From assembly GCF_003020115.1 (NCBI RefSeq), contig NZ_PYFX01000005.1, positions 372,001-436,000 on the forward strand: a DNA stretch of 64,000 bases. The letters run 5' to 3'. Origin of the DNA: Bradyrhizobium sp. MOS002. GTDB lineage: Bacteria; Pseudomonadota; Alphaproteobacteria; Rhizobiales; Xanthobacteraceae. This document shows, one piece after another, positions 1-64,000 of the stretch. The notes under the pieces are model-generated. The model ran no database searches, was not told the origin of the DNA, and was given only the letters and a program-made list of their open reading frames with translations. How positions within the stretch are numbered: position 1 is the first letter of the stretch; each line of letters opens with the position of its first letter. The translations under genes were made by a program, and so were the position numbers.

Positions 1-1
1 C

Positions 2-1363
2 CTATCGGCGTCGGCGGGCCTTGCCGCGATGCCGGTCCTGCGCGCAACCGCCGCGACCCTGCCGCGCGAGGCTGACATCGTCGTGATCGGTGCGGGCGCG
101 GCCGGAATTGCCGCGGCGCGGCGTATCATGGCGGCCAATCGCAAGGTCGTGGTGGTGGAAGCTGCGGGCGAGATCGGCGGGCGCTGCATCACGGACAGGA
201 CGACCTTCGACACGCCGTTCGATCGCGGTGCACGCTGGATGCACAATCCCGACACCAATCCGATGATCCGGCTGGCGCGCAGCGCCGGGCTCGACGTTCT
301 GCCGGCGCCGTCAGGCCAGAAGATGCGCATCGGTCGCCGCAATGCACGGGCCGGCGAGACCGAGGAATTCCTGGCAGCGCTGGTGCGCGCCAACCGCGCC
401 ATCGACGAGGCCGCGCGCGGCAAGCTCGATACCGCCTGCGCCTCGGTGCTGCCGAAGGATCTCGGCGACTGGGCCGGCGCGGCCGAGTTCATGCTGGGCG
501 CGAGCTTCGCCGGCAAGGACCTGAAGGAGCTGTCTGCGATCGACAAGGCACGTGCTCAGGATCGCAACGCCGCGATCGCCTGCCGCCAGGGCCTGGGGAC
601 CCTGATCACCAAACTCGGTGAGCAGGCGCCGGTCGCGCTGTCGACGCCGGCGAGCCGGATCGTCTGGAGCAATCGCGACGTCAGCGTGGAGACACAGGCC
701 GGCAGGATCGCTGCCCGCGCCGCCATCATCACGGTCTCGACCAATGTGCTGATTTCGGGCGCGATCAAGTTCGGGCCTGACATTCCCAAGCGCACGCTCG
801 ATGCCGCGTCAAAGCTCACGCTTGGAAGCTACGATCACATCGTGCTGCAACTGCCGGGCAATCCGCTGGGTCTCTCGCGCGATGACATCCTGATCGAGCA
901 GAGCAACTCGACCCGCACGGCGCTGATGTTTGCCAATATCGGCGGCTCCTCGCTGTGCTCGATCGATGTCGGTGGCTCGTTCGGCCGCGATCTGTCCGGG
1001 CAGGGCGAGAAGGCGATGACAGCCTTCGCCAGAGAATGGATCACCAAGCTGTTCGGCAGCGAGGTGGCTGCCGCCGTACAGAAAGCCAGCGCGACCCGCT
1101 GGAACGCCTCGCCTTTCGTGATGGGTGCGATGTCGGCGGCCTCCCCGGGCGGTCAGCTCTCGCGAAAAATCCTGACCGAGCCGATCGGCAACATGTTCCT
1201 CGCCGGCGAAGCCACGCACGAGACGCTCTGGGGCACCGTCGACGGCGCCTGGGAAAGCGGCGAGCGCGCCGCCGATGCGGCGCTACGCAAGATCGGTGCG
1301 CTGAAGGACGAGCCGGCCGACGTGCCGACGCAGTCGACGAAGAAGCGGCGGGCAAGGCCGTAG
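2..1363 (+). CDS. Flavin monoamine oxidase / FAD-dependent oxidoreductase (5' end cut by window)
   Basis: Probably oxidises an amine or related substrate using FAD. An N-terminal dinucleotide-binding loop (IVVIGAGAAG, starting about 20 residues after the ATG at 29) is followed by the GGR motif (EIGGRC) and DRGARWMH, typical of the MAO/phytoene-desaturase fold. The C-terminal FLAGEATHETLWGTVDGAWESGERAA is the classic FAD-contacting end of flavin monoamine oxidases. The frame is open upstream of the ATG at 29 (LSASAGLAA precedes it), which looks like the end of a signal peptide, so the true start lies outside the window and the enzyme is probably exported, perhaps by Tat. The substrate cannot be read from the sequence. 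Confidence 0.88.
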   Translation, partial: LSASAGLAAMPVLRATAATLPREADIVVIGAGAAGIAAARRIMAANRKVVVVEAAGEIGGRCITDRTTFDTPFDRGARWMHNPDTNPMIRLARSAGLDVLPAPSGQKMRIGRRNARAGETEEFLAALVRANRAIDEAARGKLDTACASVLPKDLGDWAGAAEFMLGASFAGKDLKELSAIDKARAQDRNAAIACRQGLGTLITKLGEQAPVALSTPASRIVWSNRDVSVETQAGRIAARAAIITVSTNVLISGAIKFGPDIPKRTLDAASKLTLGSYDHIVLQLPGNPLGLSRDDILIEQSNSTRTALMFANIGGSSLCSIDVGGSFGRDLSGQGEKAMTAFAREWITKLFGSEVAAAVQKASATRWNASPFVMGAMSAASPGGQLSRKILTEPIGNMFLAGEATHETLWGTVDGAWESGERAADAALRKIGALKDEPADVPTQSTKKRRARP

Positions 1364-1392
1364 ACGGAGAATTAAGAGACAGTATTTTTCTT

Positions 1393-1513
1393 GTCGTCCC
1401 GGCGAAGGCCGGGACCCATAACCACAGGACCTGGTTTGGCGAAGGCTCGGTGTTACATGGTTGCGCGCCAACTACTCCCTGGGGCTATGGGTCCCGGCCT
1501 TCGCCGGGACGAC
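1393..1513. repeat. Intergenic palindromic repeat, family A
   Basis: The left arm (GTCGTCCCGGCGAAGGCC, then GGGACCCATA) is the reverse complement of the right arm (1487-1513), with about 70 bp between. A second copy lies at 60641-60767 and shares both arms and an internal AACTACTCCCT stretch. It is a dispersed, non-coding repeat between convergent genes. Confidence 0.85.
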
Positions 1514-1526
1514 TCGCGGAGGCAAG

Positions 1527-2297
1527 TTACCGCAAAACCCCATCCAGCACCGGCAGCCCCGCGATCACGGCCAGCGCGATCAGCCCGTAGCAGATCGCGC
1601 GAAACACTTTCTCGCTGGCTCGGCCGAACAGCGACGCGCCGAAGGCGACGCCGATCGCATAGACCGGGCCGACGATGAGCGAGAGCACCAGCGATTCGCG
1701 CGAGATCAGGCCGGTGGCCGCGTAGCTGACCATCGAGAAGAAATCCGACGCACCGAAGAAGAGCAGGATGTTGGCGCGCGCCACGATCGGGGCGATGGGG
1801 CGGCCGAGCCAGTAGCCGACGATCGGCGGGCCGCCGGTCTGCGCGAGGCCGCTGCAGAAGCCGGAGAGGCTGCCGATGCCGACCGAGAGCCAGGCGTGGT
1901 CCTTGCCGCGATAGCGCCAGCCCGACAGCAATAGAAGCAAGAGCGCGGCGACGAAGCAGGAGATGATCCATCGCGTCGTAACGGGATCGAGCACGCTGAG
2001 GAAATAGGTGCCGACGGGGACGCCGACCAGCGCGCCCAGCACGATCACGGCGGTGGCCTTGCGGTCGGCCTTGCGCCAGGCGTCGGGCAGCAGCGGCGCG
2101 GCCGCGACGAAATCGATCACGAGAAGCAGCGCGGCAACCAGACGCGGCGCCGCGATGCTGCTCGCCAGCGGCATGAAGATCAGCGCCGAACCGAAGCCGG
2201 AAAAGCCGCGCGCGGTGCCCGAAACGAAAGCGACGGCGCAGAGCGCCATCGCAACAGTGAGGCTGACGTCCTTCGGAAGAAAGTCAGTGAGACTCAT
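1527..2297 (-). CDS. Sulfite exporter TauE/SafE family membrane protein
   Basis: A 256-aa polytopic inner-membrane protein of the TauE/SafE (DUF81) family, which exports small sulfur- or carbon-containing anions. The two-fold repeated glycine-rich pattern is visible: SGTARGFSGFGSALIFMPLAS near residue 26 and the second-half counterpart SGFCSGLAQTGGPPIVGYWL. About seven or eight hydrophobic segments alternate with short loops. It is convergent with the amine oxidase gene and separated from it by a family A repeat. Downstream of its start lies another palindrome and then pheT. The substrate is not predictable. Confidence 0.88.
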   Translation of the reverse strand: MSLTDFLPKDVSLTVAMALCAVAFVSGTARGFSGFGSALIFMPLASSIAAPRLVAALLLVIDFVAAAPLLPDAWRKADRKATAVIVLGALVGVPVGTYFLSVLDPVTTRWIISCFVAALLLLLLSGWRYRGKDHAWLSVGIGSLSGFCSGLAQTGGPPIVGYWLGRPIAPIVARANILLFFGASDFFSMVSYAATGLISRESLVLSLIVGPVYAIGVAFGASLFGRASEKVFRAICYGLIALAVIAGLPVLDGVLR

Positions 2298-2311
2298 GCT
2301 CTATGATTTCT

Positions 2312-2358
2312 CGAGCATGATGGTGTCCGAAACCGCGTCACATTTTTCGGCATCATGC
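2312..2358. repeat. Palindromic repeat overlapping the pheT 3' end
   Basis: GCATGATG (from 2314) pairs with CATCATGC (ending at 2357), with an inner TCCGAAA / TTTTCGG pair. It resembles the abundant rhizobial palindrome of the type GCATGAT...CGGAAAA...ATCATGC in degenerate form. It may act as the pheT transcript terminator, because it spans the stop region of that gene on the minus strand. Confidence 0.55.
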
Positions 2359-4761
2359 CCGCAAAGTGCCGCCGGTTTTCTTCGTCACCTCCGCCACGAT
2401 CTTCGCGGCAACGGCCTCGATCTCCTGGTCGGTCAGGGTCTTTTCGCGTGGCTGGATCGTAACCGCGATTGCGATCGATTTCTTGCCGTCGTCGATGCCC
2501 TTGCCTTCGTAGACGTCGAACACGTTCACGGCGGTGATCAGCTTCTTGTCTACGCTCTGAGCGGCGCGCACGATGTCGCCACCCTTCACGCTGCGGTCGA
2601 CGATGAAGGCAAAGTCACGCGACACAGGCTGGAAGGCCGACAGCTCGATCACGGGCTTGGCACGGGTCGGCCTCTTCTTCGCCTCGGGGATGCGGTCGAG
2701 AATCACCTCGAACACCATCAGCGGGCCGCCGGCGCCGAGCGCCTCGAGCGCGCGCGGATGCATCTCGCCGAAATAGCCGAGCACGTTCTGCGGCCCGATC
2801 TGGATCGTGCCGGAGCGCCCGGGATGCAGCCAGGACGGGCCGCCCGCGACGATCTGAAGTGCCTGCATCGGCGCGCCGGCAGCGGCGAGCACGGCGAACG
2901 CATCGGCCTTGGCGTCGAACAAGTCAGCCTGCGCCGAACCCGACCAGTGGCGGCCGAGACCTTGCGACGACGCAAAGCCGCGGCGGACGCCGCTTGCCGC
3001 CATGAACTGATCCTGCGGACGGTCGCCCTTGAACACCTGCCCGACCTCGAACAGCGCGACATCGCCAAAGCCACGATCGGCATTGGCCTGCGCCGCCGCG
3101 ATCAGGCCGGCCAACAAGGTCGGGCGCATGTCGGACAAATCCGACGCGATCGGGTTGGCGACCTCGAGCTCGCGCTGGCCGCCGCCGAACAGCTTTGCCG
3201 CAGACTTGGTGATGAAGGACCAGGTCACCGCTTCGATGACGCCGCGGCTCGCCAGCGCGCGCCTGGCGCGGCGGGTGCGGAGCTGGAGCGGGGTCAGCAC
3301 GGATTTGCGAGCGCCCTCGCCGCGCTCGAACGGCGTCATCGGCACCTTGTCGACGCCGTAGATGCGGATGACTTCCTCGACGATGTCGGCCTTGCCGTGC
3401 ACATCGGTACGCCACGACGGCACCGCGACCTTCACGACGGGTCCCGGGCCCGCCATCATGAAGCCGAGATGGGTCAGGATGCGCTTCACCTCCGGCATCG
3501 GCACCTCGATGCCCGAGAGTCGCTTGACCTCGGTGATCGGAAAATCGATCACGCGGTCGTCGCCGAAGGTCTTGCCGACCACGACGTTCTCGGACGGCGT
3601 ACCGCCGCACATCTCCAGCACGAGTTTCGTCGCGAGCTCTAGCCCGGGCACCATGAAGGCGGGATCGACGCCGCGCTCGAAACGATAACGCGCATCCGAA
3701 TTGATGCCGAGCTTGCGGCCGGTCTGGGCGATGTTGATCTCGTTCCACAGCGCCGATTCGATCAGCACGTCGGTGGTGTTCTCGTCGCAGCCCGAGGCCT
3801 CGCCGCCCATGATGCCGGCGAGCGATTCGACGCCGTGCTCGTCCGCGATCACGCAAATCGCGGGATCGAGATTGTAGCTGCGGCCATCGAGCGCGAGCAG
3901 CGTCTCGCCGTCACGGGCGCGGCGCACCACGAGATTACCCTTCACCTTCTTGGCGTCGAACACGTGCAGCGGCCGCGCGCGGTCGTATGTCATGAAGTTG
4001 GTGATGTCGACCAGCGCGTTGATCGGACGCAGCCCGATCGCGGTCAGCCGCTTCTGCAGCCATTCCGGCGACGGGCCGTTCTTGACGCCGCGCACGAGGC
4101 GGAGCGCGAAGCCCGGGCACAGCGCGGCGTCCTCGACCGTGACCTTCACCGGGCACGGGAATTCGCCCTTGATCGGCTTGATGGTGGGGTCTTTGAACTT
4201 GCCCATGTCGGCGGCGGCAAGATCGCGCGCGATGCCGTGCACGCCGGTGCAGTCCTGCCGGTTCGGTGTCAGGTTGATCTCGACCACGGGATCGCCGAGG
4301 CCGGCCCATGCGGCGTAAGCAGCGCCGATCGGCGCATCCGCGGGCAATTCCATGATGCCGTCGTGGTCGTTGGAAATCTGCAGTTCGGCCGCCGAGCACA
4401 GCATGCCGCGGCTCTCGACGCCGCGGATGGTGCCGACACCCAGCGTGATGTCCTTGCCGGGAATGTAGGTGCCGGGCGGCGAGAACACGCTGACGAGACC
4501 CGCCCGCGCATTCGGCGCGCCGCACACCACCTGCACCGGCGCGCCACCGTCGCCGGTGTCGACCATGCACACGCGCAGCCGATCCGCATTCGGATGCTGC
4601 TCGGCGGATATCACCTTCGCGATGGTGAAAGGCTTCAGCGCCTTCGCCTTGTCCTCGATATTCTCGACCTCGAGCCCGATCATGGTGAGCTTCTCGGCGA
4701 GCTTGTCCAGCGGCTCGTCGGTGTCGAGATGTTCCTTCAGCCAGGAGAGAGTGAATTTCAT
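2353..4761 (-). CDS. pheT: Phenylalanine--tRNA ligase beta subunit
   Basis: Beta chain of the alpha2beta2 phenylalanyl-tRNA synthetase, 802 aa, the usual bacterial length. Visible domains in order: the N-terminal [21 protein letters not shown] stretch, a tRNA-binding OB fold ([16 protein letters not shown]), the B3/B4 editing region ([20 protein letters not shown]), the B5 domain with [17 protein letters not shown], and the C-terminal FDX-ACB anticodon-binding domain ([17 protein letters not shown] to the end). The ATG overlaps by 4 bp the stop of the DUF559 gene that separates it from pheS, so all three genes are probably co-transcribed. Confidence 0.98.
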
Positions 4762-5216
4762 GGCTGCTTTTTCTCCACGGGAACGGTCTGCTCCCTCTCC
4801 CGCTTGCGGGGGAGGGTTGGGGTGGGGGCTCTCTCCGCAATGGTGGTGGCAATTGTTTCGAGAACGCCGGCACGATTGGTCATGACGTCGAGATTGCTGA
4901 AGCGGAGCACCTTGAAGCCCTTCGCTTCGATCACGGCAGATCGCCGCGCGTCGGCGCGCTCGCCTTCATCCGAGAAGTGTTGGCCGCCATCGAGCTCGAT
5001 GACGAGCTTAGTCGCGTGGCAGATGAAATCGGCGACGTAGTTATCGACAGGTGCTTGGCGACGAAAAACCGCGCCATTCAAGTGGCCGCCGCGTAGCTCC
5101 GACCAAAGAATGCGCTCCGCGTCGGTCGAGTTGCGTCTGAGTGCGCGAGCGTTGGTTCGTAGCTTGGCCGGTACTTTCCAGTCCGGATGCTTGGGATCGA
5201 CCATCGGCAGCCCCAT
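4758..5216 (-). CDS. DUF559 (Vsr-like) endonuclease-domain protein inserted between pheS and pheT
   Basis: About 152 aa, belonging to the DUF559 group of the PD-(D/E)XK / Vsr-like fold. Recognisable signatures are [18 protein letters not shown], then [31 protein letters not shown] (the D and E of a PD-ExK core) and [18 protein letters not shown] at 5216 or 5204 are both possible starts. The C-terminal tail (about the last 24 residues, [15 protein letters not shown]...) is encoded by a palindromic repeat, and the inverted partner of that repeat sits on the start codon. Its stop overlaps the pheT ATG (ATGA). Nuclease activity is inferred from family only, and the biological role is unknown. Confidence 0.8.
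4791..4842. repeat. Palindromic repeat family B, left copy flanking the DUF559 gene
   Basis: Contains CCCTCTCCCGCTTGCGGG followed by GGAGGGTTGGGGTGGGGG and CTCTCCGCAATGG. It is in inverted orientation to the copy at 5211-5263. It overlaps the 3' coding end of the DUF559 gene. Confidence 0.85.
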
Positions 5217-5263
5217 TGCGGAGAAACCCTCACCCCAACCCTCCCCCGCAAGCGGGGGAGGGA
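5211..5263. repeat. Palindromic repeat family B, right copy flanking the DUF559 gene
   Basis: CCCTCACCCCAACCCTCCCC then CGCAAGCGGGGGAGGG. It is the reverse complement of the copy at 4791-4842 and shares the ATTGCGGAGA edge that contains the DUF559 start codon. Confidence 0.85.
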
Positions 5264-5308
5264 GTCCGAGCGTCTTCGTCGCTGGAGCAATCGGTTCCCA
5301 GCAAGCGA

Positions 5309-6391
5309 TCACGAGCTCAGCCCTCCCGCGAGGGTCGGTACTTCGAGCGGCTTGAAGCCGTAATGGGATAGCCAGCGGACGTCGCTGTCGAACAGCTGGC
5401 GTAGATCGGCGATGCCGTATTTCAGCATGGCGATGCGGTCGATGCCCATGCCCCAGGCAAAACCCTGGTACTCGTCGGGATCGATGCCGCAAGCACGCAG
5501 CACGTTCGGATGCACCATGCCGCAGCCGAGAATCTCGAGCCAGTCCTCGCCCTCGCCGAAGCGGATCTCGCCCTTGTCGCGGCGGCACTGGATGTCGACT
5601 TCCAGCGACGGTTCGGTGAACGGGAAGAACGAGGGCCGGAAGCGCATGTTAATGTGATCGACCTCGAAGAACGCCTTGCAGAACTCATGCAGGATCCATT
5701 TGAGGTGGCCGAGATGGGAGTGCTTGTCGATGACGAGGCCTTCGACCTGGTGGAATTGCGGCGTGTGGGTCGCATCCGAATCGATGCGATAGGTGCGGCC
5801 CGGGCAGATCACGCGGATCGGCGGCTTCTGGCTCAGCATGGTGCGCACCTGCACCGGCGAGGTGTGGGTGCGCAACAGCATGCGGGAGCCGTCCTCCTTC
5901 GGATGGAAGAAGAAGGTGTCGTGCATCTCGCGCGCGGGATGGCCCTCGGGGAAATTCAGCTTGGTGAAGTTGTAGTCGTCGGTCTCGATATCGGGGCCTT
6001 CGGCGACCGAGAATCCCATGTCGGCGAAGATCGTGGTCAGCTCGTCCCAGACCTGGCTCAGCGGATGGATGCGGCCGGCCTCAGCCGGCGCATCGCGCAG
6101 CGGCAGGGTGACGTCGATGGTTTCCGACGCAAGCCGCGCGTCGAGCGCCGCCGATTTCAAGACGTCGCGCCGCGCGGCCAGCGCCTCGGTGACCTTGTCC
6201 TTGGCCTGGTTGATCGCAGCGCCTTGGGTCTTGCGTTCGTCCGGCGACATTTTTCCGAGCGTGGCAAGAAGCGCCGAGATCGAACCCTTCTTGCCGAGGG
6301 CTGCGACGCGCACCGCTTCGAGGGCGGCCTCGTCGCCGGCGGCGGCGATCTGGTCGAGGATGGATGTTTCGAGCGTTGCGAGGTCGGACAC
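5309..6391 (-). CDS. pheS: Phenylalanine--tRNA ligase alpha subunit
   Basis: Catalytic alpha chain of phenylalanyl-tRNA synthetase. The GTG at 6391 ([12 protein letters not shown]) gives 360 aa, the normal family length. An upstream in-frame ATG at 6451 would add 20 unconserved residues. The N-terminal coiled-coil (residues about 1-90) is followed by the class II motifs: motif 2 ([19 protein letters not shown]) and motif 3 ([28 protein letters not shown]). Also visible are HPLSQV and [10 protein letters not shown]. About 90 bp, including a family B repeat, separate it from the DUF559 gene and then pheT. Confidence 0.97.
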
Positions 6392-6542
6392 GGTCAAATC
6401 CCTGCTGCCAAATTCGGCTGGGTTGTCGCCGCCCGAAGGCCGTAACGTCAAGCGAAAAGCCGGTCAGTTTGGGCTGACGAACGGCTGGGTTGAACCTCGC
6501 GCGGGGGCCTGGCACCAAGGGGGATACGAGGAGGCTTTCGCA

Positions 6543-6953
6543 ATGCTCTCAAGATCCGGTCTGGCTGCTCTCGCCATCGTTCTCTTGATCGCGAGCACCC
6601 CGGCGCGCGCCATGGTCTGCATGGAGAAATCCATGACGCTGGACGAGGTCGTCGACACCATCGGTGCCCAGAAGGGCTGCGAAAGCGCGATGAAGGTGTT
6701 TCAGGATTGCCAATTGACCGCGAGCGGCGATGTTCAGCTCGGCGCCGCCGTCGAGAAGAAATGCGAGGCTGACTTCATGCCCGGCCTCAGCACGGCGCGG
6801 AAACAGGCTTACCAACGCGAGATGCGCGTGTGCGACCGGAAGTACCGGAATAAATCCGGCACCATGTATCTGTCGTTCACGGCATTCTGCCGGGCGGAGA
6901 TCGCCCAGCGCTACTCGCAACGCGCGCTGAAGGCCGGCGGAGCCGGCCGTTAG
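6543..6953 (+). CDS. Small secreted cysteine-containing hypothetical protein
   Basis: 136 aa starting MLSRSGLAALAIVLLIASTPARA, a good Sec signal peptide with a likely cut after ARA. The mature part is about 110 residues with five cysteines spread through it (CMEK, GCES, DCQL, KKCEAD, VCDRK, FCRAE regions), suggesting a periplasmic disulfide-bonded protein. It is divergent from pheS and convergent with rplT; its stop is immediately followed by the rplT stop. I do not recognise a named family. Confidence 0.75.
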   Translation: MLSRSGLAALAIVLLIASTPARAMVCMEKSMTLDEVVDTIGAQKGCESAMKVFQDCQLTASGDVQLGAAVEKKCEADFMPGLSTARKQAYQREMRVCDRKYRNKSGTMYLSFTAFCRAEIAQRYSQRALKAGGAGR

Positions 6954-6954
6954 C

Positions 6955-7314
6955 TCAGGCCGCCAGAGCGGCCTTGGCCTTCTCGGCGATCGCCTGGAAC
7001 GACGCCGGCTCGTTGATCGCGAGATCCGACAACACCTTGCGGTCCACGGTGATCCCGGACTTGGCCATGCCGTCGATAAAGCGGCTGTAAGTCAGGCCGA
7101 ACGGACGCACGGCAGCGTTGATGCGCTGGATCCAGAGTGCGCGGAATGTCCGCTTCTTGCGCTTGCGATCACGGAAGGCATACACGAGAGCCTTCTCGAC
7201 CGCCGGCTTGGCGGTGCGGATCGTGTTCTTGCGGCGGCCACGGAAACCCTTGGCGGCCTTGTAGACTTTCTTGTGCTTGGCGTGGGCGGTCACACCGCGT
7301 TTGACGCGAGCCAT
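6955..7314 (-). CDS. rplT: 50S ribosomal protein L20
   Basis: 119 aa starting [17 protein letters not shown], the standard L20 N-terminus. [21 protein letters not shown] and [21 protein letters not shown] follow in the expected positions. L20 binds 23S rRNA early in 50S assembly and in many bacteria represses its own operon. An upstream in-frame ATG at 7380 would add residues unlike the family, so 7314 is preferred. It lies 81 bp downstream of rpmI on the same strand. Confidence 0.98.
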
Positions 7315-7395
7315 GACAAAAATCCTTCGAAAGATGACTTGATGTTCGGATCGCCGCGAAAGCTGCGGCGCGGGTGGCAATGATCGTGGACGCGA

Positions 7396-7596
7396 TCAGG
7401 CGTTCGGCAAGAAGTACTTCTTGACGTTGTCGCCGTCGGTCTTGAACAGCACGGCGGTGCCGCGCAGCTGGCGGATCTGCTTCTTCGTCCGCTTGATCAT
7501 GCCGTGACGCTTGCTACGATGCGCGAACATCACTTTGCCGGTGGCAGTCACCTTGAAGCGCTTTTTAGCGCCCGATTTGGTCTTCAGCTTGGGCAT
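7396..7596 (-). CDS. rpmI: 50S ribosomal protein L35
   Basis: 66 aa, [20 protein letters not shown]..., with [21 protein letters not shown] and the C-terminal YFLPNA. It matches L35 over its whole length. Translated upstream of rplT in the same operon, preceded by an AGGAG-like ribosome site (rc of CTCCTAATGGC region just upstream). Confidence 0.98.
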
Positions 7597-7866
7597 TTGG
7601 CTCTCCTAATGGCCATAGAAATCCGCCCGCGAAGGCGGCTGGCCGTCAAAATGCTCGTTAGAGCGTTGATTGTGCTCAGGTTTTACGAACTAGCGCGAAA
7701 CCCGCACGGACACCGCCACGGCAGCCCTTAATCAGCCGGGCAATGAAGGCTGGGCTTATGACAGAGGACGGGCGAATTGGCAACGATGAACCGGTGGAAC
7801 CTAGCCGGCGACTATCCGGAATTGCTAACCTCGCGTCCGAGCCGTGTCGCCCGGAACAGGACCAAA

Positions 7867-8271
7867 ATGCCCCAATTTTCGCAATTGCTTTCGTCTTTGA
7901 CGGATTTCGCTCGTCCGCGCCGCCTGGCGCTGTTGGCCGTGCTTGCCGTTGCCGCGTGTCCGTCGACTGCCGATGCCCGCATCCGCGGCTATGACGGCGT
8001 CTGGAACGTCACCTTCGCCACGACCCGCGGCAATTGCAGCTCCGGCTACAGCGTTCCCTTCACCGTCGCCGGCAGTCGGGTGTCGTCCGCGGGCGGTGGC
8101 CGGGTCTCCGGCAAGGTCAATCGCAGCGGTGCCGTCGCGGTCCAGGTTTCGGTCGGGGCGTCCCATGCCAGCGGCGGCGGCCGGCTCGCTGGCGTGAACG
8201 GGACCGGCTCCTGGCACGGCATCATCTCCGGCGACCGCTGCAGCGGCAGCTGGCAGGCGACAAGGACGTAA
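7867..8271 (+). CDS. Secreted hypothetical protein between rpmI and infC
   Basis: 134 aa from the ATG at 7867. Residues about 15-37 form a hydrophobic signal segment (RLALLAVLAVAACPSTADA). The mature part contains YDGVWNVTFATTRGNCSSGY and is rich in Gly, Ser and short beta-type repeats, with a second cysteine near the end (GDRCSGSW), so one disulfide is plausible. A longer in-frame start at 7777 is less likely because it would bury the signal peptide. It runs opposite to the flanking translation genes and ends at a hairpin shared with infC. Function unknown. Confidence 0.65.
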   Translation: MPQFSQLLSSLTDFARPRRLALLAVLAVAACPSTADARIRGYDGVWNVTFATTRGNCSSGYSVPFTVAGSRVSSAGGGRVSGKVNRSGAVAVQVSVGASHASGGGRLAGVNGTGSWHGIISGDRCSGSWQATRT

Positions 8272-8326
8272 CTGTCGCCAAGAGAACGCTGCGCTGCCTC
8301 TCCCGCAAGCCGGAGAGGCAAGAAAA

Positions 8327-8361
8327 CAAAACGGCCCGCCGGAGATCCGGACGGGCCGTTG
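8327..8361. terminator. Rho-independent terminator, probably bidirectional
   Basis: AACGGCCCG pairs with CGGGCCGTT around an inner CCGGAGATCCGGA. On the minus strand the stem is followed by TTTTGTTTTC, so it terminates infC. It could also serve the convergent gene ending at 8271. Confidence 0.75.
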
Positions 8362-8386
8362 AATTCTTCAGCCTAAAGAACCGGCG

Positions 8387-8926
8387 TCAGCGCGGCGCCA
8401 GAACCATGACGACCTGACGGCCCTCGAACCGCGCGTCCTGCTCCACCTTGGCGAGCTCGGCGACGTCGGTCTTGATCTTGTCGAGCAGTTTGGTGCCGAT
8501 CTCCTGGTGCGCCATTTCGCGGCCGCGATAGCGCAGGGTGATCTTGACCTTGTCGCCCTCTTCGAAGAACCGCTGCATGGCGCGCATCTTCACTTCGTAA
8601 TCGTGGTCGTCGATCATCGGGCGGAGCTTGATCTCCTTGATCTCGACGATCTTCTGCCGCTTGCGGGCTTCGGCGGCTTTTTTCTGCGCGGAATACTTAT
8701 ACTTCCCGTAGTCCATGATCTTGCAGACGGGAGGGCTGACGTTCGGCGAGATCTCGACCAGATCCATGCCGGCTTCCTGGGCCAGGCGGATAGCCGCGAC
8801 GGTCTCGATGGTGCCCTTGTTGTCACCGGTCTGATCGATCAGCTGGATCTGCGCATTGCGAATATCGTCATTGATGCGCGGCCCGTCTTTGGCGGCAGTG
8901 GGCGGGGCTTTATTGGGACGGCGAAT
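8387..8926 (-). CDS. infC: Translation initiation factor IF-3, start codon ATT
   Basis: IF-3 binds the 30S subunit and checks initiator tRNA and start codon. The best start is the ATT at 8926 (IRRPNKAPP), with GGAG eight bases upstream, giving 179 aa. Family features are [23 protein letters not shown], the lysine-rich linker, and the C-terminal domain with [18 protein letters not shown] and [14 protein letters not shown]. The ATG at 8989 in the same frame would add 21 residues not found in IF-3. A non-AUG start is the known basis of infC autoregulation in E. coli. infC is not in one operon with rpmI-rplT here: a gene on the other strand separates them. Confidence 0.95.
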
Positions 8927-9173
8927 GGGTGGTTCTCCAAAGTTATGAAAAGAGGCGGCTATTTTGCAGGAAGATACGGTTGCCGGCAAGCAATCGCTCG
9001 TGCGGTGGTCGAAAAAGCCTCAAATGCGAGGCATTTTGGCCACGGCGGGGCACGCAGACCGACATAGACACCTTGCTTCTGTTCCGCAAGCGTCCCAAAG
9101 GGCAAATGCCGACGTCCGGCTGCTGCGGAGCACGTCCGGACAGCTCAAACTGCACAGCCAGAGTAAACGTTCC

Positions 9174-10010
9174 ATGACCCCTGCAATTCCCGATGCCCTG
9201 CTCGACTTCATCGATGTGGGCGAGGGCCCGTCCGCACGCCGGATCGCGGTGCGCCGCCGCGCGGCCCATGAATTTGGTCAAGAATCTACTCAACAATCTG
9301 GTCGAGGGCCGGGACTGGTCTGGCTCGGCGGGTTCAAATCGGACATGCAGGGCAGCAAGGCTGTCGCACTGGACGACTGGGCCCGGGATCACGGCCGCGC
9401 CGCGGTGCGGTTCGATTATTCCGGCCACGGCGAATCCGGCGGCGACTTCGCCGACGGAACCATCGGGCGCTGGCTTGAGGAAAGCGTCGCGGTGTTCGAG
9501 CGATTCTGCGACGGCCCGCAAGTCCTGATCGGCTCGTCGATGGGCGGCTGGATGGCGCTCCTGCTCGCGCGCGAAATCAAAAAGCGGCAAGAGAAACCGC
9601 AAGCCAAAGCCTCACTGGCGGGCGTGGTGCTGATCGCGCCGGCGCCCGACTTCACCGAGGAGCTGATGTGGAAGAATTTTCCGGCCGCGGTGAAGAAAGA
9701 GATCGAGACCAAAGGCGTCTGGCTGAGACCATCAGACTATGGCGACGGCTCGCCCTATCCGATCACGCGGAATCTGATCGAGGAGGGGCGCAACCATCTC
9801 GTGCTCGGCAGCGCCATCGATCTCGGCTGTCCCGTTCGCATCCTGCAAGGCGCGCAGGATCCTGACGTGCCCTGGCAGCATGCGTTCGCGCTGACCCATC
9901 GCCTGCCAGCCGACGACGTCGTGCTGACCATGATCCAGGACGGCGATCACCGCCTCTCGCGCCCGCAGGACATCGCCCGCATTCTTGCCGCCGTGGCCGA
10001 GATCGGGTGA
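9174..10010 (+). CDS. Alpha/beta hydrolase
   Basis: 278 aa from the ATG at 9174 (MTPAIPDALLDFIDVGEG). The nucleophile elbow is GSSMGGW, the early loop is WLGGFKSDMQGSKA, and FDYSGHGESGG marks the strand after helix A. The acid and histidine are likely in GAQDPDVPW and GDHRLSRPQD. The fold resembles the palmitoyl-thioesterase ABHD10-like group of bacterial serine hydrolases, but the substrate is not predictable. Longer in-frame starts at 8964 exist but lack support. Confidence 0.85.
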   Translation: MTPAIPDALLDFIDVGEGPSARRIAVRRRAAHEFGQESTQQSGRGPGLVWLGGFKSDMQGSKAVALDDWARDHGRAAVRFDYSGHGESGGDFADGTIGRWLEESVAVFERFCDGPQVLIGSSMGGWMALLLAREIKKRQEKPQAKASLAGVVLIAPAPDFTEELMWKNFPAAVKKEIETKGVWLRPSDYGDGSPYPITRNLIEEGRNHLVLGSAIDLGCPVRILQGAQDPDVPWQHAFALTHRLPADDVVLTMIQDGDHRLSRPQDIARILAAVAEIG

Positions 10011-10032
10011 AATCGCCACCCGGCACTCGGTG

Positions 10033-10134
10033 TCATCGCCCGACTTGATCGGGCGATCCAGTATTCCAGAGGCGGTCGTGCTCAAGCCGAGAAGCCGCGG
10101 CGTACTGGATGCCCCGGTCGAGCCGGGGCATGAC
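10033..10134. repeat. Intergenic palindromic repeat, family C (copy 1)
   Basis: Two hairpins: TCGCCCGACTTGATCGGGCGA at the left and GCCCCGGTCGAGCCGGGGC at the right, joined by CCAGTA ... GTACTGG. The same layout is at 11518-11617. Carries a CCGCGG hexamer at 10095-10100. Confidence 0.85.
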
Positions 10135-10159
10135 AGAAAACGGGGAAGGAGAAACGCCG

Positions 10160-10627
10160 ATGACCACCACCGCCATGCTGCGCGCCTTCTGCGATGCCGT
10201 CGAACAACGCAACGGAAAAGCCTTCGCTGATCTCTTCACCGAGGACGGCGTCTATCACGACGTGTTCTACGGCGCCTTCGCCGGCCGCGAGAAGATCGCA
10301 GCGATGATCGACGACTGGTTCTATCGTACGGCGACCGACTTCCGCTGGGACATGCACGAACCGGTGTCGAACGGCACCACGCTCTATGCGCGCTACACGT
10401 TCAGCTATCGCTCGACCTTGCCGGAGGCGAATGGCGCGCGGGCGATGTTCGAGGGCGTGGCGATCATGACACTTCGCGACGGCAGGATCGTCAGCTATCA
10501 CGAGGTCGCGAACACCGCGCCGGCGTTTGTCGATTTGCAGTTTGCGCCGGAACGGATCACGAAGATCGTCGCCAGGCAGGGCGCGGAGCTCAAGGCGCGG
10601 CCGGAAATGAAGCGGCACTTGGGTTAG
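10160..10627 (+). CDS. SnoaL-like / NTF2-fold protein
   Basis: 155 aa from the ATG at 10160 (AAGGAG six bases or so upstream). The sequence MLRAFCDAVEQRNGKAFADLFTEDGVYHDVFYGAFAGREKIAAMI is the typical alpha-helix/strand start of the nuclear-transport-factor-2-like superfamily. This fold includes SnoaL-type isomerases and many small-molecule binding proteins. It follows a family C repeat and is convergent with the thioesterase-like gene. A specific reaction cannot be assigned. Confidence 0.8.
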   Translation: MTTTAMLRAFCDAVEQRNGKAFADLFTEDGVYHDVFYGAFAGREKIAAMIDDWFYRTATDFRWDMHEPVSNGTTLYARYTFSYRSTLPEANGARAMFEGVAIMTLRDGRIVSYHEVANTAPAFVDLQFAPERITKIVARQGAELKARPEMKRHLG

Positions 10628-10645
10628 CCGTCATTCTTGCGTCCA

Positions 10646-11443
10646 TTACCGCTTCGACGGATTTATCATCGGCTTGCGCTGCGCCAGCGCCGCGACCGTG
10701 GCGGTGCCGATCGGACCCTGCTCGTCGTAGAGCCAGCATTCGCCGATCGCTACACCATCGGTGGCCTGGTGGTTCACCACGTCGAAGCCGATCCAGTTCG
10801 TCACCGGCAGGCGGTGCAGATAGATCGTGACGTCACTGTTGATGTAGCCGAGCCCCTTGTCGCCGGCGTTCGCGAACGGACTGGCGAAGTCCGCGCCGGT
10901 GGCGACATGGACGAACGGCGTCATCGGCACGCCCGCGACCAGCTCGCGCACCTCGCTCATCCAGAGTTTTCGTGGCCCGAGCGAGCCCATATGGCCGACG
11001 ATCGGTCGCGTGGTCCATTTGCCGTTCATGCCGAGCCTGGGATCGGTCGGCTTGGGAATGTCGGCCGGTTTCGGCACGTCCCAGTTCGGCGGCGACCAGA
11101 CGTTGCCGTCCGGATTCTGCGTCCGCCGCAACAGCTGGCACGAGGCGCGCGCCATGCCGACGCCGCCGGAGACAAACTCCGCTTCCACGACGCGGATGCG
11201 CATCCCGTCGCGCACCAGCCGTGTCGTCACCTCGATCGGCTTGTCGATGGTGGGCAACCGAAACATGTCGACGGTCAGCCGCGCCGGCACGAATTCAGGG
11301 CCGGAATGCCGCTCCTCGATGGCGAAGCCGAGCAGGCCGATGATGACGCGTCCGTGCAGCGATTTCGGATCCCATGGGCCGTTGGCGACTTCCGTCGGAT
11401 GGAATCTATCGCCGTCGCGGGTGAAGAAAGGCATGTTTGTCAT
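10646..11443 (-). CDS. Thioesterase-family (hot-dog fold) protein
   Basis: 265 aa from the ATG at 11443 (MTNMPFF; a second ATG at 11434 is possible). It resembles the double hot-dog acyl-CoA thioesterase family: an N-terminal half with GPWDPKSLHGRVIIGLLGFAIEE and PARLTVDMFRLP, and a C-terminal half with SDVTIYLHRLPVTNWIGFDV and HQATDGVAIGECWLYDEQGPIG. Such proteins hydrolyse acyl-CoA esters, and the substrate is unknown here. The start is preceded by a family C repeat shared with the queG intergenic region. Confidence 0.8.
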   Translation of the reverse strand: MTNMPFFTRDGDRFHPTEVANGPWDPKSLHGRVIIGLLGFAIEERHSGPEFVPARLTVDMFRLPTIDKPIEVTTRLVRDGMRIRVVEAEFVSGGVGMARASCQLLRRTQNPDGNVWSPPNWDVPKPADIPKPTDPRLGMNGKWTTRPIVGHMGSLGPRKLWMSEVRELVAGVPMTPFVHVATGADFASPFANAGDKGLGYINSDVTIYLHRLPVTNWIGFDVVNHQATDGVAIGECWLYDEQGPIGTATVAALAQRKPMINPSKR

Positions 11444-11517
11444 GACGCGCGAGATTGAAGGAACGTGTGGGGAAATCAAGGGTGGTGAAAGCGTGCGCGG
11501 TCGCCACAACAACGGTG

Positions 11518-11617
11518 TCATCGCCCGGCTTGACCGGGCGATCCAGTACGCCGTGACAGCAGTGATTGAATCGATGGGCCGCGGCGTACTGGATGCCCCG
11601 CTTTCGCGGAGCATGAC
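11518..11617. repeat. Intergenic palindromic repeat, family C (copy 2)
   Basis: TCATCGCCCGGCTTGACCGG then GCGATCCAGTACGCC, ending GCGGCGTACTGGATGCCCC and GCATGAC. Same architecture and 3' half as the copy at 10033-10134. Confidence 0.85.
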
Positions 11618-11626
11618 AGCGGAGGA

Positions 11627-12802
11627 TTAGGAGGCGGTGCGCCACTCCTGACGCACGCTTTCGTCGCGCTCGCCAGCAATCGCATCCATCTTGATCGCCT
11701 CGAACTCATCCCGCGACAGCAACTGCCTCAGTGCCCACACCGCAGCCCCGCGCACCAGCGCGTTCTCATCCTCCAGCAATCGCCGCGCCTCGTCCGCCAG
11801 TGCGATATCACCGGAGTTGCCGATCGCGATCAGCACGTTGCGCAAAAAGCGTTCGCGACCGATGCGCTTGACCGGCGATTTCGTGAACAGCGCGCGAAAC
11901 GAAGCGTCGTCGAGCCGTGCTAGCTCGGCGAGACCTGGCGCGCGCAAAGCGTCACGTGCGGCGAGCTTGGCCTCGCGGCCCTCCTGCGCGAACTTGTTCC
12001 AGGGACAGACGGCGAGGCAATCATCGCAGCCATAGATGCGGTTGCCGATGCTTTTGCGGAATTCGCGCGGGATCGGTCCCTTGTTCTCGATGGTGAGGTA
12101 CGAGATGCAGCGCCGCGCATCGAGCTTGTAGGGCGCGGGGAAGGCCCCGGTCGGACAGATGTCGAGACACGCCCGGCACGAGCCGCAATGATCGATCTCG
12201 GAATCGTCGCGCGGCAGCTCCAGCGTGGTGTAGATCGCGCCGAGAAACAGCCATGAGCCGAATTCGCGCGAGACCAGATTGGTGTGCTTGCCCTGCCAGC
12301 CCAGATGCGCGGCTTGCGCCAGGGGCTTTTCCATCACCGCCGCCGTGTCGACGAACACTTTCACCTCGGACGGCACGGTCGCGACCAGCCATCGCGCCAG
12401 CGTCTTCAGGCGCTTCTTGATGAGGTCGTGATAGTCGTCGCCCTGCGCATAGACCGAGATCGCCGCGCGCGTGCGCTGCTCGAGGATCGCGAGCGGATCC
12501 TGGTCGGGGCCGTAATTGACGCCGAGCATGATGACGCTGCGCACGTCCTGCCACAGCCCGCGCGGATCGACCCGGCGCTCCGGCTGCGCGGCGAGCCAGT
12601 CCATGTCGCCATGACCGCCGGATGCGATGAATTCGAGAAAATGCTTTCCGGCGCTTTCGATCGTGCCGGGCTCTGTGATGCCGATGCAGTCGAAGCCGAG
12701 CGCGCGTGCCTCGTTTGCCAGCGCCGTCTTCAGTTCGGTCGGATCGGAGTTCAGAAGTCGAGGTCCACGTAGGTCCGCGACGCCGGCACGCCCGCCAGCC
12801 AT
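11627..12802 (-). CDS. queG: Epoxyqueuosine reductase
   Basis: Cobalamin- and Fe-S-dependent enzyme that reduces epoxyqueuosine to queuosine in tRNA wobble positions. Visible are [11 protein letters not shown] near the N-terminus, [20 protein letters not shown], the iron-sulfur ligands in [16 protein letters not shown] and [11 protein letters not shown], and a C-terminal HEAT-like segment ([14 protein letters not shown]). ATG at 12802 overlaps the GST stop by about 50 bp. A CTG at 12754 that overlaps the GST stop directly (LNSDPTELK) is an alternative. Co-directional with the GST gene upstream, so probably one transcript. Confidence 0.93.
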
Positions 12803-13443
12803 TCGCTCAAGAGCGGACGGAACGACGGGCGGGATTTCACCCGCGCGTACCACGCCTTTGCCGCGTCGTCCTCGCTCCATGGCACGTCGCCCAGATAGTC
12901 GATCGCCGAGAGGTGCGCCGCGGCGGCGAGATCCGCGTAGCTGAGCCGGTCGCCCGCGAGGAAATTACGCGTCTGCGCCAGCCAGCCGATATAGGCCAGA
13001 TGATAGCGCACGTTGGCCTTGGCGGCGCGCATCACGTCGGCCGACGGCGGGCCGCCGCCGTTGTCCTCGCTCATGAAGCGCTTGTAGATGCGCTCGGTGA
13101 CGAGCGGGTGGGAGACTTCCTCGAAGAACTTTTCGTTGAACCAGGCCATCAGCCGGCGGACCTCGACGCGCTCGCCGATCGTGTCCGGCATCAGGCGCTT
13201 CAGTCCCATCTCGGAGCCATAGGCTTCGTCGACATATTCGGCGACGATCGCCGCGCCCGGGATCGGCGGCTGCTCGTCGTCCACCAGGACGGGCGTCGTG
13301 CCCGCCGCATTGAGCAGCAGAAATGCTTCGCGCCGCTCCCAGCTGCGCTCTTCGATCAGCTTCAGCTCAAGCCCGTATTCTCCCGCGATCAGGCGGATGA
13401 ACCGCGAATGCGGGCAGAACGGATGATGAAACAGCGTAAACAT
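12751..13443 (-). CDS. Glutathione S-transferase family protein
   Basis: 230 aa. The N-terminal thioredoxin-like domain starts [27 protein letters not shown] and has GTTPVLVDD and IVAEYVDE, matching the glutathione-binding segment. The C-terminal helical domain contains [29 protein letters not shown], the usual N-capping box and hydrophobic staple region. Catalytic residue is uncertain, because the Ser/Cys position falls in the CPHS motif. It overlaps the likely queG start region and is divergent from uppP. Confidence 0.9.
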
Positions 13444-13612
13444 GAAGCCTTTGACTATGTGATGGTGCTTAAGAATCCATCAATGTTTGTGCGGCGCCAC
13501 ACTAGTCATTCAAAACCGCGAAGCAAGGGCGCGAGGCCGCATTTTGCGATTGCAGCACGGGAGCGGATGGGCGAGAAGAGCCCCGCTTTTCCAGCCGAAA
13601 TGGACCGTAAAT

Positions 13613-14419
13613 ATGTCAGATGCAATCCGGGCAGTGATCCTCGGCATCATCGAGGGTGTGACCGAGTTCCTTCCCGTGTCCTCGACCGGCCATTTGCTGC
13701 TTGCGGAGCGCTTCTTCCATCTCGGCGAGGGCGCGTTCTGGGATTCGTTTACGGTCCTGATCCAGCTCGGCGCGATCCTCGCGATCGTCGTGTTGTACTT
13801 CAAGAAATTGTGGGATGTCGCGATCGGCATGTTCACGGGCGACGCCTATGCGCGACGCTTCGTGATCGGCGTGCTGGTGGCGTTCCTGCCCGCTGTCGTC
13901 GTCGGTCTCGTCGCCGGCAAGTACATCAAGAGCATGCTGTTCAATCCGTGGGTGGTGTGCTTCTCGCTGATCGTCGGCGGCGCCATCCTGCTCTGGGTCG
14001 ACAAGCTCGATCTCAAGGCGCGCGAGCACGACGCCACCCGGTTTCCGCTACTGATGTATCTTTATATCGGCATCGCGCAGTGCATCGCGATGATCCCGGG
14101 CGTGTCGCGCTCCGGTGCCAGCATCGTCGCGGCGATGTTCCTGGGGGCCGACAAGCGCGCGGCGGCGGAGTTCTCGTTCTTCCTCGCCATCCCCACCATG
14201 ATCGGCGCGTTCGCCTACGATTTCTACAAGAACCGCTCCGAGATGACGATGGACCACATGGGCATCGTCGCGATCGGCTTCGTGGTGTCGTTCGTCACCG
14301 CGATCATCGTGGTGAAGACGTTCCTGGAATACGTCACCCGCCACGGCTTCGTGGTGTTCGCCTGGTGGCGCGTAATCGTCGGCACGCTCGGCCTGATCGC
14401 GCTGGCGCTGGGGCGGTAG
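13613..14419 (+). CDS. uppP: Undecaprenyl-diphosphatase
   Basis: 268 aa integral membrane enzyme that dephosphorylates undecaprenyl diphosphate to recycle the lipid carrier for peptidoglycan, and confers bacitracin tolerance. Signatures are IIEGVTEFLPVSSTGHLLL (residues about 10-28, with the E/T-rich catalytic motif) and PGVSRSGASIVAAMFLG. Eight or so hydrophobic segments follow the family pattern. ATG at 13613 (MSDAIRAV) is preferred over the longer frame upstream. It is followed by a pair of family B repeats. Confidence 0.97.
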   Translation: MSDAIRAVILGIIEGVTEFLPVSSTGHLLLAERFFHLGEGAFWDSFTVLIQLGAILAIVVLYFKKLWDVAIGMFTGDAYARRFVIGVLVAFLPAVVVGLVAGKYIKSMLFNPWVVCFSLIVGGAILLWVDKLDLKAREHDATRFPLLMYLYIGIAQCIAMIPGVSRSGASIVAAMFLGADKRAAAEFSFFLAIPTMIGAFAYDFYKNRSEMTMDHMGIVAIGFVVSFVTAIIVVKTFLEYVTRHGFVVFAWWRVIVGTLGLIALALGR

Positions 14420-14458
14420 TGCGCTGCTGAAGTTTTGAAGCCTACTCCGGCAATGCTG

Positions 14459-14576
14459 CGCCCCCTCTCCCGCTTGCGGGGGAGGGTTGGGGTGGGGGTG
14501 TCTCCGCAGAGAGACTCCCCAAGAGGAGAAAGCCCTCACCCGGCGCTACGCGCCGACCTCTCCCGCAAGCGGGCGA
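14459..14576. repeat. Paired family B palindromic repeats
   Basis: CCCCTCTCCCGCTTGCGGGG (14461 onward) and the inverted CCTCTCCCGCAAGCGGGCGA (ending near 14576) frame a short spacer. The same module occurs near 4791/5211 and 52918-53042. It lies between convergent uppP and the SDR gene. Confidence 0.85.
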
Positions 14577-14615
14577 GGTTGACCGAGCCCGCGGCTTAAG
14601 CGGGGCTCGAAACGC

Positions 14616-15581
14616 TTACACGCTCTTGCGCTGGAACTGCCCGGCGGCACGGAAACGCCAGAGATATTGCGGAGCGATCGCTTCAAGCGAGTCGGGCGTG
14701 ATGCCGAGGCCTTCCAGCGTCAGGCCGGCAGCCTTCGCCGCATCCGACACGACATTGTCGCGCGCGAGCAGCGTCACCTGGTCCGGCGTCAGCTTCAGCG
14801 CGCCCGGCGCGAATTGCAGGAAATTGGCCTGGAAGCGGGCAAGGCCGAACGGCAGCGGCACCAGCATCGGCTTGCGGTCGGCGATCTCGACGATGGCCTC
14901 GATGATCTCGCGCATGGTCAGCACTTCCGGCCCGCCCAGCTCGTAGGTCGCGCCCGCCTTGGCCTTGCCGTCGACGGCATCCGCGATCGCGGTGGCGACG
15001 TCGCCGACATAGACCGGCTGCATCTTCGTTTCGGCGCCGATCAGCGGCAGCACCGGCGACATCCGCGCCAGCGCGGCAAAGCGGTTGGTGAACTGGTCCT
15101 CGGGGCCGAACATCACGGAGGGGCGGAAGATCGTCGCCGACGGCACCGCGGCTAGGACCGCGGCTTCGCCGGCCGCTTTGGCCCGGGCGTAGCGCGAGGG
15201 CGATTCCGCGTCGGCGCCGATCGCCGAGACATGGATCAGGCGTGCCCCCGCGGCCGCGGCCGCCTTGGCGACGATCTCGGCGCCTTTGGCCTGGACGGCG
15301 TCGAAGCTCTGGGCGCCGCCCTCGGTGAGGATACCGACCAGATTGATCACGACATCCGAATCACGCAGTGCCGCCTCGACCGAGGCCGGATAGCGCAGAT
15401 TGGCCTGCACAATGTGGACCTGCCCGACCTTGCCGGAGGGCTGGAGGTATCCGGCCAACTCCGGCCGCCGCACCGCGACGCGGACCCGGTAATCCCGCCG
15501 GCACAGCGCGCGGACCACATTCCGGCCCAAAAACCCCGATCCGCCGAAAACCGTGACGAGCGTTTCCAGATTCGATGCCAT
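14616..15581 (-). CDS. NAD(P)-binding SDR, complex I NDUFA9-like
   Basis: 321 aa from the ATG at 15581 (MASNLETLV; ATG at 15590 is also possible). The Rossmann glycine motif is VTVFGGSGFLGRNVVRAL, followed by VINLVGILTEGG and RLIHVSAIGADAESPSRYARAKAAGE (Ser...Tyr-x3-Lys region of atypical short-chain dehydrogenases). The family resembles the accessory NDUFA9 subunit of respiratory complex I. Whether it associates with complex I here is not shown. Upstream on the other side lies tRNA-Leu. Confidence 0.88.
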   Translation of the reverse strand: MASNLETLVTVFGGSGFLGRNVVRALCRRDYRVRVAVRRPELAGYLQPSGKVGQVHIVQANLRYPASVEAALRDSDVVINLVGILTEGGAQSFDAVQAKGAEIVAKAAAAAGARLIHVSAIGADAESPSRYARAKAAGEAAVLAAVPSATIFRPSVMFGPEDQFTNRFAALARMSPVLPLIGAETKMQPVYVGDVATAIADAVDGKAKAGATYELGGPEVLTMREIIEAIVEIADRKPMLVPLPFGLARFQANFLQFAPGALKLTPDQVTLLARDNVVSDAAKAAGLTLEGLGITPDSLEAIAPQYLWRFRAAGQFQRKSV

Positions 15582-15742
15582 GGGATCCATTCCTGGGGTC
15601 CATTCCTGCGGGAGAGTGCGTGTTATCAGGCTTGTATCGAGCCGGTTTGCGATGCGCAATCCGCATCCCGAAGCAGGGTTCAAGCATGAATTGACAACCG
15701 CGTCACCGAACCGTAGTAACCACCTCCGTGCCTAACCGGCAT

Positions 15743-15829
<87 letters not shown>

Positions 15830-15895
15830 TCGCTCCGCGATGTGGTTGATTTCGCTGAAGTCCCTGATACTCAAGGGTGATCGACCGTCTCTACT

Positions 15896-15916
15896 GGTAC
15901 ACAGAGACGGTACACA
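15896..15916 (+). promoter_or_regulatory. Candidate integrase arm-type sites, GGTACACA x2
   Basis: GGTACACA at 15896-15903 and 15909-15916, just ahead of the island 1 integrase start. The same octamer is at 23949-23956 near the right end of island 1 and at 34850-34857 just past the third att copy. The position near both ends suggests arm-type binding sites; this is inference. Confidence 0.4.
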
Positions 15917-15917
15917 C

Positions 15918-17477
15918 ATGCTTCTGCGAATGGCCTCTCCTATCCGCCGCGACGGCTCCTCCGTTCATTACCTCCGAAAGCGCGTCCCCGCCGATCTGAC
16001 TGATAAGGCGATGGGCTTGGTGCTGCGCATCCCCGTTGGAGACAAGACCGCTACAGTTCGGGTTGGCCCGGACTGCAAGGTCAAGGTGTCGCTGCGCACC
16101 CACGACCCTCGGGAGGCCAAGGCACGGCAGGCCAAGGCACTTGCCTACCTTGATGATGTCTGGCGCTCGATGCGCGAGGCCCCTCGCCGCCTTACTCATC
16201 GAGAGGTCGTTGCACTGGCGGGCGAGGCCTACCGCCACGCCAAGAAGACTTGGGAGAACGATCCCGGCCGGGCAACGCTCTGGAACATGCTCCACCGAGC
16301 AGCCCTCAAGTGGGACGCTGACACGGCGAAACGTGAGATGGCCCCCTACGTTGCCGAGCTGCTCCAGCGGAAGGCCCTGCACATCGACGATGACAGTTGG
16401 GCCCGGTTGTCTACTGCCCTGCATGGGGCGTTCAAGGACGCTACTGCGCTGTTGGAGCGCAGAGGCAGAGGCGACTACGGGCCGGACCTCGTCGAAGCGA
16501 GGTTTCCTGAATGGAAAGCCAACGCCGCTCCGAGTGGTCAGGGACGGTTGGCGGTGGCCACGCTGTTTGCTGGTTGGGAGTTGGAGAGCCGGGCGGCTGG
16601 CGTCACCGAGAAGACCATTAGCGAGTACAAGTCCGTGCTCACGCGCTTCGCCGCCTTCGTGGGGCACGATGACGCCGCCCGGATTACCCCTCACGATGTC
16701 GTCGCTTGGAAGGATAAGCGGCTTGTGGATGGTCGCTCCCCGAAGACTGTGAAGGACGTAGACCTTTCGGCCATGAAGTCGGTGTTTGGCTGGGGCGTCC
16801 GAAACCACAAGCTGCCAAGCAATCCGGCTCATGGCGTCACCCTGAAGATCGGGAAGAAGGTCCGCGAGCGAGGCAAAGGGTTCACGGACGATGAGGCCAG
16901 GGCAATCCTGAAGGCCGCTCTAGGCTACAGCGGGGCCGCACAAGAGCACGCAAAGACGGTCTCGGCGAAGCGATGGCTCCCTTGGCTGTGCGCTTACAGT
17001 GGGGCCCGGATCGGCGAGATGGCGCAGCTCCGGCGCGACGACATTCGCCGCGAGGGCGAACACTACGTGGCAATGATCACGCCTGAGGCTGGCCCGGTGA
17101 AGAACAAGGAAACGCGCGAGGTGCCGCTGCATCCCCATCTCATCGAGCTGGGCTTCATCGAGTTCGTCACGTCCTCTGCCAAGGGCTATCTGTTCCTGAC
17201 TGTAACCAAGGAGACGGAAGTACGGGGCAAGCTGCGGGCATTGAAGAACCGGCTTGCGGAGTTCGCGCGGGCCATTGTCCCTGACGAGCGCGTCGCGCCA
17301 AACCATGGCTGGCGGCACCGTTTCATTACGCAGTGTCGGAGCTATCGACTGGACCCCGAGAAGCGGCGGATGATCACGGGCCACGCTGGCGAGGGCGTTG
17401 ACGAACGTGTGTATGGCGATCCGGCCGGCCTGTACGCCGAGATCTGCAAGCTGCCGTGTTACGAACTGTCCGCTTGA
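15918..17477 (+). CDS. Tyrosine site-specific integrase of island 1
   Basis: 519 aa from the ATG at 15918 (MLLRMASPIRRDGS, which aligns with the island 2 integrase start MLFRVVRPMRRDGS); the frame is open to 15840. The N-terminal arm-binding part is followed by a SAM-like core-binding domain (about TLFAGWELESRAAGVTEKTISEYKSVL) and the catalytic domain. Catalytic residues are visible as R in AYSGARIGEMAQLR, H-x-x-R in HGWRHRF, the GHAG histidine, and the nucleophile in ERVYG. It starts about 90 bp past tRNA-Leu and points away from it. It drives integration at the tRNA 3' end. Confidence 0.92.
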   Translation: MLLRMASPIRRDGSSVHYLRKRVPADLTDKAMGLVLRIPVGDKTATVRVGPDCKVKVSLRTHDPREAKARQAKALAYLDDVWRSMREAPRRLTHREVVALAGEAYRHAKKTWENDPGRATLWNMLHRAALKWDADTAKREMAPYVAELLQRKALHIDDDSWARLSTALHGAFKDATALLERRGRGDYGPDLVEARFPEWKANAAPSGQGRLAVATLFAGWELESRAAGVTEKTISEYKSVLTRFAAFVGHDDAARITPHDVVAWKDKRLVDGRSPKTVKDVDLSAMKSVFGWGVRNHKLPSNPAHGVTLKIGKKVRERGKGFTDDEARAILKAALGYSGAAQEHAKTVSAKRWLPWLCAYSGARIGEMAQLRRDDIRREGEHYVAMITPEAGPVKNKETREVPLHPHLIELGFIEFVTSSAKGYLFLTVTKETEVRGKLRALKNRLAEFARAIVPDERVAPNHGWRHRFITQCRSYRLDPEKRRMITGHAGEGVDERVYGDPAGLYAEICKLPCYELSA

Positions 17478-17548
17478 CGACCGAAGGCGGCGTGAAATCG
17501 TTGCTGGGATGATGCGGTCAGTTGGCTCGCGCCAGAGCGGCACTTGCG

Positions 17549-18640
17549 TCAATGGAGGCCGAGAAGGCGTTGCAGGTTGGGTAGCGTAGCGGTGTTGTAC
17601 ACCCAAGCAATGAGCCCAAGAATGGTTGCTGCAGAGAGGGCGGAGGCCAGGGATGGCGCGACCTTCGACAGAAACCCCCGTGCCAGTTCCGTATCAAGGT
17701 AGATTTTAGTGGATGTAAGCCATCGGTGAAGATAGGCGATGCCGCTCACCAACAAGAAGGTGACGCCAAGGACAACAAAGCGCGAGATCAAGGGCAAGTC
17801 CGGAAGTAGTGCGATTGCGGCCAACAGAACGATGTTGTTGGCATTCAATCCATGGCGCTGCACTGCTACGAAGGCGGGATTGGTGTAACGGCGAAACAGG
17901 TCCTCCAGCTCCGAAAAGCTGCCACTCACCCAAATCGCGTTGTCCGACTGGACGAAAAAGGTGCTGTCGATCTTGTCTGTGAGGTTCACGATCATGACGC
18001 TCGTGATGGGCTGCCGACCGTCGTTGAGGCTCAGGTTGATGTTCGTAATGAACTGGGGAAGGTCGCTTCTCGCGAAGAAGTCCTTCGAGAATTGACGTAT
18101 CTGTCGACCATCCACCATCGCCGCCACCACCACGTCATTAGGCCCTCCAACGAGTGCCTTCATCTTGGTGACAATGATCTCCAGCTCGGAACGGTAGATC
18201 GAAAGGTTAGGAAGGCGTCCCTCTCGCGCCACGATCTCGATCGGCTTGATTGCTTGCACCTCTGGCGGTGTTGCTGCCGGGGGTTCTGGTGACGCGGCGG
18301 ACTGCCCTGCGTCCCAGCGTCCAAGCCTGATCGGTCCAGCATGGCCATTCGAGGTGGACCAACGGCCAGTCAACGAGTTCGAGCTAATGGTGTCGAAGAT
18401 GATCTTGCCTGTCCCGAGTTCCTGGTCTTCATCTTGCCTTGTTGGCTGCTGCTTGAGTTCCGCTTGAACGATCCCGTTCTCGGTCTTGATGTGTCCCGTC
18501 AGTTTGGTGATCTGCCCAGCCACGTTGACCGTGGCGTCGATCTGTTTGCTTCCTGCGTCATCGAGCACGACTACGTAGACGTTGCCGATGTCCGTGCCTC
18601 GCAGGTCGCCAACCCACTGGCCAACCAATTCATCCGTCAT
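17549..18640 (-). CDS. Hypothetical protein with C-terminal membrane segments (island 1)
   Basis: 363 aa from the ATG at 18640 (MTDELVGQWVGDLRG). The N-terminal soluble part (residues about 1-125) has beta-rich repeats ending in LTGRWSTSNGHAGPIRL. A proline/alanine linker (SPEPPAATPPEV) leads to a central domain with VVAAMVDGRQIRQFSKDFF. The C-terminal 100 residues contain about three hydrophobic helices (NNIVLLAAIALLPDL, FVVLGVTFLLVSGIAYL, ALSAATILGLIAWV). No family is recognised. It sits between the integrase and resolvase genes and is convergent with the integrase. Confidence 0.65.
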   Translation of the reverse strand: MTDELVGQWVGDLRGTDIGNVYVVVLDDAGSKQIDATVNVAGQITKLTGHIKTENGIVQAELKQQPTRQDEDQELGTGKIIFDTISSNSLTGRWSTSNGHAGPIRLGRWDAGQSAASPEPPAATPPEVQAIKPIEIVAREGRLPNLSIYRSELEIIVTKMKALVGGPNDVVVAAMVDGRQIRQFSKDFFARSDLPQFITNINLSLNDGRQPITSVMIVNLTDKIDSTFFVQSDNAIWVSGSFSELEDLFRRYTNPAFVAVQRHGLNANNIVLLAAIALLPDLPLISRFVVLGVTFLLVSGIAYLHRWLTSTKIYLDTELARGFLSKVAPSLASALSAATILGLIAWVYNTATLPNLQRLLGLH

Positions 18641-18766
18641 TCGGTGCCCCCGATTGTGCAACCATACCTCTGCCTCCGGGTGGGGGCTATCCGAGGGAGT
18701 TCGGGATGCACCGAAAAACACTGATTGTGCCGGAAGAACGCGATCATAGTGACCGTTACAGCCGGC

Positions 18767-19408
18767 TCAGGTCCGGGCCCAGCTTGCCAATGCCCCCTCG
18801 GCTCCGGCCGGGTCTTCCTTGATGCGGTAGATCGTCTGTCGGCTCAATCCTGTCGCTGCGGCGATCTGCCCGACGCCTGCCGACTGCTCCAACATGTTGC
18901 GGACCACTTCGAGCTGATCCTTGTCGAAGGTTGGCTTCCGCCCTCGATACTTCATCTCGCCCGCCGTTGCCTTGGCGAGTGCGATGCCCCCGCGCTGCGC
19001 TTCTTTGATGGCTTCGGCATTGGCCTGTGCGGTGGCAGCCATGAACGCAATGAGCGCGTCTCGGACGGCTTGCTGCATCGGGTCCTTGGTTGCGCCGTCG
19101 AAGGTGAGCCCGTTGATCACCGTGCGGATCACAACGCCGCGCCGCATGAACTCCCTGATGGCGTCGCAAACGTCACCGTAGTTGCGCCCGAGGCGGTCGA
19201 TCCAGCGCACGACGAGAGTGTCTCCGCTGCGGAGAATGTCGAAAAGGCGCTTGCCCTCAGGACGTTCTGCGAGGCGAGTGCTGACCCCCGAGACGCCATG
19301 GTCCGCGACGACGCGGTCGATCTTGAAGCCCGCCGCCTCCGCTCCGATCCGCTGATGCTCGACGGTCTGGTCGGTGGTGGAAACTCGCGCGTAGAAGATC
19401 GTAGCCAT
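18767..19408 (-). CDS. Small serine recombinase (resolvase/invertase family)
   Basis: 213 aa. The catalytic domain begins MATIFYARVSTTDQ, with the nucleophile serine at residue 10 (RVS motif), and contains VRWIDRLGRNYGD and the helix E region MAATAQANAEAIKEAQRGG. The C-terminal helix-turn-helix is VGQIAAATGLSRQTIYRIKED. This is the size and layout of Tn3/Hin-type resolvases. A palindromic array directly upstream (19422-19533) looks like its res site and promoter. It may resolve island multimers or act as an invertase; no invertible segment was found. Confidence 0.92.
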   Translation of the reverse strand: MATIFYARVSTTDQTVEHQRIGAEAAGFKIDRVVADHGVSGVSTRLAERPEGKRLFDILRSGDTLVVRWIDRLGRNYGDVCDAIREFMRRGVVIRTVINGLTFDGATKDPMQQAVRDALIAFMAATAQANAEAIKEAQRGGIALAKATAGEMKYRGRKPTFDKDQLEVVRNMLEQSAGVGQIAAATGLSRQTIYRIKEDPAGAEGALASWART

Positions 19409-19421
19409 GGATCGCCTCTGT

Positions 19422-19533
19422 TGTCCGCTAGGGTGTCGTCCGTTGCCTCTCATGTCCGTTGACCGAAGTCAACCCTAGCGGACACATTTTTAGGTGCTCT
19501 GGAATTGTCCGCACGGGCATACCCATGCGGACA
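19422..19533. promoter_or_regulatory. Candidate res site / operator of the island 1 resolvase
   Basis: An array of TGTCCG half-sites. TGTCCGCTAGGGT (19422-19434) is a perfect 13-bp inverted repeat with ACCCTAGCGGACA (19472-19484). GTTGAC-CGAA-GTCAAC is at 19458-19473. TGTCCGCA (19506-19513) is inverted with TGCGGACA (19526-19533). The span of about 112 bp and position just upstream of the resolvase gene match three-subsite res regions of Tn3-type systems. Binding is inferred. Confidence 0.55.
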
Positions 19534-19893
19534 CCAACGTGCCCCTTCTATCTGCTGAAACGAGCGCGGGCGTCGCCCATTCGAGCGACCCGTCCAGTTC
19601 CTTCCAGCACGGGTGAGCGTCAAGTCGAGCCCGGCACGGGGGAACTGGGCCACAGAAAGCCGCTCGATGTGGCCTTCACAGTTTTCTGCTAAAAATCCGG
19701 GGCTTTCGAGCGTGCTGTTCTGAAGACCGCAACCGGACGCCAGGGTCGGAACGCAGCCCGAACCACCTCCCAATCGACGGCTCCGGCTCCCCGAGACCAG
19801 GGGTCCGCACCCAAAAACGCTGCGCTGCAAAGGGGATGGCGTGTAGATTGTTCAATGGAGTGTTCAATCTGAACAGAACTCACGCTAACTCCT
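19534..19893. other. Gap without a supported gene
   Basis: About 360 bp between the res-like array and the ParB-like gene. Open frames here overlap other frames and show no recognisable motif. Probably holds the downstream end of the ParB-like transcript. Confidence 0.5.
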
Positions 19894-20664
19894 TCAGAAG
19901 TCAGTGTTTTCTTGTTCTTGCTCAAGGGCGCTCCATGGGCCTGTCTGTTCCATCTTCGCCAGCACCGCTCGTGCATGGACGAGCAGTCGTGACCGGTCCT
20001 CTGGCCGCATTGATCGCGCTTCGTTGAGGGCCGTATCCAGGCTTTCCTTTGCGTGTTCCAGAGGCGTTTGACCGTATCCCCAATGAGGGCCGTTGTTGTT
20101 CTTGCAGTTAGCTGGGTCGGGGCCATCGCCCATAGCTCGGTAGATTGCGGGGTAGTGTACGCGCATCCAGTTTCTAATGGTCGTGTGTGCCACTGAGTTC
20201 TCAAGGTCCTCTGCAATCTCGCGATACGACTTGTAGCCTCGGCGTTTCCTGTGAAGGTTAGAGCTGATGTAGGCACGGAAGACGTTCAGTAACTCCGATT
20301 TTTTGAGGGGAAGCCCGTGCATTAGGTTCGCTCGCGCCGCCGCCCATTGCGCTTCGTCCTCGGTTGCCTCGAAGACTTCGGCTTCGACCGTCGCAGCGCC
20401 GATGCCCTTCAAGGCTTGCAGCCTGTGCCAGCCATCTACAAGCAGAAGAGTGCCTCCGACGTTCGCGACCGTGATCGGGGGCATTTGGCCACCGGAGCGG
20501 AAGATGGTCACGTACCGGCTCACCGTCGCCTGATCTAACTTGGTGCGCACCTGCCAGTGCTTACGCGCCAGGATGTCCCGGATCGCCAGGGTGCGAACTC
20601 GATTTGCCTGCGGAGACGCGACAGGCTCGCGAATGATGATGTTCATGTCGTTCTGTTCTCGCAT
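19894..20664 (-). CDS. ParB-like N-terminal (ParB/sulfiredoxin-fold) protein
   Basis: 256 aa (ATG 20664; MNIIIREP at 20646 is an alternative). The N-terminal part has the ParB core: MPPITVANVGGTLLLVDGWHRLQALKGIG, with the GWHR variant of the box usually written as GxxR. A helical region KSYREIAEDLENSVAHTTIRNWMRVHYPAIYRAMGD is HTH-like. The C-terminus is charged and polar. Solitary ParB-like proteins of this type in mobile elements may act as regulators or nuclease-like CTP switches, but no partner ParA is present. The role is unknown. Confidence 0.75.
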   Translation of the reverse strand: MREQNDMNIIIREPVASPQANRVRTLAIRDILARKHWQVRTKLDQATVSRYVTIFRSGGQMPPITVANVGGTLLLVDGWHRLQALKGIGAATVEAEVFEATEDEAQWAAARANLMHGLPLKKSELLNVFRAYISSNLHRKRRGYKSYREIAEDLENSVAHTTIRNWMRVHYPAIYRAMGDGPDPANCKNNNGPHWGYGQTPLEHAKESLDTALNEARSMRPEDRSRLLVHARAVLAKMEQTGPWSALEQEQENTDF

Positions 20665-20951
20665 GTTCGGGGATGCAGAGCCCCACCCAGAGACCCCGTC
20701 CCGAACGGCGGCCTGTGAGAGCAGCCAACGAAGACCTCTGAGGGGGGACCCACCAGCCCACCCGTGGCACTAATAGTGGTGCGACGAGGCGTTCTAGGGG
20801 GAGAAGTGCAACCTAATCGGAGACGTCAACATCTTGTGGGTCAGCATCCGGCGTGATGGCGATTGCGACTTGCTGCCGGGTACTCCAGGTTGCCCGGGGC
20901 GCGTCGTCATTCGGTAAATGTCAGAGCGCCAGTGACAGGGGGAATACCGCG

Positions 20952-21539
20952 ATGTCGATTTCGGGGGCGTACTACGTGTACATGTTGAAGGACCCGCGAA
21001 CGTCACCGGCCAAGCCGTTCTACGTCGGCAAGGGCGTTGGCACCCGTGCCTGGGACCATCTGCTGTATCCAGATGACACGCTCAAAGGGAGGCGCGTCGC
21101 GGAGATCAAGGGGGCCGATCAAGATGTCTTGGTGACGTTGATCAGCGAGGATTTGTCAGAGACGCAGGCGCTTCGGATCGAAGCGGAGCTGATTGCGGCG
21201 CTCGGAACGGAAGCCTCTGGCGGGCTGCTAACCAATTCTGTTCTGCCTTCGGGGCGGAACGGAAAGAGCAGGCCAAACCTTACGGTGCCAATGGGAGCGC
21301 CTGAAAAGGCTCAGCTTGGACTGACGCTCCTCAAGGGTGCAGTTCTGGAACTTGCTCAAGCAAACTCCAAGGGGATCACCAATTCCGAAGCATGCCACGC
21401 GCTGGGTTTGCACAGTAACTACGGGGGAGGAAGCAAGGACTATCTGAGCTGGAGCGTACTCGGCTTGCTGATGCAGGAGGGCCGACTGAAGCGAATGGAC
21501 AAGCTCGGCAAGGGCCGCCACGTCGCTCAGGTCCGTTGA
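20952..21539 (+). CDS. GIY-YIG nuclease-domain protein (COG3680-like)
   Basis: 195 aa. The N-terminal GIY-YIG core is AYYVYMLKDPRTSPAKPFYVGKGVGTRAWDHL, with the YVY...YVGKG signature and the conserved arginine, and an acidic residue in ETQALRIEAELIAALGT as the metal ligand candidate. This spacing resembles the COG3680/LEM3-type GIY-YIG group. The C-terminal half (about residues 110-195) looks helical, with no named domain. It lies 80 bp upstream of vsr on the same strand and so may be part of the restriction module. Active-site identity is an inference from the motif. Confidence 0.78.
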   Translation: MSISGAYYVYMLKDPRTSPAKPFYVGKGVGTRAWDHLLYPDDTLKGRRVAEIKGADQDVLVTLISEDLSETQALRIEAELIAALGTEASGGLLTNSVLPSGRNGKSRPNLTVPMGAPEKAQLGLTLLKGAVLELAQANSKGITNSEACHALGLHSNYGGGSKDYLSWSVLGLLMQEGRLKRMDKLGKGRHVAQVR

Positions 21540-21619
21540 GCTGGGTACAGCAGTCCACAAGGCTTTGCAGCCCGATGGTGCTCCTGTATCCTCGTAGGGT
21601 GATTTGCGGTTGGTGAGGC

Positions 21620-22024
21620 ATGGACACACTGACACCGGCAGGGCGCAGCGAGCGCATGTCGCGCGTCAAGAACAAGAATACCGCCGTGGAGTGGCGCGTC
21701 AGGCGGCTCATTCACGGGCTCGGGTATCGCTACCGGCTTCATCGGACGAACTTGCCAGGTAAGCCCGATTTGGTCTTCGCGTCGCGCCGGAAGGTGATCT
21801 TCGTGCATGGTTGTTTTTGGCACATGCATTCGGCCTGCAAGCTGGCCCGGATGCCGAAGTCTCGGCTGGAGTTCTGGCAACCCAAGCTGGAGAGGAACCG
21901 GGAGAGAGACCGGCAAGTGCAGTGTGATTTGAAGAAGTTGAATTGGGAGGCGATGGTGATCTGGGAGTGCGAACTTCGTGACGAAGAAAAGCTCGCCGGA
22001 CGTATCCATGCCTTCCTTGCTTGA
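21620..22024 (+). CDS. vsr: Very short patch repair endonuclease
   Basis: 134 aa Vsr, which nicks 5' of the T in T:G mismatches left by deamination of 5-methylcytosine. Signatures: MSRVKNKNTAVEWRVRRLIH, GKPDLVFASRRKVIFVHGCFWHMHSACKLARMPK (metal-binding Asp in the PDLVF motif and the GCFWH box), KLERNRERDRQV and AMVIWECEL. The gene ends 16 bp before the ATG of the cytosine methyltransferase, the usual pairing of a C5 methylase with its repair enzyme. Confidence 0.94.
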   Translation: MDTLTPAGRSERMSRVKNKNTAVEWRVRRLIHGLGYRYRLHRTNLPGKPDLVFASRRKVIFVHGCFWHMHSACKLARMPKSRLEFWQPKLERNRERDRQVQCDLKKLNWEAMVIWECELRDEEKLAGRIHAFLA

Positions 22025-22039
22025 GGGGTGGGGGGAAGC

Positions 22040-23254
22040 ATGCTCAAGGCGGTTGAACTGTTCGCTGGCGCAGGCGGGCTCGGAATGGGCATCGCGTTGG
22101 CGGGGTTCGAGGCGCTGGCCGTGGTGGAATGGGACCGCTGGGCTTGCGACACGATTAGGGAGAACGGTCAACGCGGCTACCCCCTTGTGAAGGGTTGGCC
22201 GCTCTTCGCTGGCGATGTGCGGTCATTTGATCTCGGCACTCTCCCGGTCGGCATTGATCTGGTTGCTGGCGGACCTCCCTGTCAGCCGTTCTCAATGGGC
22301 GGCAAGCATCGCGCACACGATGACGATCGGGACATGTTCCCCACGATGGTGGATGTTGTTCGGAGACTGCAGCCCCGAGCGTTCATAGTCGAGAATGTGA
22401 AGGGCCTGACCCGGCCCACATTCGCCAATTATTTTCAGTACATCCTTCTTCAGTTCGAGTTCCCCGAGGTCGCCCGGAAGCGCGACGAAGAGTGGGCCGA
22501 TCACCTGAAGCGCCTGCAGCGACAGAAGACCTCGGGCCGGCGGACCGGACTGAGCTACAACGTCGTTGCGACGCTCGCGAACGCCGCGAACTTCGGAGTG
22601 CCCCAGCGACGAGAGCGCGTGTTCATCGTCGGATTTCGCGAGGACCAAGATGTCAAATGGTCCTTTCCCAAAGAAACGCACTCGGCTGATGCGCTGATGG
22701 TCGATCAATGGGTGACCCAGGACTACTGGGAGCGTCATCGCATTGGCCGCAAAGCCCGGCCCCCCATGCCGCCGTCGCTTGCTGGACGGATCGAGGAGCA
22801 GCGACAGCTAAACCTACGCGCCAATGTGGTACGCGCTCCTTGGGTCACCGTGCGCGATGCCATTCAGGGCTTGCCCGACCCGGAGCGTCTTCGAGGAGAA
22901 GCGCGCTACCACAACCATCGCTACCAGTCGGGAGCACGCTCGTATCCCGGTCACACAGGCAGCCCTCTCGATTTGCCTGCGAAAACTCTGAAGTCCGGCG
23001 TTCACGGTGTGCCGGGCGGCGAGAACATGATGGTAAGGGACGACGGGACGGTGCGCTACTTCACCGCCCGAGAGGCCGCACGACTGCAAACGTTTCCCGA
23101 TGGTTACGTGTTTCATGGTGCGTGGAGCGAGATCATGCGGCAACTGGGTAACGCGGTCCCAGTGGCTCTGGCTCGAATAGTGGCCGCTAGCGTCGCTGAA
23201 AAGCTGTTGCAGGCCGACATGCTCAGACAGGTCAGAGCGGCGGGCCGGGCGTGA
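22040..23254 (+). CDS. DNA (cytosine-5-)-methyltransferase
   Basis: 404 aa C5 methyltransferase. Motif I is ELFAGAGGLGMGI, motif IV with the catalytic cysteine is VAGGPPCQPFSMGG, motif VI is FIVENVKG, motif VIII is FGVPQRRERVFIVG, and motif X is MRQLGNAVPVALA. ATG at 22040 has a GGGGAAGC ribosome site; an upstream in-frame ATG at 22028 is less well placed. The target-recognition region lies between motifs VIII and IX. The stop overlaps the GTG of the Eco29kI-like endonuclease by 4 bp, so the pair is translationally coupled. Confidence 0.95.
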   Translation: MLKAVELFAGAGGLGMGIALAGFEALAVVEWDRWACDTIRENGQRGYPLVKGWPLFAGDVRSFDLGTLPVGIDLVAGGPPCQPFSMGGKHRAHDDDRDMFPTMVDVVRRLQPRAFIVENVKGLTRPTFANYFQYILLQFEFPEVARKRDEEWADHLKRLQRQKTSGRRTGLSYNVVATLANAANFGVPQRRERVFIVGFREDQDVKWSFPKETHSADALMVDQWVTQDYWERHRIGRKARPPMPPSLAGRIEEQRQLNLRANVVRAPWVTVRDAIQGLPDPERLRGEARYHNHRYQSGARSYPGHTGSPLDLPAKTLKSGVHGVPGGENMMVRDDGTVRYFTAREAARLQTFPDGYVFHGAWSEIMRQLGNAVPVALARIVAASVAEKLLQADMLRQVRAAGRA

Positions 23255-23898
23255 GCGAGTTCACCCCTTACAATCCACTGGACAAGCGAAATCTCGCCGC
23301 AAGCGTCGCGGAGGCGCTTTTAGAGCGCAAGCCTCGTCCACTCGGCGATGTTCCGAGGTTCGATGGGGCTGGCATCTACGCGATCTACTATTTCGGCGAT
23401 TTCCTAGCCTACGCAGCGATTGCCGCCGCCAATTCAAAGGGTGAGTTGACGGTGCCGATCTACATCGGGAAGGCCGATCCTGCTGGCGGCCGGAAGGGGG
23501 GTGGCGGGCTGGACAGCGAGCCTGGCGAAGCACTCTGCAAAAGGGTGCGCGAACATGCGAGGAGCGTCCGAGGCGTAGACAACTTGAACATCGAGCACTT
23601 CGCCTGTCGCTTGTTGGTAGTTGAAGAACAGTGGATCGGGCTCGCGGAGGCGCTGCTTATCGCCAAGTTCTCGCCTGTCTGGAACACGCTGGTTGACGGG
23701 TTTGGCAACCATCCGCCGGGCAAGGGGCGACATGCTGGCATGAAGCCGCGTTGGGACGTGCTGCACCCCGGGCGGCCGGGCTTCGACCAGTTACAGCCGA
23801 GGGCCGAAAACGCCCAGCAGATCGCAGACGAGGTGGAGGCGTACCTGCGTTCGGTCGTCCCTCCGACACCTCCAAAACTGCTCGCCGGAGACGATTGA
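23251..23898 (+). CDS. Eco29kI-family type II restriction endonuclease (GIY-YIG)
   Basis: 215 aa starting at GTG 23251. The GIY-YIG core is GAGIYAIYYFGDFLAYAA with VPIYIGKADPAGGRKGG about 50 residues on, then KRVREHARSV. The C-terminal half has the Eco29kI-type features FACRLLVVEEQWIGLAEALLIAKFSPVWNTLVDGFGNHPPGKGR and WDVLHPGRPGF. Eco29kI cuts CCGCGG. The recognition sequence of this enzyme is inferred, not shown. It is coupled to the methyltransferase, forming a type II restriction-modification system. Confidence 0.9.
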   Translation: MSEFTPYNPLDKRNLAASVAEALLERKPRPLGDVPRFDGAGIYAIYYFGDFLAYAAIAAANSKGELTVPIYIGKADPAGGRKGGGGLDSEPGEALCKRVREHARSVRGVDNLNIEHFACRLLVVEEQWIGLAEALLIAKFSPVWNTLVDGFGNHPPGKGRHAGMKPRWDVLHPGRPGFDQLQPRAENAQQIADEVEAYLRSVVPPTPPKLLAGDD

Positions 23899-23948
23899 AC
23901 TCCCCAGTCTTCGTACCACAACCGCCATTGCGGGTCGGACACACGACT

Positions 23949-23956
23949 GGTACACA
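23949..23956 (+). promoter_or_regulatory. GGTACACA octamer near the right end of island 1
   Basis: Matches the two octamers next to the island 1 integrase (15896, 15909) and lies about 60 bp inside the right-hand att repeat, as arm-type sites usually do. Confidence 0.4.
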
Positions 23957-24018
23957 ACCGCTCATTGACGGCGAGAAATCCCAAGCGATTTCAACGATCA
24001 ACCTGTGTCCAGGTCCAA

Positions 24019-24035
24019 TCCTTTCCTGGGCACCA
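24019..24035 (+). repeat. Attachment site core, copy 2 (island 1 / island 2 junction)
   Basis: TCCTTTCCTGGGCACCA, identical to the tRNA-Leu 3' end. The preceding bases (CCAA) differ from the tRNA, so only the core was copied. It is not a tRNA gene. Confidence 0.9.
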
Positions 24036-24102
24036 TACTTTTCTGCATGCCAAACAAATCCAGATAGATAAGCCCGATCAGAGTGTTGCGTTGGCCCCGA
24101 CT

Positions 24103-24123
24103 GTGTAACAATGGGGTGTAACA
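24103..24123 (+). promoter_or_regulatory. GTGTAACA pair upstream of the island 2 integrase
   Basis: GTGTAACA at 24103-24110 and 24116-24123. The same octamer is at 34711-34718 and a partial GTGTAA at 34760, near the right end of island 2. These look like arm-type or autoregulatory sites of the island 2 integrase; inferred from position. Confidence 0.4.
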
Positions 24124-25782
24124 TTGCTGTTCAGGGTTGTTCGGCCGATGCGCCGGGACGGGTCTCAAAACAAGTGGTTCGCTCAGCGCATCCCCGCTGA
24201 TGTCCGCCGCAAAGTAATCGGTGTCGAACTCGCAATCCCGCTGGGCGATAGCTTCGTTTTCGTGACGCCCAGCGAGAGCACCCAAGCCATTCGTTTCTCC
24301 CTCCGCACTGCCGATCCCAGTGAGGCCAAGACGCTTAACGCCATTGCGGCGGCCTATCTGGAGGGCGTCTGGCAAGCTCTCCGCAATGATGCCCCCGTGC
24401 ATCTGAGCCACCGACAGGCGACGGCCTTGGCGGGCGAACTCTATCGCGTTTGGGCGGACAGCGAGAGCCGCGCCCGGAGTGTCGCCATGGTGCACACGCC
24501 CGGAGTTGGCTGGGCGCCGGATACCGACAGCCAGGACGAGCAGGAAGTGCAATGGGCGGCCGTTGTCGCGATGTGGGAGAAGGTCGGCAAGGATGGCGAC
24601 CCCAAGCACTTGGAGAAGCCGCTTGGCCCTATTGTGGACCGCCTCTTGCTGACCAAGGGCATTCGCCGCGTGGACAGCGAATCGCGCGCCATGTTGCTTG
24701 TCGCTTTTTGGATGGCTCTGCGAGACGCCTTCATGAGCCGTCAGCGCAATGCGGGAGGGGATTATTCGTCGGACCCCAAGGCCGCCCGCTTCCCGGACTG
24801 GCAGCCGCCTGAAGGTGCGCCAAAAGAGAAGCTGAAGCGCGGAACCCCCAAGCATTCCCTCACCGGGCTGGTCGAGGACTGGTGGAAGGAAGCCAAGCGG
24901 GCCGGTCGCAAGCAGAGCACCTATGAAAGCTATCGCAACTCGATGGCGCGACTGGTGACATTCCTGAAGCACGACACGGCGAGCCGGGTGACGCCCGAGG
25001 ACATCGTTCGCTTCAAGGACTACCGCGTGCAGAGCGGCGTGAGCCCCAAGACCGTGAAGGACAGTGACCTTGCGGGGATGAAGACCGTGTTTGGCTGGGC
25101 CGTGGTCAATCGCCGGCTGTCCAGCAATCCGGCCGAAGGGATCACCATCAAGGTCGGCAAGTCGCGCAAGCTCAGGCCAAAAGGGTTCTATGATTCCGAG
25201 GCTATTGCAATCCTGAAGCATGCCCGCGAGTTCGTGCCCGGCCGGGAAGCCCCTAAGCTGGCAGCGGCCAAGCGGTGGGTGCCGTGGCTATGCGCCTTCA
25301 CGGGCGCCCGCGTGGGCGAGATGATCCAGCTTCGCAAGGAGGACGTTCGGCGCGAGGGGAAGCTCTGGGTGCTGCATGTGACGCCCGAGGCCGGGCCGGT
25401 GAAAACGGACGAAGCGCGTGATGTCGTGCTCCATCGGCAAGTCATCGAGGAAGGCTTCTTGGCGTTCTTTGAGAAGGTGAAGGGCGGCTATCTGTTCATT
25501 GACCCCAAGGCCGGCGAGTTAGGCGTGCGCAACGCGGTGAAGACGGCGCGTAACAAGGTCAATGAGTTCGTGCGTGAGGTGGTGAAGGACAAGAACGTTG
25601 ATCCAAGCCACGGCTGGCGCCATCGCTTCAAGACTGTGGGCATTGATCAGGGCGTCGAGATGCGCGTTCTGGATGCCATTCAGGGGCATGCTCCGCGTAA
25701 TGTCTCGGAGGGCTATGGGGACGTCACCATTAAGGCAAAGGCGAACGCCATCGCAAAGTTCCCGTCCATCGATGTCTCATAA
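24124..25782 (+). CDS. Tyrosine site-specific integrase of island 2
   Basis: 552 aa, starting at TTG 24124 (MLFRVVRPMRRDGS), which aligns with the island 1 integrase. The core-binding domain spans about GLVEDWWKEAKRAGRKQSTYESYRNSMARLV. The two proteins share the VSPKTVKDSDLAGMKTVFGWAVVN region. Catalytic residues are R in AFTGARVGEMIQLR, H-x-x-R in HGWRHRF, the histidine of IQGHAPR, and the Tyr of SEGYGD. It sits about 90 bp from the att copy and points into the island, as expected for a tRNA-integrating element. Confidence 0.92.
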   Translation: MLFRVVRPMRRDGSQNKWFAQRIPADVRRKVIGVELAIPLGDSFVFVTPSESTQAIRFSLRTADPSEAKTLNAIAAAYLEGVWQALRNDAPVHLSHRQATALAGELYRVWADSESRARSVAMVHTPGVGWAPDTDSQDEQEVQWAAVVAMWEKVGKDGDPKHLEKPLGPIVDRLLLTKGIRRVDSESRAMLLVAFWMALRDAFMSRQRNAGGDYSSDPKAARFPDWQPPEGAPKEKLKRGTPKHSLTGLVEDWWKEAKRAGRKQSTYESYRNSMARLVTFLKHDTASRVTPEDIVRFKDYRVQSGVSPKTVKDSDLAGMKTVFGWAVVNRRLSSNPAEGITIKVGKSRKLRPKGFYDSEAIAILKHAREFVPGREAPKLAAAKRWVPWLCAFTGARVGEMIQLRKEDVRREGKLWVLHVTPEAGPVKTDEARDVVLHRQVIEEGFLAFFEKVKGGYLFIDPKAGELGVRNAVKTARNKVNEFVREVVKDKNVDPSHGWRHRFKTVGIDQGVEMRVLDAIQGHAPRNVSEGYGDVTIKAKANAIAKFPSIDVS

Positions 25783-25909
25783 GTCATCGCTGTCTGACAA
25801 GCCATAAGGGCCTGCGAACACGAGTGGGACCGCAACCCCGCCCCAAATCGGAAATTCGGACCGACGCCACTTCATAAGAAGGAGTGCGGAGACTGCCAGC
25901 GAGGACGCC

Positions 25910-26149
25910 TCAATGCGCGGCAACGTGTTCAATCTCGAAGCGAAGCACTACGCGGAGAATAGAGCGCAAGTCGTCTCGGACTTCAATCATCAAGATACGG
26001 ACCACCGAACCCGGTAACACGTCCTTGGCGAAATCTGCCATGGCTTCGGACGCCGCAATCTTGACCTGTTCAAAGGTGGCGATTTCCACCCCCTCAACGT
26101 CAGGGATGAAGTCGTCATTGTCGCGGGTATCGAAGTAGTAGCGGGCCAT
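25910..26149 (-). CDS. DUF6894 family protein
   Basis: 79 aa starting MARYYFDTRDNDDFIPDVEGVEIATFEQVKIAASEAMADFA, a pattern found in small proteins common in Rhizobiales. The ribosome site is GGAGG about six bases before the ATG at 26149. The function of the family is not established. It is divergent from the Crp/Fnr gene. Confidence 0.8.
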   Translation of the reverse strand: MARYYFDTRDNDDFIPDVEGVEIATFEQVKIAASEAMADFAKDVLPGSVVRILMIEVRDDLRSILRVVLRFEIEHVAAH

Positions 26150-26363
26150 GACAGAACCTCCGGGCAGCGGAGGCAACCAATGTCGTTACGACCAAGTTCC
26201 TAAATCCGCTCGGGGAAAGGCGATGAACCTTCCAGCGGTGTTTTACGTTGAAACTAGTGCCGCTTTCTGCGTTGATACCACATCACCGGCCGAGGCTTAG
26301 CCCGTAGGCGCCGGTGGCAGAGAGACCCGTTGCGCTCCCGCCTGCAAAGGAAGGGAGCGGTCG

Positions 26364-27131
26364 ATGCCGCACCAAGTGCTAATTGCGCGTTTGCTGGCCG
26401 GTGCCGGCTTGACCGAGCAGGATCAGGCGAGGCTCCGAAGCATGCCTCATACGAGTCGGACGTTCAAAAACCGGGATATCGTCCTTCGGCAAGGGGACAC
26501 GCCTGTTCAATGCGCCGTGGTGATGAGCGGCTGCCTGATACGTCAAAGGGTTGTGCGCGAGCGCAACCAGATATCGTCCTTCTACCTTCCCGGCGATATG
26601 CCTGATCTTCACACCTTGCATCTGCCTGTTATGGATCACGAGCTTTGCAGCGTGGGCACCTCCACCCTGGCATTCATACCGCATTCGCACCTCCGGCCGA
26701 TGCTCATCGACTTTCCGGGCCTAACCAATGCCTTGTGGCGCGAGACTCTTGTCCATGCAGCGATCCACCGCGAATGGGTCGAAAATCTCGGCTCGAGGAG
26801 AGCACTTCCGAGAGTCGCCCATCTTTTATGCGAGCTTGCCACCCGTCTCGAGGTGGTGGGTTTACTGGAAGATGGCAGCTTTCGTCTCCCGTTCACGCAA
26901 CAGGACTTCGCTGAGGCCTGTGGTCTCTCGACCGTTCACATCAATCGGACAATCCAAGAGTTGAGGCGGATGAACCTCATTGAATGGCGGGGCCACACGG
27001 TGTCGCTGCTTCGACGAAAGGAGCTCGAAACGGTGGCCGACTTCAGCCCGGATTATCTCCATGCGTTTAAAGTCGCAGGTCCATTACACGGGCGCTCGAA
27101 AGGCATCTCCGACCAGTCAGCCATGGCGTAG
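26364..27131 (+). CDS. Crp/Fnr family transcriptional regulator
   Basis: 255 aa. The N-terminal cyclic-nucleotide-binding-like beta roll spans about residues 15-125 (FKNRDIVLRQGDTPVQCAVVMSGCLIRQRV). The C-terminal winged helix contains LPFTQQDFAEACGLSTVHINRTIQELRRMNLIEWRGHTVSLL (HTH_Crp type). It lacks the cysteine cluster of Fnr, so it is not an obvious oxygen sensor. The divergent DUF6894 gene may be a target. Typical of small rhizobial stress regulators; the ligand is unknown. Confidence 0.9.
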   Translation: MPHQVLIARLLAGAGLTEQDQARLRSMPHTSRTFKNRDIVLRQGDTPVQCAVVMSGCLIRQRVVRERNQISSFYLPGDMPDLHTLHLPVMDHELCSVGTSTLAFIPHSHLRPMLIDFPGLTNALWRETLVHAAIHREWVENLGSRRALPRVAHLLCELATRLEVVGLLEDGSFRLPFTQQDFAEACGLSTVHINRTIQELRRMNLIEWRGHTVSLLRRKELETVADFSPDYLHAFKVAGPLHGRSKGISDQSAMA

Positions 27132-27275
27132 GCGATAGGCACGTCGGTTTCGGTTTTATCCGTTGACGCGGCGCTTGCCCCGATTGTCCCGCAAACTGAT
27201 CTTCTCTCGTCTGCATGGCCCGGGTCCACAGGCGATCTCCCGAGACGTCCCGCCTTGCGCAACCAGACAATTTAG

Positions 27276-27701
27276 CTAGCGAGTGTTCGCATATTCGGTT
27301 GCTGCCGCCTTGCAAGCCGCCATCTTTGAGCAAGCTAGCACAGCGCCATCACGCAGGGCACTCTCATATGATTCGTCTTTGTGGTTCGCGTGAAGATAGG
27401 CCCCGAGCAGGGCGGCGGCAGCTAAGATCACAACATAACGAATTCGCTCAACGAATCGCTGCACTCGCGGGTCCTTCTTGAGGCGCTCCCCCGCGTAGAT
27501 GAATAGGGCGATGGCGCTGACGCCCGCGAGGGATATCCGAGGCGTCTCCGGGACACCCAGCGCTGTCATCCCCTCGTATTCGGCCCAGACGCTCAGCGCG
27601 ACAAAGCCCCATAGCGTCGCACCGATGCTAAGGATGTCAAATAGGTCCCTGATGGGCTCGGACTCGCGGGTGCGAGATGCGGCGGCTTCTGTGTTGGCCA
27701 T
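27276..27701 (-). CDS. Small membrane protein, unknown function (island 2)
   Basis: 141 aa from the ATG at 27701, which has a strong AGGAGG site 8-10 bases upstream. Hydrophobic stretches around ATLWGFVALSVWAEY, ISLAGVSAIALFIYAGE and YVVILAAAALLGAYL suggest three membrane helices. The C-terminal tail contains ALRDGAVLACSKMAACKAAA. No family is recognised. It is divergent from the XRE gene. Confidence 0.6.
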   Translation of the reverse strand: MANTEAAASRTRESEPIRDLFDILSIGATLWGFVALSVWAEYEGMTALGVPETPRISLAGVSAIALFIYAGERLKKDPRVQRFVERIRYVVILAAAALLGAYLHANHKDESYESALRDGAVLACSKMAACKAAATEYANTR

Positions 27702-27818
27702 ACTGCATTCCCTCCTGAAAGGCGGTCGCAATAGTAGACGATAGTCATCACGTCTCAACGGAAAAATGGGACTCATAGTCCGTAGACCGGGAGTCATCAT
27801 GACGGCCTTCTCCCACGG

Positions 27819-28061
27819 ATGGACGACGAGACAGGCATCGTTGACGTGGTGGCGGCGGCCGTGCGGAAGGCTCGTAAGGGACTGGGGCTGTCCCAAGAGG
27901 ATTTGGCCCTAGAGGCGGGGCTTGATCGGACCTACGTCAGTCAGGTGGAGCGGGGCACCCGTAACTGCACCATCATCGTCCTGGCCCGCCTGGCTCGTGC
28001 CTTGAAGACGACCCCTGACCGGTTGCTTGTCCCCCACAAGAGGACCCGGGGTCAGGCCTGA
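27819..28061 (+). CDS. XRE family helix-turn-helix regulator
   Basis: 80 aa single HTH_3 domain: VRKARKGLGLSQEDLALEAGLDRTYVSQVERGTRNCTIIVLARLARALKTTPDRLL. This is the cI/Cro/SinR-like helix arrangement over nearly the whole protein. It is a likely transcriptional repressor of island functions, with the target unknown. The ATG at 27819 lies in a region divergent from the small membrane protein gene. Confidence 0.88.
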   Translation: MDDETGIVDVVAAAVRKARKGLGLSQEDLALEAGLDRTYVSQVERGTRNCTIIVLARLARALKTTPDRLLVPHKRTRGQA

Positions 28062-28172
28062 ATCTCGTCCGGTGACAGGCAGGTCACTTTTAGCACCGGA
28101 CCTCAGGTTAGTCCGAACAGGACCGTTGATTTAGCTCAATGACCGCTGTCGTCCTCTTGCCAAGCCTTTGGC

Positions 28173-28304
28173 ATGAGTGAGCCTGAGCCCGAGAAACGTT
28201 CGACGCCCAAGCCGACGCGCATGGAGGAGGCTCGACGCATCATCGAGGAGTATATCGATGACCTCCGCGCGATCATCAGGAAGCTGCGTCAGGGGTTAAA
28301 CTGA
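28173..28304 (+). CDS. 43-aa charged micro-ORF
   Basis: ATG at 28173 to TGA at 28302-28304. The peptide starts MSEPEPEKRSTPKPTRMEEA and continues RRIIEEYIDDLRAIIRKLRQ, GLN. The N-terminus is Pro/Glu-rich and the C-terminal half is an amphipathic helix. It follows the XRE gene on the same strand by about 110 bp and could be coded in the same transcript. It is too short for a family match; codon use looks coding, which is the main support. Confidence 0.45.
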   Translation: MSEPEPEKRSTPKPTRMEEARRIIEEYIDDLRAIIRKLRQGLN

Positions 28305-28391
28305 GACCGCCTTGGTCCGCGCACATGGTTCGGCCCTATGGAGGAGACCAAACGGTTAGTCTTAGGGGCTGTCCTTTGAGGGGGCCATGTA

Positions 28392-28529
28392 GGAGGGGTG
28401 GTGGTCACTCACCCGAGCTTGGAGGTGACCCTTCAGGGTTGGTGAAGGGTGACCCTTAGAGGCCGCACTAGGGGTGACAATGGAGGAGGGGTGGTATCAC
28501 TCCCCCAACTTGAAGGCAGCCCTTACAGG
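28392..28529. repeat. Imperfect long direct repeat, possible iterons
   Basis: A copy of about 45 bp at 28392-28437 (starting GGAGGGGTGGTGGTCACTCA) recurs at 28485-28529 (starting GGAGGGGTGGTATCACTCCC) with about 80 percent identity. Between them GGTGACCCTT occurs twice (28424 and 28449 areas). It lies between the XRE/micro-ORF unit and the 3' end of the polymerase-like gene. No coding sense. Confidence 0.6.
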
Positions 28530-28622
28530 CCCCCTGAGACGGACCCTCTAAGCTCTAACCCTCCGAGTTTCCCCCCCATAGCTTCCTCCTCCATTAGCGG
28601 AGGCATAAGGGTTAATTTTGCT

Positions 28623-29924
28623 CTAAGTATCTGGTATCGCGGGCAAAAAATCTATGGAGACAATCGCGCAGGAAGATCCCGTAGCCGTGGTGAAAGCAGC
28701 CTGCATCGCGTCCTCCGCAACGTAGGCCTTCGATTCCGCGACCAGCACCGCGTCATGGAGCGGAAGAGCGGTGACCCCAATGCTCGCGAGATGCGTGATG
28801 ATCCCGATCAGCATGTCGCTTTCGATGCGCATCAACTGAAAGCCCAGCCCGGTGCCGAACAAATGAGCGATAGACGCATGGCGCGCGGCTAACATCTTGA
28901 TTGCGTGCCGGAGCTTCGTGCCCGAGGGAAAGTGCTGAAGCGTGTCCTCCGGCCAGTTCCGCAACGGACCGTCCGAAAACAACATCGCGTTCATCAGCCG
29001 TTTCCAGCCATCACGCCCGGAGCCGTCACCGGCTACATCATATATGTCACCTTCCGGCTGCGGCTGTCCCGCCCTTACGTATGCGAGGCGCGGAAAGAGC
29101 TGCCTGTAATCGACATCGGCAATTCGCTCGCCATTAATCCGAATGCGCTCAAACCGCTCGGCTCGTTCCATGCCCATCCAGAAACCGCCAGCGAGCCTGC
29201 CTCCGTGCTGCCAATTGTCGTTATTGAAGATACGCCGAAGAGAGCGGCGATAGGGCGCGATGACTTGGCCATCCCTCCCTAAAGAAAGGCCGGTGTTTTG
29301 ACCGGTCACCTCGATATCCGCGCTGCGCAAAAACTCATTGATGCGCCGCATCTGCACCGCAAGCTGGCGGGTCTTGGCTGTCTCCGCGAAGGCAATCGTG
29401 GCCGCTCGCCCGTCATCGTCCTTGCCTTCCTTCAATATGATCAGAGCGCGGGCGTCGATTTGCTCAACGCTTCGCCACTCGGGTGGTGCCAGCGGAAGAT
29501 GCTGAGCGAGCGTTGCGCTTGGTCGAATGAGCGACGGCACCCGCATTCTAGCGGACAGCTTATATCCCCTTTGCTCCTCTGTGATCAGGCCAAGCGATGC
29601 GAGCCCATCTAATGCGGATAGGAAGTGTTGGCCGTATACCGGGTCGGCGCCACCATCGCCCCGCCAAAGAAAGCCGTGCGACCGGGGCACCGCGAGTTTG
29701 GGGCCGGACTCGATCGCGCTGAGTAGGATTAGGTTGCAGGCCAGCGCTTCGACGGCGAGGCCGAACTTCTCCATGTCCGCCTCTTTTCGCGCTCGCTTCC
29801 TCGGCCCGGTATTGGCCTCGTGCAGCAACAGCGCATCGCGCAAACGTTGAACCGCACCGGAAAGCTCGGTCGTCTTGGCCCGGAGCAGTGGATCGAACCA
29901 CATTATGTTGGGTCTTTTCGTCAT
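28623..29924 (-). CDS. Protein with motifs resembling a family A polymerase palm (island replication protein?)
   Basis: 433 aa from the ATG at 29924; the frame is open to 29972. Residues about 1-60 are charged and helical, and 100-140 look like a winged helix (FLSALDGLASLGLITEEQ). The C-terminal half carries polymerase-like motifs: RIRINGERIADVDYRQLFPRL (motif A, Asp272), GRDGWKRLMNAMLF (motif B, R304/K308/N312), and ALPLHDAVLV (motif C, H390-D391). This spacing resembles the palm of DNA polymerase I and T7 RNA polymerase. The protein lacks an obvious exonuclease or thumb. I infer a mobile-element replication polymerase; the fold must be tested. Neighbours on the same strand are a Cys/His protein and a serine recombinase. 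Confidence 0.55.
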   Translation of the reverse strand: MTKRPNIMWFDPLLRAKTTELSGAVQRLRDALLLHEANTGPRKRARKEADMEKFGLAVEALACNLILLSAIESGPKLAVPRSHGFLWRGDGGADPVYGQHFLSALDGLASLGLITEEQRGYKLSARMRVPSLIRPSATLAQHLPLAPPEWRSVEQIDARALIILKEGKDDDGRAATIAFAETAKTRQLAVQMRRINEFLRSADIEVTGQNTGLSLGRDGQVIAPYRRSLRRIFNNDNWQHGGRLAGGFWMGMERAERFERIRINGERIADVDYRQLFPRLAYVRAGQPQPEGDIYDVAGDGSGRDGWKRLMNAMLFSDGPLRNWPEDTLQHFPSGTKLRHAIKMLAARHASIAHLFGTGLGFQLMRIESDMLIGIITHLASIGVTALPLHDAVLVAESKAYVAEDAMQAAFTTATGSSCAIVSIDFLPAIPDT

Positions 29925-30043
29925 GGGGGCGTGAGGCGCGTGTTGAAAATGACCTCCCCGAACCCTCGACATGCACGCACTGCTTCATTCCGATCAGATA
30001 GCTCGTGCGAATGCTGCGCCTTGCGATTTCCTCCGGGCATGTA

Positions 30044-30832
30044 TCAGCTCGCCGCGCGGGGCCGCCCGTAGCGCTGCCGATGGGCCAGGACGCCCGCGAC
30101 ATGCTTCTCCACGACCAGTTCAAGGCTTGGGGGCTCCAACATTCGGCCCATCTCCCGCAAGACACGCCCGGTGCTCTTTGGATAGACGTGCATTTCCGTC
30201 CGCCGCTTTCGGCCCTGATGATCTTCGACCTCCCAGATACGGTGTGTTCCTGAGGCCAGTCTCTGAATAGCCTTTGCGATCTGAACGGTCCGAAACTCCC
30301 TCGTCCGGGGGGCCGTCGTGTCGGTCCTAGTCAGGGCAGAGACAGCGAGGACGATGGAGACGATGCGCTGCGGAGGCACGCCTTCAACGCGGAGCCGCGC
30401 CAGTCCGATCTTGGCTCGCTTCGTGGCGGACATCCCTTTGAGACGCGTCGCGAGCTCCACCGGGCCGGCATCCTCTAGGGCCCGCCCCATGTCCGCAATC
30501 GCGGCGGCGATGAACTTATCGTTGGCTGCCCGAAGGCCTACGTACGCGGTTGCTGCCGTGATGAATGGCCGCAACTCGGATGCCTTGAAGCTCGGCCGCC
30601 AATAGGACCCATGACGCTGCCGGTGCTCAACGTGGCGCCTACAGTGGTGAGGGGCGAGGCCTTGACGGGCTGCCTTCATGGTCTGACGCCCGCAGCCGGG
30701 AATAGCGCATTTGGCTGATGCTGCGAGCGGCCCCAACCGGATGTTCTCCTTCAGGGCCGCCCGCCGTTTCGCCCGCTTGCCGCTAGGCTGCAGCACTGGA
30801 CGCACCTTGGCTTTGCACCCGGTACTTCTCAT
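30044..30832 (-). CDS. Cys/His-cluster (putative zinc-binding) protein of island 2
   Basis: 262 aa, function not recognised. Residues about 42-75 contain CAIPGCGRQTMKAARQGLAP and then HHCRRHVEHRQRHGSYW, with C, C, H-C and H-x3-H positions that would suit one or two zinc ions, a small DNA- or RNA-binding module. The remainder is largely helical and basic (RLKGMSATKRAKIGLARLRV, VEDHQGRKRRTE). The start at 30832 overlaps the end of the upstream gene by 50 bp. It may be translated from the same mRNA as the polymerase-like protein about 120 bp downstream. Confidence 0.6.
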   Translation of the reverse strand: MRSTGCKAKVRPVLQPSGKRAKRRAALKENIRLGPLAASAKCAIPGCGRQTMKAARQGLAPHHCRRHVEHRQRHGSYWRPSFKASELRPFITAATAYVGLRAANDKFIAAAIADMGRALEDAGPVELATRLKGMSATKRAKIGLARLRVEGVPPQRIVSIVLAVSALTRTDTTAPRTREFRTVQIAKAIQRLASGTHRIWEVEDHQGRKRRTEMHVYPKSTGRVLREMGRMLEPPSLELVVEKHVAGVLAHRQRYGRPRAAS

Positions 30833-31577
30833 GCACCGAATCTGCCAGTTGGAGCGCGACTCGCAAGAGCATCTCGTAATCCACCAACGTCAGGTCGGTC
30901 GATGGCAGTACGGAATCGTCCTGAAGCTGGGAGCCGTATTGCCTCTCCAATTCTCGCCTGAAGATGCCTAGCGCGAACTGAATGATATCCTCGCGGCCCT
31001 TGGAGACATCTCGCGTTTTTTGGCCGCGCTTGCGGATAAGGTTCTTGCCCACCCAGTAGAGCCGGATGCGGCGGCAATCATGGTGAGCATTGTCATAGTG
31101 CTTCGTATCCCCCCAGATCGGCGTGTTGGCAATCATGCGATGCAGATTGATGTTCTGCCGCTTGTTGGAGCCTGCGAAGGCTGCGTAAAACCACTCGCCC
31201 ATATTCGAGCGGTCTAGGACGATGCGCCCGCCCGACAACTCCAGCAACAGCAACACAACGAAATACCAAGGGTCAAAGTGACGAGGATTCTCTGCCTTCG
31301 AATCCTCGATAAGGACTGATACTGTCGGCGACTCGATGCCATCTACGCCGTGCGCATATGCTGCCTCGAGAAGGGTGCTGGATGGAAAACGGGCGGCGAG
31401 CAGGGGAGTGACATCGGGCAAGGTTTCTCGGTTGCCTTGCACAAATGCCTCCTCTTGATCGAGATAGGTCAGACAAACGCTAAGAGCTTCCGCAATTCGT
31501 TCGTCGTGCTTGTCCGGTGCTACGTGTTGGTTGGTCATTTCCTCATTCCACAAGTCATGATGCGGCGTTCCTCTCAT
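30783..31577 (-). CDS. Hypothetical protein, island 2
   Basis: 264 aa from the ATG at 31577; an ATG at 31538 (MTNQHVAPDKH) is an alternative. The middle part has FDPWYFVVLLLLELSGGRIVLDRSNMGEWFYAAFAG, and INLHRMIANTPIW and CRRIRLYWVGKNLIRKRGQ follow. It looks globular with a helical C-terminus, with no recognised family. Its 3' end overlaps the start of the Cys/His-cluster gene, pointing to an operon. Confidence 0.6.
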   Translation of the reverse strand: MRGTPHHDLWNEEMTNQHVAPDKHDERIAEALSVCLTYLDQEEAFVQGNRETLPDVTPLLAARFPSSTLLEAAYAHGVDGIESPTVSVLIEDSKAENPRHFDPWYFVVLLLLELSGGRIVLDRSNMGEWFYAAFAGSNKRQNINLHRMIANTPIWGDTKHYDNAHHDCRRIRLYWVGKNLIRKRGQKTRDVSKGREDIIQFALGIFRRELERQYGSQLQDDSVLPSTDLTLVDYEMLLRVALQLADSVHEKYRVQSQGASSAAA

Positions 31578-31694
31578 GAGAATACGCCCCGCTTCATGTA
31601 GGAATTCGCGGCCTAGTTTGCGAGAATTCGCCCATGGAAAACTCCAAATCGAGCACGAAAATTATTCGAGAGGCAGACTCGTTTTCGTTCGCGA

Positions 31695-32405
31695 CTATGG
31701 CCTCCTTGCGAGCCGTGCTTCGATCAGCGTGACCTGTGGTGCTGACCACTTGGCTCCACCCCTTGCCGTGGGGATGCTGTGCTCGGTCAGTGTTCGTGCA
31801 ATCTCGGTGGGTGACGTGATGCCCTTAGACCGGAGCTTCATCAGCAATGGGGCGATGTCCGCTGCTCGTCTGTCAGCAAGCCGGGATTGCTCCTCTCTTC
31901 CTCTCGCCTGTGCGTCACTGGACAGGCTCCCCCCTCGGTGTCCCCCAAGCCGTTGCCCCCGTGCCTTCGCTGCCGCAAGGGCTGCCTTCGTGCGTGCAGA
32001 GATCAGCCCTGCCTCTAGCTCCGCCACTGCGGCCATCTGTTGAAGCATGAAGCGCCCGGTGGGCCCCTCAATAGCCGGGAGGTCAGCGAAGCGCACGTCA
32101 ACCCCTGCATCTAGCAACCGCTCCAAGAAGCCCACCGAGCGTGTCAGGCGGTCAACCTTTGCGACCACAAGGGTTGCCCGGTGCAGTCGTGCTGAGGTGA
32201 GCGCCTCGTCTAGGGCCGGCCTATTGTTGCGCTTACCGCTCTCCACCTCGGTGAACTCAGCGATGATGCTGGTGGGCCCATCACCTACTGCCTTCGCCAC
32301 GGCGGCTCTCTGTGCATCGAGACCCAAGCCGGAGCGGCCCTGCTTCGGGGTCGATACGCGATAATAGGCTACGAACTTGCGCTTCACGGTTTTTTTCCCT
32401 CTCAA
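31695..32405 (-). CDS. Serine recombinase (small resolvase type), island 2
   Basis: 236 aa. The catalytic domain has FVAYYRVSTPKQGRSGLGLDAQ, with the nucleophile Ser18 (RVS motif), VVAKVDRLTRSVGFLERLL and the helix E MLQQMAAVAELEAGLISARTKAALAAAKARG. The C-terminal helical part contains LMKLRSKGITSPTEIARTLTEHSIPTARGGAKWSAPQV. Similar to resolvase-family recombinases of phage and islands that lack the long zinc-ribbon domain. It is the second recombinase type in this island besides the tyrosine integrase. Confidence 0.9.
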   Translation of the reverse strand: MRGKKTVKRKFVAYYRVSTPKQGRSGLGLDAQRAAVAKAVGDGPTSIIAEFTEVESGKRNNRPALDEALTSARLHRATLVVAKVDRLTRSVGFLERLLDAGVDVRFADLPAIEGPTGRFMLQQMAAVAELEAGLISARTKAALAAAKARGQRLGGHRGGSLSSDAQARGREEQSRLADRRAADIAPLLMKLRSKGITSPTEIARTLTEHSIPTARGGAKWSAPQVTLIEARLARRP

Positions 32406-32731
32406 TGGTGGCCCGCGAAAAACTTAGTCAACGAGCGTTGTCACCATATTTTTCGGAGGAATCGTCCCGCAAGAGGGGGCGCATGAGTCAAATGGACTCA
32501 GGCGATTCGGGAGGGATGGCGCGCGGTTTTGCAGGCGGGGAGCGTGATGCTGGCCGCACGAGGCGCAGAACCGTCGGACCGTGGACACAGGGCTGAACGA
32601 TACTTCAGAAATTGAAGGGGACCATGGGGGGGAAAGTTCGCAGCCGTCGCCACGAGGTCAAGTCTTAAATTTGGGACCCCAAACCGAAAGCGACCGGGGA
32701 CCGAACGGCCAACGGATCGGGGCCGTGATCA
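32406..32731. other. Gap without a clear gene
   Basis: About 325 bp between the serine recombinase start and the DUF3644 gene stop. A short ATG frame at 32516 (24 residues, MARGFAGGERDAGR...) has a GGGAGGG just upstream but no other support. It probably contains the promoter of the recombinase gene. Confidence 0.5.
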
Positions 32732-33928
32732 TCATACGTAGCGGTCTTTGTGCTCTTGGCAATGAGCCCTAACGCGGGTGAGCCAAGAGTCAAACCAAAC
32801 CCATGTATTGGGGTAATCACCCGTTCTTCCAAATCCCTTTGCGGGATTCTTGGCGTCTAACTCCTGCCAAAGAACCGTATGGGCGTGCTGTCCAAATTTC
32901 TGAAAACCTTCGTCGCGCATCATTTTGACGATCTGCGACGCGGTAAAGCGGCGCTTGTCCACTTCTTTAAGCAGCACGCTATTGATCTTTCGGCCCTCTG
33001 CGGAGTCAGGCCTAACGAATTCGACTGCCACATCAGCTTTAGATGCACGATTGCCTGTCTTCGGGATGAAGGCAACGCGATATGCAAATCGCGGGTCAGC
33101 CTGCTGTTCTTCCGTTAGGGTCTGATGAAACGCATCCATCATGGTCTCAATGTGCTGGGGCAGATCGCTCGCCTTCTTGAGGATTGAGCGCTGGTCGGCA
33201 CTGAAGGTGACAAATTGGAGTGCTATAGGTAGCCGCCGCTCTAATCCAAATTGAGCTCCAAACAGCGATTTCATAGATTCGTTAAAGTTGATGCAGCAAG
33301 CCTGAAGCTTCGCGCTGACGGCGTCGTCTATTCGGTTGGTGGATCGATGTTCGATCTCGTGACGAAGCGATAGCAGAAACTCTAGATTAGCAATCGCTCC
33401 CTTGGGCACGGGACATCGCGCGTGACGCAGACACTTCCCCAGCTCCCAATAGCAATCTTCTCCCTGCTTGGTCTTCTTTACCGTGCCGTCCGCCTCAATA
33501 TAGCGATAGTCAATTCTCTCCCGGCGAAACCACGCATGCAAAAGATAGGTCCATGCAATGATGCTGGTTACGATGAAGAGCTCGGCGCGAAAAGTAAGCC
33601 CGGCGCTGTTGAAGATATGAACCGCAGCAATCATCGCCTCGCGAGCTTTGATCAGCAACTCGTCGCCTCTCAAACTCAATCCCGTCTGCGGGTCGATGTC
33701 AGGCCATGTCGCTATAAATTCCTCTAGCTCCGCCTCGCTCGCTGCTTTTACCAGCTTGTGCTTTTTCTCCGTTCTGATCTCGCCAATTGCGCGATGGTTG
33801 ATCGAACGCGTCGGGCGGGTGAAGTATGCCAGTATGTCTTGATCGTTCGAGCCGGCTTTTACGAGCATCGCCTTAATCAAAGCGACTTCCCACCTCTCCA
33901 GCCGATTGCCCCGCTTGCGGATGGCCAT
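32732..33928 (-). CDS. DUF3644 domain protein
   Basis: 398 aa. Residues about 1-55 look like a DNA-binding module (LERWEVALIKAMLVKAGSNDQDILAYFTRPTRSINHRAIGEIR). The DUF3644 part follows with LLIKAREAMIAAVHIFNSAGLTFRAELFIVTSIIAWTYLLHAWF, and later LEFLLSLRHEIEHRSTNR, whose R-x4-6-H resembles the HEPN nuclease motif (RHEIEHR). Proteins of this type often occur in accessory defence contexts. The function here is inferred. It is the most upstream gene of the minus-strand set of island 2. Confidence 0.75.
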   Translation of the reverse strand: MAIRKRGNRLERWEVALIKAMLVKAGSNDQDILAYFTRPTRSINHRAIGEIRTEKKHKLVKAASEAELEEFIATWPDIDPQTGLSLRGDELLIKAREAMIAAVHIFNSAGLTFRAELFIVTSIIAWTYLLHAWFRRERIDYRYIEADGTVKKTKQGEDCYWELGKCLRHARCPVPKGAIANLEFLLSLRHEIEHRSTNRIDDAVSAKLQACCINFNESMKSLFGAQFGLERRLPIALQFVTFSADQRSILKKASDLPQHIETMMDAFHQTLTEEQQADPRFAYRVAFIPKTGNRASKADVAVEFVRPDSAEGRKINSVLLKEVDKRRFTASQIVKMMRDEGFQKFGQHAHTVLWQELDAKNPAKGFGRTGDYPNTWVWFDSWLTRVRAHCQEHKDRYV

Positions 33929-34779
33929 ATCTTCCCCCCAGCTTCAGTAAGCAGATTCGCGACGGCCAGCCAGTATACGTTCGCCGTAGGATTGTAGTCT
34001 TCCGGAAGACACCGGGGTCTTACTAGAGGCGGCACGAGCTAAAGCGCGAGCGAACCCCTGTGATGACTAGGTAGCGTCAAGGGCGACTGAGCGGTGGCTA
34101 AGCTAAAGTCGCCGGTAGCGCTGGAAACCGCCTTCGCGGCCTACACTCTGGATGGGATTTTTGGGCGAAGGTGCGGGGAGGGTTTACGGCGCGGGTAATT
34201 GCAGGCGAATGTCCGCCACCTCACTCAAATGGGGAGCCGCGCGGATCAGTATTTCGCTTGGGCTCGATAGATTGGCTGGCAGTCTATCTATCCGCATGCA
34301 TTGGGGAAAAGCGGGATGGCCACAGGAATCCGGCCAGCCGGCGTGGACTCTCGGAACACGAGGCACCACCATGCTCCTGCGAGTCGGCTAGCTGATTCGT
34401 ATGTGGCGGCAGGGCCAATCTCTCTGCCAAGGTTGATGTGGCCCCGCCCCACTGGCGATCCAAGTGCCTCGAACAGGAGCTACTGGACCATTCAAACGGC
34501 TCGTTGGGAGAAATCTCTTCGGGCCGTTTGTTTTTCGAATCGAGATTCATCCGCATCCCGCGAGTTGCAGCGTATGCAACAACGCAGAAGCCTACAATAC
34601 GGTTTGTATCGCAACCGCATCAACCATCGAATGATCGTTGGACAACTTTGGAAAAAGTTCTTTCCAAGTCGAGACCCAACCGGAGGGATCATCGAGTGCA
34701 ATACAGCACTGTGTAACAAGCCAATCGAGGGCTTGAAAAATATTAGCAAAATCAATAGGGTGTAAGCTAGGCCAGCGAA
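33929..34779. other. Gap without a supported gene, right end of island 2
   Basis: About 850 bp ahead of the third att copy. No frame shows a recognised motif. It carries GTGTAACA at 34711 and GTGTAA at 34760 (candidate integrase arm sites) and a weak IR around GATAGATTGGCTGGCAGTCTATC at 34266. Confidence 0.6.
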
Positions 34780-34796
34780 TCCTTTCCTGGGCACCA
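34780..34796 (+). repeat. Attachment site core, copy 3 (right end of island 2)
   Basis: TCCTTTCCTGGGCACCA, identical to the last 17 bases of tRNA-Leu(CAG), again preceded by AA as in copy 2. Confidence 0.9.
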
Positions 34797-34849
34797 CCTC
34801 CTACTCAAGCGATTGAAATCGCTTTTGCAGGGAATTTGAGCTGCTGACC

Positions 34850-34857
34850 GGTACACA
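34850..34857 (+). promoter_or_regulatory. GGTACACA octamer past the third att copy
   Basis: Matches the island 1 octamers and lies about 55 bp beyond the third att core, suggesting the arm of an older, decayed element. Confidence 0.35.
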
Positions 34858-34922
34858 AAACCGAGGCACGGCGCTCGTGGCGTACCGAATGGCCTACATC
34901 GCTCGTCGGGTCGGGCCGGATC

Positions 34923-35009
34923 GCAGGCGATCTGGAGGCGGCTGGCTTCAGTCGCTCAGGCAAGCGCTACGCGCCGACAGCCGTTGCCCGGATGCTAGGT
35001 GAGCTATGA
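34923..35009 (+). pseudogene. Fossil 3' fragment of a serine recombinase
   Basis: 29 codons ending TGA: AGDLEAAGFSRSGKRYAPTA then VARMLGEL. The LEAAGxxxxxGKRYxPTAVARML motif is typical of the C-terminal DNA-binding end of resolvase-type recombinases. No intact upstream part exists. Confidence 0.5.
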
Positions 35010-35030
35010 ACGACGTCCACCGCGCTCGCG

Positions 35031-35093
35031 GCCGAAGCCGTCGTCGCGATGTGGGAAAAGGTCGGTAAAGCTGATGACCCCAAGCGCCTAAGA
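35031..35093 (+). pseudogene. Fossil fragment of a tyrosine integrase
   Basis: AEAVVAMWEKVGKADDPKRL matches the AAVVAMWEKVGKDGDPKHLE segment of the island 2 integrase, with near-identical DNA (GTCGCGATGTGGGAAAAGGT). It stops about 5 bp before the stop codon of the next gene. It is a leftover of a third integration. Confidence 0.7.
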
Positions 35094-35097
35094 GGTC

Positions 35098-35583
35098 TCA
35101 GTGCTCGTTGACCGCAGCGCCGAGCTTGATCAGGCTCAGCGAGCGGTTCGCGGTCTCGCGCAGGCGGCAGTAGCTCGCGTCGCCCGGGTACATGCCGGGC
35201 TCGACTTTGTCGAAGACCGCGCAGAAGCGATCACGCGACGCGGCGAAAGTTTTCTGCGAGTCATTGACCGCTTGGATCACGTCGGCGAACCCGCCGGCCT
35301 GAACCTTCTTTAGCGCCTCACTGGTTTTCTGCGTCCAAATGGCGAGTTCGCGCGCCGCGCAGGCTTTCCATTTGGCGACGTCGTCATTCGCGCCCTTTGC
35401 CGCTTTGATGCAGGGGTCGGCGACGAGCCCGACGCACGCGCCGCCGAAACCGCCGGTTTTCTCCGCGGTCTTCAGGCAGGTATCGATCACTGCAAGGTCG
35501 GCTGGCGCGGTGCCTTCGGCGAAAGCCATCGATGCGAGCGGGAGGCTTGCGGCGAGCATCGCGGCGGCAAGTTTGAGCTTCAT
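35098..35583 (-). CDS. LprI-like secreted protein
   Basis: 161 aa. A signal peptide (MKLKLAAAMLAASLPLASMAFA) precedes a mature helical protein with cysteines in IDTCLKTAEKTGGFGGACVGLVADPCIKAA, WKACAARELAIWT, RDRFCAVFD and YCRLRET. The W-x-x-C...E...W and C-R-L-R-E-T pattern resembles the DUF1311/LprI lysozyme-inhibitor-like family. The role is inferred from that resemblance only. It marks the start of the core genome after the fossil integrase. Confidence 0.7.
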   Translation of the reverse strand: MKLKLAAAMLAASLPLASMAFAEGTAPADLAVIDTCLKTAEKTGGFGGACVGLVADPCIKAAKGANDDVAKWKACAARELAIWTQKTSEALKKVQAGGFADVIQAVNDSQKTFAASRDRFCAVFDKVEPGMYPGDASYCRLRETANRSLSLIKLGAAVNEH

Positions 35584-35739
35584 TGGAGGTCTCCGTTCGG
35601 CGTATCGAAAATCTGGAACACAATACCACTGCGAGCGCGCGAAGCTCAGCGAGACGGTAGACCGGCGGGTGCGGCGGAAGGGCCGGACGGCGAGCGGGAA
35701 GGGAAAACGAGGGGGTATGCGGCTTCGGCTACGCCCTCT

Positions 35740-35934
35740 TCAGTCAATGCCTTTGAATGCGCCTTGACCTGACTTACGAGATTTTCGACCAATAGGTGAT
35801 ACATGCAACTTTGGTGATCGAAGGCCCAGCGTTGGTTCACCTGAATGTGGAATAAGAGCTACGCTAACGAATAATGACGGCGGGACGTTTAAGGCACGCA
35901 CGGGCTCTGCCTCAGCGGTGACGGTGAGGATCAC
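35740..35934 (-). pseudogene. ParE-like toxin remnant
   Basis: Starts GTG 35934, overlapping the stop of the ParD-like remnant (GTGA). MILTVTAEAE is a ParE N-terminus, followed by PVRALNVPPS as if the DLxxIxxY segment were deleted. The rest shows no ParE sequence. Evidence rests on the start and operon geometry, so the call is tentative. Confidence 0.35.
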
Positions 35935-36071
35935 TTGCCGTCCGTCTGGACCGCCAGTCTGGCTTCGAGCCGATCGAACACGTCTGAGCCTGGCCTAGTC
36001 CGGCCTGCGTCGGCGAGTCCGCGTGCAATCAAAGCGTCCAAGGAGGCCAGCCTAGCCTCTCTGGGCGCTGA
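35931..36071 (-). pseudogene. ParD-type antitoxin remnant
   Basis: 46 codons plus stop: SAPREARLASLDALIARGLA then DAGRTRPGSDVFDRLEARLA. The ARLxxLxxxIxxGLADAxxGR...VFDRLEAR pattern is that of type II ParD-like antitoxin C-termini. No N-terminal ribbon-helix-helix or start codon is preserved upstream. It is coupled to a ParE-like remnant. Confidence 0.45.
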
Positions 36072-36267
36072 AATTTCCAAGTCTAACCAGCTGCTTGGAG
36101 GCCTCGGAAGCCCGCCTTCGAGCCAAATTTCATTCCGCCAATCCCCCTGATTGCACCGTCCGAATTTACCCCACTTTAGACAACTTGGCCCTAAGTCAGC
36201 GGGCAGGCTCGCATCCGGCCGTCGGCGAGCGCGGAGCCATCGGGCTCGCTTTGTCGTGAGGGAAGCG

Positions 36268-37791
36268 GTGGATCAGCACCAGGTCTGGCACGAGCCGGCA
36301 TTCGACAGGGTTGCGAACGCGATCAGCCCGTTCTTCCTGAGATCGGGAATCTACCTGTTCCTGATCTCGTTCATCTGCCTGTTCTACGTTTTGAACGCGC
36401 CGCTTTTGCTCGGTCATTACGATCTGGGCTGGCATCTGGCAGCCGGAGATCTCATCCGGGAACGCAACGCCATCCCGCTCCACGATCCCTGGTCGTTCAC
36501 CCACGGCGACAAGCCATGGCTCAATCTGTCCTGGCTCTGGGACGTGCTTGCCAGTGCGACGTTTCAATACGCAGGCTTCGGCGGCCTCGTCCTGTCGACG
36601 GTGGCCTGTGGTGCAGCGATCGTCGGCATCCTGACTGCGATCTCTCTCGGCTACGGCGCGTCGGCGATCGCGGTTTGCGTTTCGGTCTTCTTGGCCTGCC
36701 TGCTCTATCCCGCTTACGAAGCTTCGCCGAACATGTATCTCGCGGTCTCGCCGAATACATGCACGATGTTGTTTAGCGTCGTCTTCTATCGCGAATGCCT
36801 GCGACGAACCCGATGGTTCGTGCTTCCCGTGTTGATGGCGCTCTGGGCCAATCTGCACGGCGGCTTTCTGCTCGGCTTTTTCGTGATTGGCGTCTTCTGC
36901 GGCGCCGCCGTGCTCAGAGGCGCCTGGGCCGAGCTCAGGATTCTTGCTCTCGCGGGGATCGCGTGCCTTGCCGCGACCTTTGTCAATCCGCTCGGTTGGA
37001 ATATCTATGCCGGTGCCGCCGCGACGATGGGGCACTTCGTCCAGGGCAATATCGGCGAATGGCTGTCCTACTATCACAACATGGAAATGCCGGGCAGCAT
37101 TCCCGGCATCCTGTATATGCTGGCCTTTGTCGCGCTCGAGCTTCGCTACAGAAACTCCAGACCCATCCCGCTCGAGCCGAGATTGATGTCCTGGCTGTTC
37201 CTGATCCTGGGGCTGTATCAGTTCAGGTACATCGCTTTCTTCTTCATCTTCTCGACCGCGCCGATGGCGCTTCACCTCAGCCGCTTGCTGCCTCGGCGCC
37301 TCACCGCTCTCGACGTGCGCGGACCGTTGCTGGCCGCGGGCCTCGTCGGTCTGTGCACCCTGCCGATGGCCTATTTGCGCGTTGCGCCGGCGCTCGCGCT
37401 TCCGCCGATGCTGTCGAGCGAAGATGCGGGCTATCTGCAAAAGCATCTTGAAGGCAAGCGGGTCCTGAACAATTGGAATGTCGGCGGCTACCTGATTTTC
37501 GGGACGCACGGCACCGTCCCCCTGTTCGTCGACGGCCGCGCCGCGACCGCCTATCCCGACGATTTGCTACGCGACTATTTCAAGCTGGTGAGCTGGGAGA
37601 TCGACGAAGCCGCGTGGGACATGGTGCTCGACAAATACCGGATCGACGCCGTGCTGTGGGTCAAGGCGCACGAACAGCTGCGTCAGTTTCTGGTGGAGCG
37701 GCGAGGCTGGCGCGAGCAATACACCGGCGCTTACGAGACCGTTTACGTCAGGCCCCAATCCGGTTTGGCCGGCGAAGCCAAAAGACAATGA
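36268..37791 (+). CDS. Polytopic membrane glycosyltransferase-like protein
   Basis: 507 aa from a GTG at 36268 (GAGG six bases upstream); a GTG at 36256 and longer frames exist. About ten hydrophobic helices (for example IYLFLISFICLFYVLNAPLLL) follow a short cytoplasmic start. Early loop motifs HYDLGWHLAAGDLIRERNAIPLHDPWSFTHGDKPWLNLSWLW resemble polyprenyl-linked sugar transferase-type membrane proteins: an Asp after the first helix and a Trp-rich loop. The C-terminal soluble domain has KRVLNNWNVGGYLIFGTHG and VDGRAATAYPDD. Its stop overlaps the next gene (ATGA), so the two are coupled. Substrate unknown. Confidence 0.7.
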   Translation: MDQHQVWHEPAFDRVANAISPFFLRSGIYLFLISFICLFYVLNAPLLLGHYDLGWHLAAGDLIRERNAIPLHDPWSFTHGDKPWLNLSWLWDVLASATFQYAGFGGLVLSTVACGAAIVGILTAISLGYGASAIAVCVSVFLACLLYPAYEASPNMYLAVSPNTCTMLFSVVFYRECLRRTRWFVLPVLMALWANLHGGFLLGFFVIGVFCGAAVLRGAWAELRILALAGIACLAATFVNPLGWNIYAGAAATMGHFVQGNIGEWLSYYHNMEMPGSIPGILYMLAFVALELRYRNSRPIPLEPRLMSWLFLILGLYQFRYIAFFFIFSTAPMALHLSRLLPRRLTALDVRGPLLAAGLVGLCTLPMAYLRVAPALALPPMLSSEDAGYLQKHLEGKRVLNNWNVGGYLIFGTHGTVPLFVDGRAATAYPDDLLRDYFKLVSWEIDEAAWDMVLDKYRIDAVLWVKAHEQLRQFLVERRGWREQYTGAYETVYVRPQSGLAGEAKRQ

Positions 37792-39308
37792 CGACCAGCG
37801 CCGCAGCCCTGCCCGCCATCGCACCCGCCGGCAAAGCCGAAAGCTTTGCGACGCGGTACGGCGCCTTGTGCGCATTGCTGCTGCTGGCTGCGGCAGTCCG
37901 GCTGCCGCTCGCCTTCTGGCCGAACATCGTTCACGTCGACGAGCTGTATCAATATCTGGAGCCGGCCTGGCGCCTGCTTGGCCACCACGGGGTCGTCACC
38001 TGGGAATGGCGCGACGGCATCCGGAGCTGGTTTCTGCCGACCTTGTTCGCAGGGCCGGTCGCTCTCGGAGACTGGCTTGCGCCGGGCGGGTGGGGCGCCT
38101 TCGTCGTGCCTCGCCTTGTGGTCGGGCTCGCCTCGCTGTCGATCGTCGTGACGGCCTGGCATTTCGGCGAACGCATCTCCAGGTCGCATGCCGTCGTCGC
38201 GGCCTTCGCCGCCGCGGTCTGGTTCGAGCTGGTCTACTACGCGCCCCACACGTTGAGCGAACCGCTGGCGACGGCCGCGATCCTGCCGGCGGCCTATCTG
38301 CTGACGGGCGAACTGGCGCGAAACCGGCTCTTCACTGCAGGCGCACTGCTTGCTCTCGGCTGTGTCTGGCGCTTTCAATATGTGCCGGCTTGCGCGGTGT
38401 TTGCGTTGGCGGCGTGCTGGCGCGACGTGCGAAACGCGATCGCCCTTGTCGCGGGCGGATGCGTTGTCCTGGTGCTGTCCGGCGCCCTCGACCTGGCCCA
38501 CGGCTCAGCGCCGTTTGCGTGGCTCGTCCAGAATATTCAGCAAAACCTCCTGCATGACCGCGCATCGGAATTCGGTGACGCGCCGGCGGCCGCTTACGTT
38601 CTCCAGGCTTCAATTCTGTGGTCGGGCACGACGCTGCTGATGCTGCTGGCGCTCTGGCGCGGCTGGCGACATGCCCCCCTGCTGATCGTCGCGGCCGTCG
38701 TGAACGTCGCGTTTCACAGCATGATCGTGCACAAGGAATACCGTTTCATTTTCCTGTCGATCGTCCTGCTGATCATCGCTGCGGCACTTGGCTCCGCCGA
38801 TTGGGTCCGGATGATGCGCCGGCGAAGCGCGTGGCGCTCCCGGGCACTTGCCGTCGTATGTGGCGGCTGGCTGCTGCTCTCGCTCGGTCTGTCGGGCGCA
38901 ACGCTCATCATGCGTGACAACTGGATGCGCGGCATCGGCGTCGCCCAGTTGATGGCGGAGCTCGAGGCCGATCCCGAAGCCTGCGGTCTGGCCCTGTACG
39001 CGATCAACTATCCCTTTGTGCCCGGACGTGGGCAGCTCGCGGCCCGCAAGCCGATCTATTCCTTTTATCGGGACGACCCCCTAGCCAAGGGACGACTTCC
39101 GGCTCTGGTGAAGACGCACCAGGCCGCGTTCAACCGCATCATCGGCCCGGCGAGCCTGGCCAGCGAATTGCCGGCGGATTTCTCGCGACGAAGTTGCGCG
39201 ATGATGAGCGATGACAAGCCGGCCTGCGTCTTCGCGCGGCGCGGCGCTTGTGATGCGCCCTTAAGCCCCTTCGGCGTCAACGACGTGCTCATGCGCCTGA
39301 ATTACTAG
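37788..39308 (+). CDS. GT22-type mannosyltransferase-like membrane protein
   Basis: 506 aa. The first luminal loop HVDELYQYLEPAWRLLGHHGVVTWEWRDGIRSWFLP matches the GT22 (Alg9/Alg12/PIG-B) signature with the catalytic-type HxDE, EPA, TWEW and RS. Around ten membrane helices follow, including LLLAAAVRLPLAFW at the start. A second loop contains HKEYRFIF, another GT22 feature. The donor would be a lipid-linked sugar such as dolichyl- or polyprenyl-phosphate mannose. Coupled to the upstream membrane gene by a 4-bp overlap. The acceptor is not predictable. Confidence 0.78.
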   Translation: MTTSAAALPAIAPAGKAESFATRYGALCALLLLAAAVRLPLAFWPNIVHVDELYQYLEPAWRLLGHHGVVTWEWRDGIRSWFLPTLFAGPVALGDWLAPGGWGAFVVPRLVVGLASLSIVVTAWHFGERISRSHAVVAAFAAAVWFELVYYAPHTLSEPLATAAILPAAYLLTGELARNRLFTAGALLALGCVWRFQYVPACAVFALAACWRDVRNAIALVAGGCVVLVLSGALDLAHGSAPFAWLVQNIQQNLLHDRASEFGDAPAAAYVLQASILWSGTTLLMLLALWRGWRHAPLLIVAAVVNVAFHSMIVHKEYRFIFLSIVLLIIAAALGSADWVRMMRRRSAWRSRALAVVCGGWLLLSLGLSGATLIMRDNWMRGIGVAQLMAELEADPEACGLALYAINYPFVPGRGQLAARKPIYSFYRDDPLAKGRLPALVKTHQAAFNRIIGPASLASELPADFSRRSCAMMSDDKPACVFARRGACDAPLSPFGVNDVLMRLNY

Positions 39309-39427
39309 CCGCGCCCGATGCTTGCGCCGGCGGCTGCCAGCGGATACATCGCGGCCGGCCCTCGCCAGCGTCTGTCCCGGGGATTAGCCTGCCAAGGCGC
39401 ACCGATTCGATTGAGGTTTGAAACGCC

Positions 39428-40042
39428 ATGACCGTACGCCTGCACCGCGGCGACCTGCCCGATCTGTCCCGCTACACCGGAGCGGTGGCGATCGACACCG
39501 AGACCATGGGCCTGAACCCGCATCGCGACCGCCTCTGCGTGGTGCAGCTCTCGCCCGGCGACGGCAGCGCGGACGTGGTGCAGATCCCCAAGGGGCATAC
39601 CGACGCGCCGAACCTGAAGGCCCTGCTGGCCAATCCCGCGAACACGAAAATCTTCCACTTTGCGCGGTTCGACGTCGCGGTGCTGTACCAGACGTTTGGT
39701 GTCATGACCGGGCCGATCTACTGCACCAAGATCGCCTCCCGTCTGATCCGCACCTATACCGACCGCCATGGCCTCAAGGACCTCGTGCGCGAGGTGCTCA
39801 ATGTCGATCTCTCCAAGCAGCAGCAATCGAGCGATTGGGGTTCCGACAGCCTGACCGAGCCGCAGCTCGCCTACGCCGCCTCCGACGTGCTGCATCTGCA
39901 CGGCTTGCGCGAGCGGCTCGATGCCATGCTGGCGCGGGAAGGCCGCACCGCGCTGGCCAAAGCCTGTTTCGACTTCCTGCCGACCCGCGCTTTGCTCGAT
40001 CTCCAGGGCTGGGCCGAAGAGGACATTTTCGCGCATTCCTAG
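39428..40042 (+). CDS. rnd: Ribonuclease D (short form)
   Basis: 204 aa DEDDy 3'-5' exoribonuclease. Exo I is VAIDTETMGL (D, E), exo II is IFHFARFDVAVL, and exo III is PQLAYAASDVLHLHGL with Y-x3-D. It lacks the C-terminal HRDC domains, so it is a minimal RNase D-like exonuclease, common in alphaproteobacteria and roughly half the size of E. coli Rnd. It lies 145 bp upstream of lptC with the same orientation. Confidence 0.9.
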   Translation: MTVRLHRGDLPDLSRYTGAVAIDTETMGLNPHRDRLCVVQLSPGDGSADVVQIPKGHTDAPNLKALLANPANTKIFHFARFDVAVLYQTFGVMTGPIYCTKIASRLIRTYTDRHGLKDLVREVLNVDLSKQQQSSDWGSDSLTEPQLAYAASDVLHLHGLRERLDAMLAREGRTALAKACFDFLPTRALLDLQGWAEEDIFAHS

Positions 40043-40186
40043 CGGTTCGCTGGACGGGCGGGTGGGGCGGTCGCCCCGTTTCAGACACTTTCGTAACGGC
40101 CTGTCGCAGGCTGCATATTCTGGCGTTGCCGGCTACAATGGGGCGCCCGCCAACCGGACAAGGCGAGCGACACCTCAGGAGCCCAG

Positions 40187-40915
40187 GTGAATTCGGCCCA
40201 TAATGTCACCTACGACGCCGCGCTTGCGGCGAAGTTCGCCAGCGCGGCGCGCCACAGCCGCCTGGTGCGGATTCTGCGCATCGCGGTGCCGGCGACAGTG
40301 GCTGCGGCAATGGGTCTGCTCGTCCTCATCTCGACCATCTTCAACCCATTCCAGATCCCCGTGAAGCTCGACTCCGGAAATCTCGTGGTGACAGGCACCA
40401 AGATCACGATGGAATCGCCGCATATGTCCGGCTTCACCCCGGACCAGCGGCCCTATGAGCTCTGGGCCAAGACCGCGACCCAGGACATCACCGATCCCGA
40501 TCATGTCGATCTTCATGATCTGCGCGCGAAAGTTCTGATGGAAGACCAATCGACTCTGTTCCTCGATGCCCGCACCGGAAGGTTCGACAACAAGCAGCAG
40601 CAGCTCGACCTGCACAAGGACATCTTCCTGCGCACCTCGACCGGCTACGAGGCGCGGCTGAATTCGGCCTTCGTCGACATGGGCAAGGGCACGGTCTCCT
40701 CGGATGAGCATGTCGACGTCAAGCTGACCAACGGAACGCTGACCGCCGATCGGCTGCGGATCACGGAGGGCGGCGATGTCATCCGCTTCGAAGGCAATGT
40801 GGTGATGCACCTCGACAAGCTGGACGACCCTGCCGCCGCTCAGCCTGCGCCATCCGAGCCTGCGCCGGCGGCGAAGACACGTACGCCCCAGAACAAGTCC
40901 GCCAATTCAAAGTGA
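40187..40915 (+). CDS. lptC: LPS export ABC transporter periplasmic protein LptC
   Basis: 242 aa, GTG start with CAGGAG upstream. A single N-terminal membrane anchor (LVRILRIAVPATVAAAMGLLVLISTIF) precedes a periplasmic beta-jellyroll domain with LVVTGTKITMESPHMSGFTPDQRPYELWAKTATQDI and later GRFDNKQQQLDLHKDIFL. LptC links LptBFG to LptA for moving LPS across the periplasm. Its stop overlaps the lptA GTG. Part of the lptC-lptA-lptB-rpoN-hpf-ptsN cluster. Confidence 0.93.
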   Translation: MNSAHNVTYDAALAAKFASAARHSRLVRILRIAVPATVAAAMGLLVLISTIFNPFQIPVKLDSGNLVVTGTKITMESPHMSGFTPDQRPYELWAKTATQDITDPDHVDLHDLRAKVLMEDQSTLFLDARTGRFDNKQQQLDLHKDIFLRTSTGYEARLNSAFVDMGKGTVSSDEHVDVKLTNGTLTADRLRITEGGDVIRFEGNVVMHLDKLDDPAAAQPAPSEPAPAAKTRTPQNKSANSK

Positions 40916-41631
40916 TTTTCATGATCAGGTTTTTCCCGCGCAACGAAGACAAGCGGTGCGTCATCCTCGGTGCGGCCTCGCTCGCCGTCGGCATCGCGCT
41001 GATCGCAACGGGTGCGGCAAGCGCGCAGAGCACGATGCAAGGCGTGCCCAACGCGATGCAGGGCTTCTCGCAGAACCGCGATCAGCCGATCCAGATCGAA
41101 GCCGCCTCGCTCGAAATGCGCGACAAGAAGAAGGAAGCGACTTTCTCCGGCAATGTGAAGGTCATCCAAGGCGACACCACCATGACCTCAAAGACGTTGG
41201 TGGTGTTTTACGATTCGGGCGGCGACAAGCCGGCCGCGCCACAGCCTGCGGCGAAGGCGGCAAAGGGGGCGCCGATGCAGTCGGCGACGCCGGGGCCGGG
41301 GGGGAACTCCTCGATCAAGCGGCTGGAGGCGCGCGGCAACGTCGTCGTCACCCAGAAGGACCAGGTGGTGACGGGCGAGACCGCCGTGTTCGACACCCGC
41401 ACCAACCTCATCACCATGCTTGGCGGCGTCGTCTTGACGCAGTGCAAGAACGTGCTGCGCGGCGACCGGCTGGCGGTCGACATGACCACGGGCGTGTCGC
41501 GTGTGGAATCCGACAGCGGCCGGGTGCAGGCGCTGCTGCCGCAGGGCGGCGGCAATGATTGCGGATCCGGCGGCCCGGCCAAGCCCGGCGCGGGACCTTT
41601 GCAATTGCCTGGCGCAACTAAGCCAAAGTAA
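40912..41631 (+). CDS. lptA: LPS transport periplasmic protein LptA
   Basis: 239 aa. A signal-like segment (VILGAASLAVGIALIATGAASAQ) is followed by IQIEAASLEMRDKKKEATFSGNVKVIQGDTTMTSKTLVVFYDS, the OstA/LptA beta-strand repeat. A Pro/Ala/Gly-rich insertion (KPAAPQPAAKAAKGAPMQSA) follows, then SIKRLEARGNVVVTQKDQVVTGETAVFDT. The GTG at 40912 overlaps the lptC stop; ATG at 40921 is an alternative. It builds the periplasmic bridge for LPS. Confidence 0.93.
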   Translation: MIFMIRFFPRNEDKRCVILGAASLAVGIALIATGAASAQSTMQGVPNAMQGFSQNRDQPIQIEAASLEMRDKKKEATFSGNVKVIQGDTTMTSKTLVVFYDSGGDKPAAPQPAAKAAKGAPMQSATPGPGGNSSIKRLEARGNVVVTQKDQVVTGETAVFDTRTNLITMLGGVVLTQCKNVLRGDRLAVDMTTGVSRVESDSGRVQALLPQGGGNDCGSGGPAKPGAGPLQLPGATKPK

Positions 41632-41867
41632 ATTTGAAGAATGATTTCAGACGCTTGGGTCGAGCGCTGCCGATCCGAGGTTGAAGCTTGCCCGCCGAGA
41701 CTGTATCTAGCGCGAAGGGCTTTCGAAGCGGGGTTCGCCGCTTTTCGGGCGTGTTTCACTGGGCATGAGACATCCCTTCATTCATGCTGCGTCGGCGAAT
41801 CCTGAGGCCGGCGCTGCAGATCGCGCGAATATCGCGCAGGATCGTCGCGAAAGGCTAGAAGGCGGGG

Positions 41868-42878
<1,011 letters not shown>

Positions 42879-42969
42879 CCCGTTTTTCCAATTCGTCAAG
42901 ACGTGTACATCGGGCTTGGACTAGGATAAGCAAAAATCGGACCAACTTTTTGGGATCGGTTCTTGCTCC

Positions 42970-44583
42970 ATGGCGCTTTCGCAGAGATTAGAGTTCCGGC
43001 AATCGCAGTCGCTGGTCATGACGCCGCAGTTGATGCAGGCGATCAAGCTGCTGCAATTGTCCAATCTCGATCTCACGACGTTCGTGGAAGAGGAACTCGA
43101 GCGTAACCCGCTGCTGGAGCGGGCCAACGACGAGCCCCCTGCGGGCGAGGGCCCGGCCGAGACCGGCCAGTTCAACGATAGCGACGGCGGCCACAACGAC
43201 GAGCCGGGTGGCGGCCCGGGCGAAGCCTTCGAGCCCGGCCAGGAAGAGTGGATGAGCAAGGATCTCGGCACCCGCGCCGAGATCGAGCAGACCATGGACA
43301 CCGGGCTGGACAACGTCTTCTCCGAGGAACCGGCCGAGGCGGCCGCCCGCAACGCCCAGGATGCGGCGCCGACCACCTACACCGAATGGGGCGGCGGCGC
43401 CTCCGGCGACGAGGACTACAATCTCGAAGCCTTCGTCGCCGCGGAGACCACGCTCGGCGACCATCTCGCCGAGCAGCTCTCGGTTGCCTTCGCCGGGGCC
43501 GCGCAGCGCATGATCGGCCAGTATTTGATCGACCTCGTCGACGAGGCCGGCTATCTGCCACCGGATCTCGGCCAGGCCGCCGAACGGCTGGGCGCATCGC
43601 AACAGGACGTCGAGAACGTTCTTGCCGTGCTGCAGAAATTCGATCCGCCCGGCGTCTGCGCGCGCAATTTGAGCGAATGCCTGGCGATCCAGCTCCGCGA
43701 GCTCGACCGCTACGATCCCGCGATGCAGGCCCTGGTCGAGCATCTCGATCTCCTCGCCAAGCGCGACATCGGAGCCTTGCGCAAGGTCTGCGGCGTCGAC
43801 GACGAGGACATCGCCGACATGATCGGCGAGATCCGCCGGCTCAATCCCAAGCCCGGCATAAAGTTCGGCACGGCCCGGCTCCAGACCATGGTGCCTGATG
43901 TCTATGTCCGCCCTGGTCCCGATGGCGGCTGGCACGTCGAACTCAACAGCGACACCTTGCCGCGCGTGCTGGTCAACCAGACCTACTATTCGCAGCTCTC
44001 GAAGAAGATCGGCAAGGACGGCGACAAATCCTATTTCACCGACGCGCTTCAGAACGCGACCTGGCTGGTGCGCGCGCTCGACCAGCGCGCCCGCACCATC
44101 CTCAAAGTCGCAACCGAGATCGTGCGCCAGCAGGACGGCTTCTTCACCCATGGCGTGGCGCATCTGCGACCGCTGAATCTGAAGGCCGTCGCCGACGCCA
44201 TCCAGATGCATGAATCCACGGTGTCGCGCGTCACCGCCAACAAATACATGGCGACCAATCGCGGCACGTTCGAGCTGAAATATTTCTTCACGGCCTCGAT
44301 CGCCTCGGCCGATGGCGGCGAGGCGCATTCGGCCGAAGCCGTGCGTCACCACATCAAGCTGCTGATCGATGCGGAGGCGCCGTCCGCTATCCTGTCCGAC
44401 GACACCATCGTGGAACGCTTGCGCGGCTCGGGCATTGATATTGCCCGCCGCACGGTCGCGAAATACCGCGAAGCCATGCGCATTCCGTCCTCGGTGCAAC
44501 GCCGTCGCGACAAGCAGAGCGCTCTTGGTAACGTCCTCTCCACCGCCATGGCCGATCGCTCCCGCAATCCCGAACCGGCCTGA
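42970..44583 (+). CDS. rpoN: RNA polymerase sigma-54 factor
   Basis: 537 aa. Region I is MALSQRLEFRQSQSLVMTPQLMQAIKLLQLSNLDL, and a long acidic Pro/Gly/Asp-rich region II follows (to about residue 140). The core-binding and HTH regions include MHESTVSRVTANKYMATNRGTFELKYFF, and the C-terminal RpoN box is ARRTVAKYREAM. It directs transcription of nitrogen, C4-dicarboxylate and other enhancer-dependent genes with AAA+ activators. Located between lptB and hpf as usual. Confidence 0.97.
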   Translation: MALSQRLEFRQSQSLVMTPQLMQAIKLLQLSNLDLTTFVEEELERNPLLERANDEPPAGEGPAETGQFNDSDGGHNDEPGGGPGEAFEPGQEEWMSKDLGTRAEIEQTMDTGLDNVFSEEPAEAAARNAQDAAPTTYTEWGGGASGDEDYNLEAFVAAETTLGDHLAEQLSVAFAGAAQRMIGQYLIDLVDEAGYLPPDLGQAAERLGASQQDVENVLAVLQKFDPPGVCARNLSECLAIQLRELDRYDPAMQALVEHLDLLAKRDIGALRKVCGVDDEDIADMIGEIRRLNPKPGIKFGTARLQTMVPDVYVRPGPDGGWHVELNSDTLPRVLVNQTYYSQLSKKIGKDGDKSYFTDALQNATWLVRALDQRARTILKVATEIVRQQDGFFTHGVAHLRPLNLKAVADAIQMHESTVSRVTANKYMATNRGTFELKYFFTASIASADGGEAHSAEAVRHHIKLLIDAEAPSAILSDDTIVERLRGSGIDIARRTVAKYREAMRIPSSVQRRRDKQSALGNVLSTAMADRSRNPEPA

Positions 44584-44663
44584 TTGCACCGGCGCCAAAT
44601 CGCGCTACTGTCAATCTGCTATCGGGCCCGATCCTGGCCAGGCACGAACCAAGCGAGGTTCAC

Positions 44664-45281
44664 ATGACTCTCCGCATCTCGGGAAAGAGCGTCAACGTCG
44701 GCGAGGCCCTGCGCGGCCGCGTCACCGACCGGACTGAAGAGGTCCTGCGCAAATACTTCGATGGCAATTATTCGGGCCACATCACGCTGAGCAAGGATGG
44801 CTTCGGCTTCCGCACCGACTGTGCGCTGCATCTTGATTCGGGAATCACGCTCGAGGCCGATTCGAACGCACCGGATGCCTATGCGAGTGCCGACCAGGCG
44901 CTGGTGATGATCGAGAAGCGGCTCAAGCGCTACAAGAGCCGGCTCAAGGACCGCTCCGCCCGCAAGGCCCATGTCGCCTCCGCGGCGCTGGCCGCCATGG
45001 ATGCCACGAGCTACGTGCTGGAGGCGCCGGGCGAGGGTGAGGACGAGGACGAGGTCACCGGCTACAGCCCCGTGATCATCGCCGAGGCCACCACCGCGCT
45101 GAAGCCGCTCTCCGTCAGCGAAGCGGTCATGGAACTCGACCTCAGCGGAGCGCCCTGCCTGGTCTTTCAGCACGGTTCCTCGGGCCGGGTGAACATCATT
45201 TACCGCCGGGCCGACGGCAATGTCGGCTGGATCGACCCCCCTGGGGCCAAGGCTGAGGTCAAGGCGGACGGCAAGGCCTGA
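44664..45281 (+). CDS. hpf: Ribosome hibernation promoting factor, long form
   Basis: 205 aa. The N-terminal ribosome-binding domain starts MTLRISGKSVNVGEALRGRVTDRTEEVLRKYFDG and contains HITLSKDGFGFRTDCALHLDSG and DQALVMIEKRLKRYKSRLKD. The C-terminal S30AE_C-type domain (about 150-200) has LSVSEAVMELDLSGAPCLVFQHGSSGRVNIIYRRADGNVGWIDP, used for dimerising 70S into 100S. Long HPF is normal for alphaproteobacteria. Confidence 0.95.
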   Translation: MTLRISGKSVNVGEALRGRVTDRTEEVLRKYFDGNYSGHITLSKDGFGFRTDCALHLDSGITLEADSNAPDAYASADQALVMIEKRLKRYKSRLKDRSARKAHVASAALAAMDATSYVLEAPGEGEDEDEVTGYSPVIIAEATTALKPLSVSEAVMELDLSGAPCLVFQHGSSGRVNIIYRRADGNVGWIDPPGAKAEVKADGKA

Positions 45282-45518
45282 GGCCGCCGCGCGACCTCCG
45301 GGAACCCGCGCCGGGGGCCCCTTTCCGCCTTAACAATGACCGGGGCAAAGCTGCACGCGGGAGTTGGCACCGGGATTGCGTTGGAGTAGAAGCCCCCCAC
45401 ATCAGGGGCGAGCTAAGTCCGCTTCCTGCTTCAACTTCTCGACGTCGGCCCGCCCAGGTTCTTTGTCCAGGCTGGCCAATTCGGAACCCGACATTTTCAT
45501 TCACCTCGGAAGACTTCC

Positions 45519-45980
45519 ATGCCGATTACCGATCTGGTCGCGCCCGAGGCGATTCTCCCGGCATTGAAGGTCAACAGCAAGAAGCAGGCGCTTCAGGAAC
45601 TCGCGGCCAGGGCCGCCGAGCTGACCGGGCAGAACGAGCGTTCCGTGTTCGAGGTGCTCCTGCAGCGCGAGAAGCTCGGCACCACCGCGGTCGGCTACGG
45701 CGTCGCCATTCCCCACGGCAAGCTGCCCAAGCTGGAAAAGATCTTCGGCCTGTTCGCGCGTCTCGATCGTCCGATCGATTTCGAATCGATGGACGGCCAG
45801 CCGGTCGATCTCGTCTTCCTGCTGCTCGCCCCCGAAGGCGCCGGCGCCGATCACCTCAAGGCGCTGGCCCGCATCGCCCGTCTCCTCCGCGACCAGGACA
45901 TCGCCAAAAAGCTCCGCGCCTCGCGCGATGCGCAAGCGATCTATTCGGTGCTGGCACTGCCGCCGGCGACTGCGGCGTAA
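45519..45980 (+). CDS. ptsN: PTS IIA-like nitrogen-regulatory protein
   Basis: 153 aa EIIA-Ntr. The phosphoryl-accepting histidine is in TTAVGYGVAIPHGKLPKL. LVFLLLAPEGAGADHLKALARIARLLRD follows the family pattern. It is part of the nitrogen-related phosphotransfer system with EI-Ntr and NPr and modulates K+ uptake and metabolism in Rhizobiales. It sits at the end of the rpoN cluster. Confidence 0.95.
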   Translation: MPITDLVAPEAILPALKVNSKKQALQELAARAAELTGQNERSVFEVLLQREKLGTTAVGYGVAIPHGKLPKLEKIFGLFARLDRPIDFESMDGQPVDLVFLLLAPEGAGADHLKALARIARLLRDQDIAKKLRASRDAQAIYSVLALPPATAA

Positions 45981-46083
45981 CCCTCCTCCCTCGAACCGAC
46001 ACAGCGTCGTCTGCGACATATTGTGCAGCCGGGCGCTGCGATATTTCGTCTCCGGCACGGTTTCGGCGCGGGGATTTTGCAAG

Positions 46084-47196
46084 ATGATTTGCGGTTCGAT
46101 CGGGCGGGCTTTCGGTCTGCTTTGCTCCGTCACCATTGTCGCCACCACCGTGGCCCGCGCCGACGAGGCGTCCAACGACCGCGTCATCGCGGAGAAGACC
46201 GAGATCATTGCAGCCGATGCAACCAATGCAGTCGCTTACGAGCTGCGCGGCGAAGCCTACTACATCAAGCACGACTGGAATCGCGCCTTCGAGGATTGCA
46301 GCGCCGCGATCCGGATCGATCCGAATTTCGGGCGGGCCTATAACTGCCGCGGTCGCGCCTATTCTGCCAAAGGCGATCGCGATCACGCCATGATCGACTA
46401 CAACGAGGCCATTCGCCTCGACCCAAATTATGGGCCGGCCTACACCTCGCGCGCGGAGGCGTATTTCAACAGGGGCGATTTCGACGGCGCGATCGCCGGC
46501 TTCACCGAGGCCATCGAACGCAGCCCCAAGCAGGCTTACCGTGCGCTCGTCATGCGAGGGGAGGTGTATGCGGCGAAGGACGACACCGATCACGCCGTCG
46601 CCGATTACAGCGAGGCGATGCAGCGCAATCCGGCCGCCGCCTGGCCCTACGAGCTGCGCAGCACCATTCGTCTCCACAAGGGCGAGATCGATGCGGCTCT
46701 GGACGACTGCGACAGCGCCGTCCGCCTGGAGCCCGGAAGGGCCGGCGGCCACTATTGCCGGGCCATGGTGTTCCTGAAGAAGGACGATGCCGACAGCACT
46801 ATCCGGGAGCTGGATGACGTTACTAGGATTACGCCGTCTTTCGAGAAGGCCTATCTCGTTCGCGGCGTCGTCCTGCACGGGAAGGGCGACGACAAACGCG
46901 CCCTTGCCGATTTCGACGAACTGATCCGACTGCAGCCGGGGAATTGGGAGGCCTACAACAGTCGCGCCGGTCTGTTTCGGGACATCGGACAGCACGATCG
47001 CGCGCTCGCCGACTACAACGAGGCGATCCGGCTCGATCCGAAAAGCCAGCTCGCCCTGGTCAACCGCGCTCTCCTCTACATGATGATGTCCGACGCCAAA
47101 CATGCGCGCGCGGATTTCAACAGTGTGCTCGCGCTGCCACTGAGCGACAAATGGGCCGTGGACACGGCGCGCGAAGGACTTGGCTTTGTGAAGTGA
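46084..47196 (+). CDS. TPR-repeat protein, exported
   Basis: 370 aa from the ATG at 46084. A signal peptide MICGSIGRAFGLLCSVTIVATTVARA precedes about nine or ten 34-residue tetratricopeptide repeats, easily seen in pairs such as YNEAIRLDPNYGPAYTSRAEAYFNRGDFDGAI and DYNEAIRLDPKSQLALVNRALLY. Such proteins are scaffolds for protein-protein contacts. The role in this organism is unknown. It follows ptsN by about 100 bp; a shared transcript is uncertain. Confidence 0.85.
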   Translation: MICGSIGRAFGLLCSVTIVATTVARADEASNDRVIAEKTEIIAADATNAVAYELRGEAYYIKHDWNRAFEDCSAAIRIDPNFGRAYNCRGRAYSAKGDRDHAMIDYNEAIRLDPNYGPAYTSRAEAYFNRGDFDGAIAGFTEAIERSPKQAYRALVMRGEVYAAKDDTDHAVADYSEAMQRNPAAAWPYELRSTIRLHKGEIDAALDDCDSAVRLEPGRAGGHYCRAMVFLKKDDADSTIRELDDVTRITPSFEKAYLVRGVVLHGKGDDKRALADFDELIRLQPGNWEAYNSRAGLFRDIGQHDRALADYNEAIRLDPKSQLALVNRALLYMMMSDAKHARADFNSVLALPLSDKWAVDTAREGLGFVK

Positions 47197-47253
47197 TGCG
47201 CGGATAGAGCGCAGCCTTACGCTCCGTCATCGCGAGCGCGGGTCTCTCGACAC

Positions 47254-47340
47254 CGTCATTGCGAGGAGCCCTTGCGACGAAGCAATCCAGGCTGCCTCCG
47301 CGGAAAGATTCTGGATTGCTTCGCTGCGCTCGCAGAGACG
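47254..47340. repeat. Intergenic palindromic repeat, family D
   Basis: CGTCATTGCGAGGAGCCCTT, then GCGACGAAGCAATCCAG, with the inverted CTGGATTGCTTCGCTGCG at the right. A commonly dispersed repeat of this lineage; non-coding here. Confidence 0.75.
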
Positions 47341-47370
47341 ACGTGGAAACTTCATCAGCCGAAATAGAAA

Positions 47371-47400
47371 CGGGCACGCCTTCCTTCGAAGGCATGCCCG
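47371..47400 (-). terminator. Rho-independent terminator of the hsp20-DUF1150 operon
   Basis: CGGGCATGCCTTCGAAGGAA then GGCGTGCCCG read on the minus strand forms a long GC-rich hairpin, followed by TTTCTATTTC. It lies 33 bp after the DUF1150 stop. Confidence 0.75.
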
Positions 47401-47432
47401 CTTGAAACCCTATTCGTGCGACGTGCGCGTGC

Positions 47433-47705
47433 TCAGTGCACGCTCACCGCTTGCAGCTCGTTGCTCCAGGCGTTGGCGATCGCGGCTTCGCGGCTGTCGG
47501 TCAGCATGATCGGCGTGCCGTCGGCGGCGTGGAGCGCGAAGAGCTTGAGGCCCGGCGCGATCTTCGGCGCTTCGGGAAACAGGCCCGGCACATCCTCGGA
47601 GCGGATCTGCTTCACATAGGCGATATGGCCTTCGCCGAGGGTTGCCAGCGTCTCCGGCGAGACGTTCTTGGCTTCGTATTCGAACGCAACGTGACCTTCA
47701 CTCAT
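47433..47705 (-). CDS. DUF1150 family protein
   Basis: 90 aa. It begins MSEGHVAFEYEAKNVSPETLATLG and contains GHIAYVKQIRSEDVPGLFPEAP, then LKLFALHAADGTPIMLTDSREAAIANAWSNEL. The DUF1150 pattern is well preserved. The family often follows hsp20 genes in rhizobia. Function is unknown, and stress-related from context. It lies 51 bp downstream of hsp20 in the same operon. Confidence 0.9.
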   Translation of the reverse strand: MSEGHVAFEYEAKNVSPETLATLGEGHIAYVKQIRSEDVPGLFPEAPKIAPGLKLFALHAADGTPIMLTDSREAAIANAWSNELQAVSVH

Positions 47706-47756
47706 GGTCTCGACTCCTTCACAGAAACTAAGCGGTCGAGTCCGCTACTCGTTCCA

Positions 47757-48182
47757 TTATTCGTGCTCATTGATAGCGATTGTCTTAACGATCCTCTCCG
47801 GTTCCGGCCGGGCAAGATCGATCGCCAGCAATCCGTTCTTCAGATCCGCACCCAGCACCAGCATCCCCTCCGCCAGCACGAAGGTGCGCTGGAAGTGGCG
47901 CGCGGCGATGCCGCGATGGATGTATTGCCGGGTCTTGTCGTCCTGCTGCCGCCCGCGAATGACGAGCTGGTTTTCCTCAATGGTTACATCGAGTTGGTCG
48001 CGGGTAAATCCGGCGACCGCCAGCGTGATCCGCAGCCGCTCGGGCTGGCCCTCCGATCGGTCGCACCTCTCGATATTGTAGGGAGGGTAACCGTCGGCAC
48101 CTTTGACGACCCGATCGAGCACGCGCTCGATCTCGTCGAAGCCCAGAAGGAACGGACTGGAAAGCGTGGGAACACGAGACAT
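47757..48182 (-). CDS. Hsp20/alpha-crystallin small heat shock protein
   Basis: 141 aa class A-type small heat shock protein. The N-terminus is MSRVPTLSSPFLLGFDEIERVLDRV. The alpha-crystallin domain includes YPPYNIERCDRSEGQPERLRITLAVAGFTRDQLDVTIEENQLVIRGRQQ and the GVAARHFQRTF-like segment IAARHFQRTFVLAEGM. The C-terminal tail ends with the IxI-type motif (TIAI). A passive chaperone that holds unfolding proteins. A ROSE-like thermosensor lies directly upstream (48183-48281). Confidence 0.94.
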   Translation of the reverse strand: MSRVPTLSSPFLLGFDEIERVLDRVVKGADGYPPYNIERCDRSEGQPERLRITLAVAGFTRDQLDVTIEENQLVIRGRQQDDKTRQYIHRGIAARHFQRTFVLAEGMLVLGADLKNGLLAIDLARPEPERIVKTIAINEHE

Positions 48183-48281
48183 AGTTTACAAAGTCCTCTC
48201 GAAGCGACTTTGGTGCATCAGGGCCCGTACAGGCACCCCTTGATCAGCAATATGGGCATATCCGCGTGTCGGTTCAAGGAC
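48183..48281 (-). promoter_or_regulatory. ROSE-type RNA thermometer in the hsp20 5' leader
   Basis: The minus-strand leader next to the ATG folds as CAAAGTC-GCTTCGAGAG-GACTTTG (48189-48212). Within it TCGCT faces AGGA: U-A, C-G, a bulged G, C-G, U-A, the conserved U-Y-G-C-U against the Shine-Dalgarno of ROSE elements. Two further hairpins upstream (GGTGC...GCACC at 48212-48237; CCTTGA...TCAAGG at 48238-48279) give the multi-stem layout of ROSE. At high temperature the AGGA is freed. Confidence 0.8.
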
Positions 48282-48477
48282 GTAGCGGGGGCTGTGGATT
48301 GGCAGCTCACCCACTCTGCCATGCACAAAGGCTGACTTGTCGTCATGGCGCGAAACGCCTGCGACTAGCCCTGCGTCCGACGAATTTGCGGGTCGATTTT
48401 TCTCAACGAAAACAAACACCCTTCTACTGTGCATGGGGTTGTTTTCGCGGTTTTGACCGATCGACCTGCGGAACCGG

Positions 48478-49566
<1,089 letters not shown>

Positions 49567-49571
49567 GGGAT

Positions 49572-50420
49572 CTACTTTTCCGTCTCCACGAGTCCGCGCA
49601 CGAACAGTTTCTGCATCACGACGACGACGAACACCGGTGGCAGCATCGCGAGCACGGCGGTCGCCATCACGATCGGCCATTCGGTCAGCGCGTCGGTGGT
49701 GGTGATCATCTTGCGGATGCCGACCTGGATGGTCTGCATGTCGTCGCGGGTGGTGATCAGCAGCGGCCAGAGATATTGATTCCAGCCGAGGATGAAAAGG
49801 ATCACGAACAGCGCCGCCATGTTGGTGCGCGACAGCGGCAGCAGCGTGTCCCAGAAGAAGCGCAGGGGACCGGCGCCGTCGATGCGCGAGGCCTCCAGCA
49901 GCTCGTCCGGCACGGTCATGAAGAACTGGCGGAACAGCAGCGTCGCGGTGGCCGAGGCGATCAGCGGCAGCGCCAGGCCCGCATAGCTGTCCAGCATGTG
50001 CAGATCTGCGACGATCTTGTAGGTCGGATAGATGCGCACCTCGACCGGCAGCATCAGGGTGATGAAGATGATCCAGAAGATCGGCATCCGGAACGGAAAG
50101 CGGAAATAGACGATCGCATAGGCGGAGATGATCGAGATCGCGATCTTGCCGACCGCGATCAGCAGCGCCATCACCAGCGAGTTCAGCATCATGTTGCCGA
50201 CGGGCTCGCGGGTCGAGCCGCTCGTGCCGACGAAAATGGTCTGGTAGTAGACCTCGAAGAAATGACCGCCCGGCAGCAGCGACATCTGCCCGTTGGCGAT
50301 CAGCGCGTTGTCCTGGGTCGAGGCGACGAACGCGATGTAGACGGGGAACGCGACGATCGCGATCCCGATCCAGAGGATGATGTGGGCGATGTAGCGCCGG
50401 AAGCCCTCTTCCTCGACCAT
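49572..50420 (-). CDS. ugpE: ABC transporter permease UgpE
   Basis: 282 aa with six membrane helices and the EAA loop [28 protein letters not shown]. It starts with [34 protein letters not shown], and [20 protein letters not shown] is the C-terminal end. Second permease of the glycerol-3-phosphate or polyol transporter. The start overlaps the ugpA stop by 1 bp. Confidence 0.93.
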
Positions 50421-51301
50421 CAGTAGGTCACCTTGCGTTCGACGAAGCGGAACTGGATTCCCGTCAGCACGATGACCATGACCATCAGGATGACCGACTG
50501 CGCGGCCGAGCTGCCGAGATTGCCGCCGAGCAGTCCGTCGGAATAGACCTTGTAGACCAGCGTCACCGTCGACGTTCCCGGACCGCCGCGGGTCATCGTG
50601 TCGATGATGCCGAACGTGTCGAAGAAGGCGTAGACGATGTTGACCACCAGCAGGAAGAAGATGGTCGGCGACAGCAGCGGGAACGTCACGGTCCAGAACC
50701 GCCGCATCGGACGGGCGCCGTCGATCGCGGCGGCCTCGAACACGCTCTTCGGGATCGCTTGCAGGCCGGCGAGAAAGAACAGGAAATTATAGGAGATCTG
50801 CTTCCACGCGGCGGCGAGGATGATCAGCGCGGCGGCCTGGTCGCCGTCGAGCAGCGGATTCCAGTCGATGCCCATGTTGCGCAGATAACGCGAGAGCACG
50901 CCGAGCGAGGGATGCAGCATGAAGATCCAGAGCACGCCGACCACGGGCGGCGCCACCGCATAGGGCCAGATCAGCAGCGTGCGGTAGAGCATCGAGCCAC
51001 GCAGCGGCTTGTCCGCCATCACGGCGAGCAGCAGCGCGAAGGACAGCGACGAGACGGCGATGGCGAACGAGAACAAGAAGGTTCGGACGATCGCCTCGAA
51101 ATAGGCTGCGTCCTTGAACAGGTCGATGTAATTCTCGAACCAGACAAACGTGGTCGACAGACCGAACGCATCCTGGAGCAGGAAGGACTGGACCACCGCC
51201 TGCAGGGCCGGCCAATAGAAGAAAATCAGGACGATCGCGAGCTGCGGCGCAACCAGCGCGTACGGTAACAGCCTTGACTGGAAAATCGCTTGCTTTTGCA
51301 T
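50420..51301 (-). CDS. ugpA: ABC transporter permease UgpA
   Basis: 293 aa with six membrane helices, starting [36 protein letters not shown]. The EAA motif is [29 protein letters not shown]-terminus ends [13 protein letters not shown]. Partner of UgpE. Followed (upstream on the minus strand) by ugpB, with a perfect 12-bp hairpin in the 48-bp gap. Confidence 0.93.
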
Positions 51302-51311
51302 GATGCCAGCA

Positions 51312-51342
51312 GAGCGGCAGGCCGGGTCGCGGCCTGCCGCTC
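51312..51342 (-). terminator. Intercistronic hairpin between ugpB and ugpA
   Basis: GAGCGGCAGGCC pairs perfectly with GGCCTGCCGCTC around a 7-nt loop. It lies just after the ugpB stop. There is no U-run, so it may limit readthrough or protect the ugpB mRNA 3' end, giving more binding protein than permease. Confidence 0.6.
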
Positions 51343-51348
51343 ATTGCC

Positions 51349-52665
51349 TCACTTGACGGCGGTCTTTTCGAACTGCCGCAGCATCGTGTTGCCGCGCTCG
51401 ACGGCGGCATCCAGCGCCTGCTTGGCGGTCTTCTTGCCGGCCAGCGCCTGCTCGATCTCTTCCGACCACACGTCACGCAGCTGAACCATGTTGCCGAGGC
51501 GCAGACCGCGCGAATTCTCGGTCGGCTCCTTGTTGGTCAGCTCGAGCAGCGGCGTCTCGAGATAGGGCTGATCCTTGTAGAAGCCCTCTTCCTTCGCCTT
51601 GGCGTAGGCCGCCTTGGTGATCGGCAGATAGCCCGAGGCCTTGTGGATATAGACCTGGCGATCGGTGTCCGAGAGGAAGGTCAGGAACTTCGCGACCCCC
51701 TTGTATTCCTCGGCCGACTTGCCGCCCATCACCCACAGCGAAGCGCCGCCGATGATCGAGTTCTGCGGTGCGCCCTTGACGTCCGGATAATACGGCATCG
51801 GCACGGCGGTGAAGGCGAACTTGGCCTGCGCCTTGACGTTGCCGAAGAACGCCGACGAGGTCAGGTAGATCGGGCATTCGCCGGAGGTGAAGCGGCCTTC
51901 GCCGGTGTTGGTGCGGCCGGCGTAGTCATAGGTCTTTGTCTTCTGCAGCTCGACCAGGGTTTCGAGATGCTTGACCTGAAGCGGTCCGTTGAACTCCAGC
52001 ACGGTGTCGAAGCCGTCGAGGCCGTTGGCCTTGCTGGCGAGCGGCACGTTGTGCCAGGCCGAGAGCTGCTCGAGATTGACCCAGGTGACCCAGGAACCGG
52101 AGAAGCCGCAAGTGTCGTGACCGGCAGCCTTTAGCTTCTTGGCGGCCTCGAACGTTTCGGGCCAGGTCTTCGGGATCTCGACATTCGCCTTCTTCAGCTC
52201 GTCGAGGTTCACCCACATCACGGTCGAGGACGAGTTGAAGGGGAAGGACAGCATTTCGCCCTTCGACGTCGAATAGTAGCCGGTGATGGCGGGCAGGTAG
52301 ATCTTGGGGTCGAACTTCTCGCCGGCCTCAGTCATCAGCTTGTAGACGGGCTTCACGGCGCCGGTCGCGGCCATCATGGTCGCGGTGCCGACTTCGAACA
52401 CCTGCATGATGTGCGGGGCGTTGCCGGCGCGGAACGCCGCGATGCCCGCGTTCATCGTATCGGGATAGTTGCCCTTGTAGGTCGGGATCACCTTGTAGTC
52501 GCTCTGCGACGCGTTGAAGTCGGTGGCGAGCTTGACGATGACGTCGTTGTTGGCGCCTGTCATCGCGTGCCACCACTGGATTTCGGTCGCGGCCGAGGCC
52601 GGCGAGGCCGATAATCCAACCGTGAATGCAATAGCGGCAGCCGCTCCAAAGTGTCGAAGAGCCAT
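51349..52665 (-). CDS. ugpB: Sn-glycerol-3-phosphate-type ABC transporter substrate-binding protein
   Basis: 438 aa from the ATG at 52665 (MALRHFGAAAAIAFTVGLSASPASA, signal peptide). The mature protein has TEIQWWHAMTGANNDVIVKLATDFN, and YKVIPTYKGNYPDTMNAGIAAFRAGNAPHIMQVFEVGTATMMAA, which is typical for UgpB-family extracellular solute-binding proteins. It captures sn-glycerol-3-phosphate or a related polyol phosphate in the periplasm. A GGAGG site precedes the start. First gene of the ugp operon. Confidence 0.93.
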   Translation of the reverse strand: MALRHFGAAAAIAFTVGLSASPASAATEIQWWHAMTGANNDVIVKLATDFNASQSDYKVIPTYKGNYPDTMNAGIAAFRAGNAPHIMQVFEVGTATMMAATGAVKPVYKLMTEAGEKFDPKIYLPAITGYYSTSKGEMLSFPFNSSSTVMWVNLDELKKANVEIPKTWPETFEAAKKLKAAGHDTCGFSGSWVTWVNLEQLSAWHNVPLASKANGLDGFDTVLEFNGPLQVKHLETLVELQKTKTYDYAGRTNTGEGRFTSGECPIYLTSSAFFGNVKAQAKFAFTAVPMPYYPDVKGAPQNSIIGGASLWVMGGKSAEEYKGVAKFLTFLSDTDRQVYIHKASGYLPITKAAYAKAKEEGFYKDQPYLETPLLELTNKEPTENSRGLRLGNMVQLRDVWSEEIEQALAGKKTAKQALDAAVERGNTMLRQFEKTAVK

Positions 52666-53074
52666 CAAGTAAACCTCCCTTGGCCGTTCTCTTAGGCCGT
52701 CAAAAATGATCGCTTGCGCTAGCAGCGCCATATGACGTTCACATGACTGTGTAAGCGGCCGAAACGAAAGCGGCAAGCGCTGCAAAAGGGAAGCTGTCAA
52801 ATAGGCGAATGCCGCGCGCGCAGCGTTCTCCGTTCGCGGTGCAGCATTCGGGAGTGATGGGTTGGTCGCTACGTCTTCAGCAGAATAGTGAGGCAGACGA
52901 TCGGCCCGCGGGCTCCCAAACCTCTCCCGCTTGCGGGAGAGGTCGCGCCGAAGGCGCGGGTGAGGGCTCTTTCCGCTTGGGGATTGTCCCGTTGCGGAGA
53001 TACCCTCTCCCCAACCCTCTCCCGCAAGCGGGCGAGGGAGCGCACCTACGGTGAGGCTCGATGTTCGTCTTATC
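52666..53074. repeat. ugp promoter region with paired family B repeats
   Basis: About 400 bp without a gene. Positions 52918-53042 hold two inverted family B palindromes (CCTCTCCCGCTTGCGGGAGA and CTCTCCCGCAAGCGGGCGAG). The remainder upstream of ugpB should carry the promoter; I see no clear operator. Confidence 0.6.
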
Positions 53075-54292
53075 TCAACGCTTGCGCTCGGGTCCGCAGA
53101 CCGTGCCCTGCTCCACCATCGCGTCGATCTCGGACCTGGAGTAGCCGAATTCGCCCAGCACCTCGGCTGCATGTTGGCTGAATTTCGGCGGCAGGCGACG
53201 CAGGCTCGGCTTGCTGCGGTCGAGTCGGATCGGCGATGCCACGCCCTTGTACCAGTCCTTCTCGATAATATCGCCGCGGGCGATCGTGTGCGGGTTGGTC
53301 AACGCCTGGTCGATCTTCTGCACGGGCCCTGCGGGCAGGCCCGCGGCGAGCAGGCGATTGCACAGCGGCTCGGCCTCGTGCTGGCTGAACACGGCGGCGA
53401 GCTCGGCCCGCAGCGCTTCGCGATTGGCGATGCGATCCTTGTTGCGGGCAAAGCGCGGATCGGTGCCGAGCTCGGGCTTGCCGATCTCCTTGGCGAGCTT
53501 GCGGAAGGTGCCGTCATTGCCGACGCCGATGAAGATGTCGTCGGTCTTGGTCGGGAAGATCGCATAGGGCACGAGGTTGGGATGCTCGTTGCCGGTCAGC
53601 GACGGCGGCTTACCATGCATGAAATAATTCGCGGTGTGCGGATGCATGATGGCGAGACCGGTCTCGTACAGCGTGGTCTCCAGGAACTGGCCCTGGCCCG
53701 AGCGCTGCCGCTCCGACAACGCCATCAAGATGCCGATCGCCGCATAGAGGCCGGTGCCGATGTCCACCAGCGGCACGCCGATCCGCATCGGCCCGCTCTC
53801 GGGCGAGCCGGTCGCCGCGATCATGCCGGTCATGGCCTGGATGATGGCGTCATAGCCGGGATTGCCGCCGCGCGGTCCGTCGGCGCCGAAGCCGCAGATC
53901 CGGCAATGCACGAGGCGCGGAAATTTTTCGCGCAACACCTCGTTGCCGATGCCCCATTTCTCCAGCGTGCCTGGCTTGAAGTTCTCGATCAGGACGTCGG
54001 CGCTCTCCAGCATCTTGAGCAGCACGGTCCGGCCGCCCTCGGAGGCGAGGTCGAGGCCGATCGAGCGCTTGTTGCGGTTGATGCCGATGAAATAGGCCGC
54101 GTCCTCCTCGTGGAAGGGAGGGCCCCAGTCGCGCACCTCGTCGCCTGCGGGCGGCTCGACCTTGATCACGTCGGCGCCGTGGTCGGCGAGGATCTGGGTG
54201 CAATAGGGACCGCCGAGCACGCGCGTGAGATCGATGACGCGCAGGCCGCTCATTGCACCCGTGGCGGCTCCAGAACTGGCGGCTTCAGTCAT
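53075..54292 (-). CDS. CaiB/BaiF family CoA-transferase
   Basis: 405 aa class III CoA-transferase. The start MTEAASSGAATGAMSGLRVIDLTRVLGGPYCTQILADHGADVIKVEPP is the family N-terminus. The catalytic Asp sits in GNPGYDAIIQAMTGMIAATG. The central part has GIGNDGTFRKL-type (FIGVGNDGTFRKLAKEIGKPELGTD) and HTIARGDI. Enzymes of this family exchange CoA between oxalate, carnitine, succinate and others; the donor-acceptor pair cannot be named. ATG at 54253 (MSGLRV) is an alternative. It is downstream of ohr on the same strand. Confidence 0.9.
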   Translation of the reverse strand: MTEAASSGAATGAMSGLRVIDLTRVLGGPYCTQILADHGADVIKVEPPAGDEVRDWGPPFHEEDAAYFIGINRNKRSIGLDLASEGGRTVLLKMLESADVLIENFKPGTLEKWGIGNEVLREKFPRLVHCRICGFGADGPRGGNPGYDAIIQAMTGMIAATGSPESGPMRIGVPLVDIGTGLYAAIGILMALSERQRSGQGQFLETTLYETGLAIMHPHTANYFMHGKPPSLTGNEHPNLVPYAIFPTKTDDIFIGVGNDGTFRKLAKEIGKPELGTDPRFARNKDRIANREALRAELAAVFSQHEAEPLCNRLLAAGLPAGPVQKIDQALTNPHTIARGDIIEKDWYKGVASPIRLDRSKPSLRRLPPKFSQHAAEVLGEFGYSRSEIDAMVEQGTVCGPERKR

Positions 54293-54418
54293 CCCTTCGC
54301 GTCCCCTGTGTCGATATGGATCACAGGCCTAACGAGGTTCGTTCGAACCGGCAATGGCTTCCCGTAGGGCCTCATGCAGGCCGCTCGCCGCAATCCCGCG
54401 GGATGGCAAATCAAGCGA

Positions 54419-54456
54419 AAGCGGCCGGCCCGAGGGGGATCCCGGGCCAGCCGCTT
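54419..54456 (-). terminator. Terminator of ohr
   Basis: On the minus strand AAGCGGCTGGCCCGGG pairs with CCCTCGGGCCGGCCGCTT and is followed by TCGCTTG. It starts 12 bp past the ohr stop. Confidence 0.65.
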
Positions 54457-54467
54457 CACGTAACCGA

Positions 54468-54893
54468 TCAGACGACCGTCAGGCGAACGTCGACATTGCC
54501 GCGCGTCGCGTTGGAATACGGGCACACCTGGTGCGCCTTCTCGACCAGCGCCTCGGCTTCCGCGCGGGCGAGGCCCGGCAGCGAGACGGCAAGGTCGATG
54601 TCGAGACCGAAGCCGCCGGCCGCGCGCGGACCGATGCCGACGGTCGAGGTCACGGAGGCGTCGGCCGGAACCTTCGGGCCGCCCTGTGAGGACACGAACT
54701 TCATCGCGCCGATGAAGCAGGCGGCATAGCCCGCCGCAAACAGCTGCTCGGGATTGTTGCCGGCGCCGCCACCGCCGCCGAGCTCCTTCGGCGTGGTGAG
54801 CTTGACGTCGAGCGCGCCGTCGAGGGTCGCGGCATGGCCGTCGCGGCCGCCGGTGGCTTTTGCGCTGGTCTTGTAGAGGACGTTCACGGACAT
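54468..54893 (-). CDS. ohr: Organic hydroperoxide resistance protein
   Basis: 141 aa Ohr/OsmC-fold peroxidase, reducing organic hydroperoxides with two cysteines. The first active cysteine is in [16 protein letters not shown] and the second in [20 protein letters not shown]. The N-terminal [34 protein letters not shown] matches the family. Divergent from ohrR across a 150-bp region holding a palindromic operator. Confidence 0.96.
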
Positions 54894-54934
54894 TTTCGTC
54901 TCCCTGTGCTTTCGGGTGGGGTACGATCTTTATC

Positions 54935-55002
54935 GCAAACAATTAGATTGCGCGCAATTGAAATCATGGCGTCTCACATTTAATTGTTCGCAATTGAATG
55001 TG
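54935..55002. promoter_or_regulatory. OhrR operator region between ohr and ohrR
   Basis: A 28-bp palindrome at 54975-55002 reads CACATTTAATTG-TTCG-CAATTGAATGTG, 11 of 12 arm positions symmetric. A second AT-rich site with AATT and CAATTG half-sites (ACAATTAGATTG then CGCGCAATTG) lies at 54935-54960. OhrR binds such AATT-containing palindromes. Inferred from the sequence. Confidence 0.7.
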
Positions 55003-55046
55003 CAGCCGCCCGGCCCCAGAATGGAGCAAGTCCTGTGAGATTCTCG

Positions 55047-55508
55047 ATGCCCCGGAAACATTCGGCAGCGGACGCGCCGCTTCGTCTCGACAACCAGATC
55101 TGCTTCGCGGTCTATTCGGCCGCGCATGCCTTCAACCGCGTCTACAAGCCGCTGCTGGACCGGCTCGGCCTGACCTATCCGCAATATCTGGTGATGTTGG
55201 TGCTGTGGGAGCGTGACGACGTGCCGGTCAGGGACATCGGGGAAAAGCTGTTCCTGGATTCGGGCACGCTGACGCCTCTGCTCAAGCGGCTCGAGGCGGC
55301 CCACCTCGTCAAGCGCACGCGCTCGCGCGAGGACGAACGTCAGGTGCTGATCGCGTTGACCCCGCAGGGCCACGCCTTGAAGGACAAGGCGCGCGCCGTG
55401 CCGCAATCGATCCTGGCGGCGTCGGACTGCTCGGTCTCGGAACTGGTCGCGATGAAGGATGAGATTGTGGCGCTACGCGACCGGTTGAATGCGGTGATCG
55501 GGGAGTAG
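55047..55508 (+). CDS. ohrR: MarR-family organic-peroxide sensor repressor OhrR
   Basis: 153 aa from the ATG at 55047. The sensing cysteine is in [42 protein letters not shown]. The winged helix follows with [45 protein letters not shown]. It is a single-cysteine-type OhrR: a second cysteine occurs in SDCSVSEL. Oxidation of the N-terminal cysteine releases DNA and derepresses ohr. Confidence 0.95.
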
Positions 55509-55510
55509 GG

Positions 55511-55747
55511 TTAGAGCCGTTTCTTGGCGAAGGCGCGACCGGACGCTGACTTCAGATACCTCTCGAATGCCACAGCTTGCTTCTCGTTGCTGAACGCAAC
55601 GTAAGTCTTGAGACGCCAAGGCCCGTATTTCGAGGTGTGGGGCACCTCGCCAGCATTGTGCTTTGTCAGTCGGGCGCGCAGATCGTCGGTAATCCCGACA
55701 TAAAAGTGGAGGGAATCGAGGCTCTCAAGGATGTAGACGTACTTCAC
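55511..55747 (-). CDS. Small GIY-YIG (UPF0213-like) nuclease-domain protein
   Basis: 78 aa. The core is MKYVYILESLDSLHFYVGITDDLRARLTKHNAGEVPHTSKY, with YVYILES and YVGITDDL, the conserved Arg, and the acidic residue in NEKQAVAFERYLKSASG. Such minimal GIY-YIG proteins are widespread in bacteria. Activity and role are not established. The gene stop is 2 bp from the ohrR stop (convergent). Confidence 0.88.
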   Translation of the reverse strand: MKYVYILESLDSLHFYVGITDDLRARLTKHNAGEVPHTSKYGPWRLKTYVAFSNEKQAVAFERYLKSASGRAFAKKRL

Positions 55748-55907
55748 GGCACGCTCCCCGGCTGTCGAGGGAGAGCTTAATATATCCGCTTTCGATTGCT
55801 GAAGCCCGGCTTCGCCCTGCGGGCTACGCCGCGGCAGCCTTCGCTAGCTTCGCTACGATGGAGCGGAGCTGGCTTGCCGAGCCGAAGCTCGCGAAGCGAG
55901 CGAAGGC

Positions 55908-55983
<76 letters not shown>

Positions 55984-56049
55984 TTAACCGTCCGACGCGC
56001 CTTGGGCGACGCGTCGGGAAAGACCCAGAACCACAGTTCTGGGATTATC

Positions 56050-56460
56050 TCAAGTCTCTTCGTCACCGCCGACATCACCAATGATGTCGGTGACGTCCTC
56101 ATCGCCTTCTTCGTCGTCGGCGATAAAGGTCGAATCGTCGTCGTCATCGTCCTCGATGGTCTCATCGACTTCGATGTCGTCCTCGGATTCGGGCACGACA
56201 GCCTTGACCTTGCCGGTGTTCTCCTCGGCATCGGCCTCCTCGAGCGAGACCTCCTCGACCTCCGCCGGCTCCGGCGTGGTGTCGGCGGCAGCGGCTGCGT
56301 GCCGGGCTTCGGCGCCGCGGGGGGCGCGAGCCGGCGCGATGGGCGCGATCGGCACGACTTCTCCGGTATAAGGCGAGATCACCGGATTCTTGTTGAGGTC
56401 ATAGAACTTTTTGCCCGTGGTCGGGCAAATACGTTTAGTTCCGAGTTCGGACTTGGCCAC
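56050..56460 (-). CDS. TIGR02300 family (FYDLN acid) protein
   Basis: 136 aa. The N-terminal MAKSELGTKRICPTTGKKFYDLNKNPVISPYTGEVVPI is the FYDLN-acid signature, with one cysteine. The C-terminal half is Ala/Glu-rich, ending in a very acidic tail (IEVDETIEDDDDDDSTFIADDEEGDEDVTDIIGD). A conserved alphaproteobacterial protein of unknown function. It is divergent from aroA across about 170 bp. Confidence 0.92.
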   Translation of the reverse strand: MAKSELGTKRICPTTGKKFYDLNKNPVISPYTGEVVPIAPIAPARAPRGAEARHAAAAADTTPEPAEVEEVSLEEADAEENTGKVKAVVPESEDDIEVDETIEDDDDDDSTFIADDEEGDEDVTDIIGDVGGDEET

Positions 56461-56632
56461 GGCAGAGGAATCCTGGGAATGTCTGAAAAGCGGTGCTTCA
56501 CTTGGCTAGTTGGCGGCCCGCTGTCAATAGCGCATTACGGGAGAACGACATGCCCGTGACGGCGGGGAGGCCATGTGGTACCTGCCCCGCGAGTCCCGCA
56601 GGGACGTTTCGGGCCTATCCAAGGACACAAAC

Positions 56633-57970
56633 TTGACCGATTCCGACAAGCCGACGCCGCTCCAGTCGCGCGCCAGCGGTCCCCTGACCGGGAAAGTACG
56701 GGTGCCCGGAGACAAGTCGATCTCCCACCGCGCCCTCATCCTTGGTGCGCTCGCGGTTGGAGAGACGCGGATTTCTGGCCTCCTGGAGGGCGAGGACGTC
56801 CTTAACACCGCCAAATCCATGCAGGCGCTTGGCGCCAGGGTCGAGCGCACCGGAGATTTCGCCTGGAAGGTGAACGGCGTGGGTGTCGCGGGCTTCGCGG
56901 AGCCCAAAGCACCGCTGGATTTCGGCAACTCCGGCACCGGCTGCCGGCTCGTCATGGGTGCCGTCGCGGGCTGCCCGATCTCTGCGATTTTCGACGGCGA
57001 TGCCTCACTGCGCAGCCGGCCGATGCGCCGGATTCTGGACCCGCTGGAAAAGATGGGCGCGAAGGTCGTCACCAGCGGCGAAGGCGGCCGTCTGCCGCTC
57101 ACCATCCAGGGTGCGCGCGATCCGCTGCCGATCACCTACAAGACGCCGGTCGCTTCGGCCCAGATCAAATCCGCCGTCCTGCTCGCGGGCCTGGCCGCGC
57201 CGGGCATCACCACGGTCATCGAGACCGAGGCCAGTCGCGACCACACCGAGCTGATGCTCAAGCATTTCGGCGCCGAGATCACCTCGGTGCAGGAAGGTCA
57301 GCACGGCCGCCGTATCACGCTCGTGGGGCAGCCTGAGCTGCATGGCGCCAATGTCATCGTGCCCGCCGATCCCTCGTCGGCGGCCTTCCCCATCGTTGCT
57401 GCGCTGATCGTCGAAGGCTCCGAAATCGTCCTGTCCGATGTCATGACCAATCCGCTGCGGACCGGTCTTTTCACCACGCTGCGCGAGATGGGCGCCTCGA
57501 TCGAGGAAAGCGAACTTCGCGGCGACGCCGGCGAGCCGATGGCAAAGCTGCGTGTACGCGCCTCGAAATTGCGCGGTGTCGAAGTGCCGCCGGAGCGCGC
57601 ACCGTCGATGATCGACGAATATCTGGTGCTGGCGGTGGCGGCGGCCTTCGCCGAGGGCACGACCATCATGCGCGGGCTCCAGGAGCTGCGCGTCAAGGAA
57701 TCCGACCGTCTCGAAGCCACCGCCGCCATGCTCCGCGTCAACGGCGTCAAGGTCGAGGTCTCCGGCGACGATTTGATCGTCGAAGGCCGCGGCCACGTTC
57801 CCGGCGGCGGCGTCGTGGCCACCCACATGGATCATCGCATCGCGATGTCCGCGCTGGTGATGGGCTGCGCGTCGGACCAGCCGGTGACCGTCGATGACAC
57901 CGCCTTCATCGCCACCAGTTTTCCGGATTTCATCCCGATGATGCGTTCGCTTGGGGCCGAGTTTTCATGA
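56633..57970 (+). CDS. aroA: 3-phosphoshikimate 1-carboxyvinyltransferase (EPSP synthase)
   Basis: 445 aa from the TTG at 56633 ([11 protein letters not shown]), with AAGGA eight bases upstream; an in-frame ATG at 56573 gives 465 aa. Motifs: [55 protein letters not shown] and [11 protein letters not shown]. The overall sequence follows the class II (CP4-like) group. The residue aligning with CP4 Ala100 is Gly (NSGTG). It makes EPSP in the shikimate pathway. Its stop overlaps the cmk ATG (ATGA). Confidence 0.95.
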
Positions 57971-58605
57971 TCATCGCCATCGACGGGCCCGCGGCGTCGG
58001 GCAAGGGCACGCTCGGCAAGCGCCTTGCCCACCATTACGGCTACCGTCATCTTGATACCGGCGTGATCTATCGCGCGGTGGCCTATTCCCTGATGCAGTC
58101 TGGTCATGATCTCCGGGACGAGGCGGCGGCGGTGGCTGCGGCGCTGGAACTCGATCCCGAAAAGTTCGGCAATCCGGCCCTGAAGACCCAGAAGGCCGGC
58201 GAGGGCGCCTCCATCGTCTCGGCGATCCCCCGGGTGCGAGAGGCCCTGGTCAGTTTTCAGCGGCAATTCGCCGCCGATCCACCGGGCGCCGTGCTCGATG
58301 GGCGGGATATTGGAACCGTGATCTGCCCCCATGCCGACGTGAAGATCTTCGTCGTCGCCGACCCCAAGGTGCGCGCCCGCCGCCGGACCATGGAGGCCAA
58401 GGCGCGGGGCGAGGAGGCCGACGAGGCGGCCGTGCTCGCCGACATCATCCAGCGCGACGAACGCGACAAGAACCGGGCGATCGCCCCCCTGAAGCCGGCC
58501 GCGGATGCTTACTTGCTAGATAACTCCCAACTGGATATAGAAGGCGGCGTCCGGGCCGCCATCGACATTATCGAGGCCGTCCGAGCGGGCCGGTCGCGGG
58601 GTTAA
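57967..58605 (+). CDS. cmk: Cytidylate kinase
   Basis: 212 aa. The P-loop is [32 protein letters not shown] and [24 protein letters not shown] match the CMP-binding and lid region. [38 protein letters not shown] follows. Phosphorylates CMP and dCMP. Coupled to aroA by a 4-bp overlap and followed by rpsA, the usual order. Confidence 0.96.
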
Positions 58606-58871
58606 GCCGCTGCCGTCATTGGAGGAAGCGCCCGCTCCCGCTCTTTGAGGTCGATACTCTCGGTCCCTGCTCGGGGCCGACGCGATCCAGGCTCCGGACA
58701 AAAGATTTCCACGTATTGAACGCGCGGGCCTCAGCCGGCCCGCTTCCGCTGTTCCGCCTCCAGGTCGGAGCAGCGAGCGGTCGCTCGAAGGTTCTGCGGA
58801 CCTTCCGACACTGCGCGTACGATGCGCCCAAGAACCCAACGGCCGGCACGACATCCGCAACTGGAGAACAA

Positions 58872-60578
58872 ATGGCTTCGACTTCTGCTGATACCTATAG
58901 CCCGTCGCGCGACGATTTCGCCGCGATGCTCGACGAGTCCTTCGCAGGCGGCAACCTGCAGGAAAGCTCAGTCATCAAGGGCAAGGTTGTTGCAATCGAA
59001 AAGGACATGGCCGTCATCGACGTCGGCCTGAAGACCGAGGGCCGCGTTGCCCTCCGCGAATTTTCCGGCCCCGGCCGCGAGAGCGAGCTCAAGGTCGGCG
59101 ACGAGGTGGAAGTGTTCCTCGATCGGATCGAGAACGCCCTCGGCGAAGCCGTGCTGTCGCGCGACAAGGCGCGCCGCGAAGAGAGCTGGGGCAAGCTCGA
59201 GAAGGCCTTCCAGAACAACGAGAAGGTCAACGGCGTCATCTTCAACCAGGTCAAGGGCGGCTTCACCGTCGACCTCGACGGTGCCGTGGCCTTCCTGCCG
59301 CGTTCGCAGGTCGACATCCGTCCGATCCGCGACGTTGCGCCGCTGATGAACAACTCGCAGCCGTTCCAGATCCTCAAGATGGACCGCCGCCGCGGCAACA
59401 TCGTCGTGTCCCGCCGCACGGTCCTCGAAGAGACCCGCGCCGAGCAGCGTCAGGAGCTGGTGCAGAATCTCGAAGAGGGTCAGGTCATCGACGGCGTCGT
59501 CAAGAACATCACCGATTACGGTGCGTTCGTTGATCTCGGCGGCATCGACGGTCTGCTGCACGTCACCGATATCGCGTGGCGCCGCGTCAACCATCCGACC
59601 GAGGTGCTCTCGATCGGCCAGACCGTGAAGGTCAAGATCATCAAGATCAACCACGAGACGCACCGCATCTCGCTGGGCATGAAGCAGCTGTTGGACGATC
59701 CGTGGCAGGGCATCGAAGCCAAGTACCCGCTGGGTGCCCGCTTCACCGGTCGCGTCACCAACATCACCGACTACGGCGCGTTCGTCGAGCTCGAGCCGGG
59801 CATCGAAGGCCTGATCCACGTCTCCGAGATGTCGTGGACCAAGAAGAACATGCACCCCGGCAAGATCGTTTCGACCTCGCAGGAAGTCGAAGTGCAGGTG
59901 CTCGAAGTCGATTCCGTCAAGCGCCGCATCTCGCTCGGTCTCAAGCAGACCATGCGCAACCCGTGGGAGGTCTTCGTCGAAGGTCACCCGACCGGTTCGA
60001 CCGTCGAGGGCGAAGTCAAGAACAAGACCGAGTTCGGTCTGTTCCTGGGCCTCGAGGGCGACGTCGACGGCATGGTCCATCTCTCCGACCTCGACTGGAA
60101 GCAGCCGGGCGAGCAGGTGATCGACAACTACAAGAAGGGCGACATGGTGAAGGCCGTGGTGCTCGATGTGGACGTCGAGAAAGAGCGCATTTCTCTTGGA
60201 ATCAAACAGCTTGAAGGCGACCCCTTCGCCGAGCCGGGCGATGTCAAGAAGGGCGCGGTCGTGACCTGCGAAGTGATCGAAGTGAAGGAGAGCGGCATCG
60301 AGGTGAAGATCACCGGTACCGACTTCACCACGTTCGTGAAGCGCTCGGAGCTCGCCCGTGACCGCAACGATCAGCGCGCCGAACGCTTCGCCGTCGGCGA
60401 GAAGGTCGATGCCCGCGTGATCCAGTTCGACAAGAAGGCCCGCAAGGTCCAGGTGTCGATCAAGGCGCTCGAAGTCGCCGAAGAGAAGGAAGCCATCGCG
60501 CAGTATGGCTCCTCCGATTCGGGGGCGACGCTCGGCGACATCCTCGGCACCGCGCTCAAGAACCGCGACACCAAGTAA
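58872..60578 (+). CDS. rpsA: 30S ribosomal protein S1
   Basis: 568 aa with six S1 (OB-fold) repeats, for example SVIKGKVVAIEKDMAVIDVGLKTEGRVALREF, GVVKNITDYGAFVDLGGIDGLLHVTDIAW and GRVTNITDYGAFVELEPGIEGLIHVSEMSW. It docks mRNA on the 30S subunit. ATG at 58872 (MASTSADTY) has a GGAG upstream; the longer open frame from 58716 has no support. A strong terminator follows at 60604. Confidence 0.96.
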   Translation: MASTSADTYSPSRDDFAAMLDESFAGGNLQESSVIKGKVVAIEKDMAVIDVGLKTEGRVALREFSGPGRESELKVGDEVEVFLDRIENALGEAVLSRDKARREESWGKLEKAFQNNEKVNGVIFNQVKGGFTVDLDGAVAFLPRSQVDIRPIRDVAPLMNNSQPFQILKMDRRRGNIVVSRRTVLEETRAEQRQELVQNLEEGQVIDGVVKNITDYGAFVDLGGIDGLLHVTDIAWRRVNHPTEVLSIGQTVKVKIIKINHETHRISLGMKQLLDDPWQGIEAKYPLGARFTGRVTNITDYGAFVELEPGIEGLIHVSEMSWTKKNMHPGKIVSTSQEVEVQVLEVDSVKRRISLGLKQTMRNPWEVFVEGHPTGSTVEGEVKNKTEFGLFLGLEGDVDGMVHLSDLDWKQPGEQVIDNYKKGDMVKAVVLDVDVEKERISLGIKQLEGDPFAEPGDVKKGAVVTCEVIEVKESGIEVKITGTDFTTFVKRSELARDRNDQRAERFAVGEKVDARVIQFDKKARKVQVSIKALEVAEEKEAIAQYGSSDSGATLGDILGTALKNRDTK

Positions 60579-60603
60579 GCGAAACGCAGGTTTCACTGCA
60601 TCA

Positions 60604-60631
60604 AAGCCCCGGCGCGAGCCGGGGCTTTTTT
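60604..60631 (+). terminator. Rho-independent terminator of rpsA
   Basis: AAGCCCCGG then CGCGAG then CCGGGGCTT, followed by TTTTTTG. A canonical intrinsic terminator. Confidence 0.93.
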
Positions 60632-60640
60632 GTTGGCTTG

Positions 60641-60767
60641 GTCGTCCCGGCGAAGGCCGGGACCCATACCGCGGAATCCATCGATGATGGGCGGTGGGAG
60701 TACTAGGCCGCGGGTCTTCGCCAAACTACTCCCTGTGGTTATGGGTCCCGGCCTTCGCCGGGACGAC
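60641..60767. repeat. Intergenic palindromic repeat, family A (copy 2)
   Basis: GTCGTCCCGGCGAAGGCCGG then GACCCATA on the left, and TTATGGGTCCCGGCCTTCGC then CGGGACGAC on the right. Shares arms and AACTACTCCCT with the copy at 1393-1513. Confidence 0.88.
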
Positions 60768-60909
60768 AATGAGTGTGTCGCTACGTCGTGGCCCATGCCG
60801 CTACCGGCCTTGTTTTCTTCTAATTGCGCCGCAATTGATGTATCCAGATAAGCCAATGGTGACGCTGCGACGGCACAACGCGCTTGGCCTTTCATTTGGA
60901 GATATTGAG

Positions 60910-61890
60910 ATGTCGCTCGATTCGGACATCATCGTCGATCGCCGCAGGATCCGCCGCAAGCTGACGTTCTGGCGCGTATTGGCCGCGCTGATCGCGATCG
61001 CGGCGATCGCAGGCTTCGCGCTGGTCGCGACACCGGGTGCACGTGGCACGTTCGCGTCCGCCGGCTCGATCGCGCGGGTCCAGATCGACGGCCTGATCCG
61101 CAGCGACTCCGATCGCACGCAGGCGCTGGAGCGGCTGGAGAATTCGCAGGCTGCCGCCGTCATCGTTCACGTCAACTCGCCGGGCGGCACCACCGCCGGC
61201 TCCGAGCAGCTCTATGATTCGCTTGTACGGCTGAAAGCAAAGAAGCCGCTCGTCGTGGTCGTCGAAGGCCTCGCCGCCTCCGGCGGCTACATCACCGCGA
61301 TCGCCAGCGATCACATCATCGCCCAGCAGAGCTCACTGGTCGGCTCGATCGGCGTGCTGTTCCAGTTTCCGAACGTCTCGGAGCTGTTGAAGACCGTCGG
61401 CGTCAAGGTCGAAGAGGTGAAGTCCACGCCGCTGAAGGCCGCGCCCAACGGTTTCGAGCCGACCAGCCCCGAGGCACGGGCAGCGCTCGATGCGCTGGTG
61501 AAGGATTCCTATGCCTGGTTCAAGGGATTGGTGAAGGAACGGCGTGGCATGGATGACACGCAGCTCGAGAAAGTGGTTGATGGCCGTGTCTTCACCGGAC
61601 GCCAGGCAATCGATCTCAAGCTGATCGACCAGATCGGCGACGAGAAGACCGCCGTGACTTGGCTGGTCGAGCAGAAGGGCGTCAAGAAGGGACTCTCCGT
61701 GCGCGATTACAAGCTGCAACCGCGCTTCAGCGATCTGCCGTTCCTCAAGACGGCGGCCGCAGTGACGCTGGAAGCACTGGGTTTAGGCTCGATTGCGCAT
61801 CAAATCGGGCAAACCGGCGTCGTGCAGGCGGTCGATCGGCTCGGAATGGATGGAATGCTGGCTTTGTGGCAGCCGGCGGCATCGAACTGA
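60910..61890 (+). CDS. sppA: Signal peptide peptidase SppA
   Basis: 326 aa membrane-anchored serine protease of the SppA type. A single N-terminal helix (FWRVLAALIAIAAIAGFALVAT) precedes the catalytic region: AAVIVHVNSPGGTTAGSEQLY, LVVVVEGLAASGGYITAIASDHIIAQQSSLVGSIGVLFQFPN with the Lys/Ser dyad region (AASGGY Ser, and a later conserved Lys). It digests leftover signal peptides. ATG at 60910 is preferred (MSLDSDIIVD) over 60694. It is 172 bp upstream of ihfB. Confidence 0.92.
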   Translation: MSLDSDIIVDRRRIRRKLTFWRVLAALIAIAAIAGFALVATPGARGTFASAGSIARVQIDGLIRSDSDRTQALERLENSQAAAVIVHVNSPGGTTAGSEQLYDSLVRLKAKKPLVVVVEGLAASGGYITAIASDHIIAQQSSLVGSIGVLFQFPNVSELLKTVGVKVEEVKSTPLKAAPNGFEPTSPEARAALDALVKDSYAWFKGLVKERRGMDDTQLEKVVDGRVFTGRQAIDLKLIDQIGDEKTAVTWLVEQKGVKKGLSVRDYKLQPRFSDLPFLKTAAAVTLEALGLGSIAHQIGQTGVVQAVDRLGMDGMLALWQPAASN

Positions 61891-62062
61891 CCGGCGCCGG
61901 GCGAGCCCCAGAGGTTTTTCCCGTTCGGCGCGTGCAGGGCCAGCCCGCTTTTTTGGCATTTGTCACGTATTTTCACGACGCTCAACCTTCATTTAGCGTC
62001 TTGACAGATCACGGTATTTTCACGGAAATGGTTGTCCGCACGCTCCCGGGTCCTATCTCTCG

Positions 62063-62368
62063 ATGATCAAATCCGAACTTGTTCAGCGTATCGCCGAGCA
62101 CAACCCGCATCTGTACCAGCGGGATGTCGAGAACATTGTGAATGCGATTCTCGAAGAGATCGTAGCGGCTCTCGCGCGCGGTGATCGCGTCGAGTTGCGC
62201 GGCTTCGGTGCCTTCTCGGTCAAGCATCGCCCTGCGCGCGCAGGGCGCAATCCGCGCACCGGCGCCCATGTACCTGTCGATCAGAAGAGCGTTCCGTTCT
62301 TCAAGACCGGCAAGGAAATGCGCGAACGGTTGAATCGCGACCACCCGGATCCAGGCGCGCCAGACTGA
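62063..62368 (+). CDS. ihfB: Integration host factor subunit beta
   Basis: 101 aa HU/IHF-type DNA-bending protein: [72 protein letters not shown]. The RNPRTG DNA-binding arm is present. Forms a heterodimer with IHF alpha encoded elsewhere. It follows sppA, the common order in this group. Notably IHF also acts in tyrosine integrase reactions like those at the islands. Confidence 0.96.
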
Positions 62369-62438
62369 GGTCCACCTCAGGTTTCCCGCGGTCGCGAGCG
62401 ATGCGGCCGCAACCTTGATTCAAGGCGAGCGAGCCGAG

Positions 62439-62831
62439 ATGCGAAAATTCCTGACCGCGCTGGTCGTGATTCCGCTGGGCCTGATCCTGATGGTCTTTGC
62501 CGTCGCCAACCGGCATTTCGTCACGGTCTCGTTCGATCCGTTCGTTTCCAACGACCCGTCATTCTCGGTCACGCTGCCGCTGTTTCTGCTCCTGATCGTG
62601 GTGGCTGCGCTCGGGGTCCTCGCGGGCGGTTGTGCCGTCTGGTTCGGCCAGCGGCACTGGCGGCGTGCGGCGCGCCGGCACGACGCCGATGCCAGGGCCG
62701 CGCGCGGCGAACTGGCCGATCTGCGGGCCCAGGCGGCCGCAGCAAGGCCCGAGGCCCAGCGCCTCCCCGTTCCCTCCGGGGTGGGGCTTTACGGGCCCGT
62801 CGGGCGAGACAAGCAGCGCGCGACGTTGTAG
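62439..62831 (+). CDS. LapA-domain (DUF1049) membrane protein
   Basis: 130 aa from the ATG at 62439. Two membrane helices are FLTALVVIPLGLILMVFAVAN and TLPLFLLLIVVAALGVLAGGCAVWF, separated by RHFVTVSFDPFVSNDPSFS (the DUF1049 pattern). The C-terminus is a charged helix (RRAARRHDADARAARGELADLRAQ). LapA proteins work in LPS assembly control in enterobacteria; the role here is not tested. Located 70 bp after ihfB. Confidence 0.82.
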   Translation: MRKFLTALVVIPLGLILMVFAVANRHFVTVSFDPFVSNDPSFSVTLPLFLLLIVVAALGVLAGGCAVWFGQRHWRRAARRHDADARAARGELADLRAQAAAARPEAQRLPVPSGVGLYGPVGRDKQRATL

Positions 62832-62912
62832 AAGCGGCCGCAACCGAAAAGCCCGTTTTCTGGCCGCGGACCCGTGGCCTCCCTGTGCTTTGAGCCCTTA
62901 TCCGTCGAGAAC

Positions 62913-63584
62913 ATGTCCCTGCTCGTCAAAATCTGCGGCCTGTCCACGCCCGAGACGCTCGAAACGGCGCTCGAGGCGGGTGCCGACATGGTGGGGTTCG
63001 TGTTCTTCCCGCCGTCGCCGCGGCATTTGTCGCTGGAAGCCGGACGGGAGCTCGGCCGGCAGGTGAAGCGGCGCGCACTCAAGGTCGCGCTCACCGTCGA
63101 TGCCGACGATGCCACGCTCGACAACATCATGGACGCGCTGTCGCCGGACATTTTCCAGCTTCATGGCACGGAGAGCGTGGCCCGGCTGCGCGACATCAGG
63201 CAACGGTTCGGTCGCCCGGTGATGAAGGTCGTGCCGGTCGCAACGTCAGCCGATCTCGCCGGGCTGCCCGGTTACGCAGAGGTGGCCGAACGCATCCTGT
63301 TCGACGCGCGCGCTCCGAAGGACGCGACGCGGCCAGGCGGCCTCGGTGCACCGTTCGATTGGCATCTGCTCGGAAACCTGGAGCTGAACGTGCCGTATAT
63401 GGTTTCGGGCGGTCTGAATGCAGACAACGTCGCCGAAGCCGTTCGCGTGACCCGCGCCGGCGGCGTCGATGTTTCCTCCGGTGTCGAGAACGCCCCGGGC
63501 GTGAAGGACCCCGAGATGATCAAGGCCTTCATTCGCGCCGCGCGCGCAAGCCAAGATGCAAATCAAGAGTTGAGCGTCCGATGA
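62913..63584 (+). CDS. trpF: Phosphoribosylanthranilate isomerase
   Basis: 223 aa (ATG 62913, [20 protein letters not shown]). The catalytic Cys-containing KICGL motif is near the N-terminus, and the TIM-barrel strands [43 protein letters not shown] and [17 protein letters not shown] carry the catalytic Asp and phosphate-binding residues. Converts PRA to CdRP in tryptophan synthesis. Stop overlaps the trpB start. Confidence 0.96.
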
Positions 63585-64000
63585 ATGTTGTAAAACCCAA
63601 TTCCTATCGCAGCGGCCCCGACGAGCGCGGCCATTTCGGCATTTTCGGCGGACGCTTCGTCGCCGAAACCCTGATGCCGCTGATCCTCGACCTGGAGAAA
63701 GCCTACACCGAGGCCAAGGCCGATCCAGCCTTCCAGATCGAGATGAACGGCTATCTCAAGAATTATGTCGGCCGGCCCTCGCCGCTCTATTTCGCCGAGC
63801 GCCTCACCGAGCATCTCGGCGGCGCCAAGATTTACCTGAAGCGCGAAGAGCTCAATCACACCGGTTCGCACAAGGTGAACAACGTGCTCGGCCAGATCAT
63901 GCTGGCGCGGCGCATGGGCAAGAAGCGCATCATCGCGGAGACCGGCGCCGGCCAGCACGGTGTCGCCACCGCGACGCTGTGCGCGCGCTTTGGCCTGGAA
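63581..64000 (+). CDS. trpB: Tryptophan synthase beta chain (3' end cut by window)
   Basis: First 140 residues: [46 protein letters not shown], then [72 protein letters not shown]. The PLP-binding lysine is in GSHKVNN. Part of trpFBA; the start overlaps trpF by 4 bp. Truncated by the window end. Confidence 0.97.

What the first reader, a model, noticed from the sequence alone, without database searches (positions are those of the whole stretch)
28623..29924. Island gene with family A polymerase-like palm motifs, possibly a mobile-element replication polymerase
The C-terminal half carries an ordered set of motifs: ADVDYRQLFPRL (motif A, Asp272), R304-x3-K308-x3-N312 (motif B-like), and ALPLHDAVLV (motif C, His390-Asp391). 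Order and spacing resemble family A polymerases, where motif A Asp and motif C His-Asp hold the metals. The N-terminus may be a winged helix, and no exonuclease domain is visible. Next to it are a Cys/His-cluster protein, an unknown protein and a serine recombinase. A self-sized polymerase in a tRNA-integrated island could mean the island replicates its own DNA. I recall no named family for this protein.
Basis: partly seen in the sequence, partly recalled or inferred. Interest (0 to 1): 0.75.

Follow-up and report, generated by a model that had tools for sequence, protein, structure and literature searches.

The report
Island-borne divergent family A polymerase
A small gene on a mobile island in a soil bacterium encodes a stripped-down relative of DNA polymerase I, of a type described so far from phages and of unknown job, and beside it lies a zinc-finger gene that we found only next to such polymerases.

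Summary
ORF 28623-29924 (-) has the motifs at the stated residues. In 51 family members, this one included, Arg243, Asp272, Lys308 and Asp391 are invariant; Arg304 and His390 are kept in 50. An AlphaFold2 model (pLDDT 91.5) matches family A polymerases, DNA and RNA alike (VIA Z 12.6-14.0). But the family has a name: divPolA2, described in 2024 from phages, function unknown, and PHROG 4756.

New here is an alphaproteobacterial branch on chromosomal islands. A zinc-finger gene (30044-30832) was found intact only beside the polymerase, 7 of 7 places in 198 genomes. An island at the same tRNA-Leu site with a 96% identical integrase carries versions of polymerase, zinc-finger and third gene only 34-43% identical.

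Replication of the island is not shown; one sister island has no polymerase. Best guess: a two-protein, primase-like enzyme working like CcPol-MP of SCCmec, though not a member of that family. RNA polymerase, defence gene and repair polymerase remain open.

The parts
28623..29924 (-). pol: divPolA2-type family A polymerase-like protein, 433 aa (codons: R243 29196-29198, D272 29109-29111, R304 29013-29015, K308 29001-29003, H390 28755-28757, D391 28752-28754)
30044..30832 (-). zfC: zinc-finger-like protein (C42, C47, C64, H67 conserved), 262 aa, partner gene of pol
   Evidence: 7 of 7 intact places beside pol
30783..31577 (-). unk264: protein of unknown fold, overlaps the start of zfC; found in 6 of 61 loci
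31695..32405 (-). small serine recombinase (PF00239), first gene of the same-strand run SerRec-unk264-zfC-pol
32732..33928 (-). cargo: DUF3644 protein, matches candidate defence family PDC-S19
24124..25782 (+). tyrosine integrase of the island
26364..27131 (+). Crp-family regulator in the island
27819..28061 (+). Xre-family repressor-like gene of the island chassis
24014..24036 (+). attachment repeat, left end of the island that holds pol (91% identical to the tRNA-Leu copy)
34775..34797 (+). attachment repeat, right end of the island (87%)
15743..15829 (+). tRNA-Leu (cag), target gene; its 3' end 15808-15830 is the first attachment repeat of two tandem islands

Best explanation
The gene encodes a catalytically intact, minimal family A polymerase of the divPolA2 kind (palm plus shortened fingers, no exonuclease recognised, its own N-terminal domain). 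Shown by computation: fold, conserved catalytic residues, place on a tRNA-Leu island, pairing with zfC. Inferred: the protein works together with the zinc-finger protein zfC, which holds or positions the template, and the pair starts new strands without a primer (a primase-like act) on the island's own DNA when it is excised or enters a new cell. The serine recombinase of the same gene run would resolve the products. This is how CcPol-MP is thought to work on SCCmec elements, with a different partner protein. The identity part is about 0.95 likely; the confidence given is for the whole statement including the function.
For: Catalytic residues invariant or nearly so in 51 members. Model pLDDT 91.5, pTM 0.89. 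Foldseek: the 50 PDB rows listed are family A DNA polymerases, best E 1.6e-4. VIA: apPol Z 14.0 (243 residues, 3.9 A), yeast mitochondrial RNA polymerase Z 13.4 (243, 3.5 A), T7 DNA polymerase 13.1, T7 RNA polymerase 13.0. Profile-profile match to PolA, E 1.8e-4, against P 0.077-0.79 for five neighbour-gene clusters as controls. zfC: 7 of 7 intact places in 198 genomes lie on the same strand as pol, matches 52-767 bases apart. Within 6.5 kb a tyrosine integrase cluster in 24 and a serine recombinase cluster in 32 of 55 loci. Precedent: an MGE-borne A-family polymerase plus small partner is a proven primase, with serine recombinases and restriction-modification cargo nearby.
Against: No helicase was recognised among nine of the island's ten ORFs scanned, whereas the CcPol-MP type sits beside one. 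The zfC model is helical, not an OB fold. In 9 of the 16 pol-bearing genomes no intact zfC was found. Sister island L127 has no pol or zfC. Serine recombinases also sit near islands without pol (L127 and L131; tandem island 1), so they look like chassis genes. The residues CcPol keeps against ribonucleotides (E710, F762) are mostly lost here: E in 1 and, by spacing from the Lys, F in 2 of 51. As single sequences T7 RNA and DNA polymerase gave no convincing profile match (P 0.13 and 0.19). No activity of a divPolA2 protein turned up in the papers searched (open-access library only).
Confidence: 0.4

Rival explanations
1. It is a DNA-dependent RNA polymerase: it transcribes island or phage genes, with its N-terminal domain or zfC reading the start site (in the boldest form a two-piece T7-like enzyme).
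For: Three positions lean to RNA polymerases (which marks are typical is recalled): Tyr/Phe two places after the Arg of GR (41 of 51), Ser/Ala/Gly instead of Glu after His-Asp (49 of 51), gate Glu lost (1 of 51). Fold scores tie between DNA and RNA polymerases. The profile match to 11 T7-like enzymes has E 4.9e-4. The authors of divPolA2 raise it too. Best VIA row for zfC is the T7 RNA polymerase N-terminal region 60-266, Z 6.7, 146 residues, 5.0 A, next row 4.8.
Against: The RNA polymerase gate Gly is present in only 5 of 51 and the Tyr of motif B in 1 of 51. Z 6.7 is below the tool's own noise level; Foldseek found nothing for zfC at E <= 0.001; zfC against 11 T7-like N-terminal domains gives E 0.34, like the controls at 0.11-0.83. 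The match of pol to T7-like enzymes covers 49 columns around motif C only.
Confidence: 0.2
2. unk264-zfC-pol is cargo, a defence system in which the polymerase makes a nucleic acid in answer to phage, not a part of the island's own upkeep.
For: The stretch with the unit differs between islands with 96% identical integrases, and pol and zfC are absent from L127. Near pol lies variable defence-like cargo: type I restriction (L080, L089), OLD/Gabija-like ATPase (L074), PDC-S19 in the window.
Against: No PADLOC model matches pol, zfC or unk264 below E 0.01. Relatives occur in many phage genomes, e.g. ICP1, up to 3 places per genome, which fits host defence less well. Block exchange also fits a replication module.
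Confidence: 0.22
3. It is a primer-extending repair or bypass DNA polymerase.
For: Proposed for divPolA2. No exonuclease recognised; shorter stretch between motifs B and C than in PolA; H, F or Y in 39 of 51 at the gate position.
Against: The commonest neighbour clusters are recombinases and zfC, not repair genes; the rarer clusters were not all annotated. The host has PolA.
Confidence: 0.14

Closest known systems
divPolA2 (Yutin et al. 2024, PMC11348598) / PHROG 4756
   Same: Same family: the A2 profile scores 115.9 to 165.1 bits on AUR84708 (the protein the paper modelled), Barba18A gp034, ICP1 ADX89057 and phage K354; T7 RNA and DNA polymerases are not hit. Palm residues kept, no exonuclease recognised.
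   Different: The paper searched Caudoviricetes. This member is chromosomal, on an integrase island, with a zinc-finger partner that was not found in the four phage stretches scanned. In the tree eight phage or viral-contig rows (ICP1, K354, Barba18A, AUR84708, L047-L050) are split off (97/97) from the other 44 rows, 37 bacterial and 7 viral contigs; several of the eight have long branches and their place is unsure.
PolA-SSB primases, CcPol-MP of SCCmec (Bebel et al. 2020; Rice 2023)
   Same: Mobile island, family A palm, small partner gene in the same run, serine recombinase, restriction-type cargo in relatives.
   Different: No helicase recognised; zfC is a helical zinc-finger-like model rather than an OB fold; small, not large, serine recombinase; gate residues differ; not recognised by the DNA_pol_A model.
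Single-subunit RNA polymerases (T7, mitochondrial)
   Same: Palm fold, GR-x-Tyr/Phe, His-Asp-Ser in 23 of 51 members.
   Different: 433 aa against 799-902 aa in the 11 compared; RNA polymerase gate Gly rare.
DNA polymerase I (PF00476)
   Same: Four motifs in register, fold.
   Different: No match to PF00476 at E <= 1 or in any of the 28 members of A2 at E <= 0.1.

Membership tests
divPolA2 / PHROG 4756 | Sequence homology to the named phage proteins | tested here: met
   115.9-165.1 bits on 4 of 4; 28 of 28 members of A2 match PHROG 4756
divPolA2 / PHROG 4756 | Palm with catalytic motifs A, B, C kept | tested here: met
divPolA2 / PHROG 4756 | No 3'-5' exonuclease domain | tested here: met
   433 aa, no exonuclease model in Pfam; by sequence only, the N-terminal part was not folded alone
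divPolA2 / PHROG 4756 | N-terminal globular domain unrelated to known thumbs | tested here: inconclusive
   Not folded or searched alone; in 26 of the 50 VIA rows the first aligned residue lies at 12-92, in 24 at 154-182, and what aligns in between is not shown
PolA-SSB primase (CcPol-MP) | A-family polymerase domain on a mobile element | tested here: met
PolA-SSB primase (CcPol-MP) | Partner with OB fold | tested here: inconclusive
   zfC model is helical with one hairpin; unk264 was not modelled
PolA-SSB primase (CcPol-MP) | Helicase in or beside the operon | tested here: not met
   None matched in nine of ten ORFs of the window's island (25910-26176 not scanned). Elsewhere a DEAD/DEAH gene lies two genes from pol beside a methylase on a Thioclava plasmid
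PolA-SSB primase (CcPol-MP) | Primer-independent synthesis | not testable with these tools
   needs purified protein
Single-subunit (T7-like) RNA polymerase | Palm fold with motif A and C aspartates | tested here: met
Single-subunit (T7-like) RNA polymerase | RNA-type residues: Gly at the gate, Tyr in motif B | tested here: not met
   Gly 5 of 51; Tyr 1 of 51; F277 and F316 in this protein
Single-subunit (T7-like) RNA polymerase | N-terminal promoter-binding domain | tested here: inconclusive
   zfC resemblance Z 6.7 only, no sequence support; pol's own N-terminal domain not searched alone
Pfam DNA_pol_A (PF00476) | Match to the family model | tested here: not met

The most novel reading that the evidence does not exclude
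pol and zfC together form a new two-subunit, primer-independent family A enzyme: either a further kind of mobile-element primase beside CcPol-MP and piPolB, with a zinc-finger template binder in place of an OB protein, or a split T7-like RNA polymerase whose template-binding domain is a separate zinc-finger protein.
Probability: 0.3. Interest if true: 0.78.

Novelty: new variant of a known kind. Interest (0 to 1): 0.52.

Why it matters
divPolA2 proteins are in 244 of 50,697 phage records by one query, including the cholera phage ICP1, yet the paper that named them leaves their job open. A bacterial branch with a dedicated partner gene, and natural islands with, without and with a different version of the unit, gives a tractable setting (Bradyrhizobium) in which the function can be tested. 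If the pair primes or transcribes, it shows another way in which family A enzymes learned to start strands.

Tried and rejected
Sequence search of the PDB with P0001 and with the A2 profile: nothing meaningful (best E 1 and 0.11). NCBIfam and PADLOC for pol: nothing below E 0.01. Pfam DUF5955 at E 0.0045 is below its cut-off and occurs in 1 of 28 members: rejected.

Scan of viral contigs with P0001 alone: no relative; with alignment A1: 12.

Split RNA polymerase idea for zfC: one VIA row at Z 6.7 but no Foldseek hit at E <= 0.001, best PDB sequence match E 0.26 and no profile support. Kept as speculation only.

A res site beside the serine recombinase: short repeats in five regions, no shared pattern seen, inconclusive.

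Serine recombinase as a specific partner of pol: rejected. It is enriched near pol (32 of 55 loci, against 166 PF00239 matches in about 171 Mb of 21 genomes, my sums from the table) but is also present without pol (L127 and L131; tandem island 1).

PHROG 4756 in 398 genomes of the phylum gave 25 positives; one, G248, is the host PolA itself (same place), so 24 of 398.

The loci are not independent: 12 of the 55 (L017-L028) are Bradyrhizobium copies 64-89% identical to the window's. From 34 loci, seven (L017, L018, L019, L023, L028, L032, L045) were left out of A2 as near-copies or for a stop in the match. Cargo proteins scanned were picked by me for size, not at random.

Full report
Observation. 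The reading frame 28623-29924 on the minus strand is open and encodes 433 aa. The named motifs are present at the stated residues. It has no Pfam match above cut-off, no NCBIfam match and no meaningful PDB sequence match, but matches PHROG 4756, unknown function, at E 3.4e-24.

Relatives were collected from 198 genomes of the same family (14 positive with P0001; 16 with the profile A2), from genome contigs (22 loci), viral contigs (12 loci) and the phylum (24 of 398 genomes after removing one host PolA). In the 28-row alignment A2 the invariant residues are N196, G242, R243, R257, D272, R304, K308, H390, D391 and M407. In 51 rows: R243, D272, K308, D391 51/51; R304 and H390 50/51; D293 47/51; N312 20/51. 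These are the positions of Pol I R668, D705, K758, D882, R754 and H881 (numbering recalled; register).

Fold test. The AlphaFold2 model from A2 has pLDDT 91.5 and pTM 0.89. D272 ends a strand and H390-D391 sit at the turn of a hairpin, as in a palm. The 50 Foldseek rows listed from the PDB are family A DNA polymerases; 12 have E <= 0.001 (best 1.6e-4) and TM-scores on the query are low, 0.22-0.35. VIA aligns 226-255 residues to apicoplast, bacterial and T7 DNA polymerases and to mitochondrial and T7 RNA polymerases, Z 12.6-14.0 in the 50 rows shown, so the fold does not tell DNA from RNA synthesis. Against predicted viral proteins the best matches are uncharacterised phage proteins (E 9e-22) and a Rheinheimera phage protein called DNA polymerase (E 7.9e-20). 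Profile-profile comparison with PolA (12 host PolA: P 0.0018, probability 15%; the PolA frames longer than 600 aa plus T7 DNA polymerase: E 1.8e-4, probability 48%, 210 columns) puts GR, motif A, R-x3-K and HD in register. Controls: five neighbour clusters P 0.077 to 0.79; T7 RNA and DNA polymerase as single sequences P 0.13 and 0.19; 11 T7-like RNA polymerases as a profile E 4.9e-4 over 49 columns at motif C. The sequence signal alone is therefore suggestive; fold and conservation carry the case.

It is a known family. Yutin et al. 2024 (PMC11348598; section 13 on two novel phage PolAs read in full; other passages) describe divPolA2 from barbaviruses and other Caudoviricetes: active-looking palm, no exonuclease, an N-terminal domain like no other, sometimes two or three paralogues per phage, role unknown (repair polymerase or RNA polymerase proposed). 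Our profile hits the protein they modelled and three others at 115.9-165.1 bits, and neither T7 polymerase. Phage searches with two distant relatives matched 125 and 244 of 50,697 records; P0001 itself only 3. One record (Pseudomonas phage vB_PsaM_M1) already names its copy DNA polymerase. A library search for 'divPolA2' found only that paper and its preprint (the preprint seen as a listing).

Which nucleotide? At the Pol I E710 position 51 members have H 20, F 15, G 5, Y 4, A 3, E 1, W 1, M 1 and one other; after His-Asp S 23, A 17, G 9, E 1, C 1; two places after the Arg of GR Y or F in 41; at the motif B Tyr position N 24, F 17, Y 1. So DNA-polymerase marks are lost, RNA-polymerase marks are only partly present. 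CcPol by contrast keeps E710 and F762 (passage of PMC7581432).

The island. Copies of the tRNA-Leu 3' end lie at 15808-15830, 24014-24036 and 34775-34797. In relatives G591 and G644 the tRNA flank joins the right flank directly with a 23-base and a 22-base overlap; the other three of five right-flank loci do not show it. So two islands stand in tandem, and pol is in the second (about 24,037-34,797). It holds a tyrosine integrase, Crp and Xre regulators, pol, zfC, unk264, a small serine recombinase and a DUF3644 protein that matches candidate defence family PDC-S19 at 1.6e-116. Island 1 holds Vsr, a C5 methylase and an Eco29kI endonuclease.

Neighbours. Among 55 loci a serine recombinase lies within 6.5 kb in 32, a tyrosine integrase in 24, zfC in 21. 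Of ten large neighbour proteins that I picked for PADLOC, two are type I restriction enzymes (L080, L089), one is OLD/Gabija-like (L074), two match weakly (L088, L078), and five have no match (two of L034, L039, L081, L033) (Pfam).

zfC. C64 is invariant and C42, C47, H67 are kept in at least 90% of 17 rows; helical model with one hairpin, pLDDT 83.2, no Foldseek match at E <= 0.001. In 198 genomes the zfC profile matched 9 places; 7 are intact (the TGA noted for G084 is the gene's own stop, L034 9135-9941), and all 7 lie on the strand of pol with matches 52-767 bases apart. The other two are a short broken piece (G091) and a weak match (G158, E 8.9e-4) (pol places). pol occurs at 18 places in 16 genomes, so it can do without a recognisable zfC.

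Exchange. L126 (genome G588) has an island at the same tRNA-Leu site with integrase 96% and Xre 96% identical, but pol 34%, zfC 43% and unk264 39%, in a tight run recombinase-unk264-zfC-pol. DNA similarity ends at window 28521, about 100 bases past the end of pol, and does not return before the right attachment repeat, so the differing stretch includes recombinase and cargo; that unk264, zfC and pol moved as a unit is inferred from their kept order. In the tree its pol joins L031 with 100/100 support, not the window's. L127 (integrase 89%) keeps a recombinase and unk264 but has no pol or zfC by profile. Of 60 genomes of the genus 6 have the integrase at E <= 1e-100: pol is present in G000, G588 and G622, absent in the stretch of G590, and G584 and G596 have only broken integrases, with no pol in the stretches fetched.

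Mechanism. The closest worked example is CcPol-MP (Rice 2023, PMC10061031: abstract, introduction, methods, results and discussion read; Bebel et al. 2020 seen as passages): an A-family polymerase that extends primers alone and primes de novo with its small partner, on islands with serine recombinases and often restriction cargo. The present pair resembles it in layout, not in partner, helicase or gate residues, so it is proposed as an analogue, not a member. Rice also raises second-strand synthesis after transfer and defence as possible roles; both apply here.

Verdict.

Noticed in passing
window 15831-24036: Tandem island 1 at the same tRNA-Leu: its own tyrosine integrase (15918-17471, 40% identical to that of island 2), a serine recombinase (about 18965-19399), GIY-YIG protein, Vsr, C5 methylase and Eco29kI restriction endonuclease.
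   Followed up: partly
window 35037-35085: Integrase scrap (86% identical over 49 bases to the island 2 integrase) outside the right attachment repeat, present also in relative G591 with an empty site: perhaps the scar of an older island.
   Followed up: no
L120:8986-10473: Cholera phage ICP1 hypothetical protein ADX89057 is a divPolA2 relative (146 bits).
   Followed up: no
G000:C8:4854-5495: A second, weak DNA_pol_A match (E 1.2e-4, below cut-off) in a 1042-residue open frame of the same genome; perhaps another divergent family A polymerase.
   Followed up: no
L032:7682-10477: In Bradyrhizobium australiense pol-like sequence is in two separate pieces about 2 kb apart.
   Followed up: no
window 32732-33928: DUF3644 protein, strong match to candidate defence family PDC-S19.
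   Followed up: no
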